This document shows, in pieces, positions 1 to 64,000 of a stretch of 64,000 nt of DNA. Numbering within the stretch: the stretch's first letter is position 1; the number at the start of each line of letters is the position of its first letter. The position numbers and the translations under genes are program-made. This DNA comes from Okeania sp. SIO1I7. Its GTDB lineage: Bacteria > Cyanobacteriota > Cyanobacteriia > Cyanobacteriales > Microcoleaceae. The stretch is taken from positions 62,001 to 126,000 of the forward strand of contig JAAHGF010000018.1 in assembly GCA_010672585.1 (NCBI GenBank), in the 5' to 3' direction. The notes under the pieces were generated by a model, which searched no databases, was not told the DNA's origin, and worked only from the letters and a program-made list of their open reading frames with translations.

Positions 1-1
1 A

Positions 2-562
2 GTAGAAAATCATACTGAAATGGTTAAACTACTGTTAAATTATGGGGCAGAAATTGTTACTAAAAATCAAGCAGGTGATACTCCTTTATTTGGAGCAATT
101 TTTCATGGCTATACAGATATTGTCTCAATTTTATTGAACAAAATAGAAAAGCAAAATTTGACATATTTATTGAATAGTAAACATCTTGGAGAAACAGCTT
201 TAACTTTAGCAATATGGCAAAAACATCAAGAAATTATTAATGTTTTGTTAGATGTAGGGGTAGATGTTAATATTCCTGCTCAAGGTGGCTCTACTCCAAT
301 GATGAAAGCAGCATATCAAGGCGATGTTGAAACATTAAAAATACTCTTAGAAAAAGGAGCTGATATTAATCTTAGAGATGATAATGAAGCAACAGCTTTA
401 ATGTGGGCAGCATATCAAGGTCATGCTGAAGCTGTAAAACTATTAATTGATTATGGTGCTAATTTAAATGATAAAAATCAAGGCGGTTGTACGGCTTTAA
501 TGCTCGCAGAATTTAATGGTTATCAAGATATTATCAGGTTACTTAATAACGCTGGGTCGTAA
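2..562 (+). CDS. Ankyrin-repeat protein, 3' part (5' end outside window)
   Basis: The reading frame is already open at the window edge and reads as ankyrin repeat before the first ATG at 20, so the true start lies upstream. About five 33-residue ankyrin repeats are visible, with cores such as TPLFGAIFHGYTDIVSILL, TPMMKAAYQGDVETLKILL and TALMWAAYQGHAEAVKLLI. The protein ends at the last repeat with no other domain. Ankyrin repeats bind partner proteins; the partner and role cannot be read from this sequence. No co-directional neighbour lies close by, as more than 1.2 kb of non-coding DNA follows. The family call is secure; the function is unknown. Confidence 0.9.
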   Translation, partial: VENHTEMVKLLLNYGAEIVTKNQAGDTPLFGAIFHGYTDIVSILLNKIEKQNLTYLLNSKHLGETALTLAIWQKHQEIINVLLDVGVDVNIPAQGGSTPMMKAAYQGDVETLKILLEKGADINLRDDNEATALMWAAYQGHAEAVKLLIDYGANLNDKNQGGCTALMLAEFNGYQDIIRLLNNAGS

Positions 563-597
563 TACTAAATTCATTAGACCTCTCCCGAAAAGAGGCA

Positions 598-633
598 GTA
601 GGTAGGGACTTTGTATGCAAAGTCCCTACCTAC
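598..633. repeat. Perfect 16-bp hairpin of a dispersed family
   Basis: GTAGGTAGGGACTTTG at 598-613 is the exact reverse complement of 618-633, with a TATG loop. There is no T-run, so it is a weak terminator candidate although it follows the ankyrin gene. Related GTAGGGAC-type hairpins occur near 21164-21195, 38535-38562, 60852-60871 and 61016-61040, so this is a dispersed repeat. Confidence 0.85.
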
Positions 634-2397
<1,764 letters not shown>

Positions 2398-2471
2398 TTA
2401 CTCTCAAACAGTCTCATCATACTAGACCTTTCAAGGTATCTAGTTATTGGCTTTTCAGTTGTTACGATTAG

Positions 2472-3029
<558 letters not shown>

Positions 3030-3093
3030 TAAATAGGGATTTAGGCAGGATTATAGAAATCTTGCTTTAAAACTTCTTTAATTCTAGAACTGT

Positions 3094-3161
3094 GGGACTC
3101 TCAGTTTGTTACTTACCTAATATTGGGTGAGCAATTAACTAAGAGTCCCTTAGTTTTTTTT
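3094..3161 (+). terminator. Rho-independent terminator of cpeBA
   Basis: GGGACTCT (3094-3101) pairs with AGAGTCCC (3142-3149). The intervening bases can form a second inner hairpin around CTTACC/GGGTGAG. A run of eight T follows at about 3154-3161. It sits 65 bases after the cpeA stop. Confidence 0.85.
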
Positions 3162-3451
3162 ACTTAGGTGGTATAGCATAAGGAAGCACTGAGGAAGCGA
3201 AAAATCTGGCTTTGTCTGAGTTTTAACTCAGATTCTTCACCTCAATTTGTCCGATAAATAAAAAGTACTATAAATATTAGTAGGTTGCTCAGTATTTTCA
3301 GATAACCACAAACCTGTATCACCCAAAATTTGAATTCTTGGAGATACTAAAGGAATAATTCTGATGCTGCATAAATGCTCCCTTTGAAGCAAATTATGTG
3401 AGGATTTACGCATAACTACTACTTATGGTATGGGTTAACGGCCGTTAACCC

Positions 3452-4039
3452 CTACAAATGTTGTATAACTTCTTCTTTTGCGTAAGTCCTGTATTTATCT
3501 GAGTGCTTCTGTTGTTTCCTTGTATTTTTTGACTTCTTACTTTTTGCCCGCTGCTCAACTACTTCCGGTGGCGGACCATAATCTCCATCACTGAAGTATA
3601 CTCGCTCTACTATATGTTGTGGTTCTACTTCTATCCACAGACGTGCTCCCCCGGCTTGACTTCTATTGGGTTGATGAGGTTGATAAACGATTTGGCAAGG
3701 TCCGTTAATTTTCAGAGCGTGGCAATAATTTTTTTTTTCTCCTACTTTTACGGCAACTGCTGGATGAGAAGTTCCATTGTCTCGGTTATAGTCAATGGTC
3801 TTTCGCAGAACATGAATAAAGGTATTGCCTGTACGTTGATTCTTGTTCCAAGTACCTTCAGGACCACGGCGACCTGGTGCAATTTCTGGCATTCCCCGTT
3901 TGTTTAATGGAATCTGCCAAAGTCTTTTGATTTTTCTTGCACCTCTAACACGATTTTGATTCAGTAGAGTTCTTAATCTACCTGTGGAAATATTTAGTAA
4001 AAAAGCTGCTTCTGTTGTAGTTGCATACTCTACACTCAT
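3452..4039 (-). CDS. HTH (excisionase-like) domain protein of unknown function
   Basis: The first 55 or so residues (TTEAAFLLNISTGRLRTLL and following) look like a MerR/excisionase-type helix-turn-helix that reads a DNA site. The middle part contains RTGNTFIHVLRKTIDYNRD and RLWIEVEPQHIVERVYF and matches nothing I can name. The C-terminus is very basic (KSKKSKNTRKQQKHSDKY), which would suit nucleic-acid binding. It stands alone, convergent with cpeA. No integrase or phage gene is nearby, so an excisionase role is not supported. A DNA-binding regulator is the most I can infer. Confidence 0.6.
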   Translation of the reverse strand: MSVEYATTTEAAFLLNISTGRLRTLLNQNRVRGARKIKRLWQIPLNKRGMPEIAPGRRGPEGTWNKNQRTGNTFIHVLRKTIDYNRDNGTSHPAVAVKVGEKKNYCHALKINGPCQIVYQPHQPNRSQAGGARLWIEVEPQHIVERVYFSDGDYGPPPEVVEQRAKSKKSKNTRKQQKHSDKYRTYAKEEVIQHL

Positions 4040-4436
4040 AACTATAACGTCTTAGTTTTAATTTTCTATATTAATTATCTAAATAATATTCAAATTAACT
4101 TAGATTTAGCAAATAAAGTCAATAGGCAAAAATAACTAATACTAAATCTGCTTTAGGCATAAACTTTATGATCAAGGGAAGGCAAGGGACAGAAAGCAGA
4201 AGGGTTAGAGAGGAATTAAAAAAAGTGTTTTTGATAACCGGATTTGGTATAAGCAGTTATCTCTAATTTAATGGCCTATTTCTGAGAAAGGCGATCGCTG
4301 ATATGGCAATTTCCACAAATCGTGAGGTATAAAATTCTAGGTTTTTGGGAAGAAAAAGACAACTGTACACGGGCGTGCCTGATAAACGCTATATGTGAGT
4401 TTGGTCATAAAAAAATATTCCTCCTTTGAATTTTTC

Positions 4437-4540
4437 TCTTGATTTTAAAGATTCGTTCAACTCCTTGAAAAGAAGAAGATTGACGCGGAGCGTGAAAATC
4501 TTTTCTTTTTTTTCCTTTAAAGGAGAGGTTTTAAACCTTA
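4437..4540. repeat. Dispersed intergenic repeat of the CCTTTAAAGGAGAGG type
   Basis: This block contains CCTTGAAAAGAAGAAGATTGACGC and ends in a CCTTTAAAGGAGAGG hairpin followed by TTTTAAACC. Similar blocks lie at about 1480-1520, 10990-11185, 16535-16720, 21465-21560, 23585-23660, 30050-30240, 30290-30400 and 35685-35745. They are often bounded by TAATTATTAATT-type runs and by TTCGGTAA. Confidence 0.65.
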
Positions 4541-4542
4541 AT

Positions 4543-4875
4543 TAGGGTTTGCGTATGGAAAGTCTTTTGGTAGGGGTAGGGGTAGGAGTCAGAACTCAGG
4601 ATAAATGGGAATTATAGAGGAGGTAGTCGGAAAAATTGTCAGAGTGATTTTTCTGCCATAATCGTCCCAAAATACTAGCTTTATGCAGCTCTTTCCACTG
4701 AAAAGCTGGCACTTTTTTAGACCCAAAAATGCTACAACCAATATCAGTCAATGCTTTGATATTTATAGGACTTACGCAGATACGGTATATATAGCGTTCA
4801 AAACTATTGTCCAATAGTTATTTAACTCTATACATAGTGCCCTTGCGTAAGTCCTGATTTAATCAGCAAGCCCTA
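4543..4875 (+). mobile_element. MITE family A, copy 1 (interrupted by a second MITE)
   Basis: The left end TAGGGTTTGC at 4543 and right end TCAGCAAGCCCTA at 4875 are near-perfect inverted repeats. The body (AAAGTCTTTT, GGTAGGGGTAGG, TTTCTGCCATAATC, CAATATCAGTCAATGCTTT) is shared with copies at 10457, 18228, 23732, 40045, 45513 and 49440. This copy is longer than the others because an 89-bp element is inserted at 4767-4855. It carries no transposase. Confidence 0.85.
4767..4855. mobile_element. MITE family B nested inside MITE A
   Basis: AGGACTTACGCA at the left and TGCGTAAGTCCT at the right are inverted repeats enclosing about 65 bases. A second copy with the same ends lies at 52587-52681. 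It interrupts the conserved right arm of MITE A just before GATTTAATCAGCAAGCCCTA, so it is the younger insertion. Confidence 0.85.
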
Positions 4876-4953
4876 ATTATTCGGTAAATGTAATAGTAAG
4901 GTGCGTTTTGCTGACGCAAAGCTCCGCTAACGCTGTGCGACATGAAACGTACC

Positions 4954-7900
4954 CTACAACTTTCCTACTCCCCCACCACCAGGAGTTTCAATCACAAATA
5001 CATCACCCACATTCATCTCCACAGTGGCGGTACTCCCCAATTCTTCAATTTTCCCATCACTGCGTTCGACATAATTTCTTCCTACTAAACCATCACCCCC
5101 ACCATTCAAACCAGGGGGAGAAACAACCCGATGACCTGATAATATCCCGGCGGTCATCTGCTCTAAGAAACGTATCTTCCGAATTACTCCATTGCCACCT
5201 TTATATAAACCTTCCCCTCCACTCCCGGAACGAATGGCAAAATTTTCTAACAATACCGGAAACCGCCATTCCAAAACTTCGGGGTCGGTTAACCGGGAGT
5301 TGGTCATGTGAGTATGTACTGCGTCGGTGCCATGAAAGTTAATACCTGCACCGGAACCTCCACAAATAGTTTCATAATATTGATATTTACTATTGCCAAA
5401 GGTGAAGTTATTCATTGTTCCTTGGGAGGATGCCATTATTCCTAAGGCATTGTATAAAGTATCGGCGATGGTTTGAGAAGTTTCGACATTTCCAGCGACA
5501 ATAGCTGCGGGATATTTGGGGTCTAACATACTACCTTCGGGGATAATAATTTCTAATGGTTTGAGGCAACCTGCATTTAGGGGAATATCATCATCAACTA
5601 GGGTACGAAAGACATATAATACTGCTGCTTTACATACTGCGGTTGGTGCATTGAAGTTTGTGGGAAGTTGGGGAGATGTTCCTGTAAAGTCTATTTTGGC
5701 ACTGAGATTTTTTTTGTCGATACTGACAGAAACTTGAATTTTATTGCCGTCATCGAAGGTGGATGTGGAATTTTGTTTGTTGAGTGATGAAGAGAGTTTT
5801 TTTATGGCTTGGCGTACTGATGTTTCGGCGTTATATTGAACGAATTTCATGTAAGTTTGTACGGTTTCTAAGCCATATTTTTCTGTCATTTTCTGAAGTT
5901 CTTGTGTACCTTTTTCATTTGCTGCTATTTGCGCTTGGAGGTCGGCGATATTTTGGCTGGTGTTTCTGGCAGGATATTTGCCTGAGGTAAGGATTTTTAA
6001 TATTTCTGTTTCTTGAAATTTTCCGTTTTTGACGAGTTGGAAGTTATCTATTAATATTCCTTCTTCTTCTACTGTTTTACTATGGGGTGGCATGGAACCG
6101 GGGGTAATTCCTCCAATATCTGCATGATGACCGCGGGAGGCTACATAAAATATGGGAGTTTCTCTTTTTTCTGTCTTTTCAGGGGGGGTTAGGGAAGTAG
6201 TTGTTTGATTTTTAGAGATAATATTTTCATTGGCAGGAGGGTTTACAGATTTTAATTTTTGAGTGATAGATTTATCGTCTAAAGTAATTTTTGTATTGGA
6301 TAAAGTTTCTTCAGTGGAATTAGTTTCAGGAAAACTATTTGTCTGATTTTCCCAAATTAATTTTTCATTGCTAGGAAATTGTACAGATTTTAATTTTTGA
6401 GTAATAGATTTATCGTCTAAAGTAATTTTTGTATTGGATAAAGTTTCTTCAGTGGAATTAGTTTCAGGAAAAATATTTGTCTGATTTTCCCAAATTAATT
6501 TTTCATTGTCAGGAAGCTGTACAGATTTTAATTTTTGAGTGATAGATTTATCGTCTAAAGCAATCTTTTTTTGAGTAATAGATTTATCGCCTAAAGCAAT
6601 ATTTGTATTGGAGAAAGTTTCTTCACTGGTATTAGTTTCAGGAAAAATATTTGTCTGATTCTCCCAAATTAATTTTTCATTGCTAGGAAATTGTAAAGAT
6701 TTTAATTTTTGAATAATAGATTTATCGTCTAAAGCAATCTTTTTTTGAGTAATAGATTTATCGCCTAAAGCAATATTTGTATTGGAGAAAGTTTCTTCAC
6801 TGGTATTAATTTCAGCAACAGTATTTGTCTGATTCTGCCAAATTAATTTTTCATTGCCAGGAAATTGTACAGACTTCAACTTTTGAGTAATAGATTTATC
6901 GTCTAAACCAATATTTGTATTGGAGAAAGTTTCTTCACTGGTATTAGTTTCAGGAAAAATATTTGTCTGATTTTCCCAAATTAATTTTTCATTGTCAGGA
7001 AGCTGTACAGATTTTAATTTTTGAGTGATAGATTTATCGTCTAAAGCAATCTTTTTTTGAGTAATAGATTTATCGCCTAAAGCAATATTTGTATTGGAGA
7101 AAGTTTCTTCAGTTGAATTAGTTTCAGGAAAAATATTTGTCTGATTCTCCCAAATTAATTTTTCATTGCTAGGAAATTGTAAAGATTTTAATTTTTGAGT
7201 AATAGATTTATCGTCTAAAGCAATCTTTTTTTGAGTAATAGATTTATCGCCTAAAGCAATATTTGTATTGGAGAAAGTTTCTTCACTGGTATTAGTTTCA
7301 GGAAAAATATTTGTCTGATTCTGCCAAATTAATTTTTCATTGCCAGGAAATTGTACAGACTTCAACTTTTGAGTAATAGATTTATCGCCTAAACCAATAT
7401 TTGTATCGGATAAAGTTTCTTCAGTTGAATTAGTTTCAGGAAAAATATTTGTCTGATTCTCCCAAATTAATTTTTCATTGCCAGAAAGCTGTACAGACTT
7501 CAACTTTTGAGTAATAGATTTATCGCCTAAACCAATATTTGTATCGGATAAAGTTTCTTCAGTTGAATTAGTTTCAGGAAAAATATTTGTCTGATTCTGC
7601 CAAATTAATTTTTCATTGCTAGGAAATTGTACAGACTTCAACTTTTGAGTAATATATTTATCGCCTAAACCAATATTTGTATTGGATAAACTTTCTTCAC
7701 TGGAATTAGTTTCAGGAAAAGTATTATTGTTCTTGTTTTGTAAATCATGCTTGTCAATAACAGAAGCATTTTTTGGTTTTTGTAGAAGTGGAAATACGGG
7801 GGTAATAACTGTTATGTCTGGTAAATGGGTACCGCCATTATAGGGATTATTTAAAACATAAACGTCTCCTGGTTTGAGGATATCTTTTTTGTCAGAAATT

Positions 7901-10392
7901 ACGGCATTAACACTTTCACTCATGGAGCCTAAATGTATAGGAATGTGAGGTGCATTGGCAACTAATTGACCGTCTTTGTCGAAGATAGCGCAGGAAAAGT
8001 CTAGTCTTTCTTTGATGTTTACTGAGGAGCCAGTTTTTTGTAATGTAATTCCCATTTGTTCGGCGATCGCTCGAAATAGGTTATTAAATATTTCTAGCAT
8101 TACGGGGTCTGCTGATGTTGGAATTTTTGTTTGAGATTTTGTGGTTGGTTCTAGAGATTTTTCTGTGGTTTTGATTTTGGTTAATACGAGGTAATTTTTG
8201 AGGGTTAATTCTGCTTGCCATCCTGGTTCAATAATATTTGTTCCGGTTTTTTCTATGATTAAGGCGGGGCTATTAATTGTTGTTCCTGGTTGTAAGTTTT
8301 CTCGTAGATAAATAGGTGTATCTTGCCATTTTCCGGCGGTGTAGATTTTTGTTTTTGTAATTGGAGTTATGGCAGTTTTTTGAGTGGGAGAATTTTCTGT
8401 TTCTTCTGGGGTTTCCATTTGTTGAATAAGTTCGAGGGAAACTGCTTCAACTATTAAATATTTTTCTGCCATGATAAATCCGTATCTTTGTTGATGGGCT
8501 GTTTCAAATTCGGATTTCATTATGGAGATATTTTCGGCAAAGTCTACGATTAATGTTGAGTCGCTGCCTTGATATTTGATGTGAATTTTCGATAAGGATA
8601 TTTGATTTTGATTGGAGTTTATTTCTTGTTTGGCTTCAGTTTCTAGTGTGGCTAAAATTTGTTTTATTTCTGGCAATAATTCTGGAGTTAGTATTTTTTC
8701 AACTGCCTTTTCTTTCATAACTCGAATATCTGCCAATCCCATGCCATAAGCTGATAAAACTCCGGCATAAGGATGAATAAATATTTGTTTCATTCCCAAA
8801 GCATCAGCAATTAAACAAGCGTGTTGACCCCCAGCTCCACCAAAACAACAAAGAGTATATTCTGAAACATCATAACCTTTTTCCAAAGAGATTTTCTTAA
8901 TCGCATTTGCCATTTTTTCCACAGCTATAGCTAAATATCCACTAGCTACTTCTTCTGGTTTTTTACTATTACCTATTTCTGCTGCTAACTGAGTAAACTT
9001 TTCTCTAACAATCTCCAAATTTAAAGGTAAATTTCCATCTTTCCCAAAGACTTTCGGAAAAAATTCTGGCTGTATTTTTCCTACCATTACATTACAATCT
9101 GTCACTGTCAAAGGTCCGCCTTTTCCATAAGCAGCCGGACCAGGATTTGCACCAGCAGATTCAGGTCCGACACGATAACGAGCACCATCAAAAAATAAAA
9201 TTGAACCTCCACCAGCAGCCACAGTATGTATCGACATCATCGGAGTTTGTAGCCTTACCCCTGCAATTTCTGTTTCAAATTCTCGCTCGTATTCTATTGT
9301 TTTATTTTCTGCTCCAGCGTAATGAGCAACATCAGTAGAAGTACCACCCATATCAAAACTAATTATCTTATGAAAACCAGCCATTTTACTTGTTTGAACT
9401 GCTCCAACAATTCCACCAGCAGGTCCAGATAAAATACTATCTTTACCTTGAAATTTTTGAGCATCTGTTAAACCGCCATTTGACTGCATAAACATTAATT
9501 TAACTGCCTGTCTTTCTGAAATATTGCGACTATTTAAAAGACCTTTTCCAAAAGTTAAAGTTAAATCTTTTTTACTCTCTTCTCCTCCTCCTGCTTCACC
9601 ACCTATTTCCCTTCTTTCAAAACTAGGTTCAGAGGAATTTTGGAGAGAAGATATATTCTCTGTTTCTAAATCTTCAAAGCAGTTCAAAGAATTACTAACT
9701 TGATTGACATATCTTAGTAAAATTGGTGATAAATAAGCATCAACAACAGTAGTATCTCCCCGACTAACTAATTTCATTAAAGGGCTAACTTCGTGAGATA
9801 CAGATATTTGAGTAAATCCGATTTCTTGAGCAATTTCTTTGATTTTTTGCTCATGCTTCGGGTAGCGATAACCGTGCATTAAAACAATGGCACAACTTCT
9901 AATTCCTGCTGCATAAACTTCTTGAAGTTCAATAGTTAACTCCGTTGTTTGAAGTGGAATTATTTCTTCCCCCTTCGCTGTATAACGTTCCTCAACTTCA
10001 ATAACTTTTTCATACAACATTTCCGGCAAAATAATTTCTCTAGCAAAAATATTTGGTCGGTTTTGATAACCAACTCTTAGAGCATCTTTAAAACCCTTCG
10101 TAATAACTAAAACTGTACGGTCGCCCTTCCTTTCTAATAAAGCATTTGTAGCGACAGTAGTACCCATTTTAATCACTTCTATTTCTTCAGAAGAAATTGC
10201 TTGATGTTGAGGAATTCCTAATATTTCACGAATTCCTTGTACTGGAGCATCTTCGTAGCGATCGGGATTTTCTGATAATAGTTTATGAATAATAATTTGA
10301 CCGTCCGGAGCTTTAGCAACTATGTCAGTAAACGTACCTCCACGGTCTATCCAAAATTGCCAAGAGTTGTTAGTAATAGATGTGTTAGTCAT
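4954..10392 (-). CDS. 5-oxoprolinase (HyuA-HyuB fusion) with large tandem-repeat insertion
   Basis: The ATP-dependent enzyme of this family opens 5-oxo-L-proline to L-glutamate; related hydantoinases use similar rings. The N-terminal HyuA half starts with the ATP-binding motif DRGGTFTDIVA and has SFDMGGTSTDVAHY. The HyuB half runs from about residue 790 to the C-terminus ETPGGGGVGKL. The 1812 residues exceed the usual 1200-1280. The excess is mainly a block at about residues 890-1395, falling between PDITVITPVF and FYVASRGHHADIGG, which are normally adjacent. A smaller insert rich in E, G and S lies near residues 245-280. It stands alone. Both catalytic halves stay open, so it may still be active. 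Whether oxoproline or hydantoin is the substrate cannot be decided here. Confidence 0.9.
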   Translation of the reverse strand: MTNTSITNNSWQFWIDRGGTFTDIVAKAPDGQIIIHKLLSENPDRYEDAPVQGIREILGIPQHQAISSEEIEVIKMGTTVATNALLERKGDRTVLVITKGFKDALRVGYQNRPNIFAREIILPEMLYEKVIEVEERYTAKGEEIIPLQTTELTIELQEVYAAGIRSCAIVLMHGYRYPKHEQKIKEIAQEIGFTQISVSHEVSPLMKLVSRGDTTVVDAYLSPILLRYVNQVSNSLNCFEDLETENISSLQNSSEPSFERREIGGEAGGGEESKKDLTLTFGKGLLNSRNISERQAVKLMFMQSNGGLTDAQKFQGKDSILSGPAGGIVGAVQTSKMAGFHKIISFDMGGTSTDVAHYAGAENKTIEYEREFETEIAGVRLQTPMMSIHTVAAGGGSILFFDGARYRVGPESAGANPGPAAYGKGGPLTVTDCNVMVGKIQPEFFPKVFGKDGNLPLNLEIVREKFTQLAAEIGNSKKPEEVASGYLAIAVEKMANAIKKISLEKGYDVSEYTLCCFGGAGGQHACLIADALGMKQIFIHPYAGVLSAYGMGLADIRVMKEKAVEKILTPELLPEIKQILATLETEAKQEINSNQNQISLSKIHIKYQGSDSTLIVDFAENISIMKSEFETAHQQRYGFIMAEKYLIVEAVSLELIQQMETPEETENSPTQKTAITPITKTKIYTAGKWQDTPIYLRENLQPGTTINSPALIIEKTGTNIIEPGWQAELTLKNYLVLTKIKTTEKSLEPTTKSQTKIPTSADPVMLEIFNNLFRAIAEQMGITLQKTGSSVNIKERLDFSCAIFDKDGQLVANAPHIPIHLGSMSESVNAVISDKKDILKPGDVYVLNNPYNGGTHLPDITVITPVFPLLQKPKNASVIDKHDLQNKNNNTFPETNSSEESLSNTNIGLGDKYITQKLKSVQFPSNEKLIWQNQTNIFPETNSTEETLSDTNIGLGDKSITQKLKSVQLSGNEKLIWENQTNIFPETNSTEETLSDTNIGLGDKSITQKLKSVQFPGNEKLIWQNQTNIFPETNTSEETFSNTNIALGDKSITQKKIALDDKSITQKLKSLQFPSNEKLIWENQTNIFPETNSTEETFSNTNIALGDKSITQKKIALDDKSITQKLKSVQLPDNEKLIWENQTNIFPETNTSEETFSNTNIGLDDKSITQKLKSVQFPGNEKLIWQNQTNTVAEINTSEETFSNTNIALGDKSITQKKIALDDKSIIQKLKSLQFPSNEKLIWENQTNIFPETNTSEETFSNTNIALGDKSITQKKIALDDKSITQKLKSVQLPDNEKLIWENQTNIFPETNSTEETLSNTKITLDDKSITQKLKSVQFPSNEKLIWENQTNSFPETNSTEETLSNTKITLDDKSITQKLKSVNPPANENIISKNQTTTSLTPPEKTEKRETPIFYVASRGHHADIGGITPGSMPPHSKTVEEEGILIDNFQLVKNGKFQETEILKILTSGKYPARNTSQNIADLQAQIAANEKGTQELQKMTEKYGLETVQTYMKFVQYNAETSVRQAIKKLSSSLNKQNSTSTFDDGNKIQVSVSIDKKNLSAKIDFTGTSPQLPTNFNAPTAVCKAAVLYVFRTLVDDDIPLNAGCLKPLEIIIPEGSMLDPKYPAAIVAGNVETSQTIADTLYNALGIMASSQGTMNNFTFGNSKYQYYETICGGSGAGINFHGTDAVHTHMTNSRLTDPEVLEWRFPVLLENFAIRSGSGGEGLYKGGNGVIRKIRFLEQMTAGILSGHRVVSPPGLNGGGDGLVGRNYVERSDGKIEELGSTATVEMNVGDVFVIETPGGGGVGKL
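6205..7726 (-). repeat. Ten tandem units coding 46-58 residues inside the oxoprolinase gene
   Basis: Ten consecutive units each encode a sequence like NIFPETNSTEETLSDTN, then GLGDKSITQKLKSV, then NEKLIWENQT. Six units are 46 residues. Four carry an extra 12 residues from an internal doubling of the DKSITQK segment. Units differ at only a few positions, so amplification was recent. The block is hydrophilic and rich in N, E, T, S and K, and keeps the frame throughout because every unit is a multiple of three bases. Confidence 0.95.
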
Positions 10393-10456
10393 ATTAATTT
10401 AGAATTTAATAAATTTCAGTGGTTTATAACAGGATATTTAGAGTTATACCTATACT

Positions 10457-10731
10457 TAGGGTTTGCTGAAAAAGTCTTTTAGTAGGGGTAGGAGACAGGA
10501 GACAGGAGAAAGGAGACAACCCACCCCTCGCCCCTCCCCCTCCCAGGAGGGGAGAACGGGGAATTTAGAGGAGGTAGGAGTAACAATTATCTCTTGATTT
10601 TTCTGCCCAACTCTTGGCTAAAATACGCTCATTTTTGAGCGTATTAGACTGAAAACCAGGCCTTTTTTTCGTCAAAAAAAAGGCTAAATTATTTATATGT
10701 CAATGCTTTTAGATTTAATCAGCAAACCCTA
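10457..10731 (+). mobile_element. MITE family A, copy 2
   Basis: It runs from TAGGGTTTGCTGA at 10457 to TCAGCAAACCCTA at 10731, a nearly perfect inverted repeat, and is 275 bp. It contains the GGAGACAGGAGA run and an internal hairpin around GCTCATTTTTGAGC. No coding capacity. Confidence 0.85.
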
Positions 10732-11418
10732 CTTATGTAGTTGAAGTAGACTGGATTTTCTTTTCTGTTAGTTAAAACCGCAAATCTTGTATCTCATTCA
10801 AGGGATAAAAGCTATAATTGCAAAATTTTAACAGTTTTATCGTCTCTTCCACTCACCAAAAATAATTTGTCTGAGCTAAACATATTAGGGAGGCAGTCTA
10901 CATTTTCTGATAGTAGTTTATGAATCATAATTTTACAACTGATAACTGAAATGACCATCCTTCATTAATGGATAATGGATAATGGATAATTACCTCTTCC
11001 TTTTAGGGAGAGGATTGACGCTTAAGGAAAAAATTTATTCTCTTGGTCGATTGGATATGGCGAGGAAACCCGCTCTTGACAGAGCCGCTCCGAAGATCGC
11101 CATCCCACCCTTCGGGAAGCTCCGCTAACGACCGCTTTTTTCCCCTTGAAAGGGGAGGCTTTAAACCTGAATTATTTAATTATTAATTCTTCGGTAACTT
11201 TAGCAACTAGATCGGTAAATGTTCCTGTTCAGTCTATTCAAAAGTTAATAAATTTCATAATTATCATAAATAATGTTATTCAAATATTTATACTTACTAA
11301 TTCATACCAAATCTGATTCATATAAAGATATCTATAATTTTCCCTATTCGGTCAGAAATACAGCGCGCGTAAAATTGTTCCATCCCATCGCTATAACATT
11401 ACTTCTATCAATTTATTA
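10732..11418. other. Non-coding, repeat-filled spacer
   Basis: No gene was found. It holds a TAATGGATAATGGATAATGG run (about 10966-10990), then a dispersed repeat block (10990-11185) with CTCTTGGTCGATTGGATATGGCGAGG and CCCCTTGAAAGGGGAGG. The bases around 10905-10930 echo oxoprolinase gene sequence (GATAGTAGTTTATGAATCATAATTTT resembles 10271-10300), perhaps a small duplicated scrap. Confidence 0.5.
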
Positions 11419-11910
11419 TTATTCTTCTTCATGTACCTTCCCTTCAGAAATTACCGTTGTTTCTATCTCCATTTTCAAATTTCTATGATTACCTATGTCT
11501 CGTATCCATCTCAAAAGCGTATTTGCTAACCTCGCCGCTACTACAGTTCCTTCAAAATTAAAATCAGGATTTTGTAAACCCTTTCCCAACATTTCCTTAC
11601 CTATATCTGTAATAAAAACTAATACTGCTCTATTTTTTATCTCAATTCTAATTGCTCCTGATTTTTCTAACTCCTCATATACTCCTTGATATTTACCTAT
11701 TTTTTTACCGTATTTTTTCCTTTTAACTCTGGTAGTTAATTCACTTTTTTTTACTCCTATTGCCGTTTCTCCTTCTCCCCCTAAATCCCATAAAGTAAGT
11801 AGCAAACGAGTTTTATTTACATCCTCAACACTTTCTTCTCCAAAACTTTCTTGAGCAGACTCTAAATTGATATTTGTTTCTGCTTCTAAATTATGATTTT
11901 CTGTTGACAT
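11419..11910 (-). CDS. Hypothetical protein
   Basis: 163 residues that I do not recognise. The N-terminus is acidic (about residues 1-35). The centre is basic (VKKSELTTRVKRKKYGKKIG) and predicted helical, followed by YEELEKSGAIRIEIKNRAVLVFI. That alternation resembles a winged-helix fold, with the AVLVFITDIGKEML part as the wing and last helix. This is only a resemblance. There is no signal peptide or membrane segment. It is flanked by long non-coding DNA on both sides and is not in an operon. The codon usage looks like that of its neighbours, and the frame is clean over its length, so I take it as real. Confidence 0.55.
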   Translation of the reverse strand: MSTENHNLEAETNINLESAQESFGEESVEDVNKTRLLLTLWDLGGEGETAIGVKKSELTTRVKRKKYGKKIGKYQGVYEELEKSGAIRIEIKNRAVLVFITDIGKEMLGKGLQNPDFNFEGTVVAARLANTLLRWIRDIGNHRNLKMEIETTVISEGKVHEEE

Positions 11911-12775
11911 CTCCAGATTCCCTTATTTTTATGAAACCATCAATAAACGCCATTGGGTAGACTCCTATTTTAGTTTCTTAAACCCACCCACGACCAATTA
12001 AATGATTGAGCAATTTTAAGTTAATATTGAGCTATCAGAAAATACTCTAATAGCTTATTTTTTATGAACAATCAGAAATGCTTTTAGACAGAGAAAGCTA
12101 AATATTCAGCATTTTTTTGTCATCTCTATACTTTGACGCATTTTCTGTTCACAATTAATCAATGCAGAATGTTCTGCGTTTGTCAAGTTTACCTCTAATA
12201 CTTTTCTGACTACCTTACTTCCTAACAAACAAGGAACTTATAAAAAAATATTTTCTAAACTATATTGCTCTTGAAGATAGACACTACAAGGTAAAAGTTG
12301 ATTTTGATTTTAACAATATTTTGGTCAGGGTACTGTCTAACTTTCCTGCTAAAATAATTACAACACTTTTCATTTAAGTAGGCTATAAAATTCTTTTGGG
12401 CTGGGAGTAGGGAGTAGGATAATGCTTTAGCTACTGTAGTCTATCCTATGTGAAAACTGCTATTGAACATAGCAAATACCAATAACAGAAGCATAATTTA
12501 TAGAATTCTTTGCTTAATTTGGTGCGTTATAATTTTGGCAAAATAATCAGCAGAGGTCTCCTGTTAAAATTTTTAGAAGACCTCTGTCTTTTATGTATTT
12601 AAAGCTTCTAGGAAATTTTACTCAAAAAAACTGGGCAGAAGGAAAGACCAAAATTGGTAATTCCCATTTTCTACAATAGAGTCTATATGCTGGTGGAAAA
12701 AGTATAGGTATTCAAATTCCACTCAAATTAAAGACCATCAAAACCTTTTTACTAATAGACTTGTTGGAATTATTT
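11911..12775. other. Non-coding spacer with one terminator-like hairpin
   Basis: No gene was found. Apart from the hairpin at 12551-12586 I see only AT-rich unique sequence and a short GGGAGTAGGGAGTAGG run near 12403-12418. Confidence 0.5.
12551..12586. terminator. Terminator-like hairpin downstream of ndhO
   Basis: CAGAGGTCT (12551-12559) pairs exactly with AGACCTCTG (12578-12586) around an 18-base loop. T-rich tails on both sides (TCTTTTATG on the plus strand) would allow action in either direction. It lies about 190 bases past the end of ndhO. Confidence 0.55.
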
Positions 12776-12994
12776 CTACTTGAATTCTTCTAACTGATCT
12801 AGTCGTAACCAGATATTCGGAGTTGGTACTTTGCCGAATTTGACAAAAGCGTAATCTCCTTTTGTATCAACAACTTCTCCCTGACTATCAAATATATAGG
12901 GAGGAAACCTTGTGTCACTAGCTTTGGCCTCTAAGCTATTTTCAAGTTTTTCTCGCACAACACGAACTACACTACCTTTTTTAATGTTTGCCAT
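12776..12994 (-). CDS. ndhO: NAD(P)H-quinone oxidoreductase subunit O
   Basis: NdhO is a small cyanobacterial and chloroplast subunit of the thylakoid NDH-1 complex, which takes part in cyclic electron flow and respiration. Its 72 residues match the family length. The recognisable core is [11 protein letters not shown], then [11 protein letters not shown], then [20 protein letters not shown]. It is peripheral, with no membrane segment. A purine-rich AAGGGAT lies about 13 bases before the ATG. It is monocistronic here, as is common for ndhO. Confidence 0.93.
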
Positions 12995-13174
12995 ATATGA
13001 TTTCTATCCCTTGTATTTTCTGTTGAAATTCTAATACGGAATGGGAGTGAATAACCCGACGTTGAACCTAACAGTTACCGAAAAATATTGATAGGTGGTT
13101 GCCAAAATCTGGTCTTATAGTAGGGAGATTAAATAGGAGCAGACAACTCTGAACTTCTACTACCCTTGGTGAAG

Positions 13175-13213
13175 TTCTCTCCTGTTAAATCGACCGATTA
13201 TAACGGGAGCTTC
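13175..13213. repeat. IS200/IS605-type end hairpin, tnpB-downstream copy
   Basis: CTCCTGTTA (13179-13187) pairs with TAACGGGAG (13201-13209). The repeat overlaps the last codons and stop of the decayed tnpB. A direct copy lies beyond the other end of the remnant at 13899-13930. Confidence 0.65.
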
Positions 13214-13824
13214 TCAAACAAAGAAGTTTCTTGTTTCCCAGGCTGACTAATGCCTAAGCCTCCACAAGCACACAAGATTATACCCACCTCGTTTAATGCT
13301 TTATTTAATATGTTAATTGCTGCATTTTCATCTCTATCTAAAACTGTTTTACATTTAGGACAAGAGTGAGTTCTAACTGATAAAGTTTTAGATACTTTTT
13401 GACAAAAATTACTACAATTTTGTGATGTATTGTGAGGATGTACGGGCGAATGGCCATTCGCCCCTACTTACATGAACACCGCTACCAGATTGATCGGGTA
13501 TTAGCCAACGTTTCCAAGCTTTATCTAGTCTTTGTAAGTTAATTTGTTGAACCTCGTATGGATATTTCTTTGTAGTCAGGAAACAACTGTTTTGTCTGTT
13601 TAAGTGCTGATTGTTGAAAATAATAATCTGGCCTACTAGAAATTTCACCAATAGGGCATGAAATTAGTGAGCAACGGTCAACTTGACATCTACTTCTATT
13701 TAACCAATCTAGTCTTTGGCTATCACGCATAATTGTAATGCCTTCGTAACAGTTCTAGCCAATAATCAATTTTGACTGACTGTTCAGGAGTGGGCTTAAT
13801 TTTGTAGCAATGAGTAATTATCAT
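13198..13824 (-). pseudogene. Decayed IS200/IS605-family tnpB
   Basis: Pieces of one TnpB protein lie in three frames in the right order. The N-terminus MIITHCYKIKPTPEQSVKID starts at 13824, then comes RLDWLNRSRCQVDRCSL and QQSALKQTKQLFPDYKEI (13730-13540). Next is LQRLDKAWKRWLIP in another frame, and finally the zinc-finger end RTHSCPKCKTVLDRDENAA near 13280-13400. Most of the middle RuvC-like catalytic core is missing. An AAGGGGCGAATGGCCATTCGCC-type hairpin repeat near 13441-13468 sits where it was lost. With frameshifts and a large deletion it cannot be active. It matches the InsQ/TnpB-like branch common in cyanobacteria and differs from the intact tnpB at 24607. Confidence 0.8.
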
Positions 13825-13898
13825 AATTTTTCTACTACTCTTTAAGCACTAGATTTGAACAGCAATGGACACCTGTTTAATTTTCTCTCGGCAATTCC

Positions 13899-13930
13899 CC
13901 TCCCGTTAAATGGCTCGATTATAACGGCAG
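13899..13930. repeat. IS200/IS605-type end hairpin overlapping the mutM stop
   Basis: The sequence CCTCCCGTTAAAT, then CGATTATAACGGCAG, is a same-orientation copy of the hairpin at 13175-13213. The mutM stop codon (13919-13921) and its last Leu-Pro-Leu codons lie inside it. The tnpB remnant also ends Leu-Pro-Leu-stop in its own copy. Confidence 0.65.
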
Positions 13931-14848
13931 ACTACTTGCCGAATCAAGTTGGCATTGAGGACAAAAATGAGTAGACCGACCCGCAAGTTTAATTTTCTCT
14001 AAAGAAGTATCACAAATTCGACATGGTTGACCAGCACGATTATAAACCCAAGCTACACCACCATAATTGCCATTAACTCCCTTAACATTTAAGAAGTTGC
14101 TGAATGTTGTACCACCTGCATCTATAGAGTTTTGTAATACTTTGAGTATAGCTATATGCAGTTGTTCTATTTGAGTTTCCGTCAAATCTTTGCACAGAGT
14201 TGTTGGTCTAATACCACTGAGAAATAGCGCTTCATCAGCATAAATATTACCCAACCCAGCAATTGTTGTCTGGTCTAAAAGGGCTGTTTTAATTGCTCTG
14301 TGTCTTTTGTCAAGTTTGTTGGTAAGATATTCTAGGCAAAATTCAGGAGAAAATGGTTCTGGACCCAGTTTTTTCAGACCAGTAATAATGTGAGATATTT
14401 CTGTTGCGGGTGGTACTCCCCACATCTGGCCAAAAGTGCGTTGGTCTACAAATCTTAATTCATCGGTAGGATGACCTTCACTTCCTGAAGAGCGATCGCC
14501 AAAAAATATTCTCACTCGCGTATGTTTATGTAGACTTTCTTCTGGTTTTACCCATAATAGTTGGCCTGTCATTCGTAAATGCACCCCTAGCCAACCATCT
14601 TGCTTTTCTTTAAGCTGTGTAAGTTTTGGAGTTTTTGTATCCCACTTGTAGAGTTGGGCAAGTAAATATTTACCTCGTCTATGCCACCCCGTGATCGCTT
14701 TTCCCTGCAAACCGCCCAAAAAATCACCCACAGAAATTGGGTGGGCAACTGTGCGTTCTAATAACACTTCCCCACCCACTATTTTTTTATTGAGAGTCAG
14801 TTGATTGAGACCTCGTTTTACTATTTCTACTTCTGGCAGTTCTGGCAC
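13919..14848 (-). CDS. mutM: Formamidopyrimidine-DNA glycosylase
   Basis: Fpg/MutM removes 8-oxoguanine and formamidopyrimidines and cuts the strand by beta/delta elimination. I place the start at the GTG at 14848 because the mature protein must begin with the catalytic proline of PELPEVEIVKRGL; an upstream ATG at 14893 would bury it. Pro2, Glu3, the GKYLL lysine and LGPEPF are present. The C-terminal zinc finger is complete (CRICDTS, then HFCPQCQ). Length is about 309 residues, slightly above the usual 270-290. The extra tail after the zinc finger (LDSASSLPL) partly comes from a transposon-end repeat. It lies 166 bases downstream of psaE on the same strand. Confidence 0.95.
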   Translation of the reverse strand: MPELPEVEIVKRGLNQLTLNKKIVGGEVLLERTVAHPISVGDFLGGLQGKAITGWHRRGKYLLAQLYKWDTKTPKLTQLKEKQDGWLGVHLRMTGQLLWVKPEESLHKHTRVRIFFGDRSSGSEGHPTDELRFVDQRTFGQMWGVPPATEISHIITGLKKLGPEPFSPEFCLEYLTNKLDKRHRAIKTALLDQTTIAGLGNIYADEALFLSGIRPTTLCKDLTETQIEQLHIAILKVLQNSIDAGGTTFSNFLNVKGVNGNYGGVAWVYNRAGQPCRICDTSLEKIKLAGRSTHFCPQCQLDSASSLPL

Positions 14849-15014
14849 AGTCTTAACTATAATTTTTACAGTATTAATTATTATTATAGACACTGTAGAA
14901 ATTTTTTCTAGTTAAGCATCGATCTGAGGCAGTTTTGGCCTATTTTTGTTTATTTAATTAGAATTGCTCAACTGAGGTTTTGCTATAACTCTGGGTTCAA
15001 AGAATAGTTTGAGG

Positions 15015-15245
15015 CTAACTCTTTTTACCTTTAGGAGCTTCTACCTCTACTACTTCTTCGGTACCAAAGTTATTAGTGTTAACGCCAGCTGCACTACCAC
15101 TAAAACCTGTGTAATTTACTTTGTCAAAGCGAACAATAACAGGATACTTGATGCCACTTTTGTCAACGGAAGCAACTGTACCAATCTCATTATACCAGTA
15201 GGATTCTTTGCGTAAAATCCGAACTTTAGAACCACGTTGAACCAT
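15015..15245 (-). CDS. psaE: Photosystem I reaction centre subunit IV
   Basis: PsaE is a small stromal (cytoplasmic) subunit of photosystem I that helps dock ferredoxin and supports cyclic electron flow. The 76 residues show the SH3-like family pattern: [37 protein letters not shown] and [11 protein letters not shown] good AAGGGA ribosome site precedes the ATG. The C-terminus has a short basic tail, PKGKKS. It lies between a DUF6391-type gene and mutM, all on the minus strand, with 90-170 base gaps, so each may also have its own promoter. Confidence 0.97.
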
Positions 15246-15335
15246 GAATTTTTTTTCCCTTAAAGTTAAGAATGGTAAAACTTTCCTCTCATCCTATATC
15301 TTTTAAGTCTGAGATTTTTTTAAGTTTTGTTGCAA

Positions 15336-15956
15336 TTAGTTGAGCCAGGATACCTGAACAAAATGAGCTGGACGACCCCATAAATCTTGAGTTACAGAAA
15401 TATTTACCACTCTTAAATTGAAAGGAATAGCGGTTGTTAAATATTTTTGGGCTAAATTGCCTAGCTCTGGTGCTACTTGGAACGCTGCTGTCGCTGCAAT
15501 GCCAAAACCTAAGAGTTGCTCAATTGGTTTCCTAGGCATAAGTGTATTTATACCTAGAGCCAATCCTAGAGTGAGAGTCATTGCCACTGATAAATTTGTG
15601 CCACATCTAGGATGTACTGCCAAGTCCCATTCTCCAGAAGTAATTCGCTGTAATGCTACTTCTACTGCTTGGTCTAATTGAGATGGATTTACTGAACCAT
15701 AAAGGTAAAATCCTTGTGGTGTAGACATTCCTCCAATTGATTCGTCAGAGGATGTTGAATTTCCTGAGTTTGCTAATTCACTCAGTACCCAAACTGTAGC
15801 ATGTTCCAGAGCATGAACTTGTCTAATTGTCAATATTTCTTTTAAGCCAGGAATAAATTCTAATTGTTGGAGAAAATCACTATCTTGTGTAGGTTGGGGG
15901 GCAAAATTAAAGGGAAACTGTTGGTTTCCAAAGGAAGTAGAGGTGCTTGCTGTCAT
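15336..15956 (-). CDS. DUF6391-type conserved cyanobacterial protein
   Basis: 206 residues with a conserved core IRQVHALEHATVWVL and VHPRCGTNLSVAMTLTLGLALG. The two His in HALEH and the HPRCGTN segment look like a metal or active site, but no function is established as far as I know. Two hydrophobic stretches (about residues 128-146 and 155-170) may cross or touch the membrane. The first 30 residues are low in complexity. I recall this family next to psaE in other cyanobacteria. The DUF number is from memory. Confidence 0.65.
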   Translation of the reverse strand: MTASTSTSFGNQQFPFNFAPQPTQDSDFLQQLEFIPGLKEILTIRQVHALEHATVWVLSELANSGNSTSSDESIGGMSTPQGFYLYGSVNPSQLDQAVEVALQRITSGEWDLAVHPRCGTNLSVAMTLTLGLALGINTLMPRKPIEQLLGFGIAATAAFQVAPELGNLAQKYLTTAIPFNLRVVNISVTQDLWGRPAHFVQVSWLN

Positions 15957-16853
15957 GTTTTTTTAATTTGTTTGCTCTGGGCAATTAAATATTTCTAGAT
16001 TTTATTCTTTTTCAGATTTATATACCAATTGTAATTTAAGCTATGAGTTCTTGTTGATATTGAGAGAATGGTAAAATTTAGGCAATAGGGAACAAGGGGA
16101 AATTTGTTTGTTCCGCATTCCCCACAGAAAAAATATGCTCGCTTCAACAGCTATATAATTTTTATTATTGCTAATTAATGAGACTTGATATTAGTGAATT
16201 ATTTGAATGTATAAAATTATTTCCTCATTCAACTTATAATTCTTTTATCTTCTCAAATTCATAGTGTTAACTAAGTCTTACAAATTCAAGTTTCGTGCTT
16301 TCTGAAACTATAAATAAAGGGGTTGATTTTTGAGCTATTTTTTACATACAGAAAACTTTTAGCTACATCGCCTGTTATATCTACATTGTTAGTTATACAA
16401 TTTCCGTTTAAATACTTATAAATCAGTCAGCAAAAAGTAGAGATATTTAGTGTTTAAGCGAGAGGATATGTTTTTTCACAACACTATCGAAAAGCCCTGA
16501 ATATTACCAATGTATAATGGATAATTGATAATTGATAATTAATCGAATCTAGGTTTAAAGTCTATCCTTTTAAGGATAAAAAAGCGGTCGAAGGATGGCG
16601 AGTTCTCCTCGCTGGCCTCCAATTGACCAAGAGAAGAAATCAGATTTCCTTATATTCAATCCTCTCAGTTTTAACCAGAGGTAATTATCCATTATTCATT
16701 ATCCATTATCAATTAATGAAATAGCTTTTAGACGAGCTTTGCCTTTTCTACTATTAGTGACTTAATACCAAAAAAGCTTTATTATTCCTTCACCTCCATC
16801 CTAAATTCTAAATGGAGAATTTTTCATCTATATAATCTATGTAGTAATATTTA
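15957..16853. other. Non-coding spacer with one dispersed repeat
   Basis: No gene was found. About 16510-16720 is a long repeat block: TAATGGATAATTGATAATTG, then ATCCTTTTAAGGATAAAAAAGCGGTCG, a broken GGCGAG hairpin, AATTGACCAAGAGAAG, and a closing run of TATCCATTATCAATTA. It matches blocks at 10990 and 30050 in reverse orientation. Confidence 0.5.
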
Positions 16854-17600
16854 CTATTGTGTTTCTTCTTGCCTTTGACCATTACGAAATACTCCAGGAA
16901 ATCGTTTTCCTTCAGCATCTATAATAATCCCAACACCATGAGGTATTCCTCCTCTTAACTCTCCTTCATAACGAATTCCATTAGGATATGTACAACTTCC
17001 TTTGCCATCTAGTTGTGAATTATAAAAATCTCCTTGACACCGTATACCATCGGCACGAGTAAATACTCCTGGACCAAAAGGAACACCAGCAAAGAAATCT
17101 CCCTCATAGCGATCGCCACTAGCGTAAATAAATTGACCTTGACCAGTAGGCTGACTACTAATCACACTACTAGAGAGATTCTCCACCAAGTTAAAATCTC
17201 CCACAAAGCGATCGCCATTGGCGAAAATAATTGTACCTGACCTAATCTGTCCATTTTGGAATACTCCTGTAATTCTGGAATCATTAGAGAAGATAAAAGT
17301 ACCCTGTCCATTAGGCAGACCATTCCGAAATTGTCCTTCGTAGCGATTACGATTAGCATAAACATATACACCACTTCCTTCTGGTCTTCCATTGACAAAA
17401 TCTCCAGCATAATTATCTCCATTGGGATAATTGCATTTAACTCTGCCAGTAGGAGGGTTTCCTTCGCAAAAAGGTGCTTCTGTTTGTTCTTGTGCCATTA
17501 AGGACTGAGGATGCCACATCAAAATTGTGTATCCCAGGCAAGAAGCTGTTAATATTGCTATTTTTAGTTGTTTTATTGATAGCATCATGGCCAATATCAA
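16854..17600 (-). CDS. Secreted MORN-repeat protein
   Basis: The N-terminus (about residues 1-36, ending LMAQ) looks like a signal peptide, so the protein is exported to the periplasm or thylakoid lumen. The rest is about eight MORN repeats of roughly 23 residues: GDNYAGDFVNGRPEGSGVYV, RYEGQFRNGLPNGQGTF, RYEGDFFAGVPFGPGVF and RYEGELRGGIPHGVGI. Two cysteines in GIRCQGDF and GSCTYPNG could form a disulfide. MORN repeats form an elongated beta sheet that binds partners or lipids; no enzyme domain is present. Three Met codons near the start make the exact N-terminus uncertain. Confidence 0.8.
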   Translation of the reverse strand: MILAMMLSIKQLKIAILTASCLGYTILMWHPQSLMAQEQTEAPFCEGNPPTGRVKCNYPNGDNYAGDFVNGRPEGSGVYVYANRNRYEGQFRNGLPNGQGTFIFSNDSRITGVFQNGQIRSGTIIFANGDRFVGDFNLVENLSSSVISSQPTGQGQFIYASGDRYEGDFFAGVPFGPGVFTRADGIRCQGDFYNSQLDGKGSCTYPNGIRYEGELRGGIPHGVGIIIDAEGKRFPGVFRNGQRQEETQ

Positions 17601-17703
17601 GCCTATTTATTAATTTAAACAGTTTCTATTATTTTTTGATTCCATTATTATATAGAGTTCCACAGAACTGTGGAGTTATAGATCATTACTAATCAGCAAC
17701 ACC

Positions 17704-18770
17704 ATATATTCAGTCACGAAATGCTATTTCTTTAGTTGAATAAAAAATCATTACTATGGCCAGTATGCAACCAATAATTACATACTATCATAATTTTTTT
17801 TGGGGATGCAAGGGGAAATACCTTGCCGTTTTTTTTGAGCTTCACAAGATGATGATTTTTCTTTGGTTGTGAATAATAGCGTTGGCGGAGCAAGTGCGGT
17901 AGCTACATCGCTTCTACATGAGTAAATATGTTATGGGGTAAAAATTTTTCCTGTCGCCACTCCTTTAATTAGAGTCCTTCACAGGATGATAACTTTTCTC
18001 TGCTTTGATGGTGTGAGTATCCCTTCTATATGTATTCAGTGGCGAAATGCTATCTCTTTAGTTGAATAAAAAGTCATGCTTATGGGCAGTATGCACCCAA
18101 TCATTACATACTATCATAATTTTTTTTGGGGATGCAAGGGGAAATACCTTGCCGTTTTTTTTGAGCTTCACAAGATGATGATTTTTCTTTGGTTGTGTAT
18201 AATAGCGTACGCTTCTGCATAAGTAAATAGGACTTGCTGATTAAATATCAAAGCATTGACTGATATTGGTAAGTGCGTTTTTTGGCCTTGAAAAAGTGCG
18301 CCTATTTTCAGGTCAAAAAGCCCATGCATGCTAGTATTTTGGGATGATTATGGCAGAAAAATCACTCTGACAATAATTCCTCCTACCTCCTCTATAATTC
18401 CCATTTCTCCTGTCTTCCCCTCCACCTGAGGGGTCAGGGATGGGTTGTCTCCTGTCTCCTGTCTCCTACCCTCACCCATAAGACTTTTTCAGCAAGCCCT
18501 AAATATATGGATGTGTTGATGGGGTGAAAAATTTCTTCTGTAGCCACTTCTTGATCATAAAGCTTCACAGGATGATAACTTTTCTCTGTTTTGATGGTAT
18601 GAGTATCTCTTCTATATATAATATTCTGTGACGATATGTTGTTTTTTTAGTTGAATAAAAAGTCATGTGTAGGTACGAATAGAGGCAGATGATTACATAC
18701 TATCATAATTTTTTTTGGGGATGCAAGGGGAAAGCCTTGCCGTTTTTTTTGAGCTTCATAGAATGCAGAT
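17704..18770 (+). repeat. Three tandem copies of a 315-326 bp non-coding unit with terminator-like hairpins
   Basis: Three copies of TTTAGTTGAATAAAAA, then CATACTATCATAA, a T-run, GCAAGG-loop-CCTTGC and a run of eight T. The hairpin stems start at 17808, 18134 and 18723. The spacing is 326 bases, then 589, which becomes 315 once the inserted MITE is removed. Stems and T-runs are conserved while the loop differs (GGAAATA, GGAAATA, GGAAAG). A second shared part is GCTTCACAGGATGATAACTTTTCTCTG. No open frame of note lies inside. Confidence 0.85.
18228..18501 (-). mobile_element. MITE family A, copy 3 (inverted), inside the tandem repeat
   Basis: It runs from TAGGACTTGCTGA at 18228 to TCAGCAAGCCCTA at 18501, 274 bp, in reverse orientation to the other copies. 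It carries the family body (CAGTCAATGCTTTGATATTT reversed, CTCCTGTCTCCTGTCTCC). It splits the second and third units of the surrounding tandem array. Confidence 0.85.
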
Positions 18771-18903
18771 TAATCATCCATATATCCGTGGCTAAATCCT
18801 TGTCTAGCAACAACTGCATTAGAAATTATGAAGTCCGTTCATAGGGACACAGCCAAATTAATAAGTAGAGCGAGTCTAAAAAATTAGGATAATTTATTTT
18901 TTA

Positions 18904-20091
18904 TTACTCCTCAGTTGTTGGCTGACTTCCTACCTCTTTTTGAATTTCCACACCACTTTGCTCAAACACGACGACTGGGTCAGCTCCTGTCTTAAAGTCT
19001 ACTCGCTTTACCAATACCTTACCATTAGCTAGTCGTTGTCCAATTTTCACATATCTACTTGTAGGTTCTGTAGGAACCTTCACAATGATTTGCTTTTGAT
19101 GTCCTACTTGTACAACTCCACTAACTTCTATACCATCAGCGATAGTAGTATCTGGAGGAGGAGGAGGAGGTGGTGGTGGTGGTGGCGGCGGTGGTGGTGG
19201 TGGTGGAAAACCTGGCCCTCGCCACTGAGGAGGTGGGGTTGAACCTATTGGCAGTTCTGGTAAACCTGGTACTTGTTGAGTAGATGAACTGGGCAACTCT
19301 GGGGGTTTTGGTGGAGGTGGTGGCTCTTGAGATTGTGATTGTTGTGTAGTACCTTGAGGATGAGCCGCAACTGTGGTGTTACTATTTTTCCCTGACTGAG
19401 TATTGTTTCCTGATGCTGCTTGTTTGTTTGTATTTCGTGGTGGCCTACTGTTGGCCGTTTGCCTTGATGGAGTTATTGTTTGCCTTGATGGAGAGGGAGA
19501 TTGAGCTGAACTTGAATTTTGTCTGTTTGTAGCAGATGGCTGTTGTGAATTTTTTTGTTGAGCAACTTGGTTTGAGTCTGTCCCTTGGTTTGTTCTGCTT
19601 ACAGTTAACTCTGGTTCCCTCCAAGAAGAAGGGGATTTGGTTTCTGGTAGAGTTGGAATATTTGGTACTTGTTGACTATCTAATTCTGGAAGTTGGGTAG
19701 ATATAGAATCTCCTGTTTGATTTGATCTGCGACTTGGTACTGGAATAGTTGGTAAATTTGAGAAGGGATCTCTGGTGTCTGGAATACTGGAAATAGAAGT
19801 GGGTGTTTGAGTTTGAACTTCTTGTTGGAGAGATTTTGTTCTTTCATTCGGGTCTGTAGACCTAATTAAATCTTTTGCTGTATCTGACTTTTGGGGAACA
19901 TCAGGAGATGGGAAAGGTTCGTCAACAGCAAGAATTGGAGAAGGAGATTCAGGAGGGTCTATGGGAGTAGGAGAAGATTCTGGAGTATTGGCAGTAGAAC
20001 TGTTTCCTCTGTTCAAAAATGGTAGAGATTCACATCCACTTATCCACAAAGATAATAACCCAGCTCCTAATATTAGTAAAAATTTACGCAT
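18904..20091 (-). CDS. Proline-rich lipoprotein with possible GspC/PilP-like C-terminal domain
   Basis: I start at the ATG at 20091 because it gives a clean lipoprotein signal, MRKFLLILGAGLLSLWISGC, with Cys20 as the lipid site. An ATG 13 codons upstream is in frame but less likely. The middle is disordered (S, Q, T and P-rich), with a run of about 20 prolines near residue 305. The last 80 residues (EVSGVVQVGHQKQIIVKV, then VKIGQRLANGKVLVKRVDF) resemble the small beta domain of GspC/PilP proteins, and RDPFSNLP recalls their DPF motif. That would suggest a type IV pilus or secretion role, which is inference only. A shorter paralogue lies directly upstream. Confidence 0.65.
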   Translation of the reverse strand: MRKFLLILGAGLLSLWISGCESLPFLNRGNSSTANTPESSPTPIDPPESPSPILAVDEPFPSPDVPQKSDTAKDLIRSTDPNERTKSLQQEVQTQTPTSISSIPDTRDPFSNLPTIPVPSRRSNQTGDSISTQLPELDSQQVPNIPTLPETKSPSSWREPELTVSRTNQGTDSNQVAQQKNSQQPSATNRQNSSSAQSPSPSRQTITPSRQTANSRPPRNTNKQAASGNNTQSGKNSNTTVAAHPQGTTQQSQSQEPPPPPKPPELPSSSTQQVPGLPELPIGSTPPPQWRGPGFPPPPPPPPPPPPPPPPPPDTTIADGIEVSGVVQVGHQKQIIVKVPTEPTSRYVKIGQRLANGKVLVKRVDFKTGADPVVVFEQSGVEIQKEVGSQPTTEE

Positions 20092-20165
20092 TGCTAGTTC
20101 CGAAAAGCCTAATATTGTCAAGGGTAGCAAAAATTTAGCAAAATCATACTACGTTTGGGATCAAG

Positions 20166-20789
20166 TTAACAACCATGTTCTACAAATGAATTTGTATTTT
20201 GTTCAAATGGTGAAGTATTAGGTAATGGTCTTCTTCGTCTTTGTTGAGCAACAATTAGACTATCATCACTAGGCACTATCCTTCTAACGTTTTGTCGCCA
20301 AGTAGTGGGGGCAGTAGTTTCAGGAAGGGTAGGTAGACCAGGTAGTTGTTGGCCTTGTATTTCTGGCAATTGGGCTACGGAAGATTCTTCAGGTGCTAAT
20401 TCTGGTACTGGTATTTCAGGAACAACAGAAAATGGGTCTCTACCTCTGGGAACAGATATTGTTTCAGAAGGTTGAATTGTAGTATCATCTAGATCATTTC
20501 CTAAGTTTTGCTGTAAAACTTTTTCTCTTTCCTCTGGGTCGGTAGATTGGATCAAGTTAGCAACTGTATTGGACTTTTCTGGAATTTCTGCTGATGGAAT
20601 AGTCGATTCTGATTGTGAATCAGGAGATGGAGAATCTGGAACTTGAGCTAGAATTTGGTTAGAAAAACTGGCAGAATCTGATAATTCCATTAGTTGCATA
20701 TCTTCATCATTAAATGCTACAGATTCACCTCTAAGTATCCAGGTAGCTAATATTCCTATGCTGATGAAATATAAGACTTTTTTGTTCAT
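20166..20789 (-). CDS. Exported paralogue of the proline-rich lipoprotein, lacking its C-terminal domain
   Basis: 207 residues with an N-terminal signal (MNKKVLYFISIGILATWIL). It shares an ordered series of motifs with the next gene: LIQSTDPEEREKVLQQ, RGRDPFSVVPEIPVPEL, then QLPGLPTLPETTAPTTWR. It stops where the paralogue begins its long disordered tail and lacks the polyproline and beta domain. It ends 74 bases before the other gene starts, same strand, so the pair looks like a tandem duplication and probable operon. It has no lipobox cysteine in the usual place (WILRGE replaces WISGC). It may be a truncated duplicate or a specialised partner. Confidence 0.6.
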   Translation of the reverse strand: MNKKVLYFISIGILATWILRGESVAFNDEDMQLMELSDSASFSNQILAQVPDSPSPDSQSESTIPSAEIPEKSNTVANLIQSTDPEEREKVLQQNLGNDLDDTTIQPSETISVPRGRDPFSVVPEIPVPELAPEESSVAQLPEIQGQQLPGLPTLPETTAPTTWRQNVRRIVPSDDSLIVAQQRRRRPLPNTSPFEQNTNSFVEHGC

Positions 20790-21920
20790 TTTAAATTTTG
20801 TTTATGTTGATAAATTTTACAATAGTTTAAGGTTAAAAATACCATCGCTGGTACAGGGAGTACCATATTTTTACGTTTTTCAATCGAACTTCAATAACTA
20901 TAACGTAAAGCTAATATTATACTAAATCCGGCGATCAAAATAACCGTTATTATGAAGGCTCTGCAGCTATGCTGAGGACACCTATGCTGAAGGGTTAGAG
21001 AGGAAGAGCGAAAAACAGACTTTTGATAACCGGATTTGGTATTAATTGTGAAATAGGTATGATTTGCACTCTTATTTTTTGCTCAAAACTTACATTGCGG
21101 GGGAGTTTCATACTTACAGCGCTTTTCAAATTGATGAACCACATCTTCACAAGCAAAACTTTGTAGGGACGTTACATGGAATGTCCCTACTGTAGTCTAC
21201 CCAAATGAAAACCGCTGTATACCAATTTTATGTGAGGCTGCATAAAATTAGTTTTTAGGTGGCGCGGTGGTAGGTATTGGGTGTTAGATGGCACATAATT
21301 ATGAAATTTATTAACAAGTCCTTCTTTAATGTACAGGCAACGCCTGATTAAAATATTGTTCTATGCAACTTTATATTAATTTGGTATTAAAATCAGTTAT
21401 CAGGTAACAGCTATTATTAATTATTAATTATTAATTATTAATTATTAATTATTAATTATTAATTATTACCTCTCCTTGAAAAGAAGAGGATTGACTCATT
21501 ATGAAAATTTTTATTTATTATCCCCTTAAAAGGGGAGGCGCATACCCACAATTTTTCGGTAAATGGTTTGTAAATGGTTAAACGTTTAAATTGTAGCTCC
21601 CAATTGAGACCAAGAAAATAATATTTGGGGAAACAACAAATAGACACTCTAAAATCTCAAATCTTAATGGGTATTAGTTGAGTTCCGGTTCCATTTTTCC
21701 TATCAATTGGAGTTGGAAACAGTTAACTGATGAGCGACCGCTCAATAGTTGGGGTCAATTACGAATCTGTTAAAAATATTAACTGTTAACTTGATAACTG
21801 GTAATACTGGTCTACTCACATAGTTTAAGTAGATATTAATTTAGATAAAAATCTACTTAATTGTAGTATGTTGAATTTAGTCATTATAGAACCGAGATTA
21901 GGTATAAAAGGTAAAAAATC
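20790..21920. other. Non-coding, repeat-filled spacer before gpmI
   Basis: No gene was found. The repeats are an AGAGAGGAA...GATAACCGGATTTGGTAT element (about 20993-21045, also at 4196-4250 and reversed at 46196-46262), a GTAGGGAC...GTCCCTAC hairpin (21164-21190), seven copies of TTAATTA (21418-21468), and a dispersed repeat with CCCCTTAAAAGGGGAGG (21521-21537). The last 80 bases carry GTAGTATGTTGAATTT and probably the gpmI promoter, not resolved. Confidence 0.55.
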
Positions 21921-23519
21921 ATGGGAACAGTTTCTATATCTCCGGTTGTACTAATTATTCTAGATGGTTGGGGTTATCGAGAACAAAAAGAAGGAAATGC
22001 CATTGCTGTTGGTGAAACACCTATAATTGATAGCCTTTGGCAAGCATATCCTAGAACTTTGATTCAAGCTTCGGGCAAAGCAGTAGGTTTGCCAGAAGGT
22101 CAAATGGGTAACTCGGAGGTCGGTCACTTAAATATTGGTGCGGGGAGAATTGTACCCCAGGAGTTGGTAAGAATATCTGATGCAGTAGAAGATGGGTCAA
22201 TTGCTCAAAATCAAGACATAGTTAAATGTTGTCAAGATATTAGTGAGCGTAATTCCAAACTACATTTAGTGGGTTTATGTTCCCCTGGAGGAGTTCATTC
22301 TCATGTAAACCACTTATTAGGTTTACTAGATATGGCTAAAGCAAAAGGAATTTCTGATGTTTGTATTCATGCTATTACTGATGGACGTGATACAAATCCA
22401 AAATCAGGAGTCCAGGTACTCAAACAAATAGAATATCACATTAAACAAAGTGATGTAGGACGAATTGCAACTATTAGCGGTCGTTACTATGCAATGGACC
22501 GGGATAAACGATGGGATAGAATTCAAAAAGCTTATGAAGTGATCACCAAAGATGGTTATGGAGTTGGTTGTTCTGCTTCTGATTTACTACAACAATGTTA
22601 TACTGAGGGTATAACAGATGAATTTGTTATCCCAGTTAGAGTATCCCCTGGAGCTATAGAACCAGGAGATGGAGTAATATTCTTTAATTTTCGTCCAGAT
22701 CGTGCTCGTCAATTGACTCAAGCTTTTGTAGATCCAGATTTTAATGGGTTTGAGCGCCAACCAATTCAACCATTGACATTTTTAACTTTTACTCAATATG
22801 ACCCTAGTTTACCCGTCTTAGTGGCTTTTAAGCCTCAAAATTTAAATAATATTCTCGGAGAAGTAATTTCTCAGCATGGTCTCCGTCAACTCCGCACTGC
22901 TGAAACTGAAAAATATGCTCATGTAACTTACTTTTTCAATGGAGGTTTAGAACAACCATTTGAAGGAGAAGACCGAGAATTGATTCAAAGTCCAATGGTA
23001 GCTCATTATGATGAAGCACCAGAAATGTCAGCAGAAGAAGTGACAGAAGTAGCGATCGCTGCTGTGGAAAAACAAATCTATTCTCTAATTGTGATTAACT
23101 ATGCTAACCCTGACATGGTAGGTCATACTGGGGTTATGGATGCGGCAGTAAATGCAGTTAAAACAGTTGACCATTGTTTAGGACAACTTTTAGATAGTAT
23201 TAGTAAAGTAGGTGGCACAGCAATAATTATTGCTGACCATGGTAATGCTGAATATATGTGCGATGAACAAGGAAGTCCTTGGACAGCTCACACGACAAAT
23301 CCTGTGCCATTTATACTCATAGAAGGAGAAGGACGAAAAATTCCTGGTCATGGCACTGGAGTACCTTTGCGACAGGATGGGTGTTTAGCAGATGTAGCAC
23401 CAACTATTTTGGAAATTTTACAGTTGCCTCAGCCCCCTGAGATGACTGGAAGGTCAATAATTGAAAATGCCGGATATGATATTCAACAAAATCGTACTCC
23501 TGTGCGAGTAGGTTTGTAG
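21921..23519 (+). CDS. gpmI: 2,3-bisphosphoglycerate-independent phosphoglycerate mutase
   Basis: The enzyme interconverts 3- and 2-phosphoglycerate in the cytosol for glycolysis and carbon flow from the Calvin cycle. The 532 residues fit cyanobacterial GpmI. Signatures are LIILDGWGYRE (metal ligand Asp15), the phosphoserine motif MGNSEVGHLNIGAGR (Ser65), FFNFRPDRARQLT, and the alkaline-phosphatase-like metal sites HTGVMDA and IIADHGNAEYM. The start is supported by family alignment from SISPVVLIILDGWG; only a weak ribosome site is visible. secG follows on the same strand about 550 bases later, a pairing I recall in other cyanobacteria. Confidence 0.97.
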   Translation: MGTVSISPVVLIILDGWGYREQKEGNAIAVGETPIIDSLWQAYPRTLIQASGKAVGLPEGQMGNSEVGHLNIGAGRIVPQELVRISDAVEDGSIAQNQDIVKCCQDISERNSKLHLVGLCSPGGVHSHVNHLLGLLDMAKAKGISDVCIHAITDGRDTNPKSGVQVLKQIEYHIKQSDVGRIATISGRYYAMDRDKRWDRIQKAYEVITKDGYGVGCSASDLLQQCYTEGITDEFVIPVRVSPGAIEPGDGVIFFNFRPDRARQLTQAFVDPDFNGFERQPIQPLTFLTFTQYDPSLPVLVAFKPQNLNNILGEVISQHGLRQLRTAETEKYAHVTYFFNGGLEQPFEGEDRELIQSPMVAHYDEAPEMSAEEVTEVAIAAVEKQIYSLIVINYANPDMVGHTGVMDAAVNAVKTVDHCLGQLLDSISKVGGTAIIIADHGNAEYMCDEQGSPWTAHTTNPVPFILIEGEGRKIPGHGTGVPLRQDGCLADVAPTILEILQLPQPPEMTGRSIIENAGYDIQQNRTPVRVGL

Positions 23520-24065
23520 TCAGTCAGGCAGACAGGAGGCAGTTCAACAATTAATAATTAATAATTAATAATTAATAATTAATAATTACCTCTCCTTTAA
23601 AACGGATAGGATTGACTCAAAGGAAAATTTTTCTTTTTATAACCAAAAATTTGGGTAGTTACGCCTCGCCCTTCTAGGGCGACTTTTTAGTTATTTTTTT
23701 CAATAAGTATGTTATGGTAAATTTTAATAATTAGGGTTTGCGCTAAGTAAAGTCTTTTTCCTGGGGTAGGATACAGGAGACAGGAGACAGGATAAATGGG
23801 AATGAGGGAGGAGGTAGGAGTTAAGAATTGTCTCTCAATTTTTCTGCCATAATCATACCAAAATACTAGCTTTATGCAGCTCTTGCCACCTAAAAGCTGG
23901 TAATTTTTTCAACTCTAGAACGCTAAAACCAATATCAGTCAATACTTTTAGAATTAATCAGCAAGCCCTAATTAAAAGCTCAGATTATGAAAGCTAGATT
24001 TAAGTATCGTACATACCCAACTCAAGATCAGTGAAATTATTGGATTTTTTAACGAATTAAAAACT
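23520..24065. other. Spacer between gpmI and secG
   Basis: It holds TAATTAATAATTAATAATTA runs (about 23550-23587), a dispersed repeat block (about 23588-23660), a MITE and no gene. Confidence 0.55.
23732..23970 (+). mobile_element. MITE family A, copy 4
   Basis: It runs from TAGGGTTTGC at 23732 to TCAGCAAGCCCTA at 23970, 239 bp, with the shared body CAGGAGACAGGA, TTTCTGCCATAATC and CAATATCAGTCAATACTTTT. It closely matches the outer part of copy 1. Confidence 0.85.
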
Positions 24066-24299
24066 ATGAATGTTGTTCAACTTGCGGAAATTATCTGGAT
24101 TATATCGGCTATAGGTATTGTTGTATTTGTATTGTTACACAGCCCCAAAGGTGATGGAATTGGTGGTATTGGTGGACAAGCTCAATTGTTTACTAGCAGC
24201 AAGAGTGCAGAGATAACTTTGAATAGGATTACTTGGACTTTTTCTGTACTTTTTATGGGTTTAACTATACTTCTTAGCGCAGGCTGGTTACCGCAATAG
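24066..24299 (+). CDS. secG: Protein translocase subunit SecG
   Basis: SecG is the small auxiliary subunit of the SecYEG channel in the plasma and thylakoid membranes. Its 77 residues contain two membrane segments (about 6-25 and 52-72), joined by the conserved loop HSPKGDGIGGIGGQAQLF. The order hydrophobic-GDGIGG-hydrophobic is the SecG signature. It lies downstream of gpmI on the same strand. Confidence 0.92.
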   Translation: MNVVQLAEIIWIISAIGIVVFVLLHSPKGDGIGGIGGQAQLFTSSKSAEITLNRITWTFSVLFMGLTILLSAGWLPQ

Positions 24300-24365
24300 G
24301 AATTTAGAATTTATAATTCAGAATTTAGAAGTTAAATTTTGGATGTAACTCAATTTGAAGGTTAA

Positions 24366-24407
24366 TTAACTATTGTTGATTTATCAATATCTATTAACAA
24401 TAGTTAA
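24366..24407 (+). terminator. Long-stem hairpin after secG
   Basis: TTAACTATTGTT (24366-24377) pairs perfectly with AACAATAGTTAA (24396-24407) around an 18-base loop. It lies 67 bases after the secG stop. There is no proper T-run, so termination is plausible but not certain. Confidence 0.5.
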
Positions 24408-24544
24408 TAGATTGATATGGTTATAATGGTCTAGTTGTATAGACTATGCTAAAATGTGACAAACAGAGCAGTTTGTGGTGCAAAACCAGACCACTATGTA
24501 ACCGCTATCCTGATAAGTTACCCCTAGTATGGTTAAGTAAGTGA

Positions 24545-24606
24545 CATCCTCCCGACGCCGATCTGACGGTACGGCGCGGGCTTCCAAACCTCACAGTTTG
24601 GCATTC
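24545..24606 (-). ncRNA. Candidate omega (reRNA) scaffold at the tnpB right end
   Basis: In this family the guide RNA arises from the 3' end of tnpB plus the right end of the element. The two stable hairpins directly downstream of the tnpB stop match that layout. The RNA itself is inferred from position and structure, not shown. Confidence 0.4.
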
Positions 24607-25863
24607 CTAGTTTTTCTCCCTACGAGGTTTCGCCTCTGACCTAGACGGAGTTGCCTCCGTCCCCGGCAGACCGACTGCATAGGCGTTTTCTATTCCCCAG
24701 AGTCCCTGGGTACTCAATTTTTCTAGACCACGCAATCTGATTACTTCTGATGCTGCATGATCTCTGTCTGTCTCGTATCCACATTCACTACATCTATGTC
24801 TCCGTTCCCAGAGTTCTTTCTTTCCCGTATGTGTTCCACATTTAGGACAAGTTTGAGATGTTCCATCAGGATTGACACGAGCAAAATAAATTTGATGTTT
24901 CTTGGCTACCCATTCCAGCAGGTTCAGGAACTGTCCGAAAGCTGCATCCAGAGTGTGCTTTCTCAACATTCCTCTGGACATGGCTTTCAAGTTTAAATCC
25001 TCAACAAACACCATCCCAATACCCTCTTTGCTACAAAGATGGTTAGCTTGTTTGAACTGCCAATCTTTGCGCACATTTGCAATGTGATTGTGAAATCTGG
25101 CTACCTGCAACCTCACTTTCTCCTGATTTTTAGAACCCTTTTTCGTTCTGCCATACTTGCGTTGCAGTAATTCCAACTCGCGATACAAGGATGTCAAAAA
25201 TCGGGGTCTGCCAATAAACTCTCTATCTGAGGTTGTCAAAAACTTCTCCAAACCCAAATCTATACCTATCGCTTCTCCGTGAGGTTGAGCTTCTGGTCTC
25301 GATACCTCAGACTGGAGCTTGAGTACTACGAACCACCTATCTGCCTTCCTTAATACCCTTGCTTGCTTGACTACAAAACCTTCTGGAATTGGTCGGTGCA
25401 AGTTAATGGGTATAATTCCAATCTTGGGCAGAGAAATCTGCCTACCTGTAATGGGGTTAGTTTTAAATTGAGGAAACAGCATGGACTTCATTTGGCCCAA
25501 CTTCTTGAAGCGAGGAAAGCCATAACCTCTTTGCTGGAAATAATTCCAACCATCGTGCAATCTACGAATTGTAGTTTGCAGAACTTGAGAGGGAACTTCT
25601 GTGAGTTCTGGGAATGCTTTTTTGGCCAGGGGCAGTGCGTTTTGCTGGTTGTAGTAGGTTGGAAAAGACTTGTTAGCTGGGATGATGTATTCTTTTGATA
25701 GGGAACAATAGTTCAAACTACACTTACGGGCATTCACCCAATCCTTGATTTCCCGCAAGGCATAGTTGTACAGTTTGCGAGATATTTCCAACCAATGGAG
25801 CATAGTTTGCTCTTGGATGGGGTCGGGGTGAAGTCGATAGCGATAGTTGATGGTTAGAGTCAT
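24607..25863 (-). CDS. tnpB: RNA-guided nuclease TnpB (IS200/IS605 family)
   Basis: TnpB proteins of this family are RuvC-type, omega-RNA-guided DNA nucleases related to Cas12. The 418 residues are full length. The N-terminal HTH region is YRYRLHPDPIQEQTMLHWLE. RuvC residues appear as Asp in AIGIDLGLEKFLTTSD, Glu in GMVFVEDLNLKAM and Asp in TDRDHAASEVIRL. The zinc ribbon CPKCGTHTG...HRCSECGY is intact. The tail beyond IRLRG (about residues 380-418) is long and rich in G, R and E, overlapping the element end. It appears potentially functional. It is unrelated in detail to the decayed copy at 13198. Confidence 0.92.
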   Translation of the reverse strand: MTLTINYRYRLHPDPIQEQTMLHWLEISRKLYNYALREIKDWVNARKCSLNYCSLSKEYIIPANKSFPTYYNQQNALPLAKKAFPELTEVPSQVLQTTIRRLHDGWNYFQQRGYGFPRFKKLGQMKSMLFPQFKTNPITGRQISLPKIGIIPINLHRPIPEGFVVKQARVLRKADRWFVVLKLQSEVSRPEAQPHGEAIGIDLGLEKFLTTSDREFIGRPRFLTSLYRELELLQRKYGRTKKGSKNQEKVRLQVARFHNHIANVRKDWQFKQANHLCSKEGIGMVFVEDLNLKAMSRGMLRKHTLDAAFGQFLNLLEWVAKKHQIYFARVNPDGTSQTCPKCGTHTGKKELWERRHRCSECGYETDRDHAASEVIRLRGLEKLSTQGLWGIENAYAVGLPGTEATPSRSEAKPRREKN

Positions 25864-26015
25864 ACAAAAATTCTAACACAGAATGATTACTCTATAGCTC
25901 TATATCTATACTGTTGGGTGATTTTTCCGGTCAATCCCGGAAAAAATCTGCTTGAGGGGTCCATGTATCCCGACGCTCATCTTTCAGATAGAGCGCGGCA
26001 CTTATAGCCCCTCAA

Positions 26016-26358
26016 ACTCCCCATCAGTTAAAACTTCTGTTTAGCCCATAACCAAGGCGACGTAAGTGTTGAAAAGAGTCTACAGGTTTTCTTGTACACA
26101 TCAGGAGATACCTCCTCAGCAGGTTTCACTTGCTGTGCATTGTTAGCAAATGTTAGCAAAATAGTATCGGTTTGAGAATGTTCTAACTACCCTGACGACT
26201 ACTATACATTCCCAGACAAATGTCTGGGAAATTTAGTGTTCCTCCTACACTATTGCCAGATAATTAAGTTATAAAAAAGTTTTTGTTTGTAGTAGGGCTT
26301 TAGCACAGGAAATATCTATCTTTTTTGCTCAAGCTCTACTATGCAGCTCTAATTATAA
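26016..26358. other. Spacer downstream of the TPR gene
   Basis: No gene was seen. There is a GTTAGCAAATGTTAGCAAA doublet at about 26143-26161 and a hairpin-like CCCAGACAAATGTCTGGG at 26212-26229, which could end transcription of the TPR gene from the right. Confidence 0.45.
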
Positions 26359-27210
26359 TTATTCTATTATGATAAATTTCTCCAAACTATTAACTAATGT
26401 AGGAGGCCAACGACGAATATTAGCTACCCAATCAAGGTCTTTATACCGGGGGTCTAATCCTACAGCAGCAACCCAGTTACTTTCCGCTTCTCCTTTTTTG
26501 CCTTGTTCCCAGAGACAAGCAGTTAAGGCAGCCCGCATATCAGCAAAGTTAGGATATTTACGAACCAGGCTTTTTATGGTTTTTACTGCTTCCTGAGTTT
26601 GTCCAATTTGGTAGAGAGCTAGAGAATAATTGGCACGAGCAAAGGCATATTCAGGAGCTAATTCAGAGGCTTTTTTGTAATCTTCAGTCGCTTTTTCCCA
26701 TTTTCCTAGTCCCGCTTCAGCATTGCCGCGGTTATTGTAGGCTATTGGATCTTCGGGGTCTAATTCTATAACTTGATTATAATCAGCGATCGCTTCTGAC
26801 CATTTGTTGAGCCTTTCATAAGCAATACCACGATTTAGATAAGGGTCGGGAGCATTAGGAAAAATTTCTATTGCTTTTTGATAATCATACATTGCCTCTT
26901 CTATTTTATTTTGGCTAAGTCTGATATTACCCCTATTGCTCCAAATTGCTGGATTATCAGGATATTGTTCTAAGATTTGAGTCCATAATTGTTCGGCGTT
27001 GGCAAAATCACCATTATTACTGGCACTTAAGGCTCGATCAAATAGATTGTTTAATTCTTCTAATTGAGTAGGAGTGATATTTTGTGGTTGAGTGGCTGCC
27101 ATTAAATTTGATGGGTTACTCAAGGAAAATACAGATAATAAAAGAATTGTTATGAAAAGTTTCGGAATTAAGTGCAGCATATTAATTTTATTTTTACCAT
27201 GTTTTATCAT
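26359..27210 (-). CDS. Exported tetratricopeptide-repeat protein
   Basis: A signal peptide or anchor lies near the N-terminus (LFITILLLSVFSLSNPSNLMA). Translation may start at the Met 11 codon (27180) rather than 27210. The body holds about five TPR units: WSNRGNIRLSQNKIEEAMYD, PYLNRGIAYERLNKWSEAIA, AYNNRGNAEAGLGKWEKATE and FARANYSLALYQIGQTQEAV. TPRs hold protein complexes together; related lumenal or periplasmic TPR proteins assist assembly of membrane complexes, but nothing here fixes the client. The C-terminus ends RRWPPTLVNSLEKFI, which looks like a conserved motif. It stands alone on its strand. Confidence 0.8.
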   Translation of the reverse strand: MIKHGKNKINMLHLIPKLFITILLLSVFSLSNPSNLMAATQPQNITPTQLEELNNLFDRALSASNNGDFANAEQLWTQILEQYPDNPAIWSNRGNIRLSQNKIEEAMYDYQKAIEIFPNAPDPYLNRGIAYERLNKWSEAIADYNQVIELDPEDPIAYNNRGNAEAGLGKWEKATEDYKKASELAPEYAFARANYSLALYQIGQTQEAVKTIKSLVRKYPNFADMRAALTACLWEQGKKGEAESNWVAAVGLDPRYKDLDWVANIRRWPPTLVNSLEKFIIIE

Positions 27211-27762
27211 ACTGTATATCTTTCAGATAAGATCATGTCTGATGGAGTGTATATTCAAGGTGGAATTAACTCATCAATTATCTCAACTTGAAAGAATTTT
27301 ATTAGTAGTTAAAGTATTAATCAGAAAATAACTAATAGTAACTTTTGACTGAATATTCTATGTAACTAATTTTAACTAGAGGAAGTTATCTCTTAAAAAT
27401 TTGCTATTGCAATATTTTAAGATGAAACAGTCCACTACTGTTTTTCTATCCATTCTAATTAAATCACAATTTCAAAGTTATATCATGTCCGGTAGCATCG
27501 TTCTTGTATAGAGAAGGTAAGAAAGACCGAAGTTGGAAGAAGGAAGAAGCTTTAAGAAAAGGAAAAATTTTACTTATATGGCGGTAGATATTTCCCCAAC
27601 TTTTACACGGGACTATACCAACGGACATGATATCAAAAGTTATATAAGAAGACTCCCAAAACTTTTTTTTATAGCTTTTTCTCTAGGCGATCGCTCTATA
27701 TATTGCTTATATTGTTTTTGTATTACAAAATAAATATTCTTGCCATGTAGAAGGATGTCAAT
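27211..27762. other. Spacer without a convincing gene
   Basis: AT-rich sequence with no repeat I recognise except a GGCGATCGC site at 27686. A 66-codon frame at 27533-27733 lacks family features, and I do not call it. Confidence 0.4.
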
Positions 27763-28200
27763 AGTGATTTTTGTTGGCTGACTACTCAGAGTAGTTTGAT
27801 GAGAGCGCAAATGACTCCAAGTTCAGAATTCAAATAGGTTTGACTCTACTATTGCGTATGTCACAATAGTAATGAATATATTTTTTATTTCTGATTTTTA
27901 ATAACTAGAGTGATTTTTGTTGGCTGACTGCTCAGAGTAGTTTGATGAGAGCGCAAATGACTCCAAGTTTAGAATTCAAATAGGTTTGACTCTACTATTG
28001 CGTATGTCACAATAGTAATGAATATATTTTTTATTTCTGATTTTTAATAACTAAAGTGATTTTTGTTGGCTGACTGCTCAGAGTAGTTTGATGAGAGCGC
28101 AAATGACTCCAAGTTTAGAATTCAAATAGGTTTGACTCTACTATTGCGTATGTCACAATAGTAATGAATATGTTTTTTTATTTCTGATTTTTAATTTTTA
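27763..28200. repeat. Three tandem 146-bp repeats
   Basis: Units start at 27763, 27909 and 28055 with AGTGATTTTTGTTGGCTGAC and differ by only a few bases. Each unit contains CTGCTCAGAGTAG and a hairpin TACTATTG-loop-CAATAGTA. It lies just past the 3' end of the gene at 28312-29901. Confidence 0.95.
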
Positions 28201-28311
28201 ATAAGTATTATCCTTTGTCTTGGGTCAGAGTGTTTTGAGCGAATAGCAAATCAGTTCTAATTTCTGTAGACCAATAAAGACTTGCCGAAAATCAAGTAAA
28301 ATTTGTCTACC

Positions 28312-29901
28312 CTACTTTAAGCTGCGCTTTTTCTTTAAATGATTTTTTGTCAATTGCCATACCAGTAAAGCCGTCAAACTACTAACCACAACCGCAGCGG
28401 GAAAAGGATGGGGAAGTAAGCTATGGTTTTTTTGCCATGGCCAGGTAGCAGGTTGGGTGACTAAACCAAAGCTTGAAGCAAGAATGGCTCCTGTTCCTAC
28501 CCCTAGACCGATGGCTTGAATGTTGTCTTGCAGTAGTTGTTCAGCTTTTTGTCGTTGTTGGTCTCGTTCTGCTTGGTCTATTTGTACTAAACCGCGAATA
28601 GTAGTGATCGCTCGATCTAGTAAAAGTGAGCCTTGATGGAGATAGGTTAGGTCTGCTTGAATTTGTCGTTGGAAGCGTTGAAAGTCTAGGTTGGCATAAT
28701 CTTGCCAAATATTTAGTTGGCTTTGGGTTAATTTTTCTAGGCGGTTAATTTTGTTGAGATAGTTTTCACGGTTAATATCTATTGTGTTTTGAAAGTTTCC
28801 TAAACTGCGGAGGTATTGGGAATTTTTGAGGGAGAGGTCTAGCAGATTTTTGATTTGTTGTTTGAGGTTTTTTAATTGTTGGTCTGAAAGGGTGGAGGAG
28901 TTGGGAATAGGTAGGGAAGTTTTATGCAATATTTCTACGGAGTTGGAAGTGGCTAATATTGCTTTTGACTCTGCACTCTCAATTCTCAATTTTTCTTCTT
29001 CAATAGTAGGAAGATAAACTGGAAATTTTTGAATAATATCTTCGATTTTTTTGATGTCTTCTAGGGCAGTTTTATATTCTTTTTTGCTATCGGCAAAGTT
29101 TTGCTTATTTTTGTGATGGTACAAAAATAGTTCTGGTAAATCCCATTGAATTTTGTTGAGTTTTTCTGTGGTAATTTCGCCAAAGATGAATAGGATAATT
29201 ATATGTCCGTAGGGATGATAATTATTGGGGTTTTGATATTCGTAAATATAGCCATCTAGAAGTTCGCCACTGGTATAAAAGGGTGGTGCATCTTCGAGGT
29301 TTTCGAGATTAAGAAAATTTTGTAAGTAACGGTCAGCAAGAGGTTTTAATTCTGCGGGAGTTTCGGGTTTTTCTGGGAGAAAACCGCTTAACATTATTGT
29401 GCTTCCCCAAAAGGCTTTTTTTTGTGTTTTTTGTAATTTTTGGTCTGAGTTGTGATTAATTCCTGAAAAAAACTGACGGGGCGGTTTTAATTGAGATAAA
29501 TCGGCAAAGGGAACTTTGTCTTTTCCTGGATTTTGGGGATGATAAATGGTGAGATAAAAACTATATGTATCATTGAGAAATTGAGGATAAATAAATCCTT
29601 TGTATGGGGAGTGATTTGCCAGAGTAATTCTTTGGCTACCTCTGCCTTGAGGATGATAAATTAAGTCTAAATTCGGTAGACCTGAGTTGAGGAATTCGGA
29701 GAAATCAGAGCGTAATTTTAATTTTGATGGATTCTGGTTTTGGTCTAATGCGTGATAATAATCTAAGAGGTTTTGATAGAAGGTTTGAATGTCTGTAATT
29801 TTTAGTTCAAATTTTTGGTAATTCGTCAAATTTACCGTTTTTAAATGATAGGTAAACAAGCGAATATTAGGAGCATAAATAAATTCTTGATTGATATTCA
29901 T
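28312..29901 (-). CDS. Coiled-coil protein with C-terminal membrane anchor, unknown function
   Basis: 529 residues that I do not recognise. The N-terminal 270 residues look globular (YAPNIRLFTYHLKTVNL, then FYLTIYHPQ, and HIIILFIFGEITTEKL). Residues about 270-440 are strongly helical, with heptad-like L/I spacing, such as LSDQQLKNLKQQIKNLLDLS. Two hydrophobic segments follow near 463-480 and 496-512, ending in a basic KKKRSLK tail. So a cytoplasmic sensor or effector tied to the membrane is likely. It is downstream of the CHAT protein gene and a small gene on the same strand. A long repeat-filled gap (about 500 bases) separates it, so co-transcription is unproven. Confidence 0.6.
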   Translation of the reverse strand: MNINQEFIYAPNIRLFTYHLKTVNLTNYQKFELKITDIQTFYQNLLDYYHALDQNQNPSKLKLRSDFSEFLNSGLPNLDLIYHPQGRGSQRITLANHSPYKGFIYPQFLNDTYSFYLTIYHPQNPGKDKVPFADLSQLKPPRQFFSGINHNSDQKLQKTQKKAFWGSTIMLSGFLPEKPETPAELKPLADRYLQNFLNLENLEDAPPFYTSGELLDGYIYEYQNPNNYHPYGHIIILFIFGEITTEKLNKIQWDLPELFLYHHKNKQNFADSKKEYKTALEDIKKIEDIIQKFPVYLPTIEEEKLRIESAESKAILATSNSVEILHKTSLPIPNSSTLSDQQLKNLKQQIKNLLDLSLKNSQYLRSLGNFQNTIDINRENYLNKINRLEKLTQSQLNIWQDYANLDFQRFQRQIQADLTYLHQGSLLLDRAITTIRGLVQIDQAERDQQRQKAEQLLQDNIQAIGLGVGTGAILASSFGLVTQPATWPWQKNHSLLPHPFPAAVVVSSLTALLVWQLTKNHLKKKRSLK

Positions 29902-30395
29902 TCTAATTCTGGAGGTTGGTTATTGTAAGCATTCAGCTATCAGCATTCAGCTATCAGCATTCAGCTTATGGGTTATGGTTAGGCTTTGGGAATAGCTGTT
30001 GAATAAAAGAATTCATTAATTGATAATGGATAATTGATAATTGATAATTACCTCTGGTTAAAACCGCTACGGAATTGAATATCAGGAGATATTATTTCTT
30101 CTCTTGGTCGATTGGATATGGCGAGGAGACCTCGCCATCCCTCGACCGCTTTTTTTCCCCTTAAAAGGGGAGGCTTTAAACCAGAATTATTTAATGATTA
30201 ATGATTAATAATTAATAATTCGGTAAGCATTTATTTAATCTGAGTTAACTCTGCTCACCGCTGACAAATGAAGGCTTAATTCTTACTGGTTATTAGCGAA
30301 TAATTAAGGTTTAAAGCCTTTCTTTTAAAGGAGAAAAATTTTTCCTTAAGCATCAATCCTCTTCTTTTCAAGGAGAGATAATTGTTAATTATTAA
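29902..30395. repeat. Cluster of dispersed repeats
   Basis: It begins with three copies of CATTCAGCTATCAG (29930-29965). Then come a TAATTGATAATGGATAATTG run, a full dispersed block (about 30050-30240) with ATATGGCGAGGAGACCTCGCCAT and CCCCTTAAAAGGGGAGG, and a second block in reverse (about 30290-30400). No gene. Confidence 0.7.
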
Positions 30396-30764
30396 TTATT
30401 CATTATTAATTATTAATTGTTGACGGTTTTCTTGGGCGTCATCAATTGCCGTGCGTAGGGAAATATTTGTAATTGGTTGGTCTCTGGGGTCGGGAGGTGG
30501 TGGGTCTTCGTTATCTTTTATTGGGTCTTGCCTTACACTTCTTAAGGCGCTTGTAATAGTTGTGTACTGGTTTTCCTTACACCATTTAGTAATTGTTAAA
30601 TAGATATTTTTTGGTTCGTCATTTGTTTGCTCTAAATTTTTTTTCAAGTCTTCTAATTTTTGCCAAGCACTTTCAGGAAAAATCTGGCTATCTGGTTTTT
30701 TACTTTCTTGGTTCAGAATACTGATGAATTTACGGATAATTTCTTCGGTTTGTGGAACTGCCAT
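30396..30764 (-). CDS. Small acidic protein downstream of the CHAT gene
   Basis: 122 residues. The first 85 or so are helical (EEIIRKFISILNQESKK, LEDLKKNLEQTN, NIYLTITKWCKENQ) and could be a small all-alpha adaptor. Next is a proline-acid linker, EDPPPPDPRDQP, and a short tail whose stop lies inside a dispersed repeat, so the original C-terminus may have been altered. It follows the TPR-CHAT gene after 160 bases on the same strand. I do not recognise the family; an adaptor or substrate role for the protease is only a guess from position. Confidence 0.5.
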   Translation of the reverse strand: MAVPQTEEIIRKFISILNQESKKPDSQIFPESAWQKLEDLKKNLEQTNDEPKNIYLTITKWCKENQYTTITSALRSVRQDPIKDNEDPPPPDPRDQPITNISLRTAIDDAQENRQQLIINNE

Positions 30765-30924
30765 TGTTTATTTTCACTCCAATTGATATCTACATCAGAC
30801 ATAATTATCAATTATATAACTGTTACTAAATGACTATATGACTTGACTAGGTTCTCAATAGGGTCTATAATTTTTACCCATTTATTTATACCAAAAACCA
30901 GCAACGCCATTATATTTCTTCGCC

Positions 30925-33900
30925 TTATATCCCGATCGCTGTAAATGCTGACCAATATATAGGATTTGCAAAGGGGCGGTCGTCATCATATAACTCTAAG
31001 TATAACTCGCATTCTTCTAAAGAATCTTCACTCAGTTTCAGACCATCCCGCAACCAAGCCAAAACCTTCTCACAGGAAACATTCCGTAACCAATATTGAG
31101 CTTCGCGTAATGCCTCTACCACTGAACCAAACTTTGGTAGCTCCAGATACAAGCGAATCATCAACAAGGCAGCAGCCAAATCATCAGCTTCCCACAAACT
31201 ACCTACAACTGTCCGGGTTCCTGCATAAAAAAAAGCACTGGCTAAACCTACATAGTCATCAGTAGGAGGAGTTTCTACTAAACCCATTTTGCAGGCAGAA
31301 AGGATTAAAAGGCGACAGTTAGGGATATCTAGATTCTCGAAGATATCGAGAAATGTCAGTTTTTCCCGATTTGCTAGACGGAGATAAGAGTTGCGGGGAA
31401 ATTCCTCATCGAACTCTCCGTGACAGGAAAAATGGATATAGGTAGTCTGACCCAAGAAATTCCTGGTTTTTTGTTGGTTGAGGGCAGTTTTAGTAGCTTT
31501 GTCATGGGGAAGAACGAGAATTTGTTGCGGGTCGAACTGACGGCACAACTGCTCCACTTCTAAATCTGCATAAGTAAGGTCTTGTGTAGGGTTTTGAATG
31601 GCGAAGAAAGGAGGCGAATGGGGGTCGAGAGGGGGTCGTTGAGAAAGATTATTCAAAATTTGGCAACTAGGAGCATATTGCACAAGAAATTTATCCCCTA
31701 GAAGTTGGCTTTCACTATCGGAAATGGGAAGAGCGTGAAAAGGAATTAGGTGGAGTTCCCGATGTGGAATTAGAATTAATCGTTGATAATTGGTAAGTTG
31801 CAAAAGTATTTTTGGTAGGTGCAAGGCTTGGCTGAGGATTTGTAAATATTTTTCTAGTTGGCTTTCCCAGGTGGTTTCGCCATAGTCGCTGCGGTAATCT
31901 CGAATGGCTTTTTGGAGTTGCTGATAGTCTTCGGGTGTGAAAGTGAAGGGGTGAATTTGGAAATTTTTGTCTGGGGTAGGAGTAATCAAGAAAAGATAAA
32001 AGTTAGATTCATTATTAGCTGGGAGATACCATTCCAGGATGGCAGTTTCGGAGCCGAGCAGGTGGCTGAAGTCTGGCAGTTGGGGGGTAACTTGTTGGGT
32101 AAGGGTGAAGTCTGAGTCGCCAATTTCTTCTAGAAGTTGTTGGAATTTTTGATTGGCAGTTTGGAGTTGGGTGCGGATGTTGGCTTCGGGTACGTAAGAA
32201 AAATTTTCTCCTCTTTCTCCTGCCAAACCTCCTCCTATTAATTCTTGCCTGTTGCCTGTTGCCTGTTGCCTACTATCCATAAGTTGTTGTTGGTAGGAGG
32301 CGATTTGGCGACGTAATTCGCTGATGCTTTGTTTTTGGTCATCGGTGGCATTTTTGGGATAGAGGTTGGCACTGTTGAGGAGTTCGATTAATGTTTGAGA
32401 TTTACTACGCTCAACAGTGAGGATAGCTTGGCGATAGTCTTGATGCTTGATGCACGCTTGCACCATTTTTTCATAAATGATTAGGTTATTTTCTATAATT
32501 TCCCTTTTAGTAAGTTCGGAGACTGCCCAATAGCGACTTTGCTCTACACCAAGGATAGCTTGGTTGTAACCAGAGATAGCAATTTCCCAGTTTTCCATAT
32601 CAATGCCCAGGTTGCCCAGGTTGCGACCTGTTCGGAGGCAGTCGAGAGGGAAAAAGTCAGGGGTATGGACTTGTAATGCTGCTTGGTAGCAGTCAATCGC
32701 TTGTTCCATATTCTCCCATTGCTCTCCTTGAATGCGGTTTTCGTAAGCATTTCCTAAATTATTTTGAGTTGTTGCCCACTCTTGGGGAAAAGCTTCTAGA
32801 GTTAAGACTTGTAAAGCTGCTTTGTAGTAAGTAATAGCTATTTCCATATTCTCCCATTGCTCTCCTTGGATGCAGTCTGAGTAGGCAAGACCCAAATTAT
32901 TTTGAGTTCTTGCCCATTCTTGGGGAAAAGCTTCACGGGTACGGACTTGTAAAGCTGCCTTGTAGCAGGCAATCGCCCTCTCCATATTTTCTGACTTTTC
33001 TCCTTTGATACGGTTCCAGTAAGCAATACCCAGATTATTTTGAGTTGTTGCCCACTCTTGGGGAAAAGTTTCACGGGTACGGACTTGTAAAGCTGCCTTG
33101 TAGTAGGCAATCGCCATCTCCACATTCTCTGAACGCTCTCCCTGGATGCGGTTACGGTAGGTATTCCCCAGATTATTTTGAGTTCTTGCCCATTCTTGGG
33201 GGAAAGTTTCACGAGTCCGACGAACTTGTAAAACTGCTTTGTGGTAGGCGATTGCCATCTCCACATTCTCTGAACGCTCTCCCTGGATGCGGTCATTGTA
33301 GGCATTCCCCAAATTATTTTGAGTTGTTGCCCAGTCTAGGGGAAAAGCTTCACGGGTACGGACTTGCAAAGCTGCTTCGTAGTAGGCAATAGCTATTTCT
33401 ATATTCTCTGACTGCTCTCCTTTGATGCGGTTTGAGTAAGCAATACCCAGATTATTTTGAGCCATTGCCCACTCTTGAGGAAAAGCTTCACGAGTACGAA
33501 CTTGTAAAGCTGCTTCATAGCAGGTGATGGCCATCTCCACATTCTCTGAACGCTCTCCTCTAATGCGGTCATTGTAGGTAATACCCAAATTGTTTTGGGT
33601 TGCTGCCCAGTTTTGGGGAAAAGCTTCTAGGGTATAGACTTGTAAAGCTGCTTCATAGCAGGCGATGGCTTTCTCCACATTTTCTGAATGCTCTCCCCTA
33701 ATGCGAGTACGATAGGCTTGTCCCAGATTATTTTGAGTCATTGCCCAGTCTTGGGGAAAAGCTTCACAGGTATAGACTTGTAAAGCTGCTTCATAGCAGG
33801 TGATGGCTTTCTCCACATTCTCTGAACGCTCTCCTCTAATGCGGTCATTGTAGACAATACCCAGATTGTTTTGAGTCATTGCCCAGTCTTGAGGAAAAGC

Positions 33901-35034
33901 TTCACGAGTCCGAATTTGTAAAGCTGCTTCATAGCAGGCGATGGCTTTCTCCACATTCTCTGAATGCTCTCCTCTAATGCGGTCATTATAGGCCATACCC
34001 AGATTATTTTGAGTCAGTGCCCAATCTTGGGGAAAAGCTTCACGAGTCCGAATTTGTAAAGCTGCTTCATAGCAGGCAATGGCTTTCTCTACATTCTCTG
34101 AACGCTCTCCCCTAATGCGAGTACGATAAGCTTCTCCCAGATTGTTTTGAGTCATTGCCCAGTCTTGGGGAAAAACTTCACGGCTACGGACTTGTAAAGC
34201 TGCTTTGTAGCAAGCGATAGCTTTCTCCAGGTTCTCTGATTCCTCTCCTCTGATGCGTTCTGAGTATGCATTCCCCAGATTATTTTGAGTCATTGCCCAG
34301 TCTTGAGGAAAAGCTTCACAGGTATAGACTTGTAAAGCTTCTTGGTAGAAGGCGATCGCTATTTCCAGATTTTCTGAACGCTCTCCTCTAATGCGGTTAC
34401 CGTAAGCCAGACCCAAATTATTTTGAGTCATTGCCCAGTCTTGGGGAAAAGCTTCTAGAGTTAAAACTTGTAAAACTTCTTTGTAGCAGGCGATAGCTAT
34501 TTCCAGATTATTTGCTCCGTTGCCTAAAGGAAAGTTAAAAATATTAACAGCAAAATCATTAAGAATTTGTGCCAGAAATTGGTTTCTCTCAGAATTATCA
34601 GGGTCAAGCTTTGACTCAAACCACTCTTTGAGAACCTCTGCAAAAGTCAAGTCGAGTTTATCTTGATTTTTTGCTAGAAGTGGATAGACAACCCCAGGGT
34701 CACTATTACTGTCAACCTCAGCTTGCAAAACCTCCATCAAAAATCTCAAATATTCTTCAGGTGTCGCCTTTTTTGGAGCTACCCCACCACCGGGAGACTG
34801 GAGATTAAGCAACTCTGCCAATTGTTGTGCCAAATGCTGTAGAAATTGCGCCTGGTTTTCTTGCCCTTCCCGCTGCAAATGTTCCACTACTTGCCTGCAC
34901 ACCTGCACCAAACCCTCATCTATAAGTTCCGGGTGTCTGTTGAGAATTTCCGCTTCTTCCCCACTGGGGCAATTCAGCAATTCTTGAATTAGGGAAATGT
35001 AAGCTTGTAACCTTTCTTCGTCCATTAAGTTCAT
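30925..35034 (-). CDS. TPR-CHAT protein (caspase-like peptidase)
   Basis: CHAT domains are caspase/separase-fold cysteine peptidases; with TPR arrays they act in signalling or regulated cell death. Residues 1-175 are a helical N-terminal region. Fourteen near-identical 46-residue TPR units follow (about 176-820), each like NVEKAIACYEAALQ, then FPQDWAMTQNNLG. A linker and coiled coil lie at 820-950. The CHAT domain is in the last 330 residues, with catalytic His1205 in IHFSCHGEF and Cys1248 in LSACKMG. An in-frame repeat encodes RQQATGNRQELIGGG near residue 925. It is first in a same-strand row of three genes. Substrate and trigger are unknown. Confidence 0.9.
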   Translation of the reverse strand: MNLMDEERLQAYISLIQELLNCPSGEEAEILNRHPELIDEGLVQVCRQVVEHLQREGQENQAQFLQHLAQQLAELLNLQSPGGGVAPKKATPEEYLRFLMEVLQAEVDSNSDPGVVYPLLAKNQDKLDLTFAEVLKEWFESKLDPDNSERNQFLAQILNDFAVNIFNFPLGNGANNLEIAIACYKEVLQVLTLEAFPQDWAMTQNNLGLAYGNRIRGERSENLEIAIAFYQEALQVYTCEAFPQDWAMTQNNLGNAYSERIRGEESENLEKAIACYKAALQVRSREVFPQDWAMTQNNLGEAYRTRIRGERSENVEKAIACYEAALQIRTREAFPQDWALTQNNLGMAYNDRIRGEHSENVEKAIACYEAALQIRTREAFPQDWAMTQNNLGIVYNDRIRGERSENVEKAITCYEAALQVYTCEAFPQDWAMTQNNLGQAYRTRIRGEHSENVEKAIACYEAALQVYTLEAFPQNWAATQNNLGITYNDRIRGERSENVEMAITCYEAALQVRTREAFPQEWAMAQNNLGIAYSNRIKGEQSENIEIAIAYYEAALQVRTREAFPLDWATTQNNLGNAYNDRIQGERSENVEMAIAYHKAVLQVRRTRETFPQEWARTQNNLGNTYRNRIQGERSENVEMAIAYYKAALQVRTRETFPQEWATTQNNLGIAYWNRIKGEKSENMERAIACYKAALQVRTREAFPQEWARTQNNLGLAYSDCIQGEQWENMEIAITYYKAALQVLTLEAFPQEWATTQNNLGNAYENRIQGEQWENMEQAIDCYQAALQVHTPDFFPLDCLRTGRNLGNLGIDMENWEIAISGYNQAILGVEQSRYWAVSELTKREIIENNLIIYEKMVQACIKHQDYRQAILTVERSKSQTLIELLNSANLYPKNATDDQKQSISELRRQIASYQQQLMDSRQQATGNRQELIGGGLAGERGENFSYVPEANIRTQLQTANQKFQQLLEEIGDSDFTLTQQVTPQLPDFSHLLGSETAILEWYLPANNESNFYLFLITPTPDKNFQIHPFTFTPEDYQQLQKAIRDYRSDYGETTWESQLEKYLQILSQALHLPKILLQLTNYQRLILIPHRELHLIPFHALPISDSESQLLGDKFLVQYAPSCQILNNLSQRPPLDPHSPPFFAIQNPTQDLTYADLEVEQLCRQFDPQQILVLPHDKATKTALNQQKTRNFLGQTTYIHFSCHGEFDEEFPRNSYLRLANREKLTFLDIFENLDIPNCRLLILSACKMGLVETPPTDDYVGLASAFFYAGTRTVVGSLWEADDLAAALLMIRLYLELPKFGSVVEALREAQYWLRNVSCEKVLAWLRDGLKLSEDSLEECELYLELYDDDRPFANPIYWSAFTAIGI
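32570..34510 (-). repeat. Fourteen tandem 138-bp TPR-coding units
   Basis: The TPR array is highly uniform at DNA level, with units of 138 bases sharing long blocks such as CATTGCCCAGTCTTGG and GCTTCATAGCAGG. Thirteen units are nearly alike and the last is shorter. One unit has an extra codon (RRTRE). Such uniformity implies recent expansion or gene conversion. Confidence 0.9.
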
Positions 35035-35875
35035 TAAACAGTAAGTTTGCTATCACCATATATATGCAATTTTGTCAAATTATTTCAATATGAACAAAGA
35101 TGGCATACAACTCAATTCATCCGCCAAGAAGTAAATTTCTTGGCTCAAAGCAGAAGTCATCTAAAGATGACTAAAGATAGCTAATTTATTTCTGACTTTT
35201 GACTTCTGACTTCCGTGAAACGTTATAAGCCCTAAATTCTTTAAACATCTCTCACCAGTACTACCAAAATGTTAACTTTCTTTCAGGAGATGCGATCGCT
35301 AATCATCAACAAAAGCATAAATTTAATTTATTAATTCAGTCATTAAAATTATTTATTCCTATAAAACCAGCTCCGATTTTCACCAAATCATTACAAAATA
35401 TTTTACCTATTTGCGTTATTTCAGAAATTTGGTATCATATTTTGTACATAAGATATCATGGCTTTTTTCTACCTAAAATTAAAAACTCCTATCTTTAAAA
35501 GACTGTAATTCAGTATTTACGTTAAGTATCAGTCTCATTATCTAGATTTTTAGCTAGGATGGATAACTTCAAAAAAACAAATTTTATATAGGTATAAGTG
35601 TTTAAGTAATTGTAGCTATTGACAAATTAACTCTTTCTCCCTATTCCCTGCTGCCTACTCCCTACTTACTGAAAAATTGGGTCTAAAGCCTCCCCTTTTA
35701 AGAGAAAAAAAAGAATATCCCTGATGTCAAGCCTCCTTATTGCAGAGGTACTGATAACTGATAACTGATAACTGAAATAGCAGGTGATGGGCTAGCAGAC
35801 AAATAAATAAAATTGGGCGTCGTCATCTTCTATACTTCTCAATTGCCCATTGCCCATCACCAATATAAAATAAAT
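35035..35875. other. Long spacer with a conserved non-coding block
   Basis: No gene was found. It includes TTCTGACTTTTGACTTCTGAC heptamers (about 35189-35212), the block at 35281-35630 described separately, CCCTATTCCCTGCTGCC runs (35638-35665), a dispersed repeat around CCTCCCCTTTTAAGAG (35687-35702), and three CTGATAA copies (35750-35775). Confidence 0.55.
35281..35630 (+). repeat. Conserved 350-bp non-coding block, copy A
   Basis: It aligns in order with 38591-38974. Shared parts are ATGCGATCGCTAAT, ATTACAAAATATTT, TTGCGTTATTTCAG, TTTGGTATCATA, TTGTACATAA, GTATTTACGTT, TTCAAAAAAACAAATTTTA and TAGCTATTGACA. Conservation comes in islands separated by diverged stretches, and there is no shared open frame. 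Confidence 0.8.
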
Positions 35876-36211
35876 TTAATCTTCCATACTATCTATACTG
35901 AGGGGCACCATATCACCATTATTCGTAAGTCCTAATAACATCGATTCATTTGCTCGTATCACTTTGCCAGTAAGCACACATCGTTCCTCCTGTTGAGCCG
36001 TTGCAGGTAGACTAGCTCGAATATCTGAATGGGAAAACTGTGGCCGATAATCTCCAGACTTTTGCTGGACATAGTTCCAGAGGATATCTCGAATCAAAGC
36101 TTGATAGCCTTTATTATTGGCTAGTCTTTTCAATCTATCCTTTAACTCCCTTTCCAAACGGATGCTAGTAACTTCCATATCAGTAGTTGAAGTTCTGGGA
36201 ATTGTGTACAT
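35876..36211 (-). CDS. Ribbon-helix-helix-type DNA-binding protein
   Basis: 111 residues. The core MEVTSIRLERELKDRLKRLA then GYQALIRDILWNYV has the strand-helix-helix spacing of RHH/CopG-like DNA-binding proteins, which act as dimers. The last 45 residues contain EERCVLTGKVIRANESMLLGL, probably a conserved cyanobacterial extension of unknown role. A strong AAGGAGAAAAAAA stretch lies before the ATG. No toxin gene is adjacent, so this looks like a regulator rather than an antitoxin. Confidence 0.7.
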   Translation of the reverse strand: MYTIPRTSTTDMEVTSIRLERELKDRLKRLANNKGYQALIRDILWNYVQQKSGDYRPQFSHSDIRASLPATAQQEERCVLTGKVIRANESMLLGLTNNGDMVPLSIDSMED

Positions 36212-36861
36212 GATTTTTTTTCTCCTTAAAATTTTTAGGTAGACATCTCTGTAATATTAGTGTAGTATAAAAAAGGTTAGATTTGAAACCCCAACTTTTT
36301 GAGAGCTTTCCTGTGAACCATTCATTTATTCAAGCCATCGATCAGTCAAAAAACAACCTATTTGAAGGTTGTAGGGTTATTTCATGGCTGATGTTGGGAA
36401 CAATATTATGTGATGGAAATGACTTTGGCATTGATTATGGAGGTTTGGAGCTACTCGAAAAATTTAATCATATTTTTCAAATTGAACGGCCAAATATTAG
36501 GTCAAATCAATTTCTTAGAAGCGGGAGGTACAGACCAAAAAAATCTGTACATAATTCAGACTAAAAGGTATAAATATCTTTTTTCTAGCCCCCGCTTCCG
36601 AAGAAATAGAAGCAGGGGTTGTTGGTTTTAAATAAGACCAGGAAATAGAAAAATAAAATTAATTTTTTAATTCGGACAATTAAAAAGCATTAAGCAGTTC
36701 AGCAGTCAGCGGTCAGCTTGGCGCAGACTGCTCAAACAGATACCTAATTATATGTGCAAATTTTTAGGCTGAAGTGCTGAAGTGCTAATAACTAATAGCT
36801 AGTTAATTGAAAAACCAGTTGCTATAAAAAATCTAAAATCTAAAATTTAGGAGGTAAAGCA
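36212..36861. other. Spacer with three hairpins, possible structured RNA
   Basis: Hairpins are ACAACCT/AGGTTGT (36353-36372), GTACAGA/TCTGTAC (36528-36550), and CCCCGCTTC with GAAGCAGGGG (about 36589-36618) followed by TTGTTGGTTTT, which is terminator-like. Frames at 36283-36564 and 36410-36631 overlap each other and match no family, so I call neither. Confidence 0.4.
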
Positions 36862-37377
36862 GTGACCAGCATGACTCAAGTATTAAACCAATCTGTAGTC
36901 GTATTTTCTCAGAACTACTTACCCATGACCCGCATTAATATCAAGCGGGCGATCGCTCTGCTGGTGACTGGCAAAGCTGAACCTCTAAATTTTGATAATG
37001 GTAGTGGCTGGCCTGTGCGTTCTCCTAGTTTGGTCTTATATGTGCCCGAACAAATTCGCCTAACGATGGCCTCCCAAGAACGGGTGTGGAAAGTCCCCCC
37101 AGTCAACCGCAGGGAAGTGTTAAAGAGGGATCATCACCGTTGCCAATATTGCGGGACTACTAAACGTCTCACCTTAGATCATGTTATTCCTCGGTCTAGG
37201 GGTGGTAAACATAGTTGGGATAATGTAGTTACAGCTTGCGAAAGGTGCAATGCAATGAAAGGTAATCGTACTCCTACTGAGGCAGGGATGAAATTATCAC
37301 ACCAACCGAAAACACCAATACATCCGACTATTGCATTTGCTGAACAGTTCTGGCGCGAACGACAACACGAGGTTTAG
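36862..37377 (+). CDS. HNH endonuclease family protein
   Basis: The C-terminal half is a clear HNH domain: CQYCGTTKRLTLDHVIPRSRGGKHSWDNVVTACERCNAMKG, given here as one continuous motif with Cys-x-x-Cys pairs, the central DH and the closing N. Cleaving or nicking nucleic acid is the family activity. The N-terminal 80 residues (MTRINIKRAIALLVTGKAEPL) are the usual cyanobacterial extension. I start at the GTG at 36862 because AGGAGG at 36850-36855 is ideally spaced; an ATG three codons on is also possible. An alr0857-type gene follows on the same strand. The cellular role is unknown. Confidence 0.88.
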   Translation: MTSMTQVLNQSVVVFSQNYLPMTRINIKRAIALLVTGKAEPLNFDNGSGWPVRSPSLVLYVPEQIRLTMASQERVWKVPPVNRREVLKRDHHRCQYCGTTKRLTLDHVIPRSRGGKHSWDNVVTACERCNAMKGNRTPTEAGMKLSHQPKTPIHPTIAFAEQFWRERQHEV

Positions 37378-37559
37378 AAGGTCTTATTTTGTTAGTGAAG
37401 CAGACCTAAAAAGTTGTCTATAAGTTTCGTTAGTTCTAGAAAGTAACTAGAGCTAAATTTTGATGTCGTTATTTTGAGCAGAAAACAGTCAAAATAATGA
37501 TCCGATACCAATACCAATTCACTTTAAAGATGTCAAAAATAGTTTCAAATTATATATGT

Positions 37560-37745
37560 GAAATAATTTCCTGAAATTACTGTGGGATAAAAGTTTGGAG
37601 TCTATAAAATCTTACTTTTGACTTTTAAGTAAAGTTTGGAGTCTATAAAATCTTATTTTTGACTTTTGACTTTTGACTTTTGACTTTTAAGTAAAGTTTG
37701 GAGTCTATAAAATCTTACTTTTGACTTTTGACTTTTAACTTCCGT
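37560..37745 (+). repeat. Tandem repeat array (AAGTTTGGAGTCTATAAAATC plus TTTTGAC heptamers)
   Basis: Three copies of AGTTTGGAGTCTATAAAAT (37590, 37635 and 37695 area), each followed by a variable number of CTTTTGA heptamers. The array ends with TTCCGTGAAGCGG. The same TTTTGAC heptamers occur inside the PKS gene at 57295-57560. Confidence 0.85.
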
Positions 37746-37880
37746 GAAGCGGTATTTGCGCCAGATTTTGCGAACAAAATTAATTTCAATAACTGCAAAG
37801 AGTTTTGAGTTTTGAGTTATAGATTAATTACTCAATAACATCCGAAGCTCTTCCAATTAAAAAAGGAGAGACCACGGGGA

Positions 37881-38282
37881 ATGCTAAAGTTAACTTATAC
37901 TGAATCTGGCTTTTATATAGAGCGTTTGGCTCAATCTCCCGAACAGTTGATAGCACTGCGGGTAATCTTGGCTATGCGAGTTGGTCAAAAAATTGTAGTT
38001 GAACCAAGTTCTGCAGCTTTTTTACTACCTGTAAATTTACCTGAGTTGTCGATGTTGGAGATGGCTGTACAAAAAGAAGGTGGAGAAGATATTGCCCTTT
38101 GTGTTGCTGATGATGAGTTTGTGGAAGTTAGCTTAGGAGGAACTTGGATAACAGTAGATCCAGAATATGAGAATGGGATTTTTATTACTGCGTTGAGCGA
38201 TCGGATTGAATTGTTACTTTTTAAGTTGTGGCAAGCGACTGAGGCGAATGCGTCAGTGAGTCAGGAAGCCAGTGATTGTTGA
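37881..38282 (+). CDS. alr0857-family conserved cyanobacterial protein
   Basis: 133 residues, acidic, without signal peptide or membrane segment. Recognisable parts are MLKLTYTESGFYIERLAQSP, ILAMRVGQKIVVEPSSAAFL and EYENGIFITALSDRIELLLFKLW. It resembles the small cyanobacteria-only alr0857 family, of unknown function. The name is from memory. The AAAAGGAGAG upstream (37861-37870) is a good ribosome site. It follows the HNH gene after 500 bases of tandem repeats. Confidence 0.65.
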   Translation: MLKLTYTESGFYIERLAQSPEQLIALRVILAMRVGQKIVVEPSSAAFLLPVNLPELSMLEMAVQKEGGEDIALCVADDEFVEVSLGGTWITVDPEYENGIFITALSDRIELLLFKLWQATEANASVSQEASDC

Positions 38283-39172
38283 AATTGTCAATAGGCAATA
38301 TATAGAACCCATTTGGTATCTATTTAAAAATAGAGGAGGAGATGGGGGGATGGGGAGATGGGGAGATGAGAGAATTTTTCTACCTACTTACGCTATCGGG
38401 TGGCGCGGGGTCGCATTAGCTTTTTCCCCTATTCTCGTTCCTGAATTTCCACAACTTATGATGACTGAGGACTGCAACCAAAAGCATATACCGCGTGCAA
38501 AGCTCCCACTCAGGGGTTCTATATAAGTAATAATGTAGGGATGCTCCATGGAACATCTCTACAAGAATTTCAGGCAATATTCTCTTTTTTGTCAGGAATG
38601 CGATCGCTAATTATCCAAAAGTAGTTTCAAATTAAAAATTAGACAAGAGGGATTAATTATAAGTTTAACTTATTTTTTTCAATATTTAAAATTATTTATT
38701 TTAATCAAACAAGATACGATTTTCCCCAAATTATTACAAAATATTTCACGCACTTGCGTTATTTCAGCGATTTGGTATCATAAATTGTACATAATATATT
38801 GTGCTAATGTTGTGTTTAAAAGTAAAAAATCCTGCATTTAATAAAGCTACAACCTAGTATTTACGTTCATATCATCTCCAATATTCACATTTTTTGTCTG
38901 GTTAGATAATTTCAAAAAAACAAATTTTAGATAAGTATAAATGCTTAAGTAATCATAGCTATTGACAGATTAATTTTTATAAGATAGGAAATCAGTCTAA
39001 AAACTACTATTAAAGCCATTCATTCTGACTCCTGACTCCTGACTTCCCCTCCTGGGAGGAGTTAGGGGTGGGTTGACTCCTCAGAAATATCCTAGCTATT
39101 TGTAGCAAAAATTTATCAATTTGGTATTACTTGTTCTTTGTTCCTTGTTCCTTCTTCCTTCCCTCTGAGAAT
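38283..39172. other. Spacer with repeats and conserved block B
   Basis: It has GGGGAGATGGGGAGATG (38346-38364), a TGTAGGGATGCTCCATGGAACATCTCTACA hairpin (38533-38562), the conserved block at 38591-38974, and CTGACTCCTGACTCCTGAC followed by CCTCCTGGGAGGAG (39028-39062). No convincing gene. Confidence 0.55.
38591..38974 (+). repeat. Conserved 350-bp non-coding block, copy B
   Basis: This is the partner of 35281-35630, same orientation and same order of islands, starting at AATGCGATCGCTAATTATCC and ending at TAGCTATTGACAGATTAA. It has diverged enough that only islands remain, so the duplication is old or the islands are constrained. Confidence 0.8.
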
Positions 39173-39945
39173 ATGTCTTACAGCGAATTTACTCTCTCAC
39201 AATTAGAGTTTGAATTTAATTTGATACTTCAGGAACGAGTGGAATTATTTAAGTCTATAAAATCTGTAAATCCTAGTGCTTTATTGAGAGAAATTTTGGC
39301 TGAAAATATTCCTTTGGCATTAGAAATTGATACAGAAAAAGCTCGTTTCCTGACGGAATGCTCCGCAAACAGAATTGATTATTTCTCCAATTATTGTGGA
39401 ACTCAGAAAATACTTTAACCGCCAAATTAGTTTTTTTTCTGGCACAGAGTTTAATGTGGATAAAAGTAAGGGACTAACGGGAAGATGTGATTTTATAATT
39501 AGTTATTCTCCAAAGCAGCTAGAGGTAACTGCTCCTGTGGTGATAATTGTTGAGGCAAAAAACGATAATATTAGAGCTGATTTATAAACTGAACTAAAAC
39601 TCTTATGCTATCTAGGTTTCAGGAATTTATGGCTTGCCGGACCACAATCGCTAAAACCTTTGTCCTGTAAGAAGTTTAGCCTCTTAATATTTACTTTATA
39701 AATCAGCTCTTAAATCTCGACTAGCTCAGTGTATTGCGGAAATGGTGGCAGCTCAGTTGTTTAACCAACAAAAAAATAATCAAATTTCTTGTATTTATGG
39801 AATTGTTACAACAGGGAGTAATTGGAAGTTTTTAAGGTTGACAGAAAATCAAGTTGAGATTGATATAAGTGAGTATTTTATTGGGAATTTGGAATCTTTG
39901 TTTGGCATTTTAATTTATATAATTGAAAATACTTATTCTGATTGA
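39173..39945 (+). pseudogene. Type I restriction HsdR-N-like protein broken by two insertions
   Basis: Three frames read in order as one protein. The first is MSYSEFTLSQLEFEFNLILQ...IPLALEIDTEKAR from the ATG at 39173. The second is IISPIIVELRKYFNRQISFF...VVIIVEAKNDNIR. The third is [17 protein letters not shown]...[14 protein letters not shown]. The IVEAKND motif is the catalytic E-x-K of PD-(D/E)XK nucleases such as HsdR N-terminal domains. A 27-29 bp dispersed element at 39346-39372 shifts the frame, and a 136-bp MITE at 39574-39709 interrupts it again. It is not expected to be functional. Confidence 0.8.
39574..39709. mobile_element. MITE family C inside the HsdR-like pseudogene
   Basis: GAGCTGATTTATAAA (39574-39588) and TTTATAAATCAGCTC (39695-39709) are perfect 15-base inverted repeats around 106 bases. 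TTA lies on both sides and may be the target duplication. Removing it restores the reading GATAATATTAAATCTCGACT of the host gene. I saw no second copy in the window. Confidence 0.8.
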
Positions 39946-40928
39946 TTGTTGAGTAAAATATGGGGTATTAGATTTGTGGGTAAAACTGTATATAATGATG
40001 AAGTATTAGCAGGAATTTATAAATACCGAGAAGAATCTGCTAAATAGGGTTTGAGGAGACAGGAGACAGGAGACAGGAGAAATGGGAATTAGCGAGGATG
40101 TAGGAGTAAGAATTGTCAGAATAATTTTTCTGCCCAAATCTTGACCAAAATTCGCTCATTTTTGAACCATTATCACTTAAAACCTCGCATTTTTTGATAC
40201 TTAAAAAGGCTAAAATCTTTATCTATAAATACTTTTAGATTTAATCAGCAAGCCCTAAATATTTTGATGATAATTTACAAGCTTATAGTTGGAGATAAAA
40301 AAACAAGCTGTTAGTGGTAGAAAAATTATTTCTGCGCCACTGAAAAAACCTGGCTGAGAAACAAAATTTTTAAGAATTAAGAATCATCAGTTGTTAAGAA
40401 CAAAGTTTTAGGAAGGCTTATTCACATTAACCTTACAAAAAGTAGAAAAAAGTTAGGTTTTGCTTCTTCAACCAAACTTACACAATTTAAGATTTTTGGT
40501 TCTAACTGTTCAACGAGAAGACAAATCTTTTAAGAGTTAAAAATCATCCGTTGCTTAAAATAAACTTTTAGCAAGACTTATCCATAGAAGTAATGCCAAA
40601 TTCAAGAAAGATTGTTACAGTAAAATATAGATGCTTAACGGAATTGAAAAATATTCACTTTTTATTTATTATACCTACCACCTACCACCTAACACCTAAT
40701 ACCTTGAATAGCCAATGTAGCAATATTTTTTGAAAATGGTATAACCTAACAAAAATTATAAAAATGTTGTGTTATAAAAATGTTGGGTTTCGCTTCCTCA
40801 ACCCAACCTACACAATTTAATATTTTTGGTTATGACTTAAGCATATTTGTAAGGATTAGTTTTCTTTCTTATGCAGAAGAGAAACCTAACTGTAATTGAC
40901 TATTTTCCTATTATTTTATGGATTATAC
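39946..40928. other. Spacer with gene scrap, MITE and hairpin repeats
   Basis: 39960-40047 reads WGIRFVGKTVYNDEVLAGIY then KYREESAK-stop, a C-terminal gene scrap I cannot name, cut by the MITE. After the MITE come two related repeats, AGTTAGGTTTTGCTTCTTCAACC (about 40451) and GTTGGGTTTCGCTTCCTCAACCC (about 40781), each followed by ACACAATTTAA. Further runs read CTACCACCTACCACC. No intact gene. Confidence 0.55.
40045..40257 (+). mobile_element. MITE family A, copy 5 (shortened)
   Basis: The left end AGGGTTTGAGG lacks the usual CTGAAAAAGTC stretch; the right end is TCAGCAAGCCCTA at 40257. The body (GGAGACAGGAGACAGGAG, TTTCTGCCC, GCTCATTTTTGA) matches copies 2 and 7. Length is 213 bp. Confidence 0.8.
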
Positions 40929-41342
40929 TTAGTCTTCCCCGGTGAAAGTATAAGAACCTTTGCAATATATGTTGTAATTGTTACTGGCGATCTTCTGAGC
41001 AATATATCGACGACCTTTAGCTTCCCCAGCATCCCTAGCTTCTTGAATTGCTTCCTCTGTTAAACCTCCTTGCTTGGCTCTAATTTCAGTAAGTTCTAAG
41101 TTTTGGCGTTCAGCCTCAATTCTATTTCGTCTCCTTTGATAATCCTCGTCAGTCTCGTTACTAGGATAAGGTTTTTCATCTTCACAATAATAAATTGCTG
41201 ATGCCAACTCTACTTTTTTCAAAAGTTCTTGCTCTTTCTTCTCACTTTGCATATTTGCAATACTTTCACATGATGAGGAGGAAAGAATTACCCCGACTAA
41301 AACAAATATCTTGACAATATTGAATTTATTTACGCTATACAT
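40929..41342 (-). CDS. Small lipoprotein of unknown function
   Basis: 137 residues with a lipoprotein signal: IVKIFVLVGVILSSSSC, where Cys25 would be lipidated. The mature part is charged and helical (QSEKKEQELLKKVELASA, NRIEAERQNLELTEIRAKQ), with two more cysteines (YYCEDEK and IYCKGSYTF) that could pair. No family is recognised. It stands alone between repeat-rich DNA and the divergent NB-ARC gene. Confidence 0.65.
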   Translation of the reverse strand: MYSVNKFNIVKIFVLVGVILSSSSCESIANMQSEKKEQELLKKVELASAIYYCEDEKPYPSNETDEDYQRRRNRIEAERQNLELTEIRAKQGGLTEEAIQEARDAGEAKGRRYIAQKIASNNYNIYCKGSYTFTGED

Positions 41343-41538
41343 AAAAGCAATTTTAATAGATGAATTTAGCTTAACTGTCCTTTCAGTATAATCTTTTATC
41401 TTTAGGCACAGCTAACGTAAAATATCCTATTAAATCTTATGTTTTCTAGATGAATATTAATATTAAAGTCTGAAAATATCGTAAATTGCCGTGTAAAATC
41501 AAGCTATAATACCTGAAACTTAACTATATCCGGAGTTT

Positions 41539-42909
41539 ATGACTATTGCAGAGGTATTACAATTAGCAGATCGGTTAGTTTTCTCGAAAACTGGTAAACA
41601 CTTAGACGATCTTCAACAGGTAGTTATTCAAGGAGTCTGGCAAGGTAAAAGTTATAGTCAAATTGGAGAAGAATGTCATCGCAGTGAGAGTCGAGTTAGG
41701 GATGTGGGTTATAGATTATGGCAAATTTTATCGGAGCAGTTAGGGGAAGATGTTAATAAAAATAATTTTCGTTCAACGATAGAAAGATTATTTATAAATT
41801 CACCATTTATTAATTTATTTAATTATCATCACCATAGTTTTAATTTCTGTTCGCCGATATCTGAGGAACCACAACAACAACCAGATATTGAAAATAAAGT
41901 TGAACCTAAATCCTGCTATGAAGATTTAGGAATAGCACCTAAAATTAATTTTTTTTATGGCAGAAACGAAGAGCTGAAAATTATCGATGATTGGATATTT
42001 TTACAAAAAGCTCGTTTGATTAGTGTTTTAGGATTAAGTGGAATGGGTAAAACAACTTTAGTGAAAAGATTTGTCGATCTAAACAGTAAATCTTTTGATG
42101 TCTTGATGTGGAAAAGTTTAAGATTTCCTCAACCGTTAAATTTGCTTTTAACTGAAATATTCAATAATTTTTCTCTGGTAAATGATTGTGTAAGTCTTAA
42201 TGAACAAACCTGGGGAAAGTTGTTTGATATTTTACGCCAGAAAAAATGCTTAATTGTCTTGGATGACGTTCAGAATATTTTTACAGAAAAACAATTAGCA
42301 GGACAGTATAAACCAGAATATAGAGATTACAAAACATTCTTGAAAATGATGACTGAGATTGAACATCAAAGTTGTTTAATTTTAGTCAGTCAAGAGAAAT
42401 CTCAAGAAATGAAATCTTTAAATGAAGAATTATACCCAATTAAAATTTTAGAGTTAACAGGTTTATACGAGACAGAACTTTTGAATCATCAAGATTTAGA
42501 GAATCCTGAATCTTGGTCTACCTTAATCAAACTCTATGAAGGAAATCCTTTATATTTACAGAATATAGCCGATTTAATTAAAGATGTATTTCAAGGTGAT
42601 GTTTTAAGTTTTGTCAATGGGGACGAATTGATTTTAACAGAAGATTTGAAAGATATATTTAATTCATTATTCGATAAATTATCTAAGGTCGAACAAAAAA
42701 TTATTCTGGAAATGAGTCAACAAAACCAAGAATTTTCCATAGAGACTTTAAAAGAACATTTATCCTTACCATCGACAGATTTGATTAATGGTTTACAATC
42801 TTTATCCAGACGATATATTTTACGAACAAATCCTCAAAATAAAAAAATGTTTCAACTTTCTCCAGTCTTTCGAGAATATCTTAAACAAGGCAATAATTTT
42901 CATCTATGA
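41539..42909 (+). CDS. NB-ARC (STAND) ATPase with vMAP-type N-terminal HTH, no sensor repeats
   Basis: Residues about 1-85 match the N-terminal HTH-like domain that begins many cyanobacterial STAND proteins (LVFSKTGKHLDDLQQVVIQG, then GKSYSQIGEECHRSESRVRD). An NB-ARC ATPase follows from about residue 135: Walker A GLSGMGKTTL near 165-175, Walker B CLIVLDDVQ, then winged-helix elements to the end. Such proteins usually continue into WD40, TPR or other sensor repeats. This one stops at residue 456 with none. It could be a short regulator, or a gene truncated at the 3' side. NB-ARC switches act in signalling or defence. Confidence 0.85.
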   Translation: MTIAEVLQLADRLVFSKTGKHLDDLQQVVIQGVWQGKSYSQIGEECHRSESRVRDVGYRLWQILSEQLGEDVNKNNFRSTIERLFINSPFINLFNYHHHSFNFCSPISEEPQQQPDIENKVEPKSCYEDLGIAPKINFFYGRNEELKIIDDWIFLQKARLISVLGLSGMGKTTLVKRFVDLNSKSFDVLMWKSLRFPQPLNLLLTEIFNNFSLVNDCVSLNEQTWGKLFDILRQKKCLIVLDDVQNIFTEKQLAGQYKPEYRDYKTFLKMMTEIEHQSCLILVSQEKSQEMKSLNEELYPIKILELTGLYETELLNHQDLENPESWSTLIKLYEGNPLYLQNIADLIKDVFQGDVLSFVNGDELILTEDLKDIFNSLFDKLSKVEQKIILEMSQQNQEFSIETLKEHLSLPSTDLINGLQSLSRRYILRTNPQNKKMFQLSPVFREYLKQGNNFHL

Positions 42910-43708
42910 CAAAACTCTATCGACACGAATTAATTCTACTTTTAAGAACTCAAATCTCCCAATAATTGTATTAATTATGATTAGCCAAATTTTCTTAATT
43001 CCTAAGCTTTATCTATTAAGTTATGCTCTAGGAATATTAGGAATATATAGTAGTTGCCATTACTGGCACAGACATTCTCAAATATACTCACAGCAATAAT
43101 TTAACCCACATTCCGCCTCCAAGGGTATAAACGCTCCAAACAAAAACCCATAATTAATCCCAAAGCTTCAATTCGTTTTGGAGATTTAAGAAAAACACTA
43201 TCAGTTAAAAACATCGAGTCTTTGAGAAAGCTAAACCCCCGTTTTACCCACTATTACTCTTTGTATTTAGAGAGGATTTATGACTCTGTTAATTCTTCTG
43301 TATTTAAAACATTACTTGCTCAGACAAATCGCCCAGCACTTCGTTTTTCAATCTTTACTTTTTCAGCGCAAATAGCTACTGTAGCTGCAACTTTATAGTT
43401 TAATGAATTAGTAGTTTTAGAGCAGACAAGATGCGGTTATTTTTAAGCCTATCAATTCGTGGTATTTAGATTTTTTTACACTCTAGTTTGCGGAGCATTC
43501 CAGACCTAAAGGGGACTTTAACCCCGATTCAACCATCCAGCTTATAGATAGAAATTGGGGATTTTAACCCAGAGCTGCTAAAAGCTTAAGTCCGCAGTTC
43601 CTGTGTAGAAGGCTAGCTGTTTGCGGAGCATTCCGTCAGGAAATGCGCTCAAGCTGATAGCTAATTAACTTCCAACTTCTGACTTCTAACTTCTGACTTC
43701 TGACTTCA
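42910..43708. other. Gap after the NB-ARC gene with gene-like scraps
   Basis: 42977-43099 could encode a 40-residue hydrophobic peptide (MISQIFLIPKLYLLSYALG). 43105-43398 is open for 98 codons without an ATG (it includes SIRFGDLRKTLSVKNIESL and RFSIFTFSAQIATVAATL) and may be the tail of a lost gene; I cannot identify it. Copies of the TGCGGAGCATTCCG element lie at 43487-43500 and 43618-43644. TTCTGACTTCTAACTTCTGAC heptamers precede aroB's end. Confidence 0.4.
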
Positions 43709-44800
43709 TTAACCCATTCCCGCCAATACTCCCCTTAATACATCTGCACTAACCTGGTCTGTAATTTTGACCACACCCACCCCAGTCGGTAAAACAAACC
43801 TAACTTTACCCGCTTTAACCTTTTTATCCGTCTGCAAAGAAACCAAAATTTCCTCAATATCCAATCCACTGGGCAACCTTGTCGGTAAACTAGCTTTTTC
43901 TATCAAAGCTAACTGACGGTGATCGCTCTGTTCATCCCACATCCCCAACTCCACCGCCAACCGACTCGCAGCCACCATGCCAATAGCCACTGCTTCACCA
44001 TGAGTCACCATAGTATAACCAGTCAAACTTTCCACAGCATGACCAATAGTATGACCGTAATTCAAAATTGCCCTTAATCCCGATTCTTTTTCATCTTTGC
44101 TTACCACATCAGCTTTACTTTGGCAAGACCTAATCAAGATTTCTTCTAATAATCCTGGCGTGAGATGATTAATTTCATCAAGCTTCTGACTATTCTCCAT
44201 CTTGGCAAATAATTCCGCATCCCAGATAGTTCCATATTTAATAACTTCTGCCATTCCACCCCGAAACTCACGCACCGGTAAAGTTTTCAATACTTCCGGG
44301 TCAATTAATACCAGACGTGGTTGGTGGAAAGCACCGATGAGATTTTTACCTTGGGGATGATTGACTCCCGTTTTTCCCCCAATAGCAGCATCCACCATTG
44401 CTAATAGAGAAGTGGGAACTTGCACTACATTCAAACCTCGCAACCAAGTCGCTGCTGCAAACCCAGTCATATCGCCAACTACTCCACCCCCCAGAGCGAC
44501 CATTGTCGAAGACCGTTCCATACGGTGTGCTAAAGCTGCATCGTAAATATTGTTTAGGGTTTGAAAGTTTTTGTATTGTTCTCCAGCAGGGAGGGTGCAG
44601 TGAGAAACATCAAAACTCGCTTGTTGGAGAGAAGCGATCGCTCTAGAGCCATAATGAGCAAATATTTCTGGGTTGGAGACCAGCAAGACCTTTTTGCCCA
44701 AGTGGAGGGGTTGCATTTTTTGGCCAAGTTGGTCCAGGTTGCCAGGAGCGATCGCTATTTCATAGGATTTGGAGGGTAGTTGAACCGTGATGGATGCCAT
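43709..44800 (-). CDS. aroB: 3-dehydroquinate synthase
   Basis: AroB converts DAHP to 3-dehydroquinate, step two of the shikimate pathway to aromatic amino acids and quinones; it needs NAD and a divalent metal. The 363 residues are typical. Motifs are [19 protein letters not shown] (NAD binding), [20 protein letters not shown], the metal ligand Glu in [23 protein letters not shown] and the His in [13 protein letters not shown]. The start [15 protein letters not shown] fits the family. Divergent from petL; the 83-base gap must hold both promoters. Confidence 0.97.
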
Positions 44801-44883
44801 GGATAATTTCAGACTTTGCTATTTTGAACATTAAATATTAGACTTAATTTTATAGTTTTATTCGCCATTTTGGAGAAAAGTTA

Positions 44884-44985
44884 ATGACTGTTGATGGAAT
44901 TATTGCTTTCGTTGTATTGTTTGTTGGTGGTTTAGGTGTAGCTACAGTTTTAATGTTTGGCTTGCGTGCTGTTAAGTTAATCTAG
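44884..44985 (+). CDS. petL: Probable cytochrome b6f complex subunit PetL
   Basis: 33 codons: a single membrane helix (IIAFVVLFVGGLGVATVLMF) and the closing GLRAVKLI. Cyanobacterial PetL proteins are 31-33 residues, one helix, and typically end in a basic residue followed by KLI or similar. GGAG at 44872-44875 is well spaced from the ATG. PetL stabilises the thylakoid b6f dimer. Very short hydrophobic subunits are easy to confuse (other b6f or photosystem small subunits), so the call is likely but not certain. Confidence 0.65.
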   Translation: MTVDGIIAFVVLFVGGLGVATVLMFGLRAVKLI

Positions 44986-45056
44986 AATTCTATAGGTCTT
45001 CCCGTTAGACGTTTTTTAATAGTTTAGCGGGAGTTGATAAAATACAAAAATAAAAT

Positions 45057-45515
45057 ATGAATAATCAAGTTACTGATTTAAATTTACTTTATGAGGCTGA
45101 TTATTTTGAGTGGTTAGAAAAGATGATTAAACTGCTAAATAATCGTCAATTAAAGCAAATAGATTATGATAATTTAATTGCAGAGTTAGAAGCCTTGGGT
45201 AGAAGTGAAAAAAGCGCAGTTGAAAGTTTCGTGATTTTAATTATTCAACATCTTCTCTTTTATCAATATTGGGAAAAGGAAAGAGATGATAATTCTAGAC
45301 ATTGGCAGACAGAAATTTTAACATTTCGGACTCAGTTGGAACTAAAACTCACAACAAATTTACGGAATTATTTAGTTGATAGACTAGATTATCTTTATGG
45401 TAAAGCTAGAAAAATTGCTCAAGTTAAATCAGAACTGAAATTACCAGAAATTAACCCTTATACTCTAGAACAAATACTTGATGAAGATTGGCTGCCAGGA
45501 CAAATTATAAATTAG
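45057..45515 (+). CDS. DUF29 family protein
   Basis: 152 residues matching the DUF29 pattern found in many copies in cyanobacteria: LYEADYFEWLEKMIKLL, DYDNLIAELEALGRSEKSAVES, LIIQHLLFYQYWEKERDD and LEQILDEDWLPG at the C-terminus. No activity is established for this family. The stop codon lies in the first bases of a MITE A end (TTAGGGTTTGC), so the C-terminus may have been set by that insertion, although DEDWLPGQI is about where these proteins normally end. Confidence 0.88.
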   Translation: MNNQVTDLNLLYEADYFEWLEKMIKLLNNRQLKQIDYDNLIAELEALGRSEKSAVESFVILIIQHLLFYQYWEKERDDNSRHWQTEILTFRTQLELKLTTNLRNYLVDRLDYLYGKARKIAQVKSELKLPEINPYTLEQILDEDWLPGQIIN

Positions 45516-45608
45516 GGTTTGCTGAAAAAGTCTTTTAGTAGGGGTAGGAGACAGGAGACAGGAGACAACCCACCCCTAACCCCTCCCAGGAGGGGAAAAC
45601 AGGAGAAG
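45513..45608 (+). mobile_element. MITE family A, copy 6 (left end only)
   Basis: TAGGGTTTGCTGAAAAAGTC and the GGAGACAGGAGACAGGAG run match the left arm of copies 2 and 7. After CCCTCCCAGGAGGGGAAAAC the sequence switches to an unrelated open frame. The right arm with TCAGCAAGCCCTA is missing, which implies a deletion. Confidence 0.8.
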
Positions 45609-45949
45609 ATGTTTTAACCATAATAGTTAATGAAGGTATTCACCCTAATTCACCTACACATAATCATGGTGAAATTTATGTTGCTTCACGAGGAACTCTT
45701 GATTTTAGTTCTAAAGAAACTGTGGAAACAGAGTTTAATCAAATTCTAATTAAAGTAGCTCAAAAACTTAAATCAAAGCCTTGGAAAAAAGTTTATTTAG
45801 TTCCATTCGGCCCAGCTGTATTATCAATGCAAATAAAGCTCCTTGTTTACAGAATTTTGTATATAGAGACTATTGATTTTCTGTATGCTGGACACGGAGT
45901 TTATTATGATTTAGACATAAATTTGAGAGTAATTGCAGCAGAGTCATAA
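45608..45949 (+). pseudogene. 3' remnant of an unknown gene, cut by a MITE fragment
   Basis: The frame is open from the MITE junction to a stop at 45947 and reads IHPNSPTHNHGEIYVASRG, ETEFNQILIKVAQKLKSK and KKVYLVPFGPAVLSMQIK, then FLYAGHGVYYDLDINLRV. The first internal start is a GTG at 45722. The upstream protein-like sequence (TIIVNEGIHP) shows that the gene once began further left. The ending recalls SAVED-like or similar sensor domains, but I am not confident in any family. Confidence 0.5.
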
Positions 45950-46334
45950 TAGCTTTACTGATTTGATTTTCTGGTTGTCCTGCATGGTAATGGTGAGGAT
46001 ATATATTTTTTTAATTTCTCCCACACTCCCCATCTCTCCACACTCCCAGTGCTTCCTTTACCATTACTATGCACCACCACCTAAATTATTTATATTTTCT
46101 GTAGGGGCAAACAGCCGTTTGCTTGCGCATAACTATCGTTAACGAACCTACTACCCCGCTCAAGATACGGGTAGAAAAGTTTTTGAGAAATATTATTATA
46201 CCAAATCCGGTTATGAAAAGCTAATTTATCCAAATCCTTCTAACCCTTCTGCCTTCTGCCTTACCTTCACAATAAATCTCTTTTCGCGCACCAGATTTAG
46301 TATTAGTAGTTGGGCGATCGCCATTAAAGAAAAA
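45950..46334. other. Spacer, repeats only
   Basis: There are CTCCCACACTCCCCATCTCTCC runs near 46017, AGGGGCAAACAGCCGTTTGC (46103-46122), an inverted TACCAAATCCGGTTATG element with CTTCTGCCTTCTGCC (46198-46262), and CGATCGCC sites. No gene was seen. Confidence 0.5.
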
Positions 46335-49300
46335 TCAAAGCCTAAAGATAAGCAAGTACGCACAGGGAACAAGGTAAAGAGCAATAAGTGTCGAACCACC
46401 AACACCACCAGCGATCGCTATGGCTAAAGGAGGCCAAAACTCACCACCTTGTACCAACAACGGAACAAACCCAATCATTGTGGTTAAAGTTGTGGCAACT
46501 ACATGACGAGTGGAACCCATAACGACTTGGCGAATAGCTAGACGGTTACCTGTAGATGCTTGGGGGTCTTCGAGGATGGCAGCCAAAACTACTACTGAAT
46601 CATTAATGGCAATTCCCACTAAACCAAATGTACCGATGAGACTCATAAAACCAAAGGGGTAGCCAAATAACCATAAACTGAAAAATCCTAAACCAATAGC
46701 AGAAATAGCGACTATTCCAATAATGGCAGTTGCTCGGAAGGAATTTAACGATAGTACTAAAATTGAGGATGCTAACAGAAATATAACTGGTACGGTTGAG
46801 AAAAGACCTGCTTGAGCATCACCTTGCTTTTCTGACTCTCCAGCAATTTCAGACCAGTAACCAGATGGTAACTCAAAGCTTGAATCATTTAACAGTTGCT
46901 GCCATTCTGTCATGACTTCGGAAGGTAAAACCCCAGAAGCAATAAAACCTTGAATCGAATTTACTCGTCTGCCATTACGTCTTCTAATAACTGAAAATTC
47001 TGGCTGTAATTCTACTTCTGCTAAAGCTAAAACAGGTATTGTGTTAGTTGAACTGAAACTATTTCGATTTAAATTGGAGACAGTGGGTTGTAAGTCTAAG
47101 GATGTAATTTTGCTAAAATCTCCCCTTTGAGCATTTGACACTCGCACCCGCACTGGTAACTCTTCAGTATCTTCAAGAATTGACCCTCCTAAATTCCCCT
47201 CTAGTAAAGTTTCTAACTGTTGCGAAATATTAGCGCGGTCTAATCCAGCTAAACGAACTTCTTGTTCTTTTACTTGTAGTTGCAGTTGGGGTCGAATTTC
47301 GCTTAAAGTGTCGCGGGTGTGAGTTACTTTAGGGATTTTAACTAACAGACTTCTTGCTTGTTCTCCTAATTGTTGTAAACGCTTTAAATTAGGACCATAA
47401 ATTCTCATTTCTACTGGTGCGTCAAAAGGAGGTCCCTGTTCCAATTGTCGAATCAAAACTTGAGCTTCAGGAAATGCGGTATCAACTTCAGCTTGGAGTG
47501 CATTAACAAATTCTGGGTTAGCAATCGAATTTAACTGTAAAAATCCTTCAGCATAATTTGCGTATCGTTGTTTTCCAGACGTTAAGTTGTAGAAATATCG
47601 AGGAGAACTACGTCCTAAAAACCATTGTAATTCCTGGATTTCTGGATGATTTAACATTAGATTTCTGACTGCTTGTGCCGTATTTTTTGTTTTTTCAATT
47701 GAAGTTAAAGCTGGTAATTCTAATTCTATTTTTAGTTGGTCTCTCTCTACCGGAGGAAAGAACTGTTGTGGGAGAGAACTGACTTGAACTAAACCAATAA
47801 TTGGTAAAATTATGCCTAATAATATTCCTAACCAGGGAGTGCGAAATATACTGCGTAAACTCCGTTTATAAACTCGAGTTAAATAGGAATTTGTAAACCC
47901 TTTTTCCCACCATTTTTGTTGAGGATATTGCCCAAGACTATAATAAGAATTCTGGTATAATTTTCCTGCCAAAGCGGAACCTATTGTTAGAGATAATAAT
48001 AATGAAGAAATAACAGCTAAAATTACACTAATACCTAAAGCACCAACAAATTCTCCAGTCGGACCAGGAAGTAATACAACTGGCACAAATGCCAGAGCCG
48101 TAGTTAAAGTTGATGCCGTTAATGGCATAAATAAATGATGACTTGCTTGAGTAATAGCAGCTTCTGGTTTTAATCCTGAAACTATACCTTTAGTAACTTC
48201 ATCAACAACAATAATTGCTGTATCAATCAATAATCCTAACGCTACGATTAATCCAGTTATTGACATTTGATGTAGAGGAACATCTAGCAATCCCATCATT
48301 CCTAACACCATACAAGTAGATAAAGGAAGTGCTAAACCAACAACAATAGCAGATTTGAAACCCATTAAAAATACAGTAATTCCAAAAACCAGTATCCCAC
48401 TCATTAATAGGTTCAAAATCAAACTTTTTAAACGGATTTCAAGATAATTACTTTGATTAAAAATAATCTCAAGCTTCAGACCTTTACCAAGCTCTTGACG
48501 AAACTTTTCTATCGCAGATTCCGCCGTTTTTGCCCATAGGTCTATTTGATAATCTGATTCCACAAATATAGCTAAAGCAGAAGCAGGATGACCATTAATT
48601 AATGCTAATTCATTTGGTGGTTGAGCAATTGTTTTTCTAACTTTAGCAATGTCACCAAGTCTAGTAAATTGCCCTTGATTACTAAAGCTAATTGGAATAC
48701 TCCGAATCCGTTCCAGGGAATCTAGATCTGAATTAACTTCCAAGAGTAAATCATTATTTCGACCACGAAATTGACCTGCTGAAACCTTAGCATCACTCTG
48801 TTGAATTTGTGCTGATAATTCTTGAGGAGTTAAACCGATACTAGCCAACTGAACAGCATCAATTTCTACAGCAATTTCTTCCTGAGGATTGCCAAAACTT
48901 TCAACTTTTTCTGTTCCAGGCAATGCTAATAATTCATCTTTCAGCAATTCAGATAAACGAGTAAGAATTGCATAATTAGGCTTAGTATCTTGTTCCCAAA
49001 TTAAAGCAGTAATCATCGCATAAGCTTTAACTTCAAGTTTCTCTAATCTTGGTTTACTTGTACCAGCAGGTAATTGACTTGCAGCTTGATTTAACCGTTC
49101 TCTAATTCTTAACCAAATTATATCAGCGTCTGTTTCTTCAACTGAATCTAAGAGTTCAATATTAATAATAGAACTTCCTGCTCTAGAACTCGAATCATAG
49201 CTCTTTATTTCTTCTATTTCAGATAATTCTACTTCTATTTTTTCTGTGACTAACGCTTCAATTCGTTCAGCATCAGCACCTGGCAAAAAAGTTTTCACAA

Positions 49301-49430
49301 TCGCAATTCGGGCAACTAATTCAGGGTCTTCTAATCGTGGCAATGTAAAAAATGATGATACTCCCCAAGTGATAATTATTAGTGTTGCCAGTATTAATAA
49401 CCGAAAATTCCGATAAAATAAAGTAGTCAT
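46335..49430 (-). CDS. RND (AcrB/CzcA-type) efflux permease
   Basis: 1031 residues with the RND layout. An N-terminal helix is followed by a periplasmic porter domain with RLEDPELVARIAIVKTFLPG. Helices 2-6 cover about 335-500, and a second porter domain and helices 8-12 follow. In helix 4 the proton-relay motif reads GLLIDTAIIVVDEV, with one Asp instead of the Asp-Asp of AcrB, more like metal or divergent RND pumps. These pumps use proton influx to drive export, normally with a periplasmic adaptor and outer-membrane channel. No adaptor gene adjoins it. It lies at the far end of the minus-strand row that includes the polyketide genes, so exporting that product is possible but unproven. Confidence 0.9.
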   Translation of the reverse strand: MTTLFYRNFRLLILATLIIITWGVSSFFTLPRLEDPELVARIAIVKTFLPGADAERIEALVTEKIEVELSEIEEIKSYDSSSRAGSSIINIELLDSVEETDADIIWLRIRERLNQAASQLPAGTSKPRLEKLEVKAYAMITALIWEQDTKPNYAILTRLSELLKDELLALPGTEKVESFGNPQEEIAVEIDAVQLASIGLTPQELSAQIQQSDAKVSAGQFRGRNNDLLLEVNSDLDSLERIRSIPISFSNQGQFTRLGDIAKVRKTIAQPPNELALINGHPASALAIFVESDYQIDLWAKTAESAIEKFRQELGKGLKLEIIFNQSNYLEIRLKSLILNLLMSGILVFGITVFLMGFKSAIVVGLALPLSTCMVLGMMGLLDVPLHQMSITGLIVALGLLIDTAIIVVDEVTKGIVSGLKPEAAITQASHHLFMPLTASTLTTALAFVPVVLLPGPTGEFVGALGISVILAVISSLLLSLTIGSALAGKLYQNSYYSLGQYPQQKWWEKGFTNSYLTRVYKRSLRSIFRTPWLGILLGIILPIIGLVQVSSLPQQFFPPVERDQLKIELELPALTSIEKTKNTAQAVRNLMLNHPEIQELQWFLGRSSPRYFYNLTSGKQRYANYAEGFLQLNSIANPEFVNALQAEVDTAFPEAQVLIRQLEQGPPFDAPVEMRIYGPNLKRLQQLGEQARSLLVKIPKVTHTRDTLSEIRPQLQLQVKEQEVRLAGLDRANISQQLETLLEGNLGGSILEDTEELPVRVRVSNAQRGDFSKITSLDLQPTVSNLNRNSFSSTNTIPVLALAEVELQPEFSVIRRRNGRRVNSIQGFIASGVLPSEVMTEWQQLLNDSSFELPSGYWSEIAGESEKQGDAQAGLFSTVPVIFLLASSILVLSLNSFRATAIIGIVAISAIGLGFFSLWLFGYPFGFMSLIGTFGLVGIAINDSVVVLAAILEDPQASTGNRLAIRQVVMGSTRHVVATTLTTMIGFVPLLVQGGEFWPPLAIAIAGGVGGSTLIALYLVPCAYLLIFRL

Positions 49431-49439
49431 CTTCCTATT

Positions 49440-49699
49440 TAGGGTTTGCGTATGGAAAGTCTTTTTGCTGAGGTAGGAGACAACCCACCCCTAACCCCTC
49501 CCAGGAGGGGAAGACAGGAGGAACAGGGAATTTAGAGGAGATAGGAGTAAGAATTGTCCCAAGATTTTTCTGCCCAACTATGCGCCTAAAATACTAACTT
49601 TTTGAGCGTTTTAGACGTGATACAAGGCACTTTTTAAAAGCCCCAAAAAGGCACTTGTCTTTATATGTCAATGCTTTTAGATTTAATCAGCAAGCCCTA
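49440..49699 (+). mobile_element. MITE family A, copy 7
   Basis: It runs from TAGGGTTTGCG at 49440 to TCAGCAAGCCCTA at 49699, 260 bp. It starts 10 bases upstream of the RND pump's start codon and may have displaced that gene's original promoter or a co-transcribed adaptor gene. Confidence 0.85.
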
Positions 49700-49829
49700 T
49701 TTAAGGATAATAGTATATAGATGAAAAAGGGTAAAAGAAATAGTCATAAAAAGTCTGATAATTAATTATTAAGAATTAAGTTTTAATATAGAATCCGGTT
49801 ATATAATATATGTTGATAATTCTATAATT

Positions 49830-50030
49830 ACTCCCCTACTCCCCAAACTCCCCCACTCCCCTAACGTATCCGTGTATCCGTGCCATAATCCCTGTGAGCC
49901 ACTCCCCCACTCCCCCACTCCCCTAACGTATCCGTGTATCCGTGCCATAATCCCTGTGAGCCACTCCCCTACTCCCCCACTCCCCCACTCCCCTACTCCC
50001 CTACTCCCCTACTCCCCTACTCCCTACCTG
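49830..50030. repeat. CCCCTACTC tandem array with a 62-bp duplicated unit
   Basis: CTAACGTATCCGTGTATCCG begins at 49861 and again at 49923, giving two copies of a 62-bp unit that also holds CCATAATCCCTGTGAGCC. CCCCTACTC and CCCCCACTC repeats surround them and run into the end of the TauE/SafE gene. Confidence 0.9.
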
Positions 50031-51026
50031 CTTCATATAAATTGTGCCCCGATACATCCAGTAATTTAAACAGGAAAATAGAATCAAAGAAATAAAGCTA
50101 GAATATAAAACTAAAGGTCGTAAAGGAATCAGAAAAATAGAGGTAATCATTTCTATAATAATCAAGAAAATAAGTATGTTGGCAATAACTTCCCTCTGCA
50201 ACAGACTACAAAACATTGCTCCTAAAGGAGCTCCAACAACGACAATAGGAATAGCAGCTAACCAGTAACTTTGTACAGTCTCAGTAAAATCGTTAAAGAC
50301 AAAAATCTGTAGAATAAATCCGGCGATCGCATTAATAGCCATCAGAATAACTGAAGTAGGGGTAGCAACTTTTTCGCTTATCCGCCATAGTAGAACCATC
50401 ACAGAAAAGACAACAATATCAATCCCATTGCCCACTAAACCACTCATTATGCCACCGAAAAATCCAGCCAGGAATAATATTCCTTGTTCTTGAAACTGCC
50501 AGGAAGGGATGAATAAATGGCATTGCCTCATATTTTGATTTAAGGTAAATAAGGTAATGGCAAAGCTAGTTAACATAATAGTGAAAGACATCTTGAGAAC
50601 ATCTGGGGGTAATACAGGTGCTAAATAACCTAATCCGATAAAAATGCCGAATAAACCCCCCAAACTCCCCCAACGGATAACTCGCCACTCCACTCGGATA
50701 CCCGTTAAACAAATGGCTAAAGAGGCCGCGCTCATGCCAACACTTTGAATAGCTAGGGAAAATACTTTAGCTTCATGGGGAGAGATGTGTAAAAGCTTAG
50801 TGAATACAGGAAAAGCAACAGCACCCCCACCGATACTGGTTCCCCCAGCAATCATCGAGCCAAATAGCATCGTCAAGGCAATTTGCCAATTACTAATAAG
50901 ATGGGAAAAAGCTTCTTGATAGCCAAGAATGATTAACCAGGCCATCCAAGTACCAGTAGCGATCGCCAAAACAATTACACGTTTGGACATGGGAAGAGGT
51001 GGGATAACTTTCATATTACTTTTCAC
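50001..51026 (-). CDS. TauE/SafE family membrane permease
   Basis: 341 residues with about eight membrane segments in two halves. The family signature is at FGSMIAGGTSIGGGAVAFPV and again at FLAGFFGGIMSGLVGNGIDI. TauE/SafE proteins export sulfite, sulfoacetate and related organic anions. The last residues (KQVGSRGVGE) are encoded by the CCCCTACTC tandem array, so the original C-terminus has been replaced or extended by repeat sequence. It lies 270 bases downstream of the thioesterase on the same strand. Substrate unknown; a link with the polyketide cassette rests only on position. Confidence 0.85.
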   Translation of the reverse strand: MKSNMKVIPPLPMSKRVIVLAIATGTWMAWLIILGYQEAFSHLISNWQIALTMLFGSMIAGGTSIGGGAVAFPVFTKLLHISPHEAKVFSLAIQSVGMSAASLAICLTGIRVEWRVIRWGSLGGLFGIFIGLGYLAPVLPPDVLKMSFTIMLTSFAITLFTLNQNMRQCHLFIPSWQFQEQGILFLAGFFGGIMSGLVGNGIDIVVFSVMVLLWRISEKVATPTSVILMAINAIAGFILQIFVFNDFTETVQSYWLAAIPIVVVGAPLGAMFCSLLQREVIANILIFLIIIEMITSIFLIPLRPLVLYSSFISLILFSCLNYWMYRGTIYMKQVGSRGVGE

Positions 51027-51299
51027 TAGATATCAGCTTTTATAGCGCTATGGGCAAGGCAACAGGCAACAGGCAACAGGCAACAGGCAATAGGGGAAGA
51101 CAAAAGGGTTTTAGTTTCTATTCATGTCCTATACTCGCCTTAATGCTTAGTGCTATAGCATTCAGCCATCAGCTTTTAGCAGCTCTGGGTTAAATCCTCG
51201 GTAACTATTACGCCGGATGGTTCAAGATGAGCTGAAATCCCCTCCTGAGGGTAAAAAAGTCCTAATGCTGACCGCTAACCGCTGACTGCTGACTGCTAT
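51027..51299. repeat. CAACAGG heptamer array and spacer
   Basis: Five CAACAGG copies lie at about 51060-51090. The same heptamers are found inside the PKS gene (57965-58010) and the CHAT gene (32240-32275). No gene in the spacer. Confidence 0.8.
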
Positions 51300-51719
51300 T
51301 TAACTATATAGTTCTAATGCTTCCTTAATAGCAGTAGGAATAGGAGTTGGTACAGTTTTTTCTCCCTCTCGTCTCATGCTAGCTGTCTGCTGTTCCCCTT
51401 TAGCAACCATTTCTTCACCTTTGTCGGTAATTCGCCAGTATTCAAACAGCATAGTGATTCTATTTTGTGTGACTGATTTTAAGCGCATCCGAATTGCGAC
51501 TTGATCGAAAGCAAAAAGTTCCGAGTAGTATTCGCAGGAAACGCTGACAGTAGCCAGGGCCAGACCTTCTGATAGTTCAGCCAACACTTCAGGAGCATGA
51601 TCCCGCAAGAACATTTCACGACAACGACCTTGCCAACGAACATAGTTAGCGTAGTAAACATTGCCAACGAGGTTAGTTTCTTCAAAGCTGACTATGTGCT
51701 GATATTCATAAGTTTTCAT
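51300..51719 (-). CDS. Enediyne-type hotdog thioesterase (CalE7/SgcE10-like)
   Basis: 139 residues. The sequence EYQHIVSFEETNLVGNVYY, then ANYVRWQGRCREMFLRDHAP, is the hallmark of the enediyne PKS-associated thioesterases (TEBC, CalE7, DynE7, SgcE10). It differs from ordinary acyl-CoA hotdog enzymes. Known members release the polyene chain from the iterative synthase by hydrolysis, giving a beta-keto acid that often loses CO2 to a heptaene. The later CEYYSELFAFDQVAIRMRL completes the single hotdog domain. It lies about 2.7 kb from the PKS end, on the same strand, with two plus-strand genes and a protease gene between. Confidence 0.9.
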   Translation of the reverse strand: MKTYEYQHIVSFEETNLVGNVYYANYVRWQGRCREMFLRDHAPEVLAELSEGLALATVSVSCEYYSELFAFDQVAIRMRLKSVTQNRITMLFEYWRITDKGEEMVAKGEQQTASMRREGEKTVPTPIPTAIKEALELYS

Positions 51720-51908
51720 GGTTTTTCAAACTTTTCTGTCTTGATAAGATTAGTTGATCATGACCAAAGTCACACTTGTTATCATATAATCAATTAAGTT
51801 GGAGCGGGGGTCAAATCCGCTACTTCCCCTCCTGGGAGGGGTTAGGGGGTGGGTTAACTTCTGACTTCTGACTTCTGACTTCTGACTTCGTTAAATGAGA
51901 GGGTTTTA

Positions 51909-52304
51909 TTGATGACTCAGGATACATCAAATATAATTCGTTTTTCAAGAGATTGGTGGTTATTATATCAGCAAGCATGGAATGAGCAATCAGAATTTAA
52001 ACATAAGTTAAAAAAATTGGGTAAGGTGATTTTTTGTTTAACTGATGGCATAGAGATTTCTGTTTGTTTAAATTGGGATGAACAAGGAGATATTAGTGAG
52101 GTAAATGTAATAGAAACTATTGATGAAAGTTTACCTATTTTTTCAGCACCAGAGGAAAATTGGGAGAAATTTCTTAATAAAGAAATTGGAGCAGCAAAGG
52201 CAGTTATGACAGGAGTTATTGATTATCAAGGCTCATTTTCAATTATTATGAAATATGGGAGACATTTTGATTATTTAGCAGATGTAGCTCAAAAAATTAC
52301 CTAA
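51909..52304 (+). CDS. SCP2-like (sterol-carrier fold) small protein
   Basis: 131 residues. The closing part AAKAVMTGVIDYQGSFSIIM then DYLADVAQKI resembles the lipid-binding SCP2 fold (family pattern of a Gly-turn, then hydrophobic strand, then helix). The N-terminal FSRDWWLLYQQAWNEQSEFK and VCLNWDEQGDIS fit that fold's first half. This is resemblance, not a firm match. Such proteins hold acyl or isoprenoid chains, so its place between the thioesterase and the PKS, although on the opposite strand, is suggestive. Heptamer TTCTGAC repeats lie just upstream. Confidence 0.5.
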   Translation: MMTQDTSNIIRFSRDWWLLYQQAWNEQSEFKHKLKKLGKVIFCLTDGIEISVCLNWDEQGDISEVNVIETIDESLPIFSAPEENWEKFLNKEIGAAKAVMTGVIDYQGSFSIIMKYGRHFDYLADVAQKIT

Positions 52305-52692
52305 TTTATAATGTAGCAGTTATTCGTCTAATTTCCACTTTTTCCAGTAATCAGGTTTTCGCTTTCCATCTGCCTATGGCAATATTCCAGATAAATGCTT
52401 CAAATTCTGAAATATAAAGAAAACAGTGAAATCAGATCGATCATTTTGGGAAAATCGTAAACAGGCGGTCTCCCTGCGCGAGTGCGGCTGCATAGGCGAA
52501 CAAATTCAACAGTCTCATCTTTGATGAATTATCCTTTTTTGATATTGATCGTTGTTGTTGATATAATCAGGATGGTACTTATAATCATCAGGACTTACGC
52601 AACAGCACTAATTATAGTGGCTATATCTTGAGTAATGACCTACCTATACACTGCATATAGTAGTACTGCGTAAGTCCTGATCATAAAAAGTT
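52305..52692. other. Spacer with MITE B
   Basis: No gene. 52587-52681 is a MITE; the rest (TTTTCCAGTAATCAGG, GGCGGTCTCCCTGCGCGAGTGC) is unique sequence. Confidence 0.5.
52587..52681. mobile_element. MITE family B, second copy
   Basis: ATCAGGACTTACGCA and TGCGTAAGTCCTGAT are perfect 15-base inverted repeats at the two ends of a 95-bp element. The other copy is nested in MITE A at 4767. It ends 11 bases before the next start codon and could supply promoter or leader sequence to it. Confidence 0.85.
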
Positions 52693-52908
52693 ATGTTAAA
52701 AACAGAGGCAGAAATACAAGAATTTTATCAAAAAATTGTTAATAATTTGTCTGCCCATGAGCAACTTTATTTAGCTTCTCTTATTTTAAATAATTTAGCT
52801 GAAAAAAAAGTTATGGTAATAGATGAAAGTGATACTTGGACAGAAGAATATCAAAACGATTTAGCTGCTTTTTCTTTGCAGTATAGTTTTGAAGGTCACA
52901 TTTGCTGA
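52693..52908 (+). CDS. Small hypothetical protein, antitoxin-like
   Basis: 71 residues: a helical N-terminus (EIQEFYQKIVNNLSAHEQLY, LASLILNNLAEKK), then DESDTWTEEYQNDLAAFSLQ. The ESDTW...DLAAFSLQ ending resembles small cyanobacterial proteins encoded beside toxin genes, though no toxin frame follows here. It may be a solitary antitoxin or an unrelated small protein. A MITE B end lies just upstream. Confidence 0.5.
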   Translation: MLKTEAEIQEFYQKIVNNLSAHEQLYLASLILNNLAEKKVMVIDESDTWTEEYQNDLAAFSLQYSFEGHIC

Positions 52909-53045
52909 TTGTTAGAAACTTTTTTGTGATTAGTTTCTTGTCTTGGCGTTCCCATGAACTAGAAGTGAGTGAGATTCATCGCCTCTATTTTCTAGACCTA
53001 CAAATATAGCAATAGGGTGGGCGTTGCTCACCCTACGTTAAGTTA

Positions 53046-54284
53046 TTAACGTTTCTTGCGAAGTCCCATTAATCCGAGTCCACCAATGGCGAAGAGTCCT
53101 ATGATTGAACTGGGTTCTGGGACTGGAATTGAATACAAAGCTGCCGCACCAAATGCATTGTCATCATCAATAATTTGACTAAGTTGATTCATAGTAAACG
53201 GAGCATCACTTGCCATAATTCCGTCATTAGAATGCAATAATCCAATGACATGACCCCATTCATGAAGAGCAACTGAGAAGAAATCAGCTTCATAGATATC
53301 AAAGGTACTGGCAGCGTCTAAGACAAACCCTCCCCATGAATCTTCGACCATGAGATTAAGATCCATAAATGCTTGTTCAGTACCTTCAAATTGCATACCA
53401 TCAGATACACGAAGATAATCAAAATCCACATCATCATGAAGGATATCTGGCACTTTGTCGAATGACCATGTTGTATCAAATAGGGCCGTTGTCTCCTGAA
53501 AAACTTTCATTGGGTCATTAAGAGGAAGTCCATCTACACTAATGTGCCAACCTGGATTGCTTACCCAAAATTGACTGGTTGGTGTTGCCTCAAACATCAA
53601 AGTAAGTGGATCGACACCAGGCAGCATTGTACTTTGTGCATCAGATACAATCCATTCACCTACAGCATCTCTGATTTCTTCAAATCCTTCCATAAAATCT
53701 ACCACCAACTCATGAGCTCCAGACATAACTTTTTCAAAAATCACGCTAGTTTTGAGGGGAGTACCATCTGGTGCAGTACGTTTCTGTTCACCTTCTTGTT
53801 TAGCACGAGTATTCCATGTTAACATTGCCTCAGTAACAAGTTCTTGAGCTAAATCTGGGACATCACTACCAAATAAATACCGAGGTTTAAAAGAAGGATC
53901 TATATAACCATGACCAAAACGATCCCATAGATCGTTATATTCATCCAAGTTAGTATCTGAAAATCGGTAAAATCGATCGTCCCATACTGAATCAGCAACC
54001 CACTCTCCACCATCATGCTCAAACCCAAGGTCACTAATAACGGAAATGTTAACATCTTCTATGTGCAGGTGATTAATGTTATCGGGTATTCCAGGCTGTT
54101 GCTGCCAGCTTATTTTCGGAGGAGTATCGGGATGAGGATTCAAATGTTGGTTTGGTATTCCATAAGACTTCGTGGGCAAAAATAACATTGTTGAGCTTGC
54201 CAAAGCATAACTACAACCACGGATAATTATTCCAAGTTTTGGGATTGTTAATTTAAACATTAGGTTCGGATTTAATTGTTGCAT
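53046..54284 (-). CDS. Secreted matrixin-type zinc protease with PEP-CTERM anchor
   Basis: 412 residues. A signal peptide lies within residues 1-42 (IIIRGCSYALASSTMLFLP). The zinc site HEWGHVIGLLHS near residue 342 has the H-E-x-x-H-x-x-x-x-x-H form of matrixins/metzincins. The C-terminus PVPEPSSIIGLFAIGGLGLM then RKKR is a PEP-CTERM sorting signal, handled by an exosortase on the way to the cell surface. Middle repeats of Trp/Asp-rich sequence may bind calcium. A strong AGGAGG site lies just before the ATG. It starts 102 bases after the PKS stop on the same strand, close enough for co-transcription. A protease is not a usual enediyne-cassette member. Confidence 0.88.
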   Translation of the reverse strand: MQQLNPNLMFKLTIPKLGIIIRGCSYALASSTMLFLPTKSYGIPNQHLNPHPDTPPKISWQQQPGIPDNINHLHIEDVNISVISDLGFEHDGGEWVADSVWDDRFYRFSDTNLDEYNDLWDRFGHGYIDPSFKPRYLFGSDVPDLAQELVTEAMLTWNTRAKQEGEQKRTAPDGTPLKTSVIFEKVMSGAHELVVDFMEGFEEIRDAVGEWIVSDAQSTMLPGVDPLTLMFEATPTSQFWVSNPGWHISVDGLPLNDPMKVFQETTALFDTTWSFDKVPDILHDDVDFDYLRVSDGMQFEGTEQAFMDLNLMVEDSWGGFVLDAASTFDIYEADFFSVALHEWGHVIGLLHSNDGIMASDAPFTMNQLSQIIDDDNAFGAAALYSIPVPEPSSIIGLFAIGGLGLMGLRKKR

Positions 54285-54386
54285 TTGTTCCTCCTGTGAA
54301 CGATTATTAAAAATACTTTTAGGCTTGTTTTGTTTTCTTGCTGTCGATCTCTTTTCTCTTTGAGTTAAAGAAAATGTGATTTCAAC

Positions 54387-57300
54387 TTAATTAATTGATC
54401 GCACTTCTGCCAAGATCCGATCGCTCTCCATCACCTCTTCCTTACCGGTCAACACAGCAAACACCAACGGTTGCTCAACCTCCCGCACCGAGAGAACAAA
54501 AGTAGCGATCGCCTTTTCCCCAGACTCCAGCCAAACTATTTCATTTGGAGATAGAGAAGAATTGTTCATTAACAACAAAGGAGCATCCGCCACCATTCCC
54601 GCTTTCTTGAGACACTCACTGGTACACCAAATCTGAGTTGCCGTTACATCCAATTCTTGCCCTGTCTCCTGAGCAACAACCTTGGCTAAATCCAACCGCC
54701 TCACACCCAATAAATCGCCCCAAACTAGCTCATTCCTGGCTACCACAGGTTCTACATCACAACCTTCAGAACCCGCTACAACTAGGGTTAAATCTCCCGC
54801 ATGGGAAACAGATACCGCCTGTCCGTTGCCCAATTCCGGTTTCCCATCAGGGCGACGATATAAATTCTGAGTTCTGAATTCTGTTTGCGGAGCATTCCGG
54901 AGGAAATTCTGTTTGCGGAGCATTCCGTAGGAAATTCTCAACAGGTTACGATCGCTCCTTACCCTTTTTTCAACCGTTGCATCTCGATCCACAACAATAG
55001 TTAAATCTGCATCAGGGATAACTTCCTGAATGCGACGTTCTAGATAAGTAGGGAGTAATACAGCATTCCAAGGTTCTTGAGTATCTCGATGCTGAATCAC
55101 TTGTAATTCCAAACTTTTCCACTGTTCTAAAACTCTTCCTGTTTCATCAAAGATGGTCAAATCATAAATATAGCGATCGCCAATATGCTGACGTTCTTTT
55201 GCTGATACAAACTGATTTCCTGCTGAATTCACAGAATGAATTATCATGCTTTCTACTCCAATGGGTAAAATTGTGGCATGAGGAACACAAGCTTGTAAAG
55301 CATGAATTGCAGCATCCCTCGCCCCCGCATCTCCTAAAATTAAATCTTGGGGGAGATAGCGACTAAACCAGGGCGTTGTAGCATCGGTTTTGATCTCGGC
55401 AAGACATTCGGTTGCTTTCAGATGACGATAACCTTGTATCCTTTGAAAACGACCTTGATGGAAAAGTAATTCACCATATAAATCTTTCTTCGGATCGAGA
55501 CCATTGTGGCTTTCAGATTTAATATTTTGATTGACAACAGTTGATTTTTGACTGTTAACTGTTGACTGAATTAGGGTTGCTCGGAAATGATCGACGCTAA
55601 ATGCTGTTTGCTCACTCCGCAGTACCACTTCCACTTTGCCCGACTCTTGGACTAAAGCAGCAAGACGTATTTTTAGTGTTTCACCTTCAGGAACGACAAC
55701 TGGTCGATTAAACTGAATGTTTTCAAATATGAATGATTTTTTATCCCCCTTGGCAAGAGGAACTTTGGCTACATTCTCCCCCCTTACTAAGGGGGGTTGG
55801 GGGGGATAGATATCTGACTCGGAAGGTTGATTTCCCCTAGAGTCTGGTTTCAAACTAATATATCCCCCTAAATCCCCCTTTGCAAGGGGGACTTTGAGTA
55901 TATTCTCCCCACTTATTAAAGGATGTAATGCCATTGCTACCTGCGCCATAGCTTCCAGTCCCATCACCCCAGGAAAAATTCGTTCTCCTTGGTAAACGTG
56001 ATCATCTAGGTAAGGGTCACTGGTTGTTGAGAGTTCTGCATCTACTACTAACTCTACTCCAGGATAATAAACTCTAGTTTGTTCCAGGAACCGACTGAAA
56101 GGAAGTTCTGGCTGTTCAATTTTGAGGGTGGGAGGTTCTCCAAAGCGACCTGTTACAACAACAGAAGTGGTTGGTAACGATTGAGCTATCAGACGACGCA
56201 GAATAGTAATTCCTCGCTCTGGGGGAATTGGTGTAATCCCTTGTTGCATCAAAGTATCGATTCGACCTAAACGTTCTCCCATTCCTGCTCCAGACCAAAC
56301 TGACCAATCTAAATTCAGAAAGCGACAGTGGGGGTTTTGGGCTTGAAATTGTTCTGTCATACGAGCGAGCCATTCATTAGCGAGAGCGTAATCTGCTTCT
56401 CCTGGTAAACCCGTCCGGGCAATAATTGAACCAAAAGTAACTGATAGTCTCAGATACTCGGAATTAATTGCTGCGAATAGGTTTTGTAGACCATGAACTT
56501 TAGGTGCTAAAGTATCTAAGCAGTCTTGGCGATCGAGATTTTTAATTAGTTTCGGTTTATTGACTCCCGCACCGTGGATAATAGCGGTGATGTTACCCCA
56601 ATCTGTTTCGATTTGGTTTACTGCACTTTTCACTGCTTCACTATCGGTAACATCGACTGATAAGTATTTCACCTGAATACCAGCATTAGTCATCCGGTTG
56701 AGATTAGTTGCTAATTCGGCATCAGTTTCGGGTTGAGAACGTCCCAACAATGCTAGACGAACTCCCGTTTCTTGAGCGATAGATAAGGCACATTCGGCAG
56801 CAATTCCCTTACCACCCCCTGTAACTAATAAGATATCTTCTGAATTTAGGGTTAATTCGTTGTTTTCCTCTGAAGGAATAGCTAACAAACGGAGAACAGG
56901 CGATCGCCTTTTTCCTTCAACATCATAATAGGATTCAGAATAACTAGAGGTTGAAGAGACTTCATTAATAATCCACTCAACTGCTTGAGGACTATCTATG
57001 GGAACATCAATTACACAAGTTCTAATCTTGGGATTTTCTAGATAGAATGTCCGAGCAAAGGATGCTCCACCACTACCATGTTGTATTAAGACAAAACTAT
57101 GTTGCTTTGATTTTTCCTCTTCTGCTTTAGCTAATAAATTTTTAGCTCCTGTTAATAAAAGCTCAATCTGTTCTTCAATATTTAATGTTGGAGGAAGACC
57201 AATGATAACACCATTACCTTCAAGCTGACTAAATGCTTCTGATAACGGAAGATTTAAAGAATAGTTAGCAGGAGCAATAACTTGCCAATTGGAATTTTGA

Positions 57301-60300
57301 CTTTTGAGTTCTAGAGGCAAATCAGAATCAATGTCTTGAGTTTTAACTTTTGACTTCGTATTTTGACTTTTTTGACTTTTGAGTTCTAGAGGCAAATCAG
57401 AATCAATGTCTTGAGTTTTAACTTTTGACTTTTGAGTTTTAACTTTTGACTTCGTATTTTGACTTTTGAGTTCTAGAGGCAAATCAGAATCAATGTCTTG
57501 AGTTTTAACTTTTGACTTTTGAGTTTTAACTTTTGACTTCGTATTTTGACTTTTGACTTCTAAAGGTGACTCTACTAACTCAACAGTAAATGTCCGTATC
57601 CAGGAATCTACTCCTGAAGGCAGTTGTTCAACGGAGTGAGTTTCACCAATACTAGAAAGTTCTTCTAATGCTTGGGCAATGTCAGCAACTGTGGCATCTG
57701 CATAATCTGTTGGTGCTATGGGAGGAGATAAATTTAAACTGCGGGCAGCTTCAACTACTAATTGACTGACGGTTATGGAATTGAGATGCAAATCGCTCAA
57801 TAGTCGATGGTTATCTAAAATACTGGCAACAGGAAGTTCTGTTCGTTGAGCAACCAGTTGGCGAACGCAGTCAATTTTGGATGAGCTATTAATAACAGTT
57901 AATTTTTGAGGACTATCTATTTCTGCTCGACTGTTATACTCCAAACGCTCATAACTTGAGGTTTTAATATTTCCCTGTTCCCTGTTCCCTGTTGCCTGTT
58001 GCCTATCCCCTGTTGACTGAGAAACAGGAGCTAACTCACAGGGATTAACGAAAAATTGAGGATGCCAATCTAAATTAAATGGTCGGGTAAAACGTCCCGC
58101 AAATAAAGCTTGATGGTTAATGGGAACTCCCAAAGTAAAAGCGGCAGCGGCAGCTTTTAATAAACCTTTAAGAGAATTACCACTCGCATCTAAGGATATT
58201 GCAGGAACATCTACCAAGTCACTGACTAACCTACTTAAAATTTGTCCCGGACCGACTTCAATAAATAAATCTAAATCTTGAGCTGCTGTAGTAACAGCTT
58301 CCATAAACTGCACAGGTAAGGTTACTTGTTGCACCAATAGCGATCGTAAATCGGCTGTTTCTTCTAAGTAAGTACCTGTAATGGTTGAGACAACTTTACC
58401 TTGTAAGGGATGAAAATCTTCCTGTGCAAGATAATCTGCGAAAGGTTGTGCTACTGCAGCGACTAGAGGCGAGTGGAAAGCATGAGACACTGGTAAAGTA
58501 AAGGTTTTCAATCCTTTAGCTTGTGCTTTTGCTACTATGTTACTGATTCCTATTGGTTCCCCTGAGACAATTGTTTGATAGGGTGAATTCAATCCAGCTA
58601 TGGCAACTACTCGACCATTCAGCAGTGCTTTAACTTCTTGTTCCCCTGCACCAATACTTGCCATTTTCCCTGTGGAGTTGCCCAGTTCTGCCATAACTTT
58701 ACCCCGCATCTTGGCAATGCGAACCAAGGCAGTTTCATCGAAAATTCCAGCCCAATGTAAAGCACTTAATTCTCCTAAACTGTGACCGACAGCAACATCA
58801 GCGACGATACCCAGTTGGTTTAATACTCGTAAACCTACCGTAGATGAGGTAACAATTGCTGGTTGAGCGATCGCTGTTGACTTAGTATCTTCTACTGTTG
58901 GTAAATTAGCCTTAGCATATAATTCTTGTAAGAACGGAAAACGACGAGACCACACCCCAGCATTAAGATATACAGGAGAAGCTTGTCCAGGGAAAAGAAA
59001 ACCAATTCGTGGATTTTTTCCATCTATCCCTAAAAAGACACCTGATGAATTGTGAATTTTGAATTGTGAATTGTGAATTTTATTGAGGAGGGTTTCTAAG
59101 TGAGTGGTCAACTCTTGGGGATGACTAGCAACAATAGCAGCGCGTACAGGTAAACTAATATCTAAGTTGCTTGCTAATTCCGCAGCTAAATCTCCTACTT
59201 CAGCTCTTGATAATCTGGGAGCTATTTCTAAAAGATGCTTAACTTTTTGCTCTAACTCTTCCGTATTTTTCGCTGCCAGTAAAATGAGTTCAGCATCTTG
59301 AGGTGTCGTTATAAGTTGGCGTTCTTTAGGTGTTAGCTTGTGACGACGAATGCTAGAGTTTCCTTCTAGGACAATATGAGTATTAATACCACCAAAACCC
59401 ATTGCACTTACCCCAGCCCGCAGAGGTACATCTTCTGACCAAGCTTTACCCTCTTTCAGGACTTCCAGGGGCGGGTTTTCAACCTCCAGTGCGGGATGAG
59501 GTTGGTCGCAACCAGTAGTCGGCGGAACTATTTGATTGTGGAGTGCCATGGTAGCTTTGATAATTCCTGCTATTCCTGCCGCAGCTTTTGTATGACCGAT
59601 ATTTGCCTTAATAGAACTAATTGCAGCCGGATACAATGATGCCTCTGCTTCCAAACGGGCACGAGATAATACTTGCAGTTCCGTAGCATCACCAACGCTA
59701 GTACCAGTACCGTGTCCCTCAAAATACCCTAATGTGTCAATGCCAAACCCTGCTCGACGATAGGCACGTTTAATTGCCAATAACTGACCTTCAACTTCGG
59801 GCCTGGTAATGCCACCATTGCCATCAGAAGAGATACCCCAACCACGAATGACACTGTAAATACGTCGCTGCTGTACTATTGCATCTTCGTAGCGCATTAA
59901 TACCACAAACCCACAGCCTTCCCCTGGAATAAAACCAGCAGAATGAGCATCATAGACCCGCATTTCTTGGGTAGCTAATGCTCCTACTTTGGCAAATCCC
60001 ACTAACTCGAATGGGTCTAAACTTAAATCTACCCCACCAGCGATCGCCACATCTAAATCTTCTGTCATTAAAGCAGAACAGGCATTAGCAATAGCTAGTA
60101 AGGAAGAACTACAAGCCCCATCAATGCTATAACCTCCCCCTTTGAGGTCAAAATGATTACAGATTCTGCCTGCTATAGTATTAGACAAATTCCCGGCTAA
60201 AGATTCTTCACCAATCTCTGGGAATGGTTCTTTATATTTGCTTTCTAAATCTTTGAAGAAAGCAAGACGTTCTTCTAAGGAGACTCCCTGCTCTATTAGT

Positions 60301-60746
60301 TGCGTTTCCACAACTCTGCGCACATAAGGCCAACGCAAACGTAAAGAATTAGCTCTTGAAAATTCTCCAGTAAGGGTATTTCCCAGTAAAACTCCTGTAG
60401 TTTCGCGGGGTAAATTTTCTCCTTCAGCAAATCCAGCATCAGCTAAAGCTTGGGCAGCAATATCTAATGCCAGCCAGTGAACTAAATCTGCCGAACGAAA
60501 GGTGCTACCGACTACACGAAAATCAACGCGGTCAAATTCGTAACCCTCAATCAGAGCAGCTTCTGCTCCATAGGTGCAATCAGGAGTACTTTTATCGGCA
60601 GAAAAATAATCATCTAAAGATAATCTTTCGGTTGGAATGCGGCGAAAAGCACGACGTTGTGCCAAAACATTCTCCCAGAGTTCGATAGGCGAACGCGCAT
60701 CTGGATACCGACAAGCCATTCCGACAATAGCAATAGCAGGTTTCAT
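54387..60746 (-). CDS. Iterative type I polyketide synthase, enediyne (PKSE) type
   Basis: 2119 residues. The KS has Cys212 in DGACSSSLLA, His345 in EGHGTGTS and His385 in NIGHTKAAAG. The AT has Ser656 in VGHSLGE. The ACP has Ser990 in LHLNSITVSQLV, matching the enediyne synthase LHLNS form. The KR is near 1310 (VTGGGKGIAAECALSIAQ). The DH has His1583 in DPYLDDHVYQGERIFPG. A C-terminal phosphopantetheinyl transferase is near 1975 (AVSVSHAGDLTLVVAGSEGC then DVEPV). KS-AT-ACP-KR-DH-PPT is the enediyne PKS order; such enzymes self-activate and make a conjugated polyene. In-frame repeats enlarge several linkers and the PPT domain. The main alternative is a heterocyst-glycolipid or PUFA-type synthase, less likely given the ACP and thioesterase. 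Confidence 0.9.
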   Translation of the reverse strand: MKPAIAIVGMACRYPDARSPIELWENVLAQRRAFRRIPTERLSLDDYFSADKSTPDCTYGAEAALIEGYEFDRVDFRVVGSTFRSADLVHWLALDIAAQALADAGFAEGENLPRETTGVLLGNTLTGEFSRANSLRLRWPYVRRVVETQLIEQGVSLEERLAFFKDLESKYKEPFPEIGEESLAGNLSNTIAGRICNHFDLKGGGYSIDGACSSSLLAIANACSALMTEDLDVAIAGGVDLSLDPFELVGFAKVGALATQEMRVYDAHSAGFIPGEGCGFVVLMRYEDAIVQQRRIYSVIRGWGISSDGNGGITRPEVEGQLLAIKRAYRRAGFGIDTLGYFEGHGTGTSVGDATELQVLSRARLEAEASLYPAAISSIKANIGHTKAAAGIAGIIKATMALHNQIVPPTTGCDQPHPALEVENPPLEVLKEGKAWSEDVPLRAGVSAMGFGGINTHIVLEGNSSIRRHKLTPKERQLITTPQDAELILLAAKNTEELEQKVKHLLEIAPRLSRAEVGDLAAELASNLDISLPVRAAIVASHPQELTTHLETLLNKIHNSQFKIHNSSGVFLGIDGKNPRIGFLFPGQASPVYLNAGVWSRRFPFLQELYAKANLPTVEDTKSTAIAQPAIVTSSTVGLRVLNQLGIVADVAVGHSLGELSALHWAGIFDETALVRIAKMRGKVMAELGNSTGKMASIGAGEQEVKALLNGRVVAIAGLNSPYQTIVSGEPIGISNIVAKAQAKGLKTFTLPVSHAFHSPLVAAVAQPFADYLAQEDFHPLQGKVVSTITGTYLEETADLRSLLVQQVTLPVQFMEAVTTAAQDLDLFIEVGPGQILSRLVSDLVDVPAISLDASGNSLKGLLKAAAAAFTLGVPINHQALFAGRFTRPFNLDWHPQFFVNPCELAPVSQSTGDRQQATGNREQGNIKTSSYERLEYNSRAEIDSPQKLTVINSSSKIDCVRQLVAQRTELPVASILDNHRLLSDLHLNSITVSQLVVEAARSLNLSPPIAPTDYADATVADIAQALEELSSIGETHSVEQLPSGVDSWIRTFTVELVESPLEVKSQNTKSKVKTQKSKVKTQDIDSDLPLELKSQNTKSKVKTQKSKVKTQDIDSDLPLELKSQKSQNTKSKVKTQDIDSDLPLELKSQNSNWQVIAPANYSLNLPLSEAFSQLEGNGVIIGLPPTLNIEEQIELLLTGAKNLLAKAEEEKSKQHSFVLIQHGSGGASFARTFYLENPKIRTCVIDVPIDSPQAVEWIINEVSSTSSYSESYYDVEGKRRSPVLRLLAIPSEENNELTLNSEDILLVTGGGKGIAAECALSIAQETGVRLALLGRSQPETDAELATNLNRMTNAGIQVKYLSVDVTDSEAVKSAVNQIETDWGNITAIIHGAGVNKPKLIKNLDRQDCLDTLAPKVHGLQNLFAAINSEYLRLSVTFGSIIARTGLPGEADYALANEWLARMTEQFQAQNPHCRFLNLDWSVWSGAGMGERLGRIDTLMQQGITPIPPERGITILRRLIAQSLPTTSVVVTGRFGEPPTLKIEQPELPFSRFLEQTRVYYPGVELVVDAELSTTSDPYLDDHVYQGERIFPGVMGLEAMAQVAMALHPLISGENILKVPLAKGDLGGYISLKPDSRGNQPSESDIYPPQPPLVRGENVAKVPLAKGDKKSFIFENIQFNRPVVVPEGETLKIRLAALVQESGKVEVVLRSEQTAFSVDHFRATLIQSTVNSQKSTVVNQNIKSESHNGLDPKKDLYGELLFHQGRFQRIQGYRHLKATECLAEIKTDATTPWFSRYLPQDLILGDAGARDAAIHALQACVPHATILPIGVESMIIHSVNSAGNQFVSAKERQHIGDRYIYDLTIFDETGRVLEQWKSLELQVIQHRDTQEPWNAVLLPTYLERRIQEVIPDADLTIVVDRDATVEKRVRSDRNLLRISYGMLRKQNFLRNAPQTEFRTQNLYRRPDGKPELGNGQAVSVSHAGDLTLVVAGSEGCDVEPVVARNELVWGDLLGVRRLDLAKVVAQETGQELDVTATQIWCTSECLKKAGMVADAPLLLMNNSSLSPNEIVWLESGEKAIATFVLSVREVEQPLVFAVLTGKEEVMESDRILAEVRSIN
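57290..57565 (-). repeat. TTTTGAC heptamer arrays within the PKS gene
   Basis: The ACP-KR linker contains three near copies of LELKSQNTKSKVKTQ with QDIDSDLP, encoded by ACTTTTGACTTTTGAG-type heptamers interleaved with GAGGCAAATCAGAATCAATG. The same heptamers form intergenic arrays at 37610-37740 and 51850-51890. Confidence 0.9.
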
Positions 60747-61262
60747 AATTCAATCTCTCTTTTTATAGGTTTTTATAGGGAGTAGGGAATAGGGAGTAGG
60801 GAGTAGGGAACAGGGAATACCATTTCTCAAAAACTTTTCTACATTTTTGGGTAGACGTTGCATACAACGTCCGAGAACCCACCCCTAACCCCTCCCAGGA
60901 GGAGAAGTAAACATCACAGAGATAGGTTTTTATAGGGAATAGGGAATAGGGAATAGGGAGTAGGGAGTAGGGAGTAGGGAATACCATTTCTCAAAAACTT
61001 TTCTACATTTTTGGGTAGGGACGTTGCATGCAACGTCCGAGAACCCACCCCTAACCCCTCCCAGGAGGGGAAGTAAACATCACAGAGATTCGTAGCAAAA
61101 ATTTATCAAACTGGTATTATTTATTTAGGACTTATATCATCTCCGGATAATTAGTTATAAAAAACCTTCTCCCTTTAAACCTTTCTTTTCCTTCTGCCTT
61201 CTGCCTTCTGCCTTCTGCCTTCCTTCCTCCAATATGCGGAGCATTCCGTCAGGAAATGCTTT
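60747..61262. repeat. PKS upstream region: 157/168-bp direct duplication
   Basis: Copies at 60767-60923 and 60924-61091 both read AGGTTTTTATAGGGA, AGGGAGTAGGGA-type heptamers, TACCATTTCTCAAAAACTTT, ACGTTGCA-hairpin-TGCAACGTCC, CACCCCTAACCCCTCCCAGG and AACATCACAGAGAT. After them lie CTTCTGCCTTCTGCC repeats and a TGCGGAGCATTCCG element (61235-61259). The PKS promoter must sit in or beyond this duplicated DNA. Confidence 0.85.
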
Positions 61263-62195
61263 TTAACTTTGGCTAGATTTTTGATAACTCACTGCGATTG
61301 GTGCTGGTACAAGAATCTTAGTTATGGACATCTGATTAATCCAAGTCTGAGTATAAAAATTCAACCCTCTCAAAGTACAAACAATTGTCAGAGCAAAGAA
61401 CAGTCCAAATACAATATGACAGACCATTAACAAGCCATAAACAGCAGCGACTGATGCTCCAAAAAACACTTGGTCTAAAGGTTTTCTCGGGGTTGTACCT
61501 GGATCGGTGACCATATAAAAGGTGAAAAGTACAAAAGCAACTCCTGTCATTGGCAGTAAGGCAGGTATAAGAGGCGTTTCAAAAACATAACTCCTCAATG
61601 CTGCTTGGAGGAAAAAACCTCCCATCCATCCTGCAATCAATGGCAGTTTTCTGGTAAAGCGAGCGTTGAGAAAAGTTCCGGTACAAACAATCAGTACAGG
61701 TAAAATCCAATCTCCCCAACCGCTTAAATTTTCTGTAAATTGATAGGGGGGAGCAATACCGACCCAAGGAAACAAGAGCAAGGTAATCGTAATACCAAAA
61801 TTAGAAGGGTTGAAGAAATGTCGTTTTCCTTCAGGAAGGCGAAAAATTGCTTTTGAACCAATAGCGACAGCGGTTGCAAAGGCAATAGGGAATAATCGCT
61901 CATTAGCATACAGCAGCATTGCCACAGCTAAAGCAGTAATATGAGCAGAAAGCAAAAAGTCGATAAAATTGCTGAAACTGCCGATAAAACGGGGTTGCTG
62001 TCGATTAATCCTAGCATCAATAGTTTCTAGTAGGAGTTCGACACTGTAAGCGGTTACTAGAGCAACTACTGGTTGCGCCCAAGATTGTTCAAATCCTAAT
62101 ACAGTATGTCCTAAGATATTGAGGAAGGTAATTGCTATGGCAAAGCGGCGTAACCCTGCTATGCGTTTGGGTTGGTGGGAGGTATCTTTACTCAT
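61263..62195 (-). CDS. UnbU-like (enediyne E5) integral membrane protein
   Basis: 310 residues with about eight to nine membrane helices. The stretch HFFNPSNFGITITLLLFPWV then IAPPYQFTENLSGWGDWILP resembles the UnbU/E5 proteins of the conserved enediyne PKS cassette and, more distantly, RnfD/NqrB-like membrane proteins (MVTDPGTTPRKPLDQVFFG matches that fold). Its role in those clusters is not established; a redox or export function has been suggested by homology. It lies directly upstream of the PKS on the same strand, 517 bases away. The best-supported call is a cassette partner. A general RnfD-like protein is the alternative. Confidence 0.7.
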   Translation of the reverse strand: MSKDTSHQPKRIAGLRRFAIAITFLNILGHTVLGFEQSWAQPVVALVTAYSVELLLETIDARINRQQPRFIGSFSNFIDFLLSAHITALAVAMLLYANERLFPIAFATAVAIGSKAIFRLPEGKRHFFNPSNFGITITLLLFPWVGIAPPYQFTENLSGWGDWILPVLIVCTGTFLNARFTRKLPLIAGWMGGFFLQAALRSYVFETPLIPALLPMTGVAFVLFTFYMVTDPGTTPRKPLDQVFFGASVAAVYGLLMVCHIVFGLFFALTIVCTLRGLNFYTQTWINQMSITKILVPAPIAVSYQKSSQS

Positions 62196-62370
62196 TTAGT
62201 TCAAGTGATAATTTGAAACAAAGGTTGTTCGATGAGGATTATGGTCTGGGTTCGAGATGCACAGAGGTCTTGGTAGGTTTGGTTCATTCCAGGAAACCCA
62301 ACATTGTTAAAGATTAGGATGTTGGGTTGCGTTTTTTGCTTAACCAAACCTACAGAATTACATAACCGTC
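62196..62370. repeat. Hairpin repeat (AACCCAACA family)
   Basis: GATGTTGGGTTGCGTTTTTTGC, then TTAACCAAACCTACAGAATT (about 62311-62356). A close relative lies at 63435-63485, with others at 40440-40500 and 40770-40820. Confidence 0.75.
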
Positions 62371-63174
62371 TTACTTAAAGGATTGTTTTTTCTTCAAACC
62401 CCATGTTCCTGCGAGTGCGAACAAGGTAAGAGCTAAAGTCGCCGATGGTTCAGGAACAGGAGTTGGTTCTACAATATGAATGGTTCCGTCCCCTGCGTCA
62501 TGGATAACAGGTGCTGTTAGGAAGAAATTGCTAGATTCTGGTCCGACAAAATTATCAGAACCAGGAGTCATACTCCACGGTTCATTACTCGCAATAAAAG
62601 TTCCTTTCTGAAAAGGTTGACATTCATAGGAAGCACTTGGACAACCTGCGATTAAATTTTTAATAAAATCTGGACCTGTAGGGTTCAGGGTTCCTGCATC
62701 AGCAATAATCGCTATGCCATTGATATCAAAAAATGAATCCCAAGTCCCGCCATCTCCAGATTCATCATGACGAATAGTCATCTCTCCACCAGATTGCATA
62801 TTAGGATCAAGTCCGACGAAAACATCCTTTCCTCCAACTGCTTCTACGCTGACTAAAGAGAGGTCTTCGATAATTATCGGAGTATCACCACTAGGTTCGC
62901 TAACTGGATCGGTTCGCCTTATGATGGTATCGGTAATACCTAAAGTGCTTGAATCAATTGGCAATCCTTTAAAAGTTACAAAACCGATGTCGATCGGGTC
63001 ATCGAAGAAAAACGTAGCACTACCAGTAGGAGTAAAGACATAATCTAAACCTGGATTGACAGTTGCTGCATTAGATGACTGCGTAACTGCCAAAAGCGCC
63101 ATCGCACTAGCACTTAATCCCACAGCTCCAATTAGACTACGACTTAACAATCTTGATAATTTAAAAATATTCAC
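62371..63174 (-). CDS. PEP-CTERM surface protein of unknown function
   Basis: 267 residues. The signal peptide is LIGAVGLSASAMALLAVTQ, ending SNAA. The mature part is acidic and beta-rich (GLDYVFTPTGSATFFFDDPI, IIADAGTLNPTG), with a Cys pair in GCPSASYECQPF. The C-terminus PTPVPEPSATLALTLFALAG then LKKKQSFK is a PEP-CTERM signal for exosortase sorting to the outer surface. No enzyme motif is seen. It shares its C-terminal style with the next gene and the protease at 53046, so all three likely go through the same export route. Confidence 0.85.
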   Translation of the reverse strand: MNIFKLSRLLSRSLIGAVGLSASAMALLAVTQSSNAATVNPGLDYVFTPTGSATFFFDDPIDIGFVTFKGLPIDSSTLGITDTIIRRTDPVSEPSGDTPIIIEDLSLVSVEAVGGKDVFVGLDPNMQSGGEMTIRHDESGDGGTWDSFFDINGIAIIADAGTLNPTGPDFIKNLIAGCPSASYECQPFQKGTFIASNEPWSMTPGSDNFVGPESSNFFLTAPVIHDAGDGTIHIVEPTPVPEPSATLALTLFALAGTWGLKKKQSFK

Positions 63175-63494
63175 CTGATAATACTCCTGTAAATTTGATT
63201 TGATGAAGCTCCTGTGAGGAGCTTTTTTCTTCCTAGCTCAAGCCAGAAAGAGGTTTTGCTGCATCACCTAGCAGCACTTGATACCAACCAGGTAACAACA
63301 AACTTTCACAGATAGACTTGCCCTTCTGTATCGCGCCACTGCAAGTCCACTGGTAAAGGGGTTTCATCCTGAATTTGACCTAAACTTAAGTAGACGGTAG
63401 GTTAGGTTGCCCCCAGGAAACCCAATATTGATCGGGGTTGAGGTGTTGGGTTGCGCTTGTTGCTTAACCCAACCTACAAAATTACAGAATAGTC
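63175..63494. other. Spacer between two PEP-CTERM genes
   Basis: A GAAGCTCCTGTGAGGAGCTTTTTTC hairpin (63204-63228) with a T-run is a plausible plus-strand terminator. The AACCCAACC repeat lies at 63435-63485. The short frame KLTDDQG-like signal near 63310-63370 is not a gene. Confidence 0.55.
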
Positions 63495-64000
63495 TTACTT
63501 AAGAGAATGCTTTTTCTTCAAACGCCATATTCCTGCGAGTCCGAACAAGGCAAGAGATACAGTAGCTGATGGTTCGGGGATAGGTTCAGGAATGTGTTGT
63601 TCACTCAATGTTATTCCTACGCGCGTTTCAAAAGTTCCATCACCATCTTGGTCTTGAAATACTTCTGTGTTACTTATATAACAATACTCGACTGTCACGA
63701 ATGTAAATTCCTTACAGTCTGGATCAGAAGATTCAAATGGTCCGTGTGGCAAACCTACAGGACCCTCCTCTGTCAATCCAGCAAGACCTCGAGCTCCCAT
63801 CATGCGGATAGGACTCTGGTTGCGTATTGGTCCCCCTGGAAGTCCTTGAATTTCAAACAGAACATCAAAGAAGCTATCAGCGAAAACTGATTCATCTTCA
63901 GGAGTGTTTGGATCATCTACTCGTTGAGTAATTTGTCCTTCCGAGTACAAGGGTCCATCATTAATACCATTAGGGTTACCATCGCCTGCTATAATCTGGA
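63495..64000 (-). CDS. PEP-CTERM surface protein, 5' end outside window
   Basis: The frame is open to the window edge (upstream codons read QIIAGDGNPNGINDGPLYSE), so the TTG at 63950 is not the true start. The visible part is acidic (RVDDPNTPEDESVFADSF) with a Cys pair (DPDCKEFTFVTVEYCYI). It ends PIPEPSATVSLALFGLAG then LKKKHSLK, a PEP-CTERM signal much like that of the neighbour at 62371. They are probably related by duplication. Function unknown. Confidence 0.8.
   Translation of the reverse strand, partial: QIIAGDGNPNGINDGPLYSEGQITQRVDDPNTPEDESVFADSFFDVLFEIQGLPGGPIRNQSPIRMMGARGLAGLTEEGPVGLPHGPFESSDPDCKEFTFVTVEYCYISNTEVFQDQDGDGTFETRVGITLSEQHIPEPIPEPSATVSLALFGLAGIWRLKKKHSLK

Follow-up and report, generated by a model that had tools for sequence, protein, structure and literature searches.

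An enediyne-type polyketide synthase cassette in Okeania with inserted genes for predicted secreted proteins

Enediyne-type polyketide synthase (PKS) cassettes comprise five genes, named E3/E4/E5/E/E10 in a passage of PMC5181780; passages of the same paper give E2 as the marker of 9-membered and R3 as the marker of 10-membered enediynes, and record apoprotein genes in some actinobacterial 9-membered clusters. The cyanobacterial class of such cassettes is already known: the passages concerned of two reports (PMC4247773, 2014; PMC10308959, 2023) include cyanobacteria in the enediyne ketosynthase (KS) clade and contain no PEP-CTERM or DynF-like proteins, and the term 'PEP-CTERM' has 0 occurrences in PMC4247773. 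DynF of the dynemicin system (PDB 6ubl; DUF6073) is a lipid-binding barrel whose ortholog, according to passages on the subject, is required early in sungeidine biosynthesis; the DynF paper describes its role as not directly confirmed, and PMC8725005 is the only open-licence paper found to name at least two of DynF, Sgd15 and enediyne. The scytonemin locus (ScyD/E/F, cyanoexosortase B) is likewise a natural-product locus with PEP-CTERM proteins and an exosortase in the genome, of unrelated chemistry and likened here by locus content; passages of PMC12188702 state that its operon encodes PEP-CTERM proteins, that the late steps are periplasmic and that the Nostoc punctiforme exosortase CrtB is required for scytonemin.

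Extent and order of the cassette

The DNA analysed, here called the window, is a stretch of 64,000 nucleotides from Okeania sp. SIO1I7 (C20:62001-126000 of a 9.48-Mb genome). Judged from its sequence and that of the adjoining DNA, the locus holds all five genes of an enediyne-type PKS cassette in colinear arrangement (UnbL-UnbV-UnbU-PksE-E10), with extra genes inserted; E3/E4/E5/E/E10 are linked on one strand (C20, minus strand, 113300-130850). Three of the five genes lie within the window as intact open reading frames (ORFs) on the minus strand, where the original prediction had placed them: an E10-type ACP-polyene thioesterase of 139 residues (51300..51719), a PksE of 2119 residues (54387..60746) and UnbU (E5; 61263..62195), a membrane protein related to NQR2/RnfD (NQR2_RnfD_RnfE, E = 1.7e-6). 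The same prediction held the cassette to be split and rearranged, with UnbL and UnbV not visible, but both are present on the contig past the end of the window, on the same strand and in the usual order: UnbV, recognized by a UnbV-domain search (C20:127499-129508, minus strand), about 1.5-1.6 kb beyond base 64000, and UnbL/DUF1702 (C20:129786-130850, minus strand; Pfam E = 4e-125) 3.8 kb beyond it. The cassette appeared split because it runs over the edge of the window. In Okeania and in C-1027 alike, the N-terminus of UnbV includes a hydrophobic segment.

The order UnbL-UnbV-UnbU-PksE is that of C-1027 (Streptomyces globisporus, L019), whose thioesterase gene lies outside the stretch compared; unlike C-1027, Okeania has genes for secreted PEP-CTERM proteins in two intervals, UnbV-UnbU and PksE-thioesterase. 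The latter interval contains a gene for a secreted matrixin-like (M10) protein with a PEP-CTERM tail (53046..54284, minus strand; Peptidase_M10, 4e-8; PEP-CTERM, 2e-5), which has a distant counterpart in Okeania sp. SIO2C9 (L032:17663-19372), and a divergent gene for a 131-residue protein (51909..52304, plus strand) with a weak SCP2 (lipid-transfer) match (E = 0.037, below the cut-off) and homologs in the PksE-thioesterase interval of Okeania L032 and Microcystis L035. Upstream of UnbU on the same strand come three PEP-CTERM-type genes, then UnbV, UnbL and one more PEP-CTERM gene past UnbL (C20:131904-132644, minus strand). Two of these upstream genes reach into the window: one encodes a secreted protein of 267 residues with a PEP-CTERM-like tail, assigned to the family termed B below by its homologs in other cassettes, with a Pfam PEP-CTERM score below the cut-off (62371..63174, minus strand); the other encodes a secreted protein of family A, also with a PEP-CTERM-like tail, of which only the C-terminal part is in the window (63495..64000, minus strand; 286 residues in all, L003:1496-2356, continuing to C20:126355). 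The in-cassette genes at 53046-54284, 62371-63174 and 63495-64000 had been overlooked in the original prediction. A TauE/SafE permease gene (50001..51026, minus strand; TauE, 2.2e-26) adjoins the thioesterase gene and is possibly a member of the locus; such a gene also adjoins the thioesterase gene in Calothrix L034 and in Okeania L028 and L134, and is present in the cluster of Serratia L030.

A genome-wide UnbU scan, limited to the 80 best of 530 relatives, yielded 79 loci: 43 have the five genes in the Okeania order on one strand, 14 more have the first four, and 22 are differently arranged or cut. Cassette-type UnbU (E < 1e-160) occurs in two of the 386 cyanobacterial genomes sampled, namely that of the window and Richelia sinica, whereas 71 have some match to the UnbU profile at 1e-10 (third best, 5.7e-31). 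DUF1702 exceeds its cut-off in 7 of the 386; among 59 close relatives it does so in 4, one of them the window genome itself. The nearest named relatives by UnbU are Okeania sp. SIO2C9 and SIO3B5 (95% identity); identity is 69% to Richelia (L021) and 46% to the C-1027 protein.

Synthase, thioesterase and probable product

PksE matches the Pfam models for KS, AT, KR and PS-DH above their cut-offs, and all 11 motifs searched, read as those of KS, AT, ACP, KR, DH and C-terminal PPTase, are present. The originally proposed domain order KS-AT-ACP-KR-DH-PPT is borne out by these motifs, with the qualifications that the ACP falls just under the PP-binding cut-off (20.4 versus 20.8 bits) though its motif is present, and that the PPT domain is assigned by C-terminal motifs, no PPTase Pfam model having matched PksE. 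The LHLNS-type ACP noted earlier is indeed found in PksE, as it is in SIO2C9 and Richelia, but it is absent from the C-1027 synthase and is therefore no general mark of these enzymes. The DynE8 AT-domain chain is matched with E = 4e-55, although generic PKS chains give longer alignments with better scores. This match, those of the thioesterase to SgcE10 and of UnbU to its C-1027 counterpart included, is well above chance level. Identification of PksE as a polyunsaturated fatty acid synthase (PfaA) was rejected: TIGR02813 gives 577 bits against a cut-off of 1010, and the KS stands apart in the tree.

In a maximum-likelihood tree of 92 KS domains (67 from cassettes, 7 PfaA-type taken from cyanobacterial genomes and 18 others), the 67 cassette domains, including that of C-1027 (L019), are separated from the rest by a branch with 99/93 support. 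The window KS belongs to a clade of 13 rows (100/99) made up of cyanobacterial KS and one metagenome-assembled genome (MAG) labelled Rhizobium (L046, beside Microseira). The PfaA-type domains form a group of their own (100/99); 17 of the 18 others lie elsewhere, and the eighteenth, cyanobacterial L185, branches just outside the cassette group. The KS thus groups with cassette synthases and apart from PfaA-type synthases; its separation from heterocyst-glycolipid synthases is only implied, no KS among the rows being so named. Among plasmids, which were searched for named outgroup KS, 47 of 1282 records match at 60-80% identity; of the 60 matches listed, 3 fall in that range and the next best has 38.7%. 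The thioesterase matches SgcE10 (2e-45), CalE7 (3e-42) and DynE7 (2e-39) in a phmmer search of the PDB, and is of the type found in actinobacterial enediyne cassettes; other hotdog thioesterases match at 3.8e-7 or weaker (YbgC, 1.5e-5). Its identification as an ordinary acyl-CoA thioesterase (YbgC/FadM) was likewise rejected, scores of 44 against 141 bits for TIGR02799 and 43 against 69 bits for TIGR00051 both being below the cut-off. Because the KS groups with cassette synthases and the thioesterase with SgcE10, CalE7 and DynE7, the assignment of an enediyne-type cassette to this cyanobacterium holds.

PksE contains repeat-like inserts, located behind the ACP and within the DH region. A genome of the same genus (G387) has a broken cassette, with PksE as two short ORFs and neither UnbV nor UnbU on a contig of 15.6 kb, and UnbL is retained in four of five same-genus genomes, own included. 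All this would fit a cassette that is decaying and yields no product in this strain, but the five genes of the window cassette are uninterrupted, every PksE motif searched is in place and the end branch of the KS is short (0.041), so that decay seems very unlikely.

The original prediction of a polyene or enediyne-like metabolite is more safely worded as one of a polyene or a compound derived from it, with no claim to a true enediyne. Neither a P450 nor an E6-type flavin reductase, both of which are in the C-1027 cluster, is found in the ORFs scanned, and Pfam recognized no enediyne tailoring enzyme among 20 of the 41 window ORFs and 8 ORFs downstream, the DNA further downstream having been covered as translations only. 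The whole genome has a single DUF1702 match against two in C-1027, and so shows no E2 gene if E2 is equated with the second DUF1702 gene. These absences in the ORFs scanned, together with the single DUF1702, are the reason for the more cautious statement. UnbL, UnbV and UnbU are regarded as accessory genes in the passage from polyene to enediyne core; recent work reportedly concerns iodinated intermediates. That the cassette makes a linear polyene or polyyne lipid and not an enediyne, the five genes alone being an ancestral polyene system, is an evenly balanced proposition. In its favour are the lack of recognized tailoring enzymes in the ORFs scanned, compact five-gene cassettes in several phyla (e.g., Sinorhizobium L029) and the UnbL-UnbV-UnbU genes of Serratia, which lie beside other KS genes with no PksE in the stretch; against this, tailoring genes may sit elsewhere in the genome. 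A product of this kind would be compatible with the explanation that we favour below.

Exported proteins inserted in the cassette

A pattern search of 102 kb of the contig finds five PEP-CTERM-like ORFs, all within or adjoining the cassette. When the mature parts of 26 PEP-CTERM-like proteins of cassette loci were compared, two main homologous families were distinguished, along with smaller groups and orphans. Family A (alignments A4 and A7), with a 'CGPGxxWVNNC' start, occurs on the window contig and in both named Okeania, UBA11370, Richelia and Crocosphaera; family B (A5 and A6) includes the window protein (62371-63174) and proteins of SIO3B5, UBA11372 and Cyanothece UBA12306. Signal-like N-termini are found in 10 of 11 members of A and B and PEP-CTERM tails in most, although several score below the Pfam PEP-CTERM cut-off; with an N-terminal signal, a PEP motif, a hydrophobic stretch, a basic tail and an exosortase in the genome, they have the features of exosortase substrates. 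No Pfam model exceeds its cut-off over the mature parts of the members scanned.

Among 15 cyanobacterial cassette loci (the window and 14 of the 79, L046 counted in), the cassette contains or adjoins an A or B gene in 8, and 7 have neither in the stretch seen, some stretches being short. No PEP-CTERM protein at all is encoded in the stretches seen, some of them short, of L034, L036, L040, L046, L080 and L091; further along its contig, Microseira (L036) gives a weak match to family B, and Microcystis L035 has a PEP-CTERM protein belonging to neither family. Across the 386 cyanobacterial genomes (E = 0.001), family A is found in three (own, Richelia and, weakly at 1.4e-6, G235) and family B in one (own).

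Family B extends beyond cyanobacteria. Relatives of it are encoded immediately upstream of UnbL, with a PEP-CTERM-like tail, in Paludisphaera soli (L048:6165-6974) and in a Planctomycetota MAG (L052:6168-6953), adjoining the cassette in a Pyrinomonadaceae MAG (L050:18030-18896) and after the thioesterase gene in Rhizobium sophoriradicis (L072:18158-18955); an Angelobacter MAG (L155) has two such genes in tandem upstream of UnbL. At E = 0.001, 11 of 30 cassette genomes searched have family B, 7 of them near the cassette on its contig (two weakly, G446 and G450). Random placement would give at least seven near-cassette genomes with a probability of 2.7e-12 and at least five with 6e-8, figures that are biased because alignment A6 came from cassette loci; the only fresh strong find is that in Angelobacter. 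In G423, G426, G430 and G432 the matches fetched are not on the cassette contig, and acidobacterial G430 has 19 matches, some of them fetched, with a cassette contig of 8.5 kb. Family B is therefore not strictly cassette-bound, as was at one stage considered, but a broader family of secreted proteins, some of which accompany the cassette. Neither family was detected in 35 actinobacterial loci at E = 1e-4 (best E = 0.3 with all filters off), and A6 gave 0 matches at E <=10 in four actinobacterial cassette genomes.

PEP-CTERM proteins are common in cyanobacteria (35 are predicted in Nostoc punctiforme, according to a passage of PMC12188702), gene number differs between Okeania species, and several inserted PEP-CTERM proteins are in neither family. 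The cassette could on these grounds be a standard cyanobacterial one into which unrelated surface-protein genes were inserted by chance. This is quite unlikely: all five PEP-CTERM-like ORFs of the 102 kb are at the cassette; A and B recur in or beside the cassettes of other genera while being nearly absent from the rest of the 386-genome sample; family B stands beside cassettes in Planctomycetota, Acidobacteriota and Rhizobium; the two families, with no detectable mutual similarity, both rank DynF first in structural comparison (B tied with OmpA); and an exosortase gene is present in the cassette locus of Crocosphaera.

That locus, in Crocosphaera sp. MO_192.B18, encodes a cyanoexosortase A (L042:18156-19481; 255 bits, cut-off 150) and its partner (L042:19478-20143; 196 bits, cut-off 100) directly after PksE and a PEP-CTERM gene, the exosortase being of type A, in contrast with the cyanoexosortase B of the scytonemin locus; no other in-locus exosortase of this kind was found in 197 loci scanned. 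Genome-wide, 16 of 18 cassette genomes searched have an exosortase: all nine with PEP-tailed A or B, one of three with tail-less family B, and all six others. The two that lack one, R. sophoriradicis and Angelobacter, have family B without the tail. Since the six other cassette genomes also have an exosortase, its presence alone is weak evidence.

DynF-like folds and the site of post-PKS chemistry

Family A is predicted to have a DynF-like barrel fold: DynF ranks first against its structure model, which has the barrel fold of DynF. The beta-rich model of family B also ranks DynF first, but tied with OmpA (VIA score not separable) and with no Foldseek match at 0.001; the two models derive from shallow alignments (7 and 11 sequences). 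No chain with an apoprotein-like immunoglobulin fold is among the top rows listed for either model. A and B have no detectable sequence homology to DynF. Sequence profiles link neither A to B nor either to DynF, DUF6073 matches none of the members scanned at limits of 1 and 5, whereas the DynF ortholog matches it (PF19550) at 9e-107, and A6 has 0 matches in the PDB at E <=10. A direct alignment to DynF by hhalign was discarded as a link, E = 0.019 (A7) in a single comparison (probability 2.4%) not counting as homology, nor E = 0.24 (A6). The DynF ortholog of Streptomyces CB03234 has no N-terminal hydrophobic segment, unlike the A and B proteins with their signal-like N-termini. A candidate at L092:4971-5654 was dismissed as a DynF ortholog, having no PDB match; the true ortholog is L172:5925-6575.

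The cassette, its gene order, the homologies, the hydrophobic N-termini, the tails and the exosortase gene, all read from sequence, are best interpreted as a probable polyene pathway whose late steps and carriers lie outside the inner membrane. To go by the known enzymes, a long polyene would be assembled in the cytoplasm by PksE and the thioesterase. UnbU, seated in the inner membrane, and UnbV, whose N-terminus has a hydrophobic export segment, may act on the polyene at or beyond that membrane. A and B would be secreted, tethered by their PEP-CTERM tails and released by exosortase; in the periplasm or at the cell surface, the site of action proposed for PEP-CTERM proteins of the scytonemin locus, they could hold an unstable and hydrophobic intermediate or product. 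That a complete cassette is joined here by two exported families working like DynF, which hold a polyene-derived intermediate or product beyond the inner membrane, we consider somewhat probable. Against it stand the missing profile link among A, B and DynF, the lack of DUF6073, the tie of the B model with OmpA and its lack of a Foldseek match, the shallow alignments behind both models, the seven of 15 loci without A or B in the stretch seen, the exosortase of cassette genomes in general and the several PEP-CTERM scores below the cut-off, as well as the inserted repeats of PksE and the broken cassette of the same genus.

DynF-like A and B proteins might instead act outside the cell as apoproteins of the finished product or as agents that sequester it, serving self-protection or storage on the sheath, and not as biosynthetic carriers. 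Export signals, tails and multiple copies in Okeania (four of A/B in SIO3B5) suit binding or storage, as does the precedent of apoprotein genes in some actinobacterial 9-membered clusters (passages of PMC5181780), but the reported early requirement for the DynF ortholog in sungeidine biosynthesis and the cassettes in which no A or B gene is seen make this unlikely.

The reading of A and B as carriers may be extended, more tentatively and at somewhat less than an even chance, to a compartmentalized pathway in which diderms, cyanobacteria and planctomycetes above all, place the post-PKS steps of an enediyne-type route beyond the inner membrane. DynF-like barrels sorted by exosortase, two families of them new to recognition, would hold the reactive polyene-derived intermediate or product in the periplasm or on the sheath; Okeania would have a small duplicated array, and the cassette of Crocosphaera would have gained the sorting enzyme as well.

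No report of a PEP-CTERM or DynF-like component of enediyne-type cassettes was found in the open-licence literature searched, where one paper names PEP-CTERM and enediyne, as a co-mention. Because the five-gene cassette lies beside proteins with export signals, one family of which has a predicted DynF-like fold, the locus suggests where post-PKS chemistry may take place. It provides a small set of genes and proteins with which that site could be tested, and a handle for finding the cyanobacterial product of this type of PKS.

PksE inserts, a broken cassette and an efflux gene in Okeania

In the PksE encoded in the window (54387-60746), repeat-like peptides are inserted behind the ACP (residues about 1060-1150) and within the DH region (residues about 1620-1670); the first of these inserts differs from, and is longer than, the corresponding one in the PksE of Okeania sp. 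SIO2C9. The cassette is broken in another genome of the genus (G387, locus L028), where PksE is represented by two short ORFs and UnbV and UnbU are absent from the 15.6-kb contig; a further genome of the genus (G388) yielded no match to DUF1702. An RND efflux permease gene (window 46335-49430) is located downstream of the TauE and thioesterase (TE) genes, on the same strand as both.

Protein families encoded beside cassettes

Six of the 15 cyanobacterial cassette loci (that of the window and 14 drawn from the best 80 of 530 relatives in a scan with UnbU) encode a membrane-like protein of approximately 190 aa, either between PksE and TE or directly after TE (12089-12679 in locus L037, with further members in L035, Microcystis; L036, Microseira; L038, Richelia; L040; and L046, a metagenome-assembled genome labelled Rhizobium). 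None was seen within the window; relatives are encoded at 14 of the 35 actinobacterial loci, and the two members scanned had no Pfam match. A second family, encoded at cassette loci of actinobacteria and also found in a cyanobacterium, Mojavia pulchra (L092, 4971-5654; L040, 14005-14568; further members in L074, L078 and L098), likewise had no Pfam match over the cut-off in two members scanned. In Crocosphaera sp. MO_192.B18, genes for a PEP-CTERM protein, cyanoexosortase A and a partner protein (L042, 16992-20143) follow directly behind PksE. The secreted proteins of family B, represented in the window at 62371-63174, have 19 matches across many contigs of an uncultured acidobacterium (G430, the genome of locus L053).

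Further occurrences of UnbL, UnbV and UnbU

The tiancimycin strain Streptomyces CB03234 possesses two UnbU matches on separate contigs (G451:C6 and G451:C12), that on C12 being near a DynF ortholog. Divergent DUF1702 genes occur in four cyanobacteria (L022-L025), in two copies in three of them, with UnbV and UnbU absent from the stretch; the adjoining ORFs, judging by a sequence motif, resemble FAD-dependent oxidoreductases. A Serratia proteamaculans plasmid (L030, 8293-12936) encodes DUF1702, UnbV and UnbU together in a stretch from which PksE is absent, and its neighbours are genes for separate KS and ACP proteins and for a TauE permease; therefore, these three proteins may serve another polyketide system.
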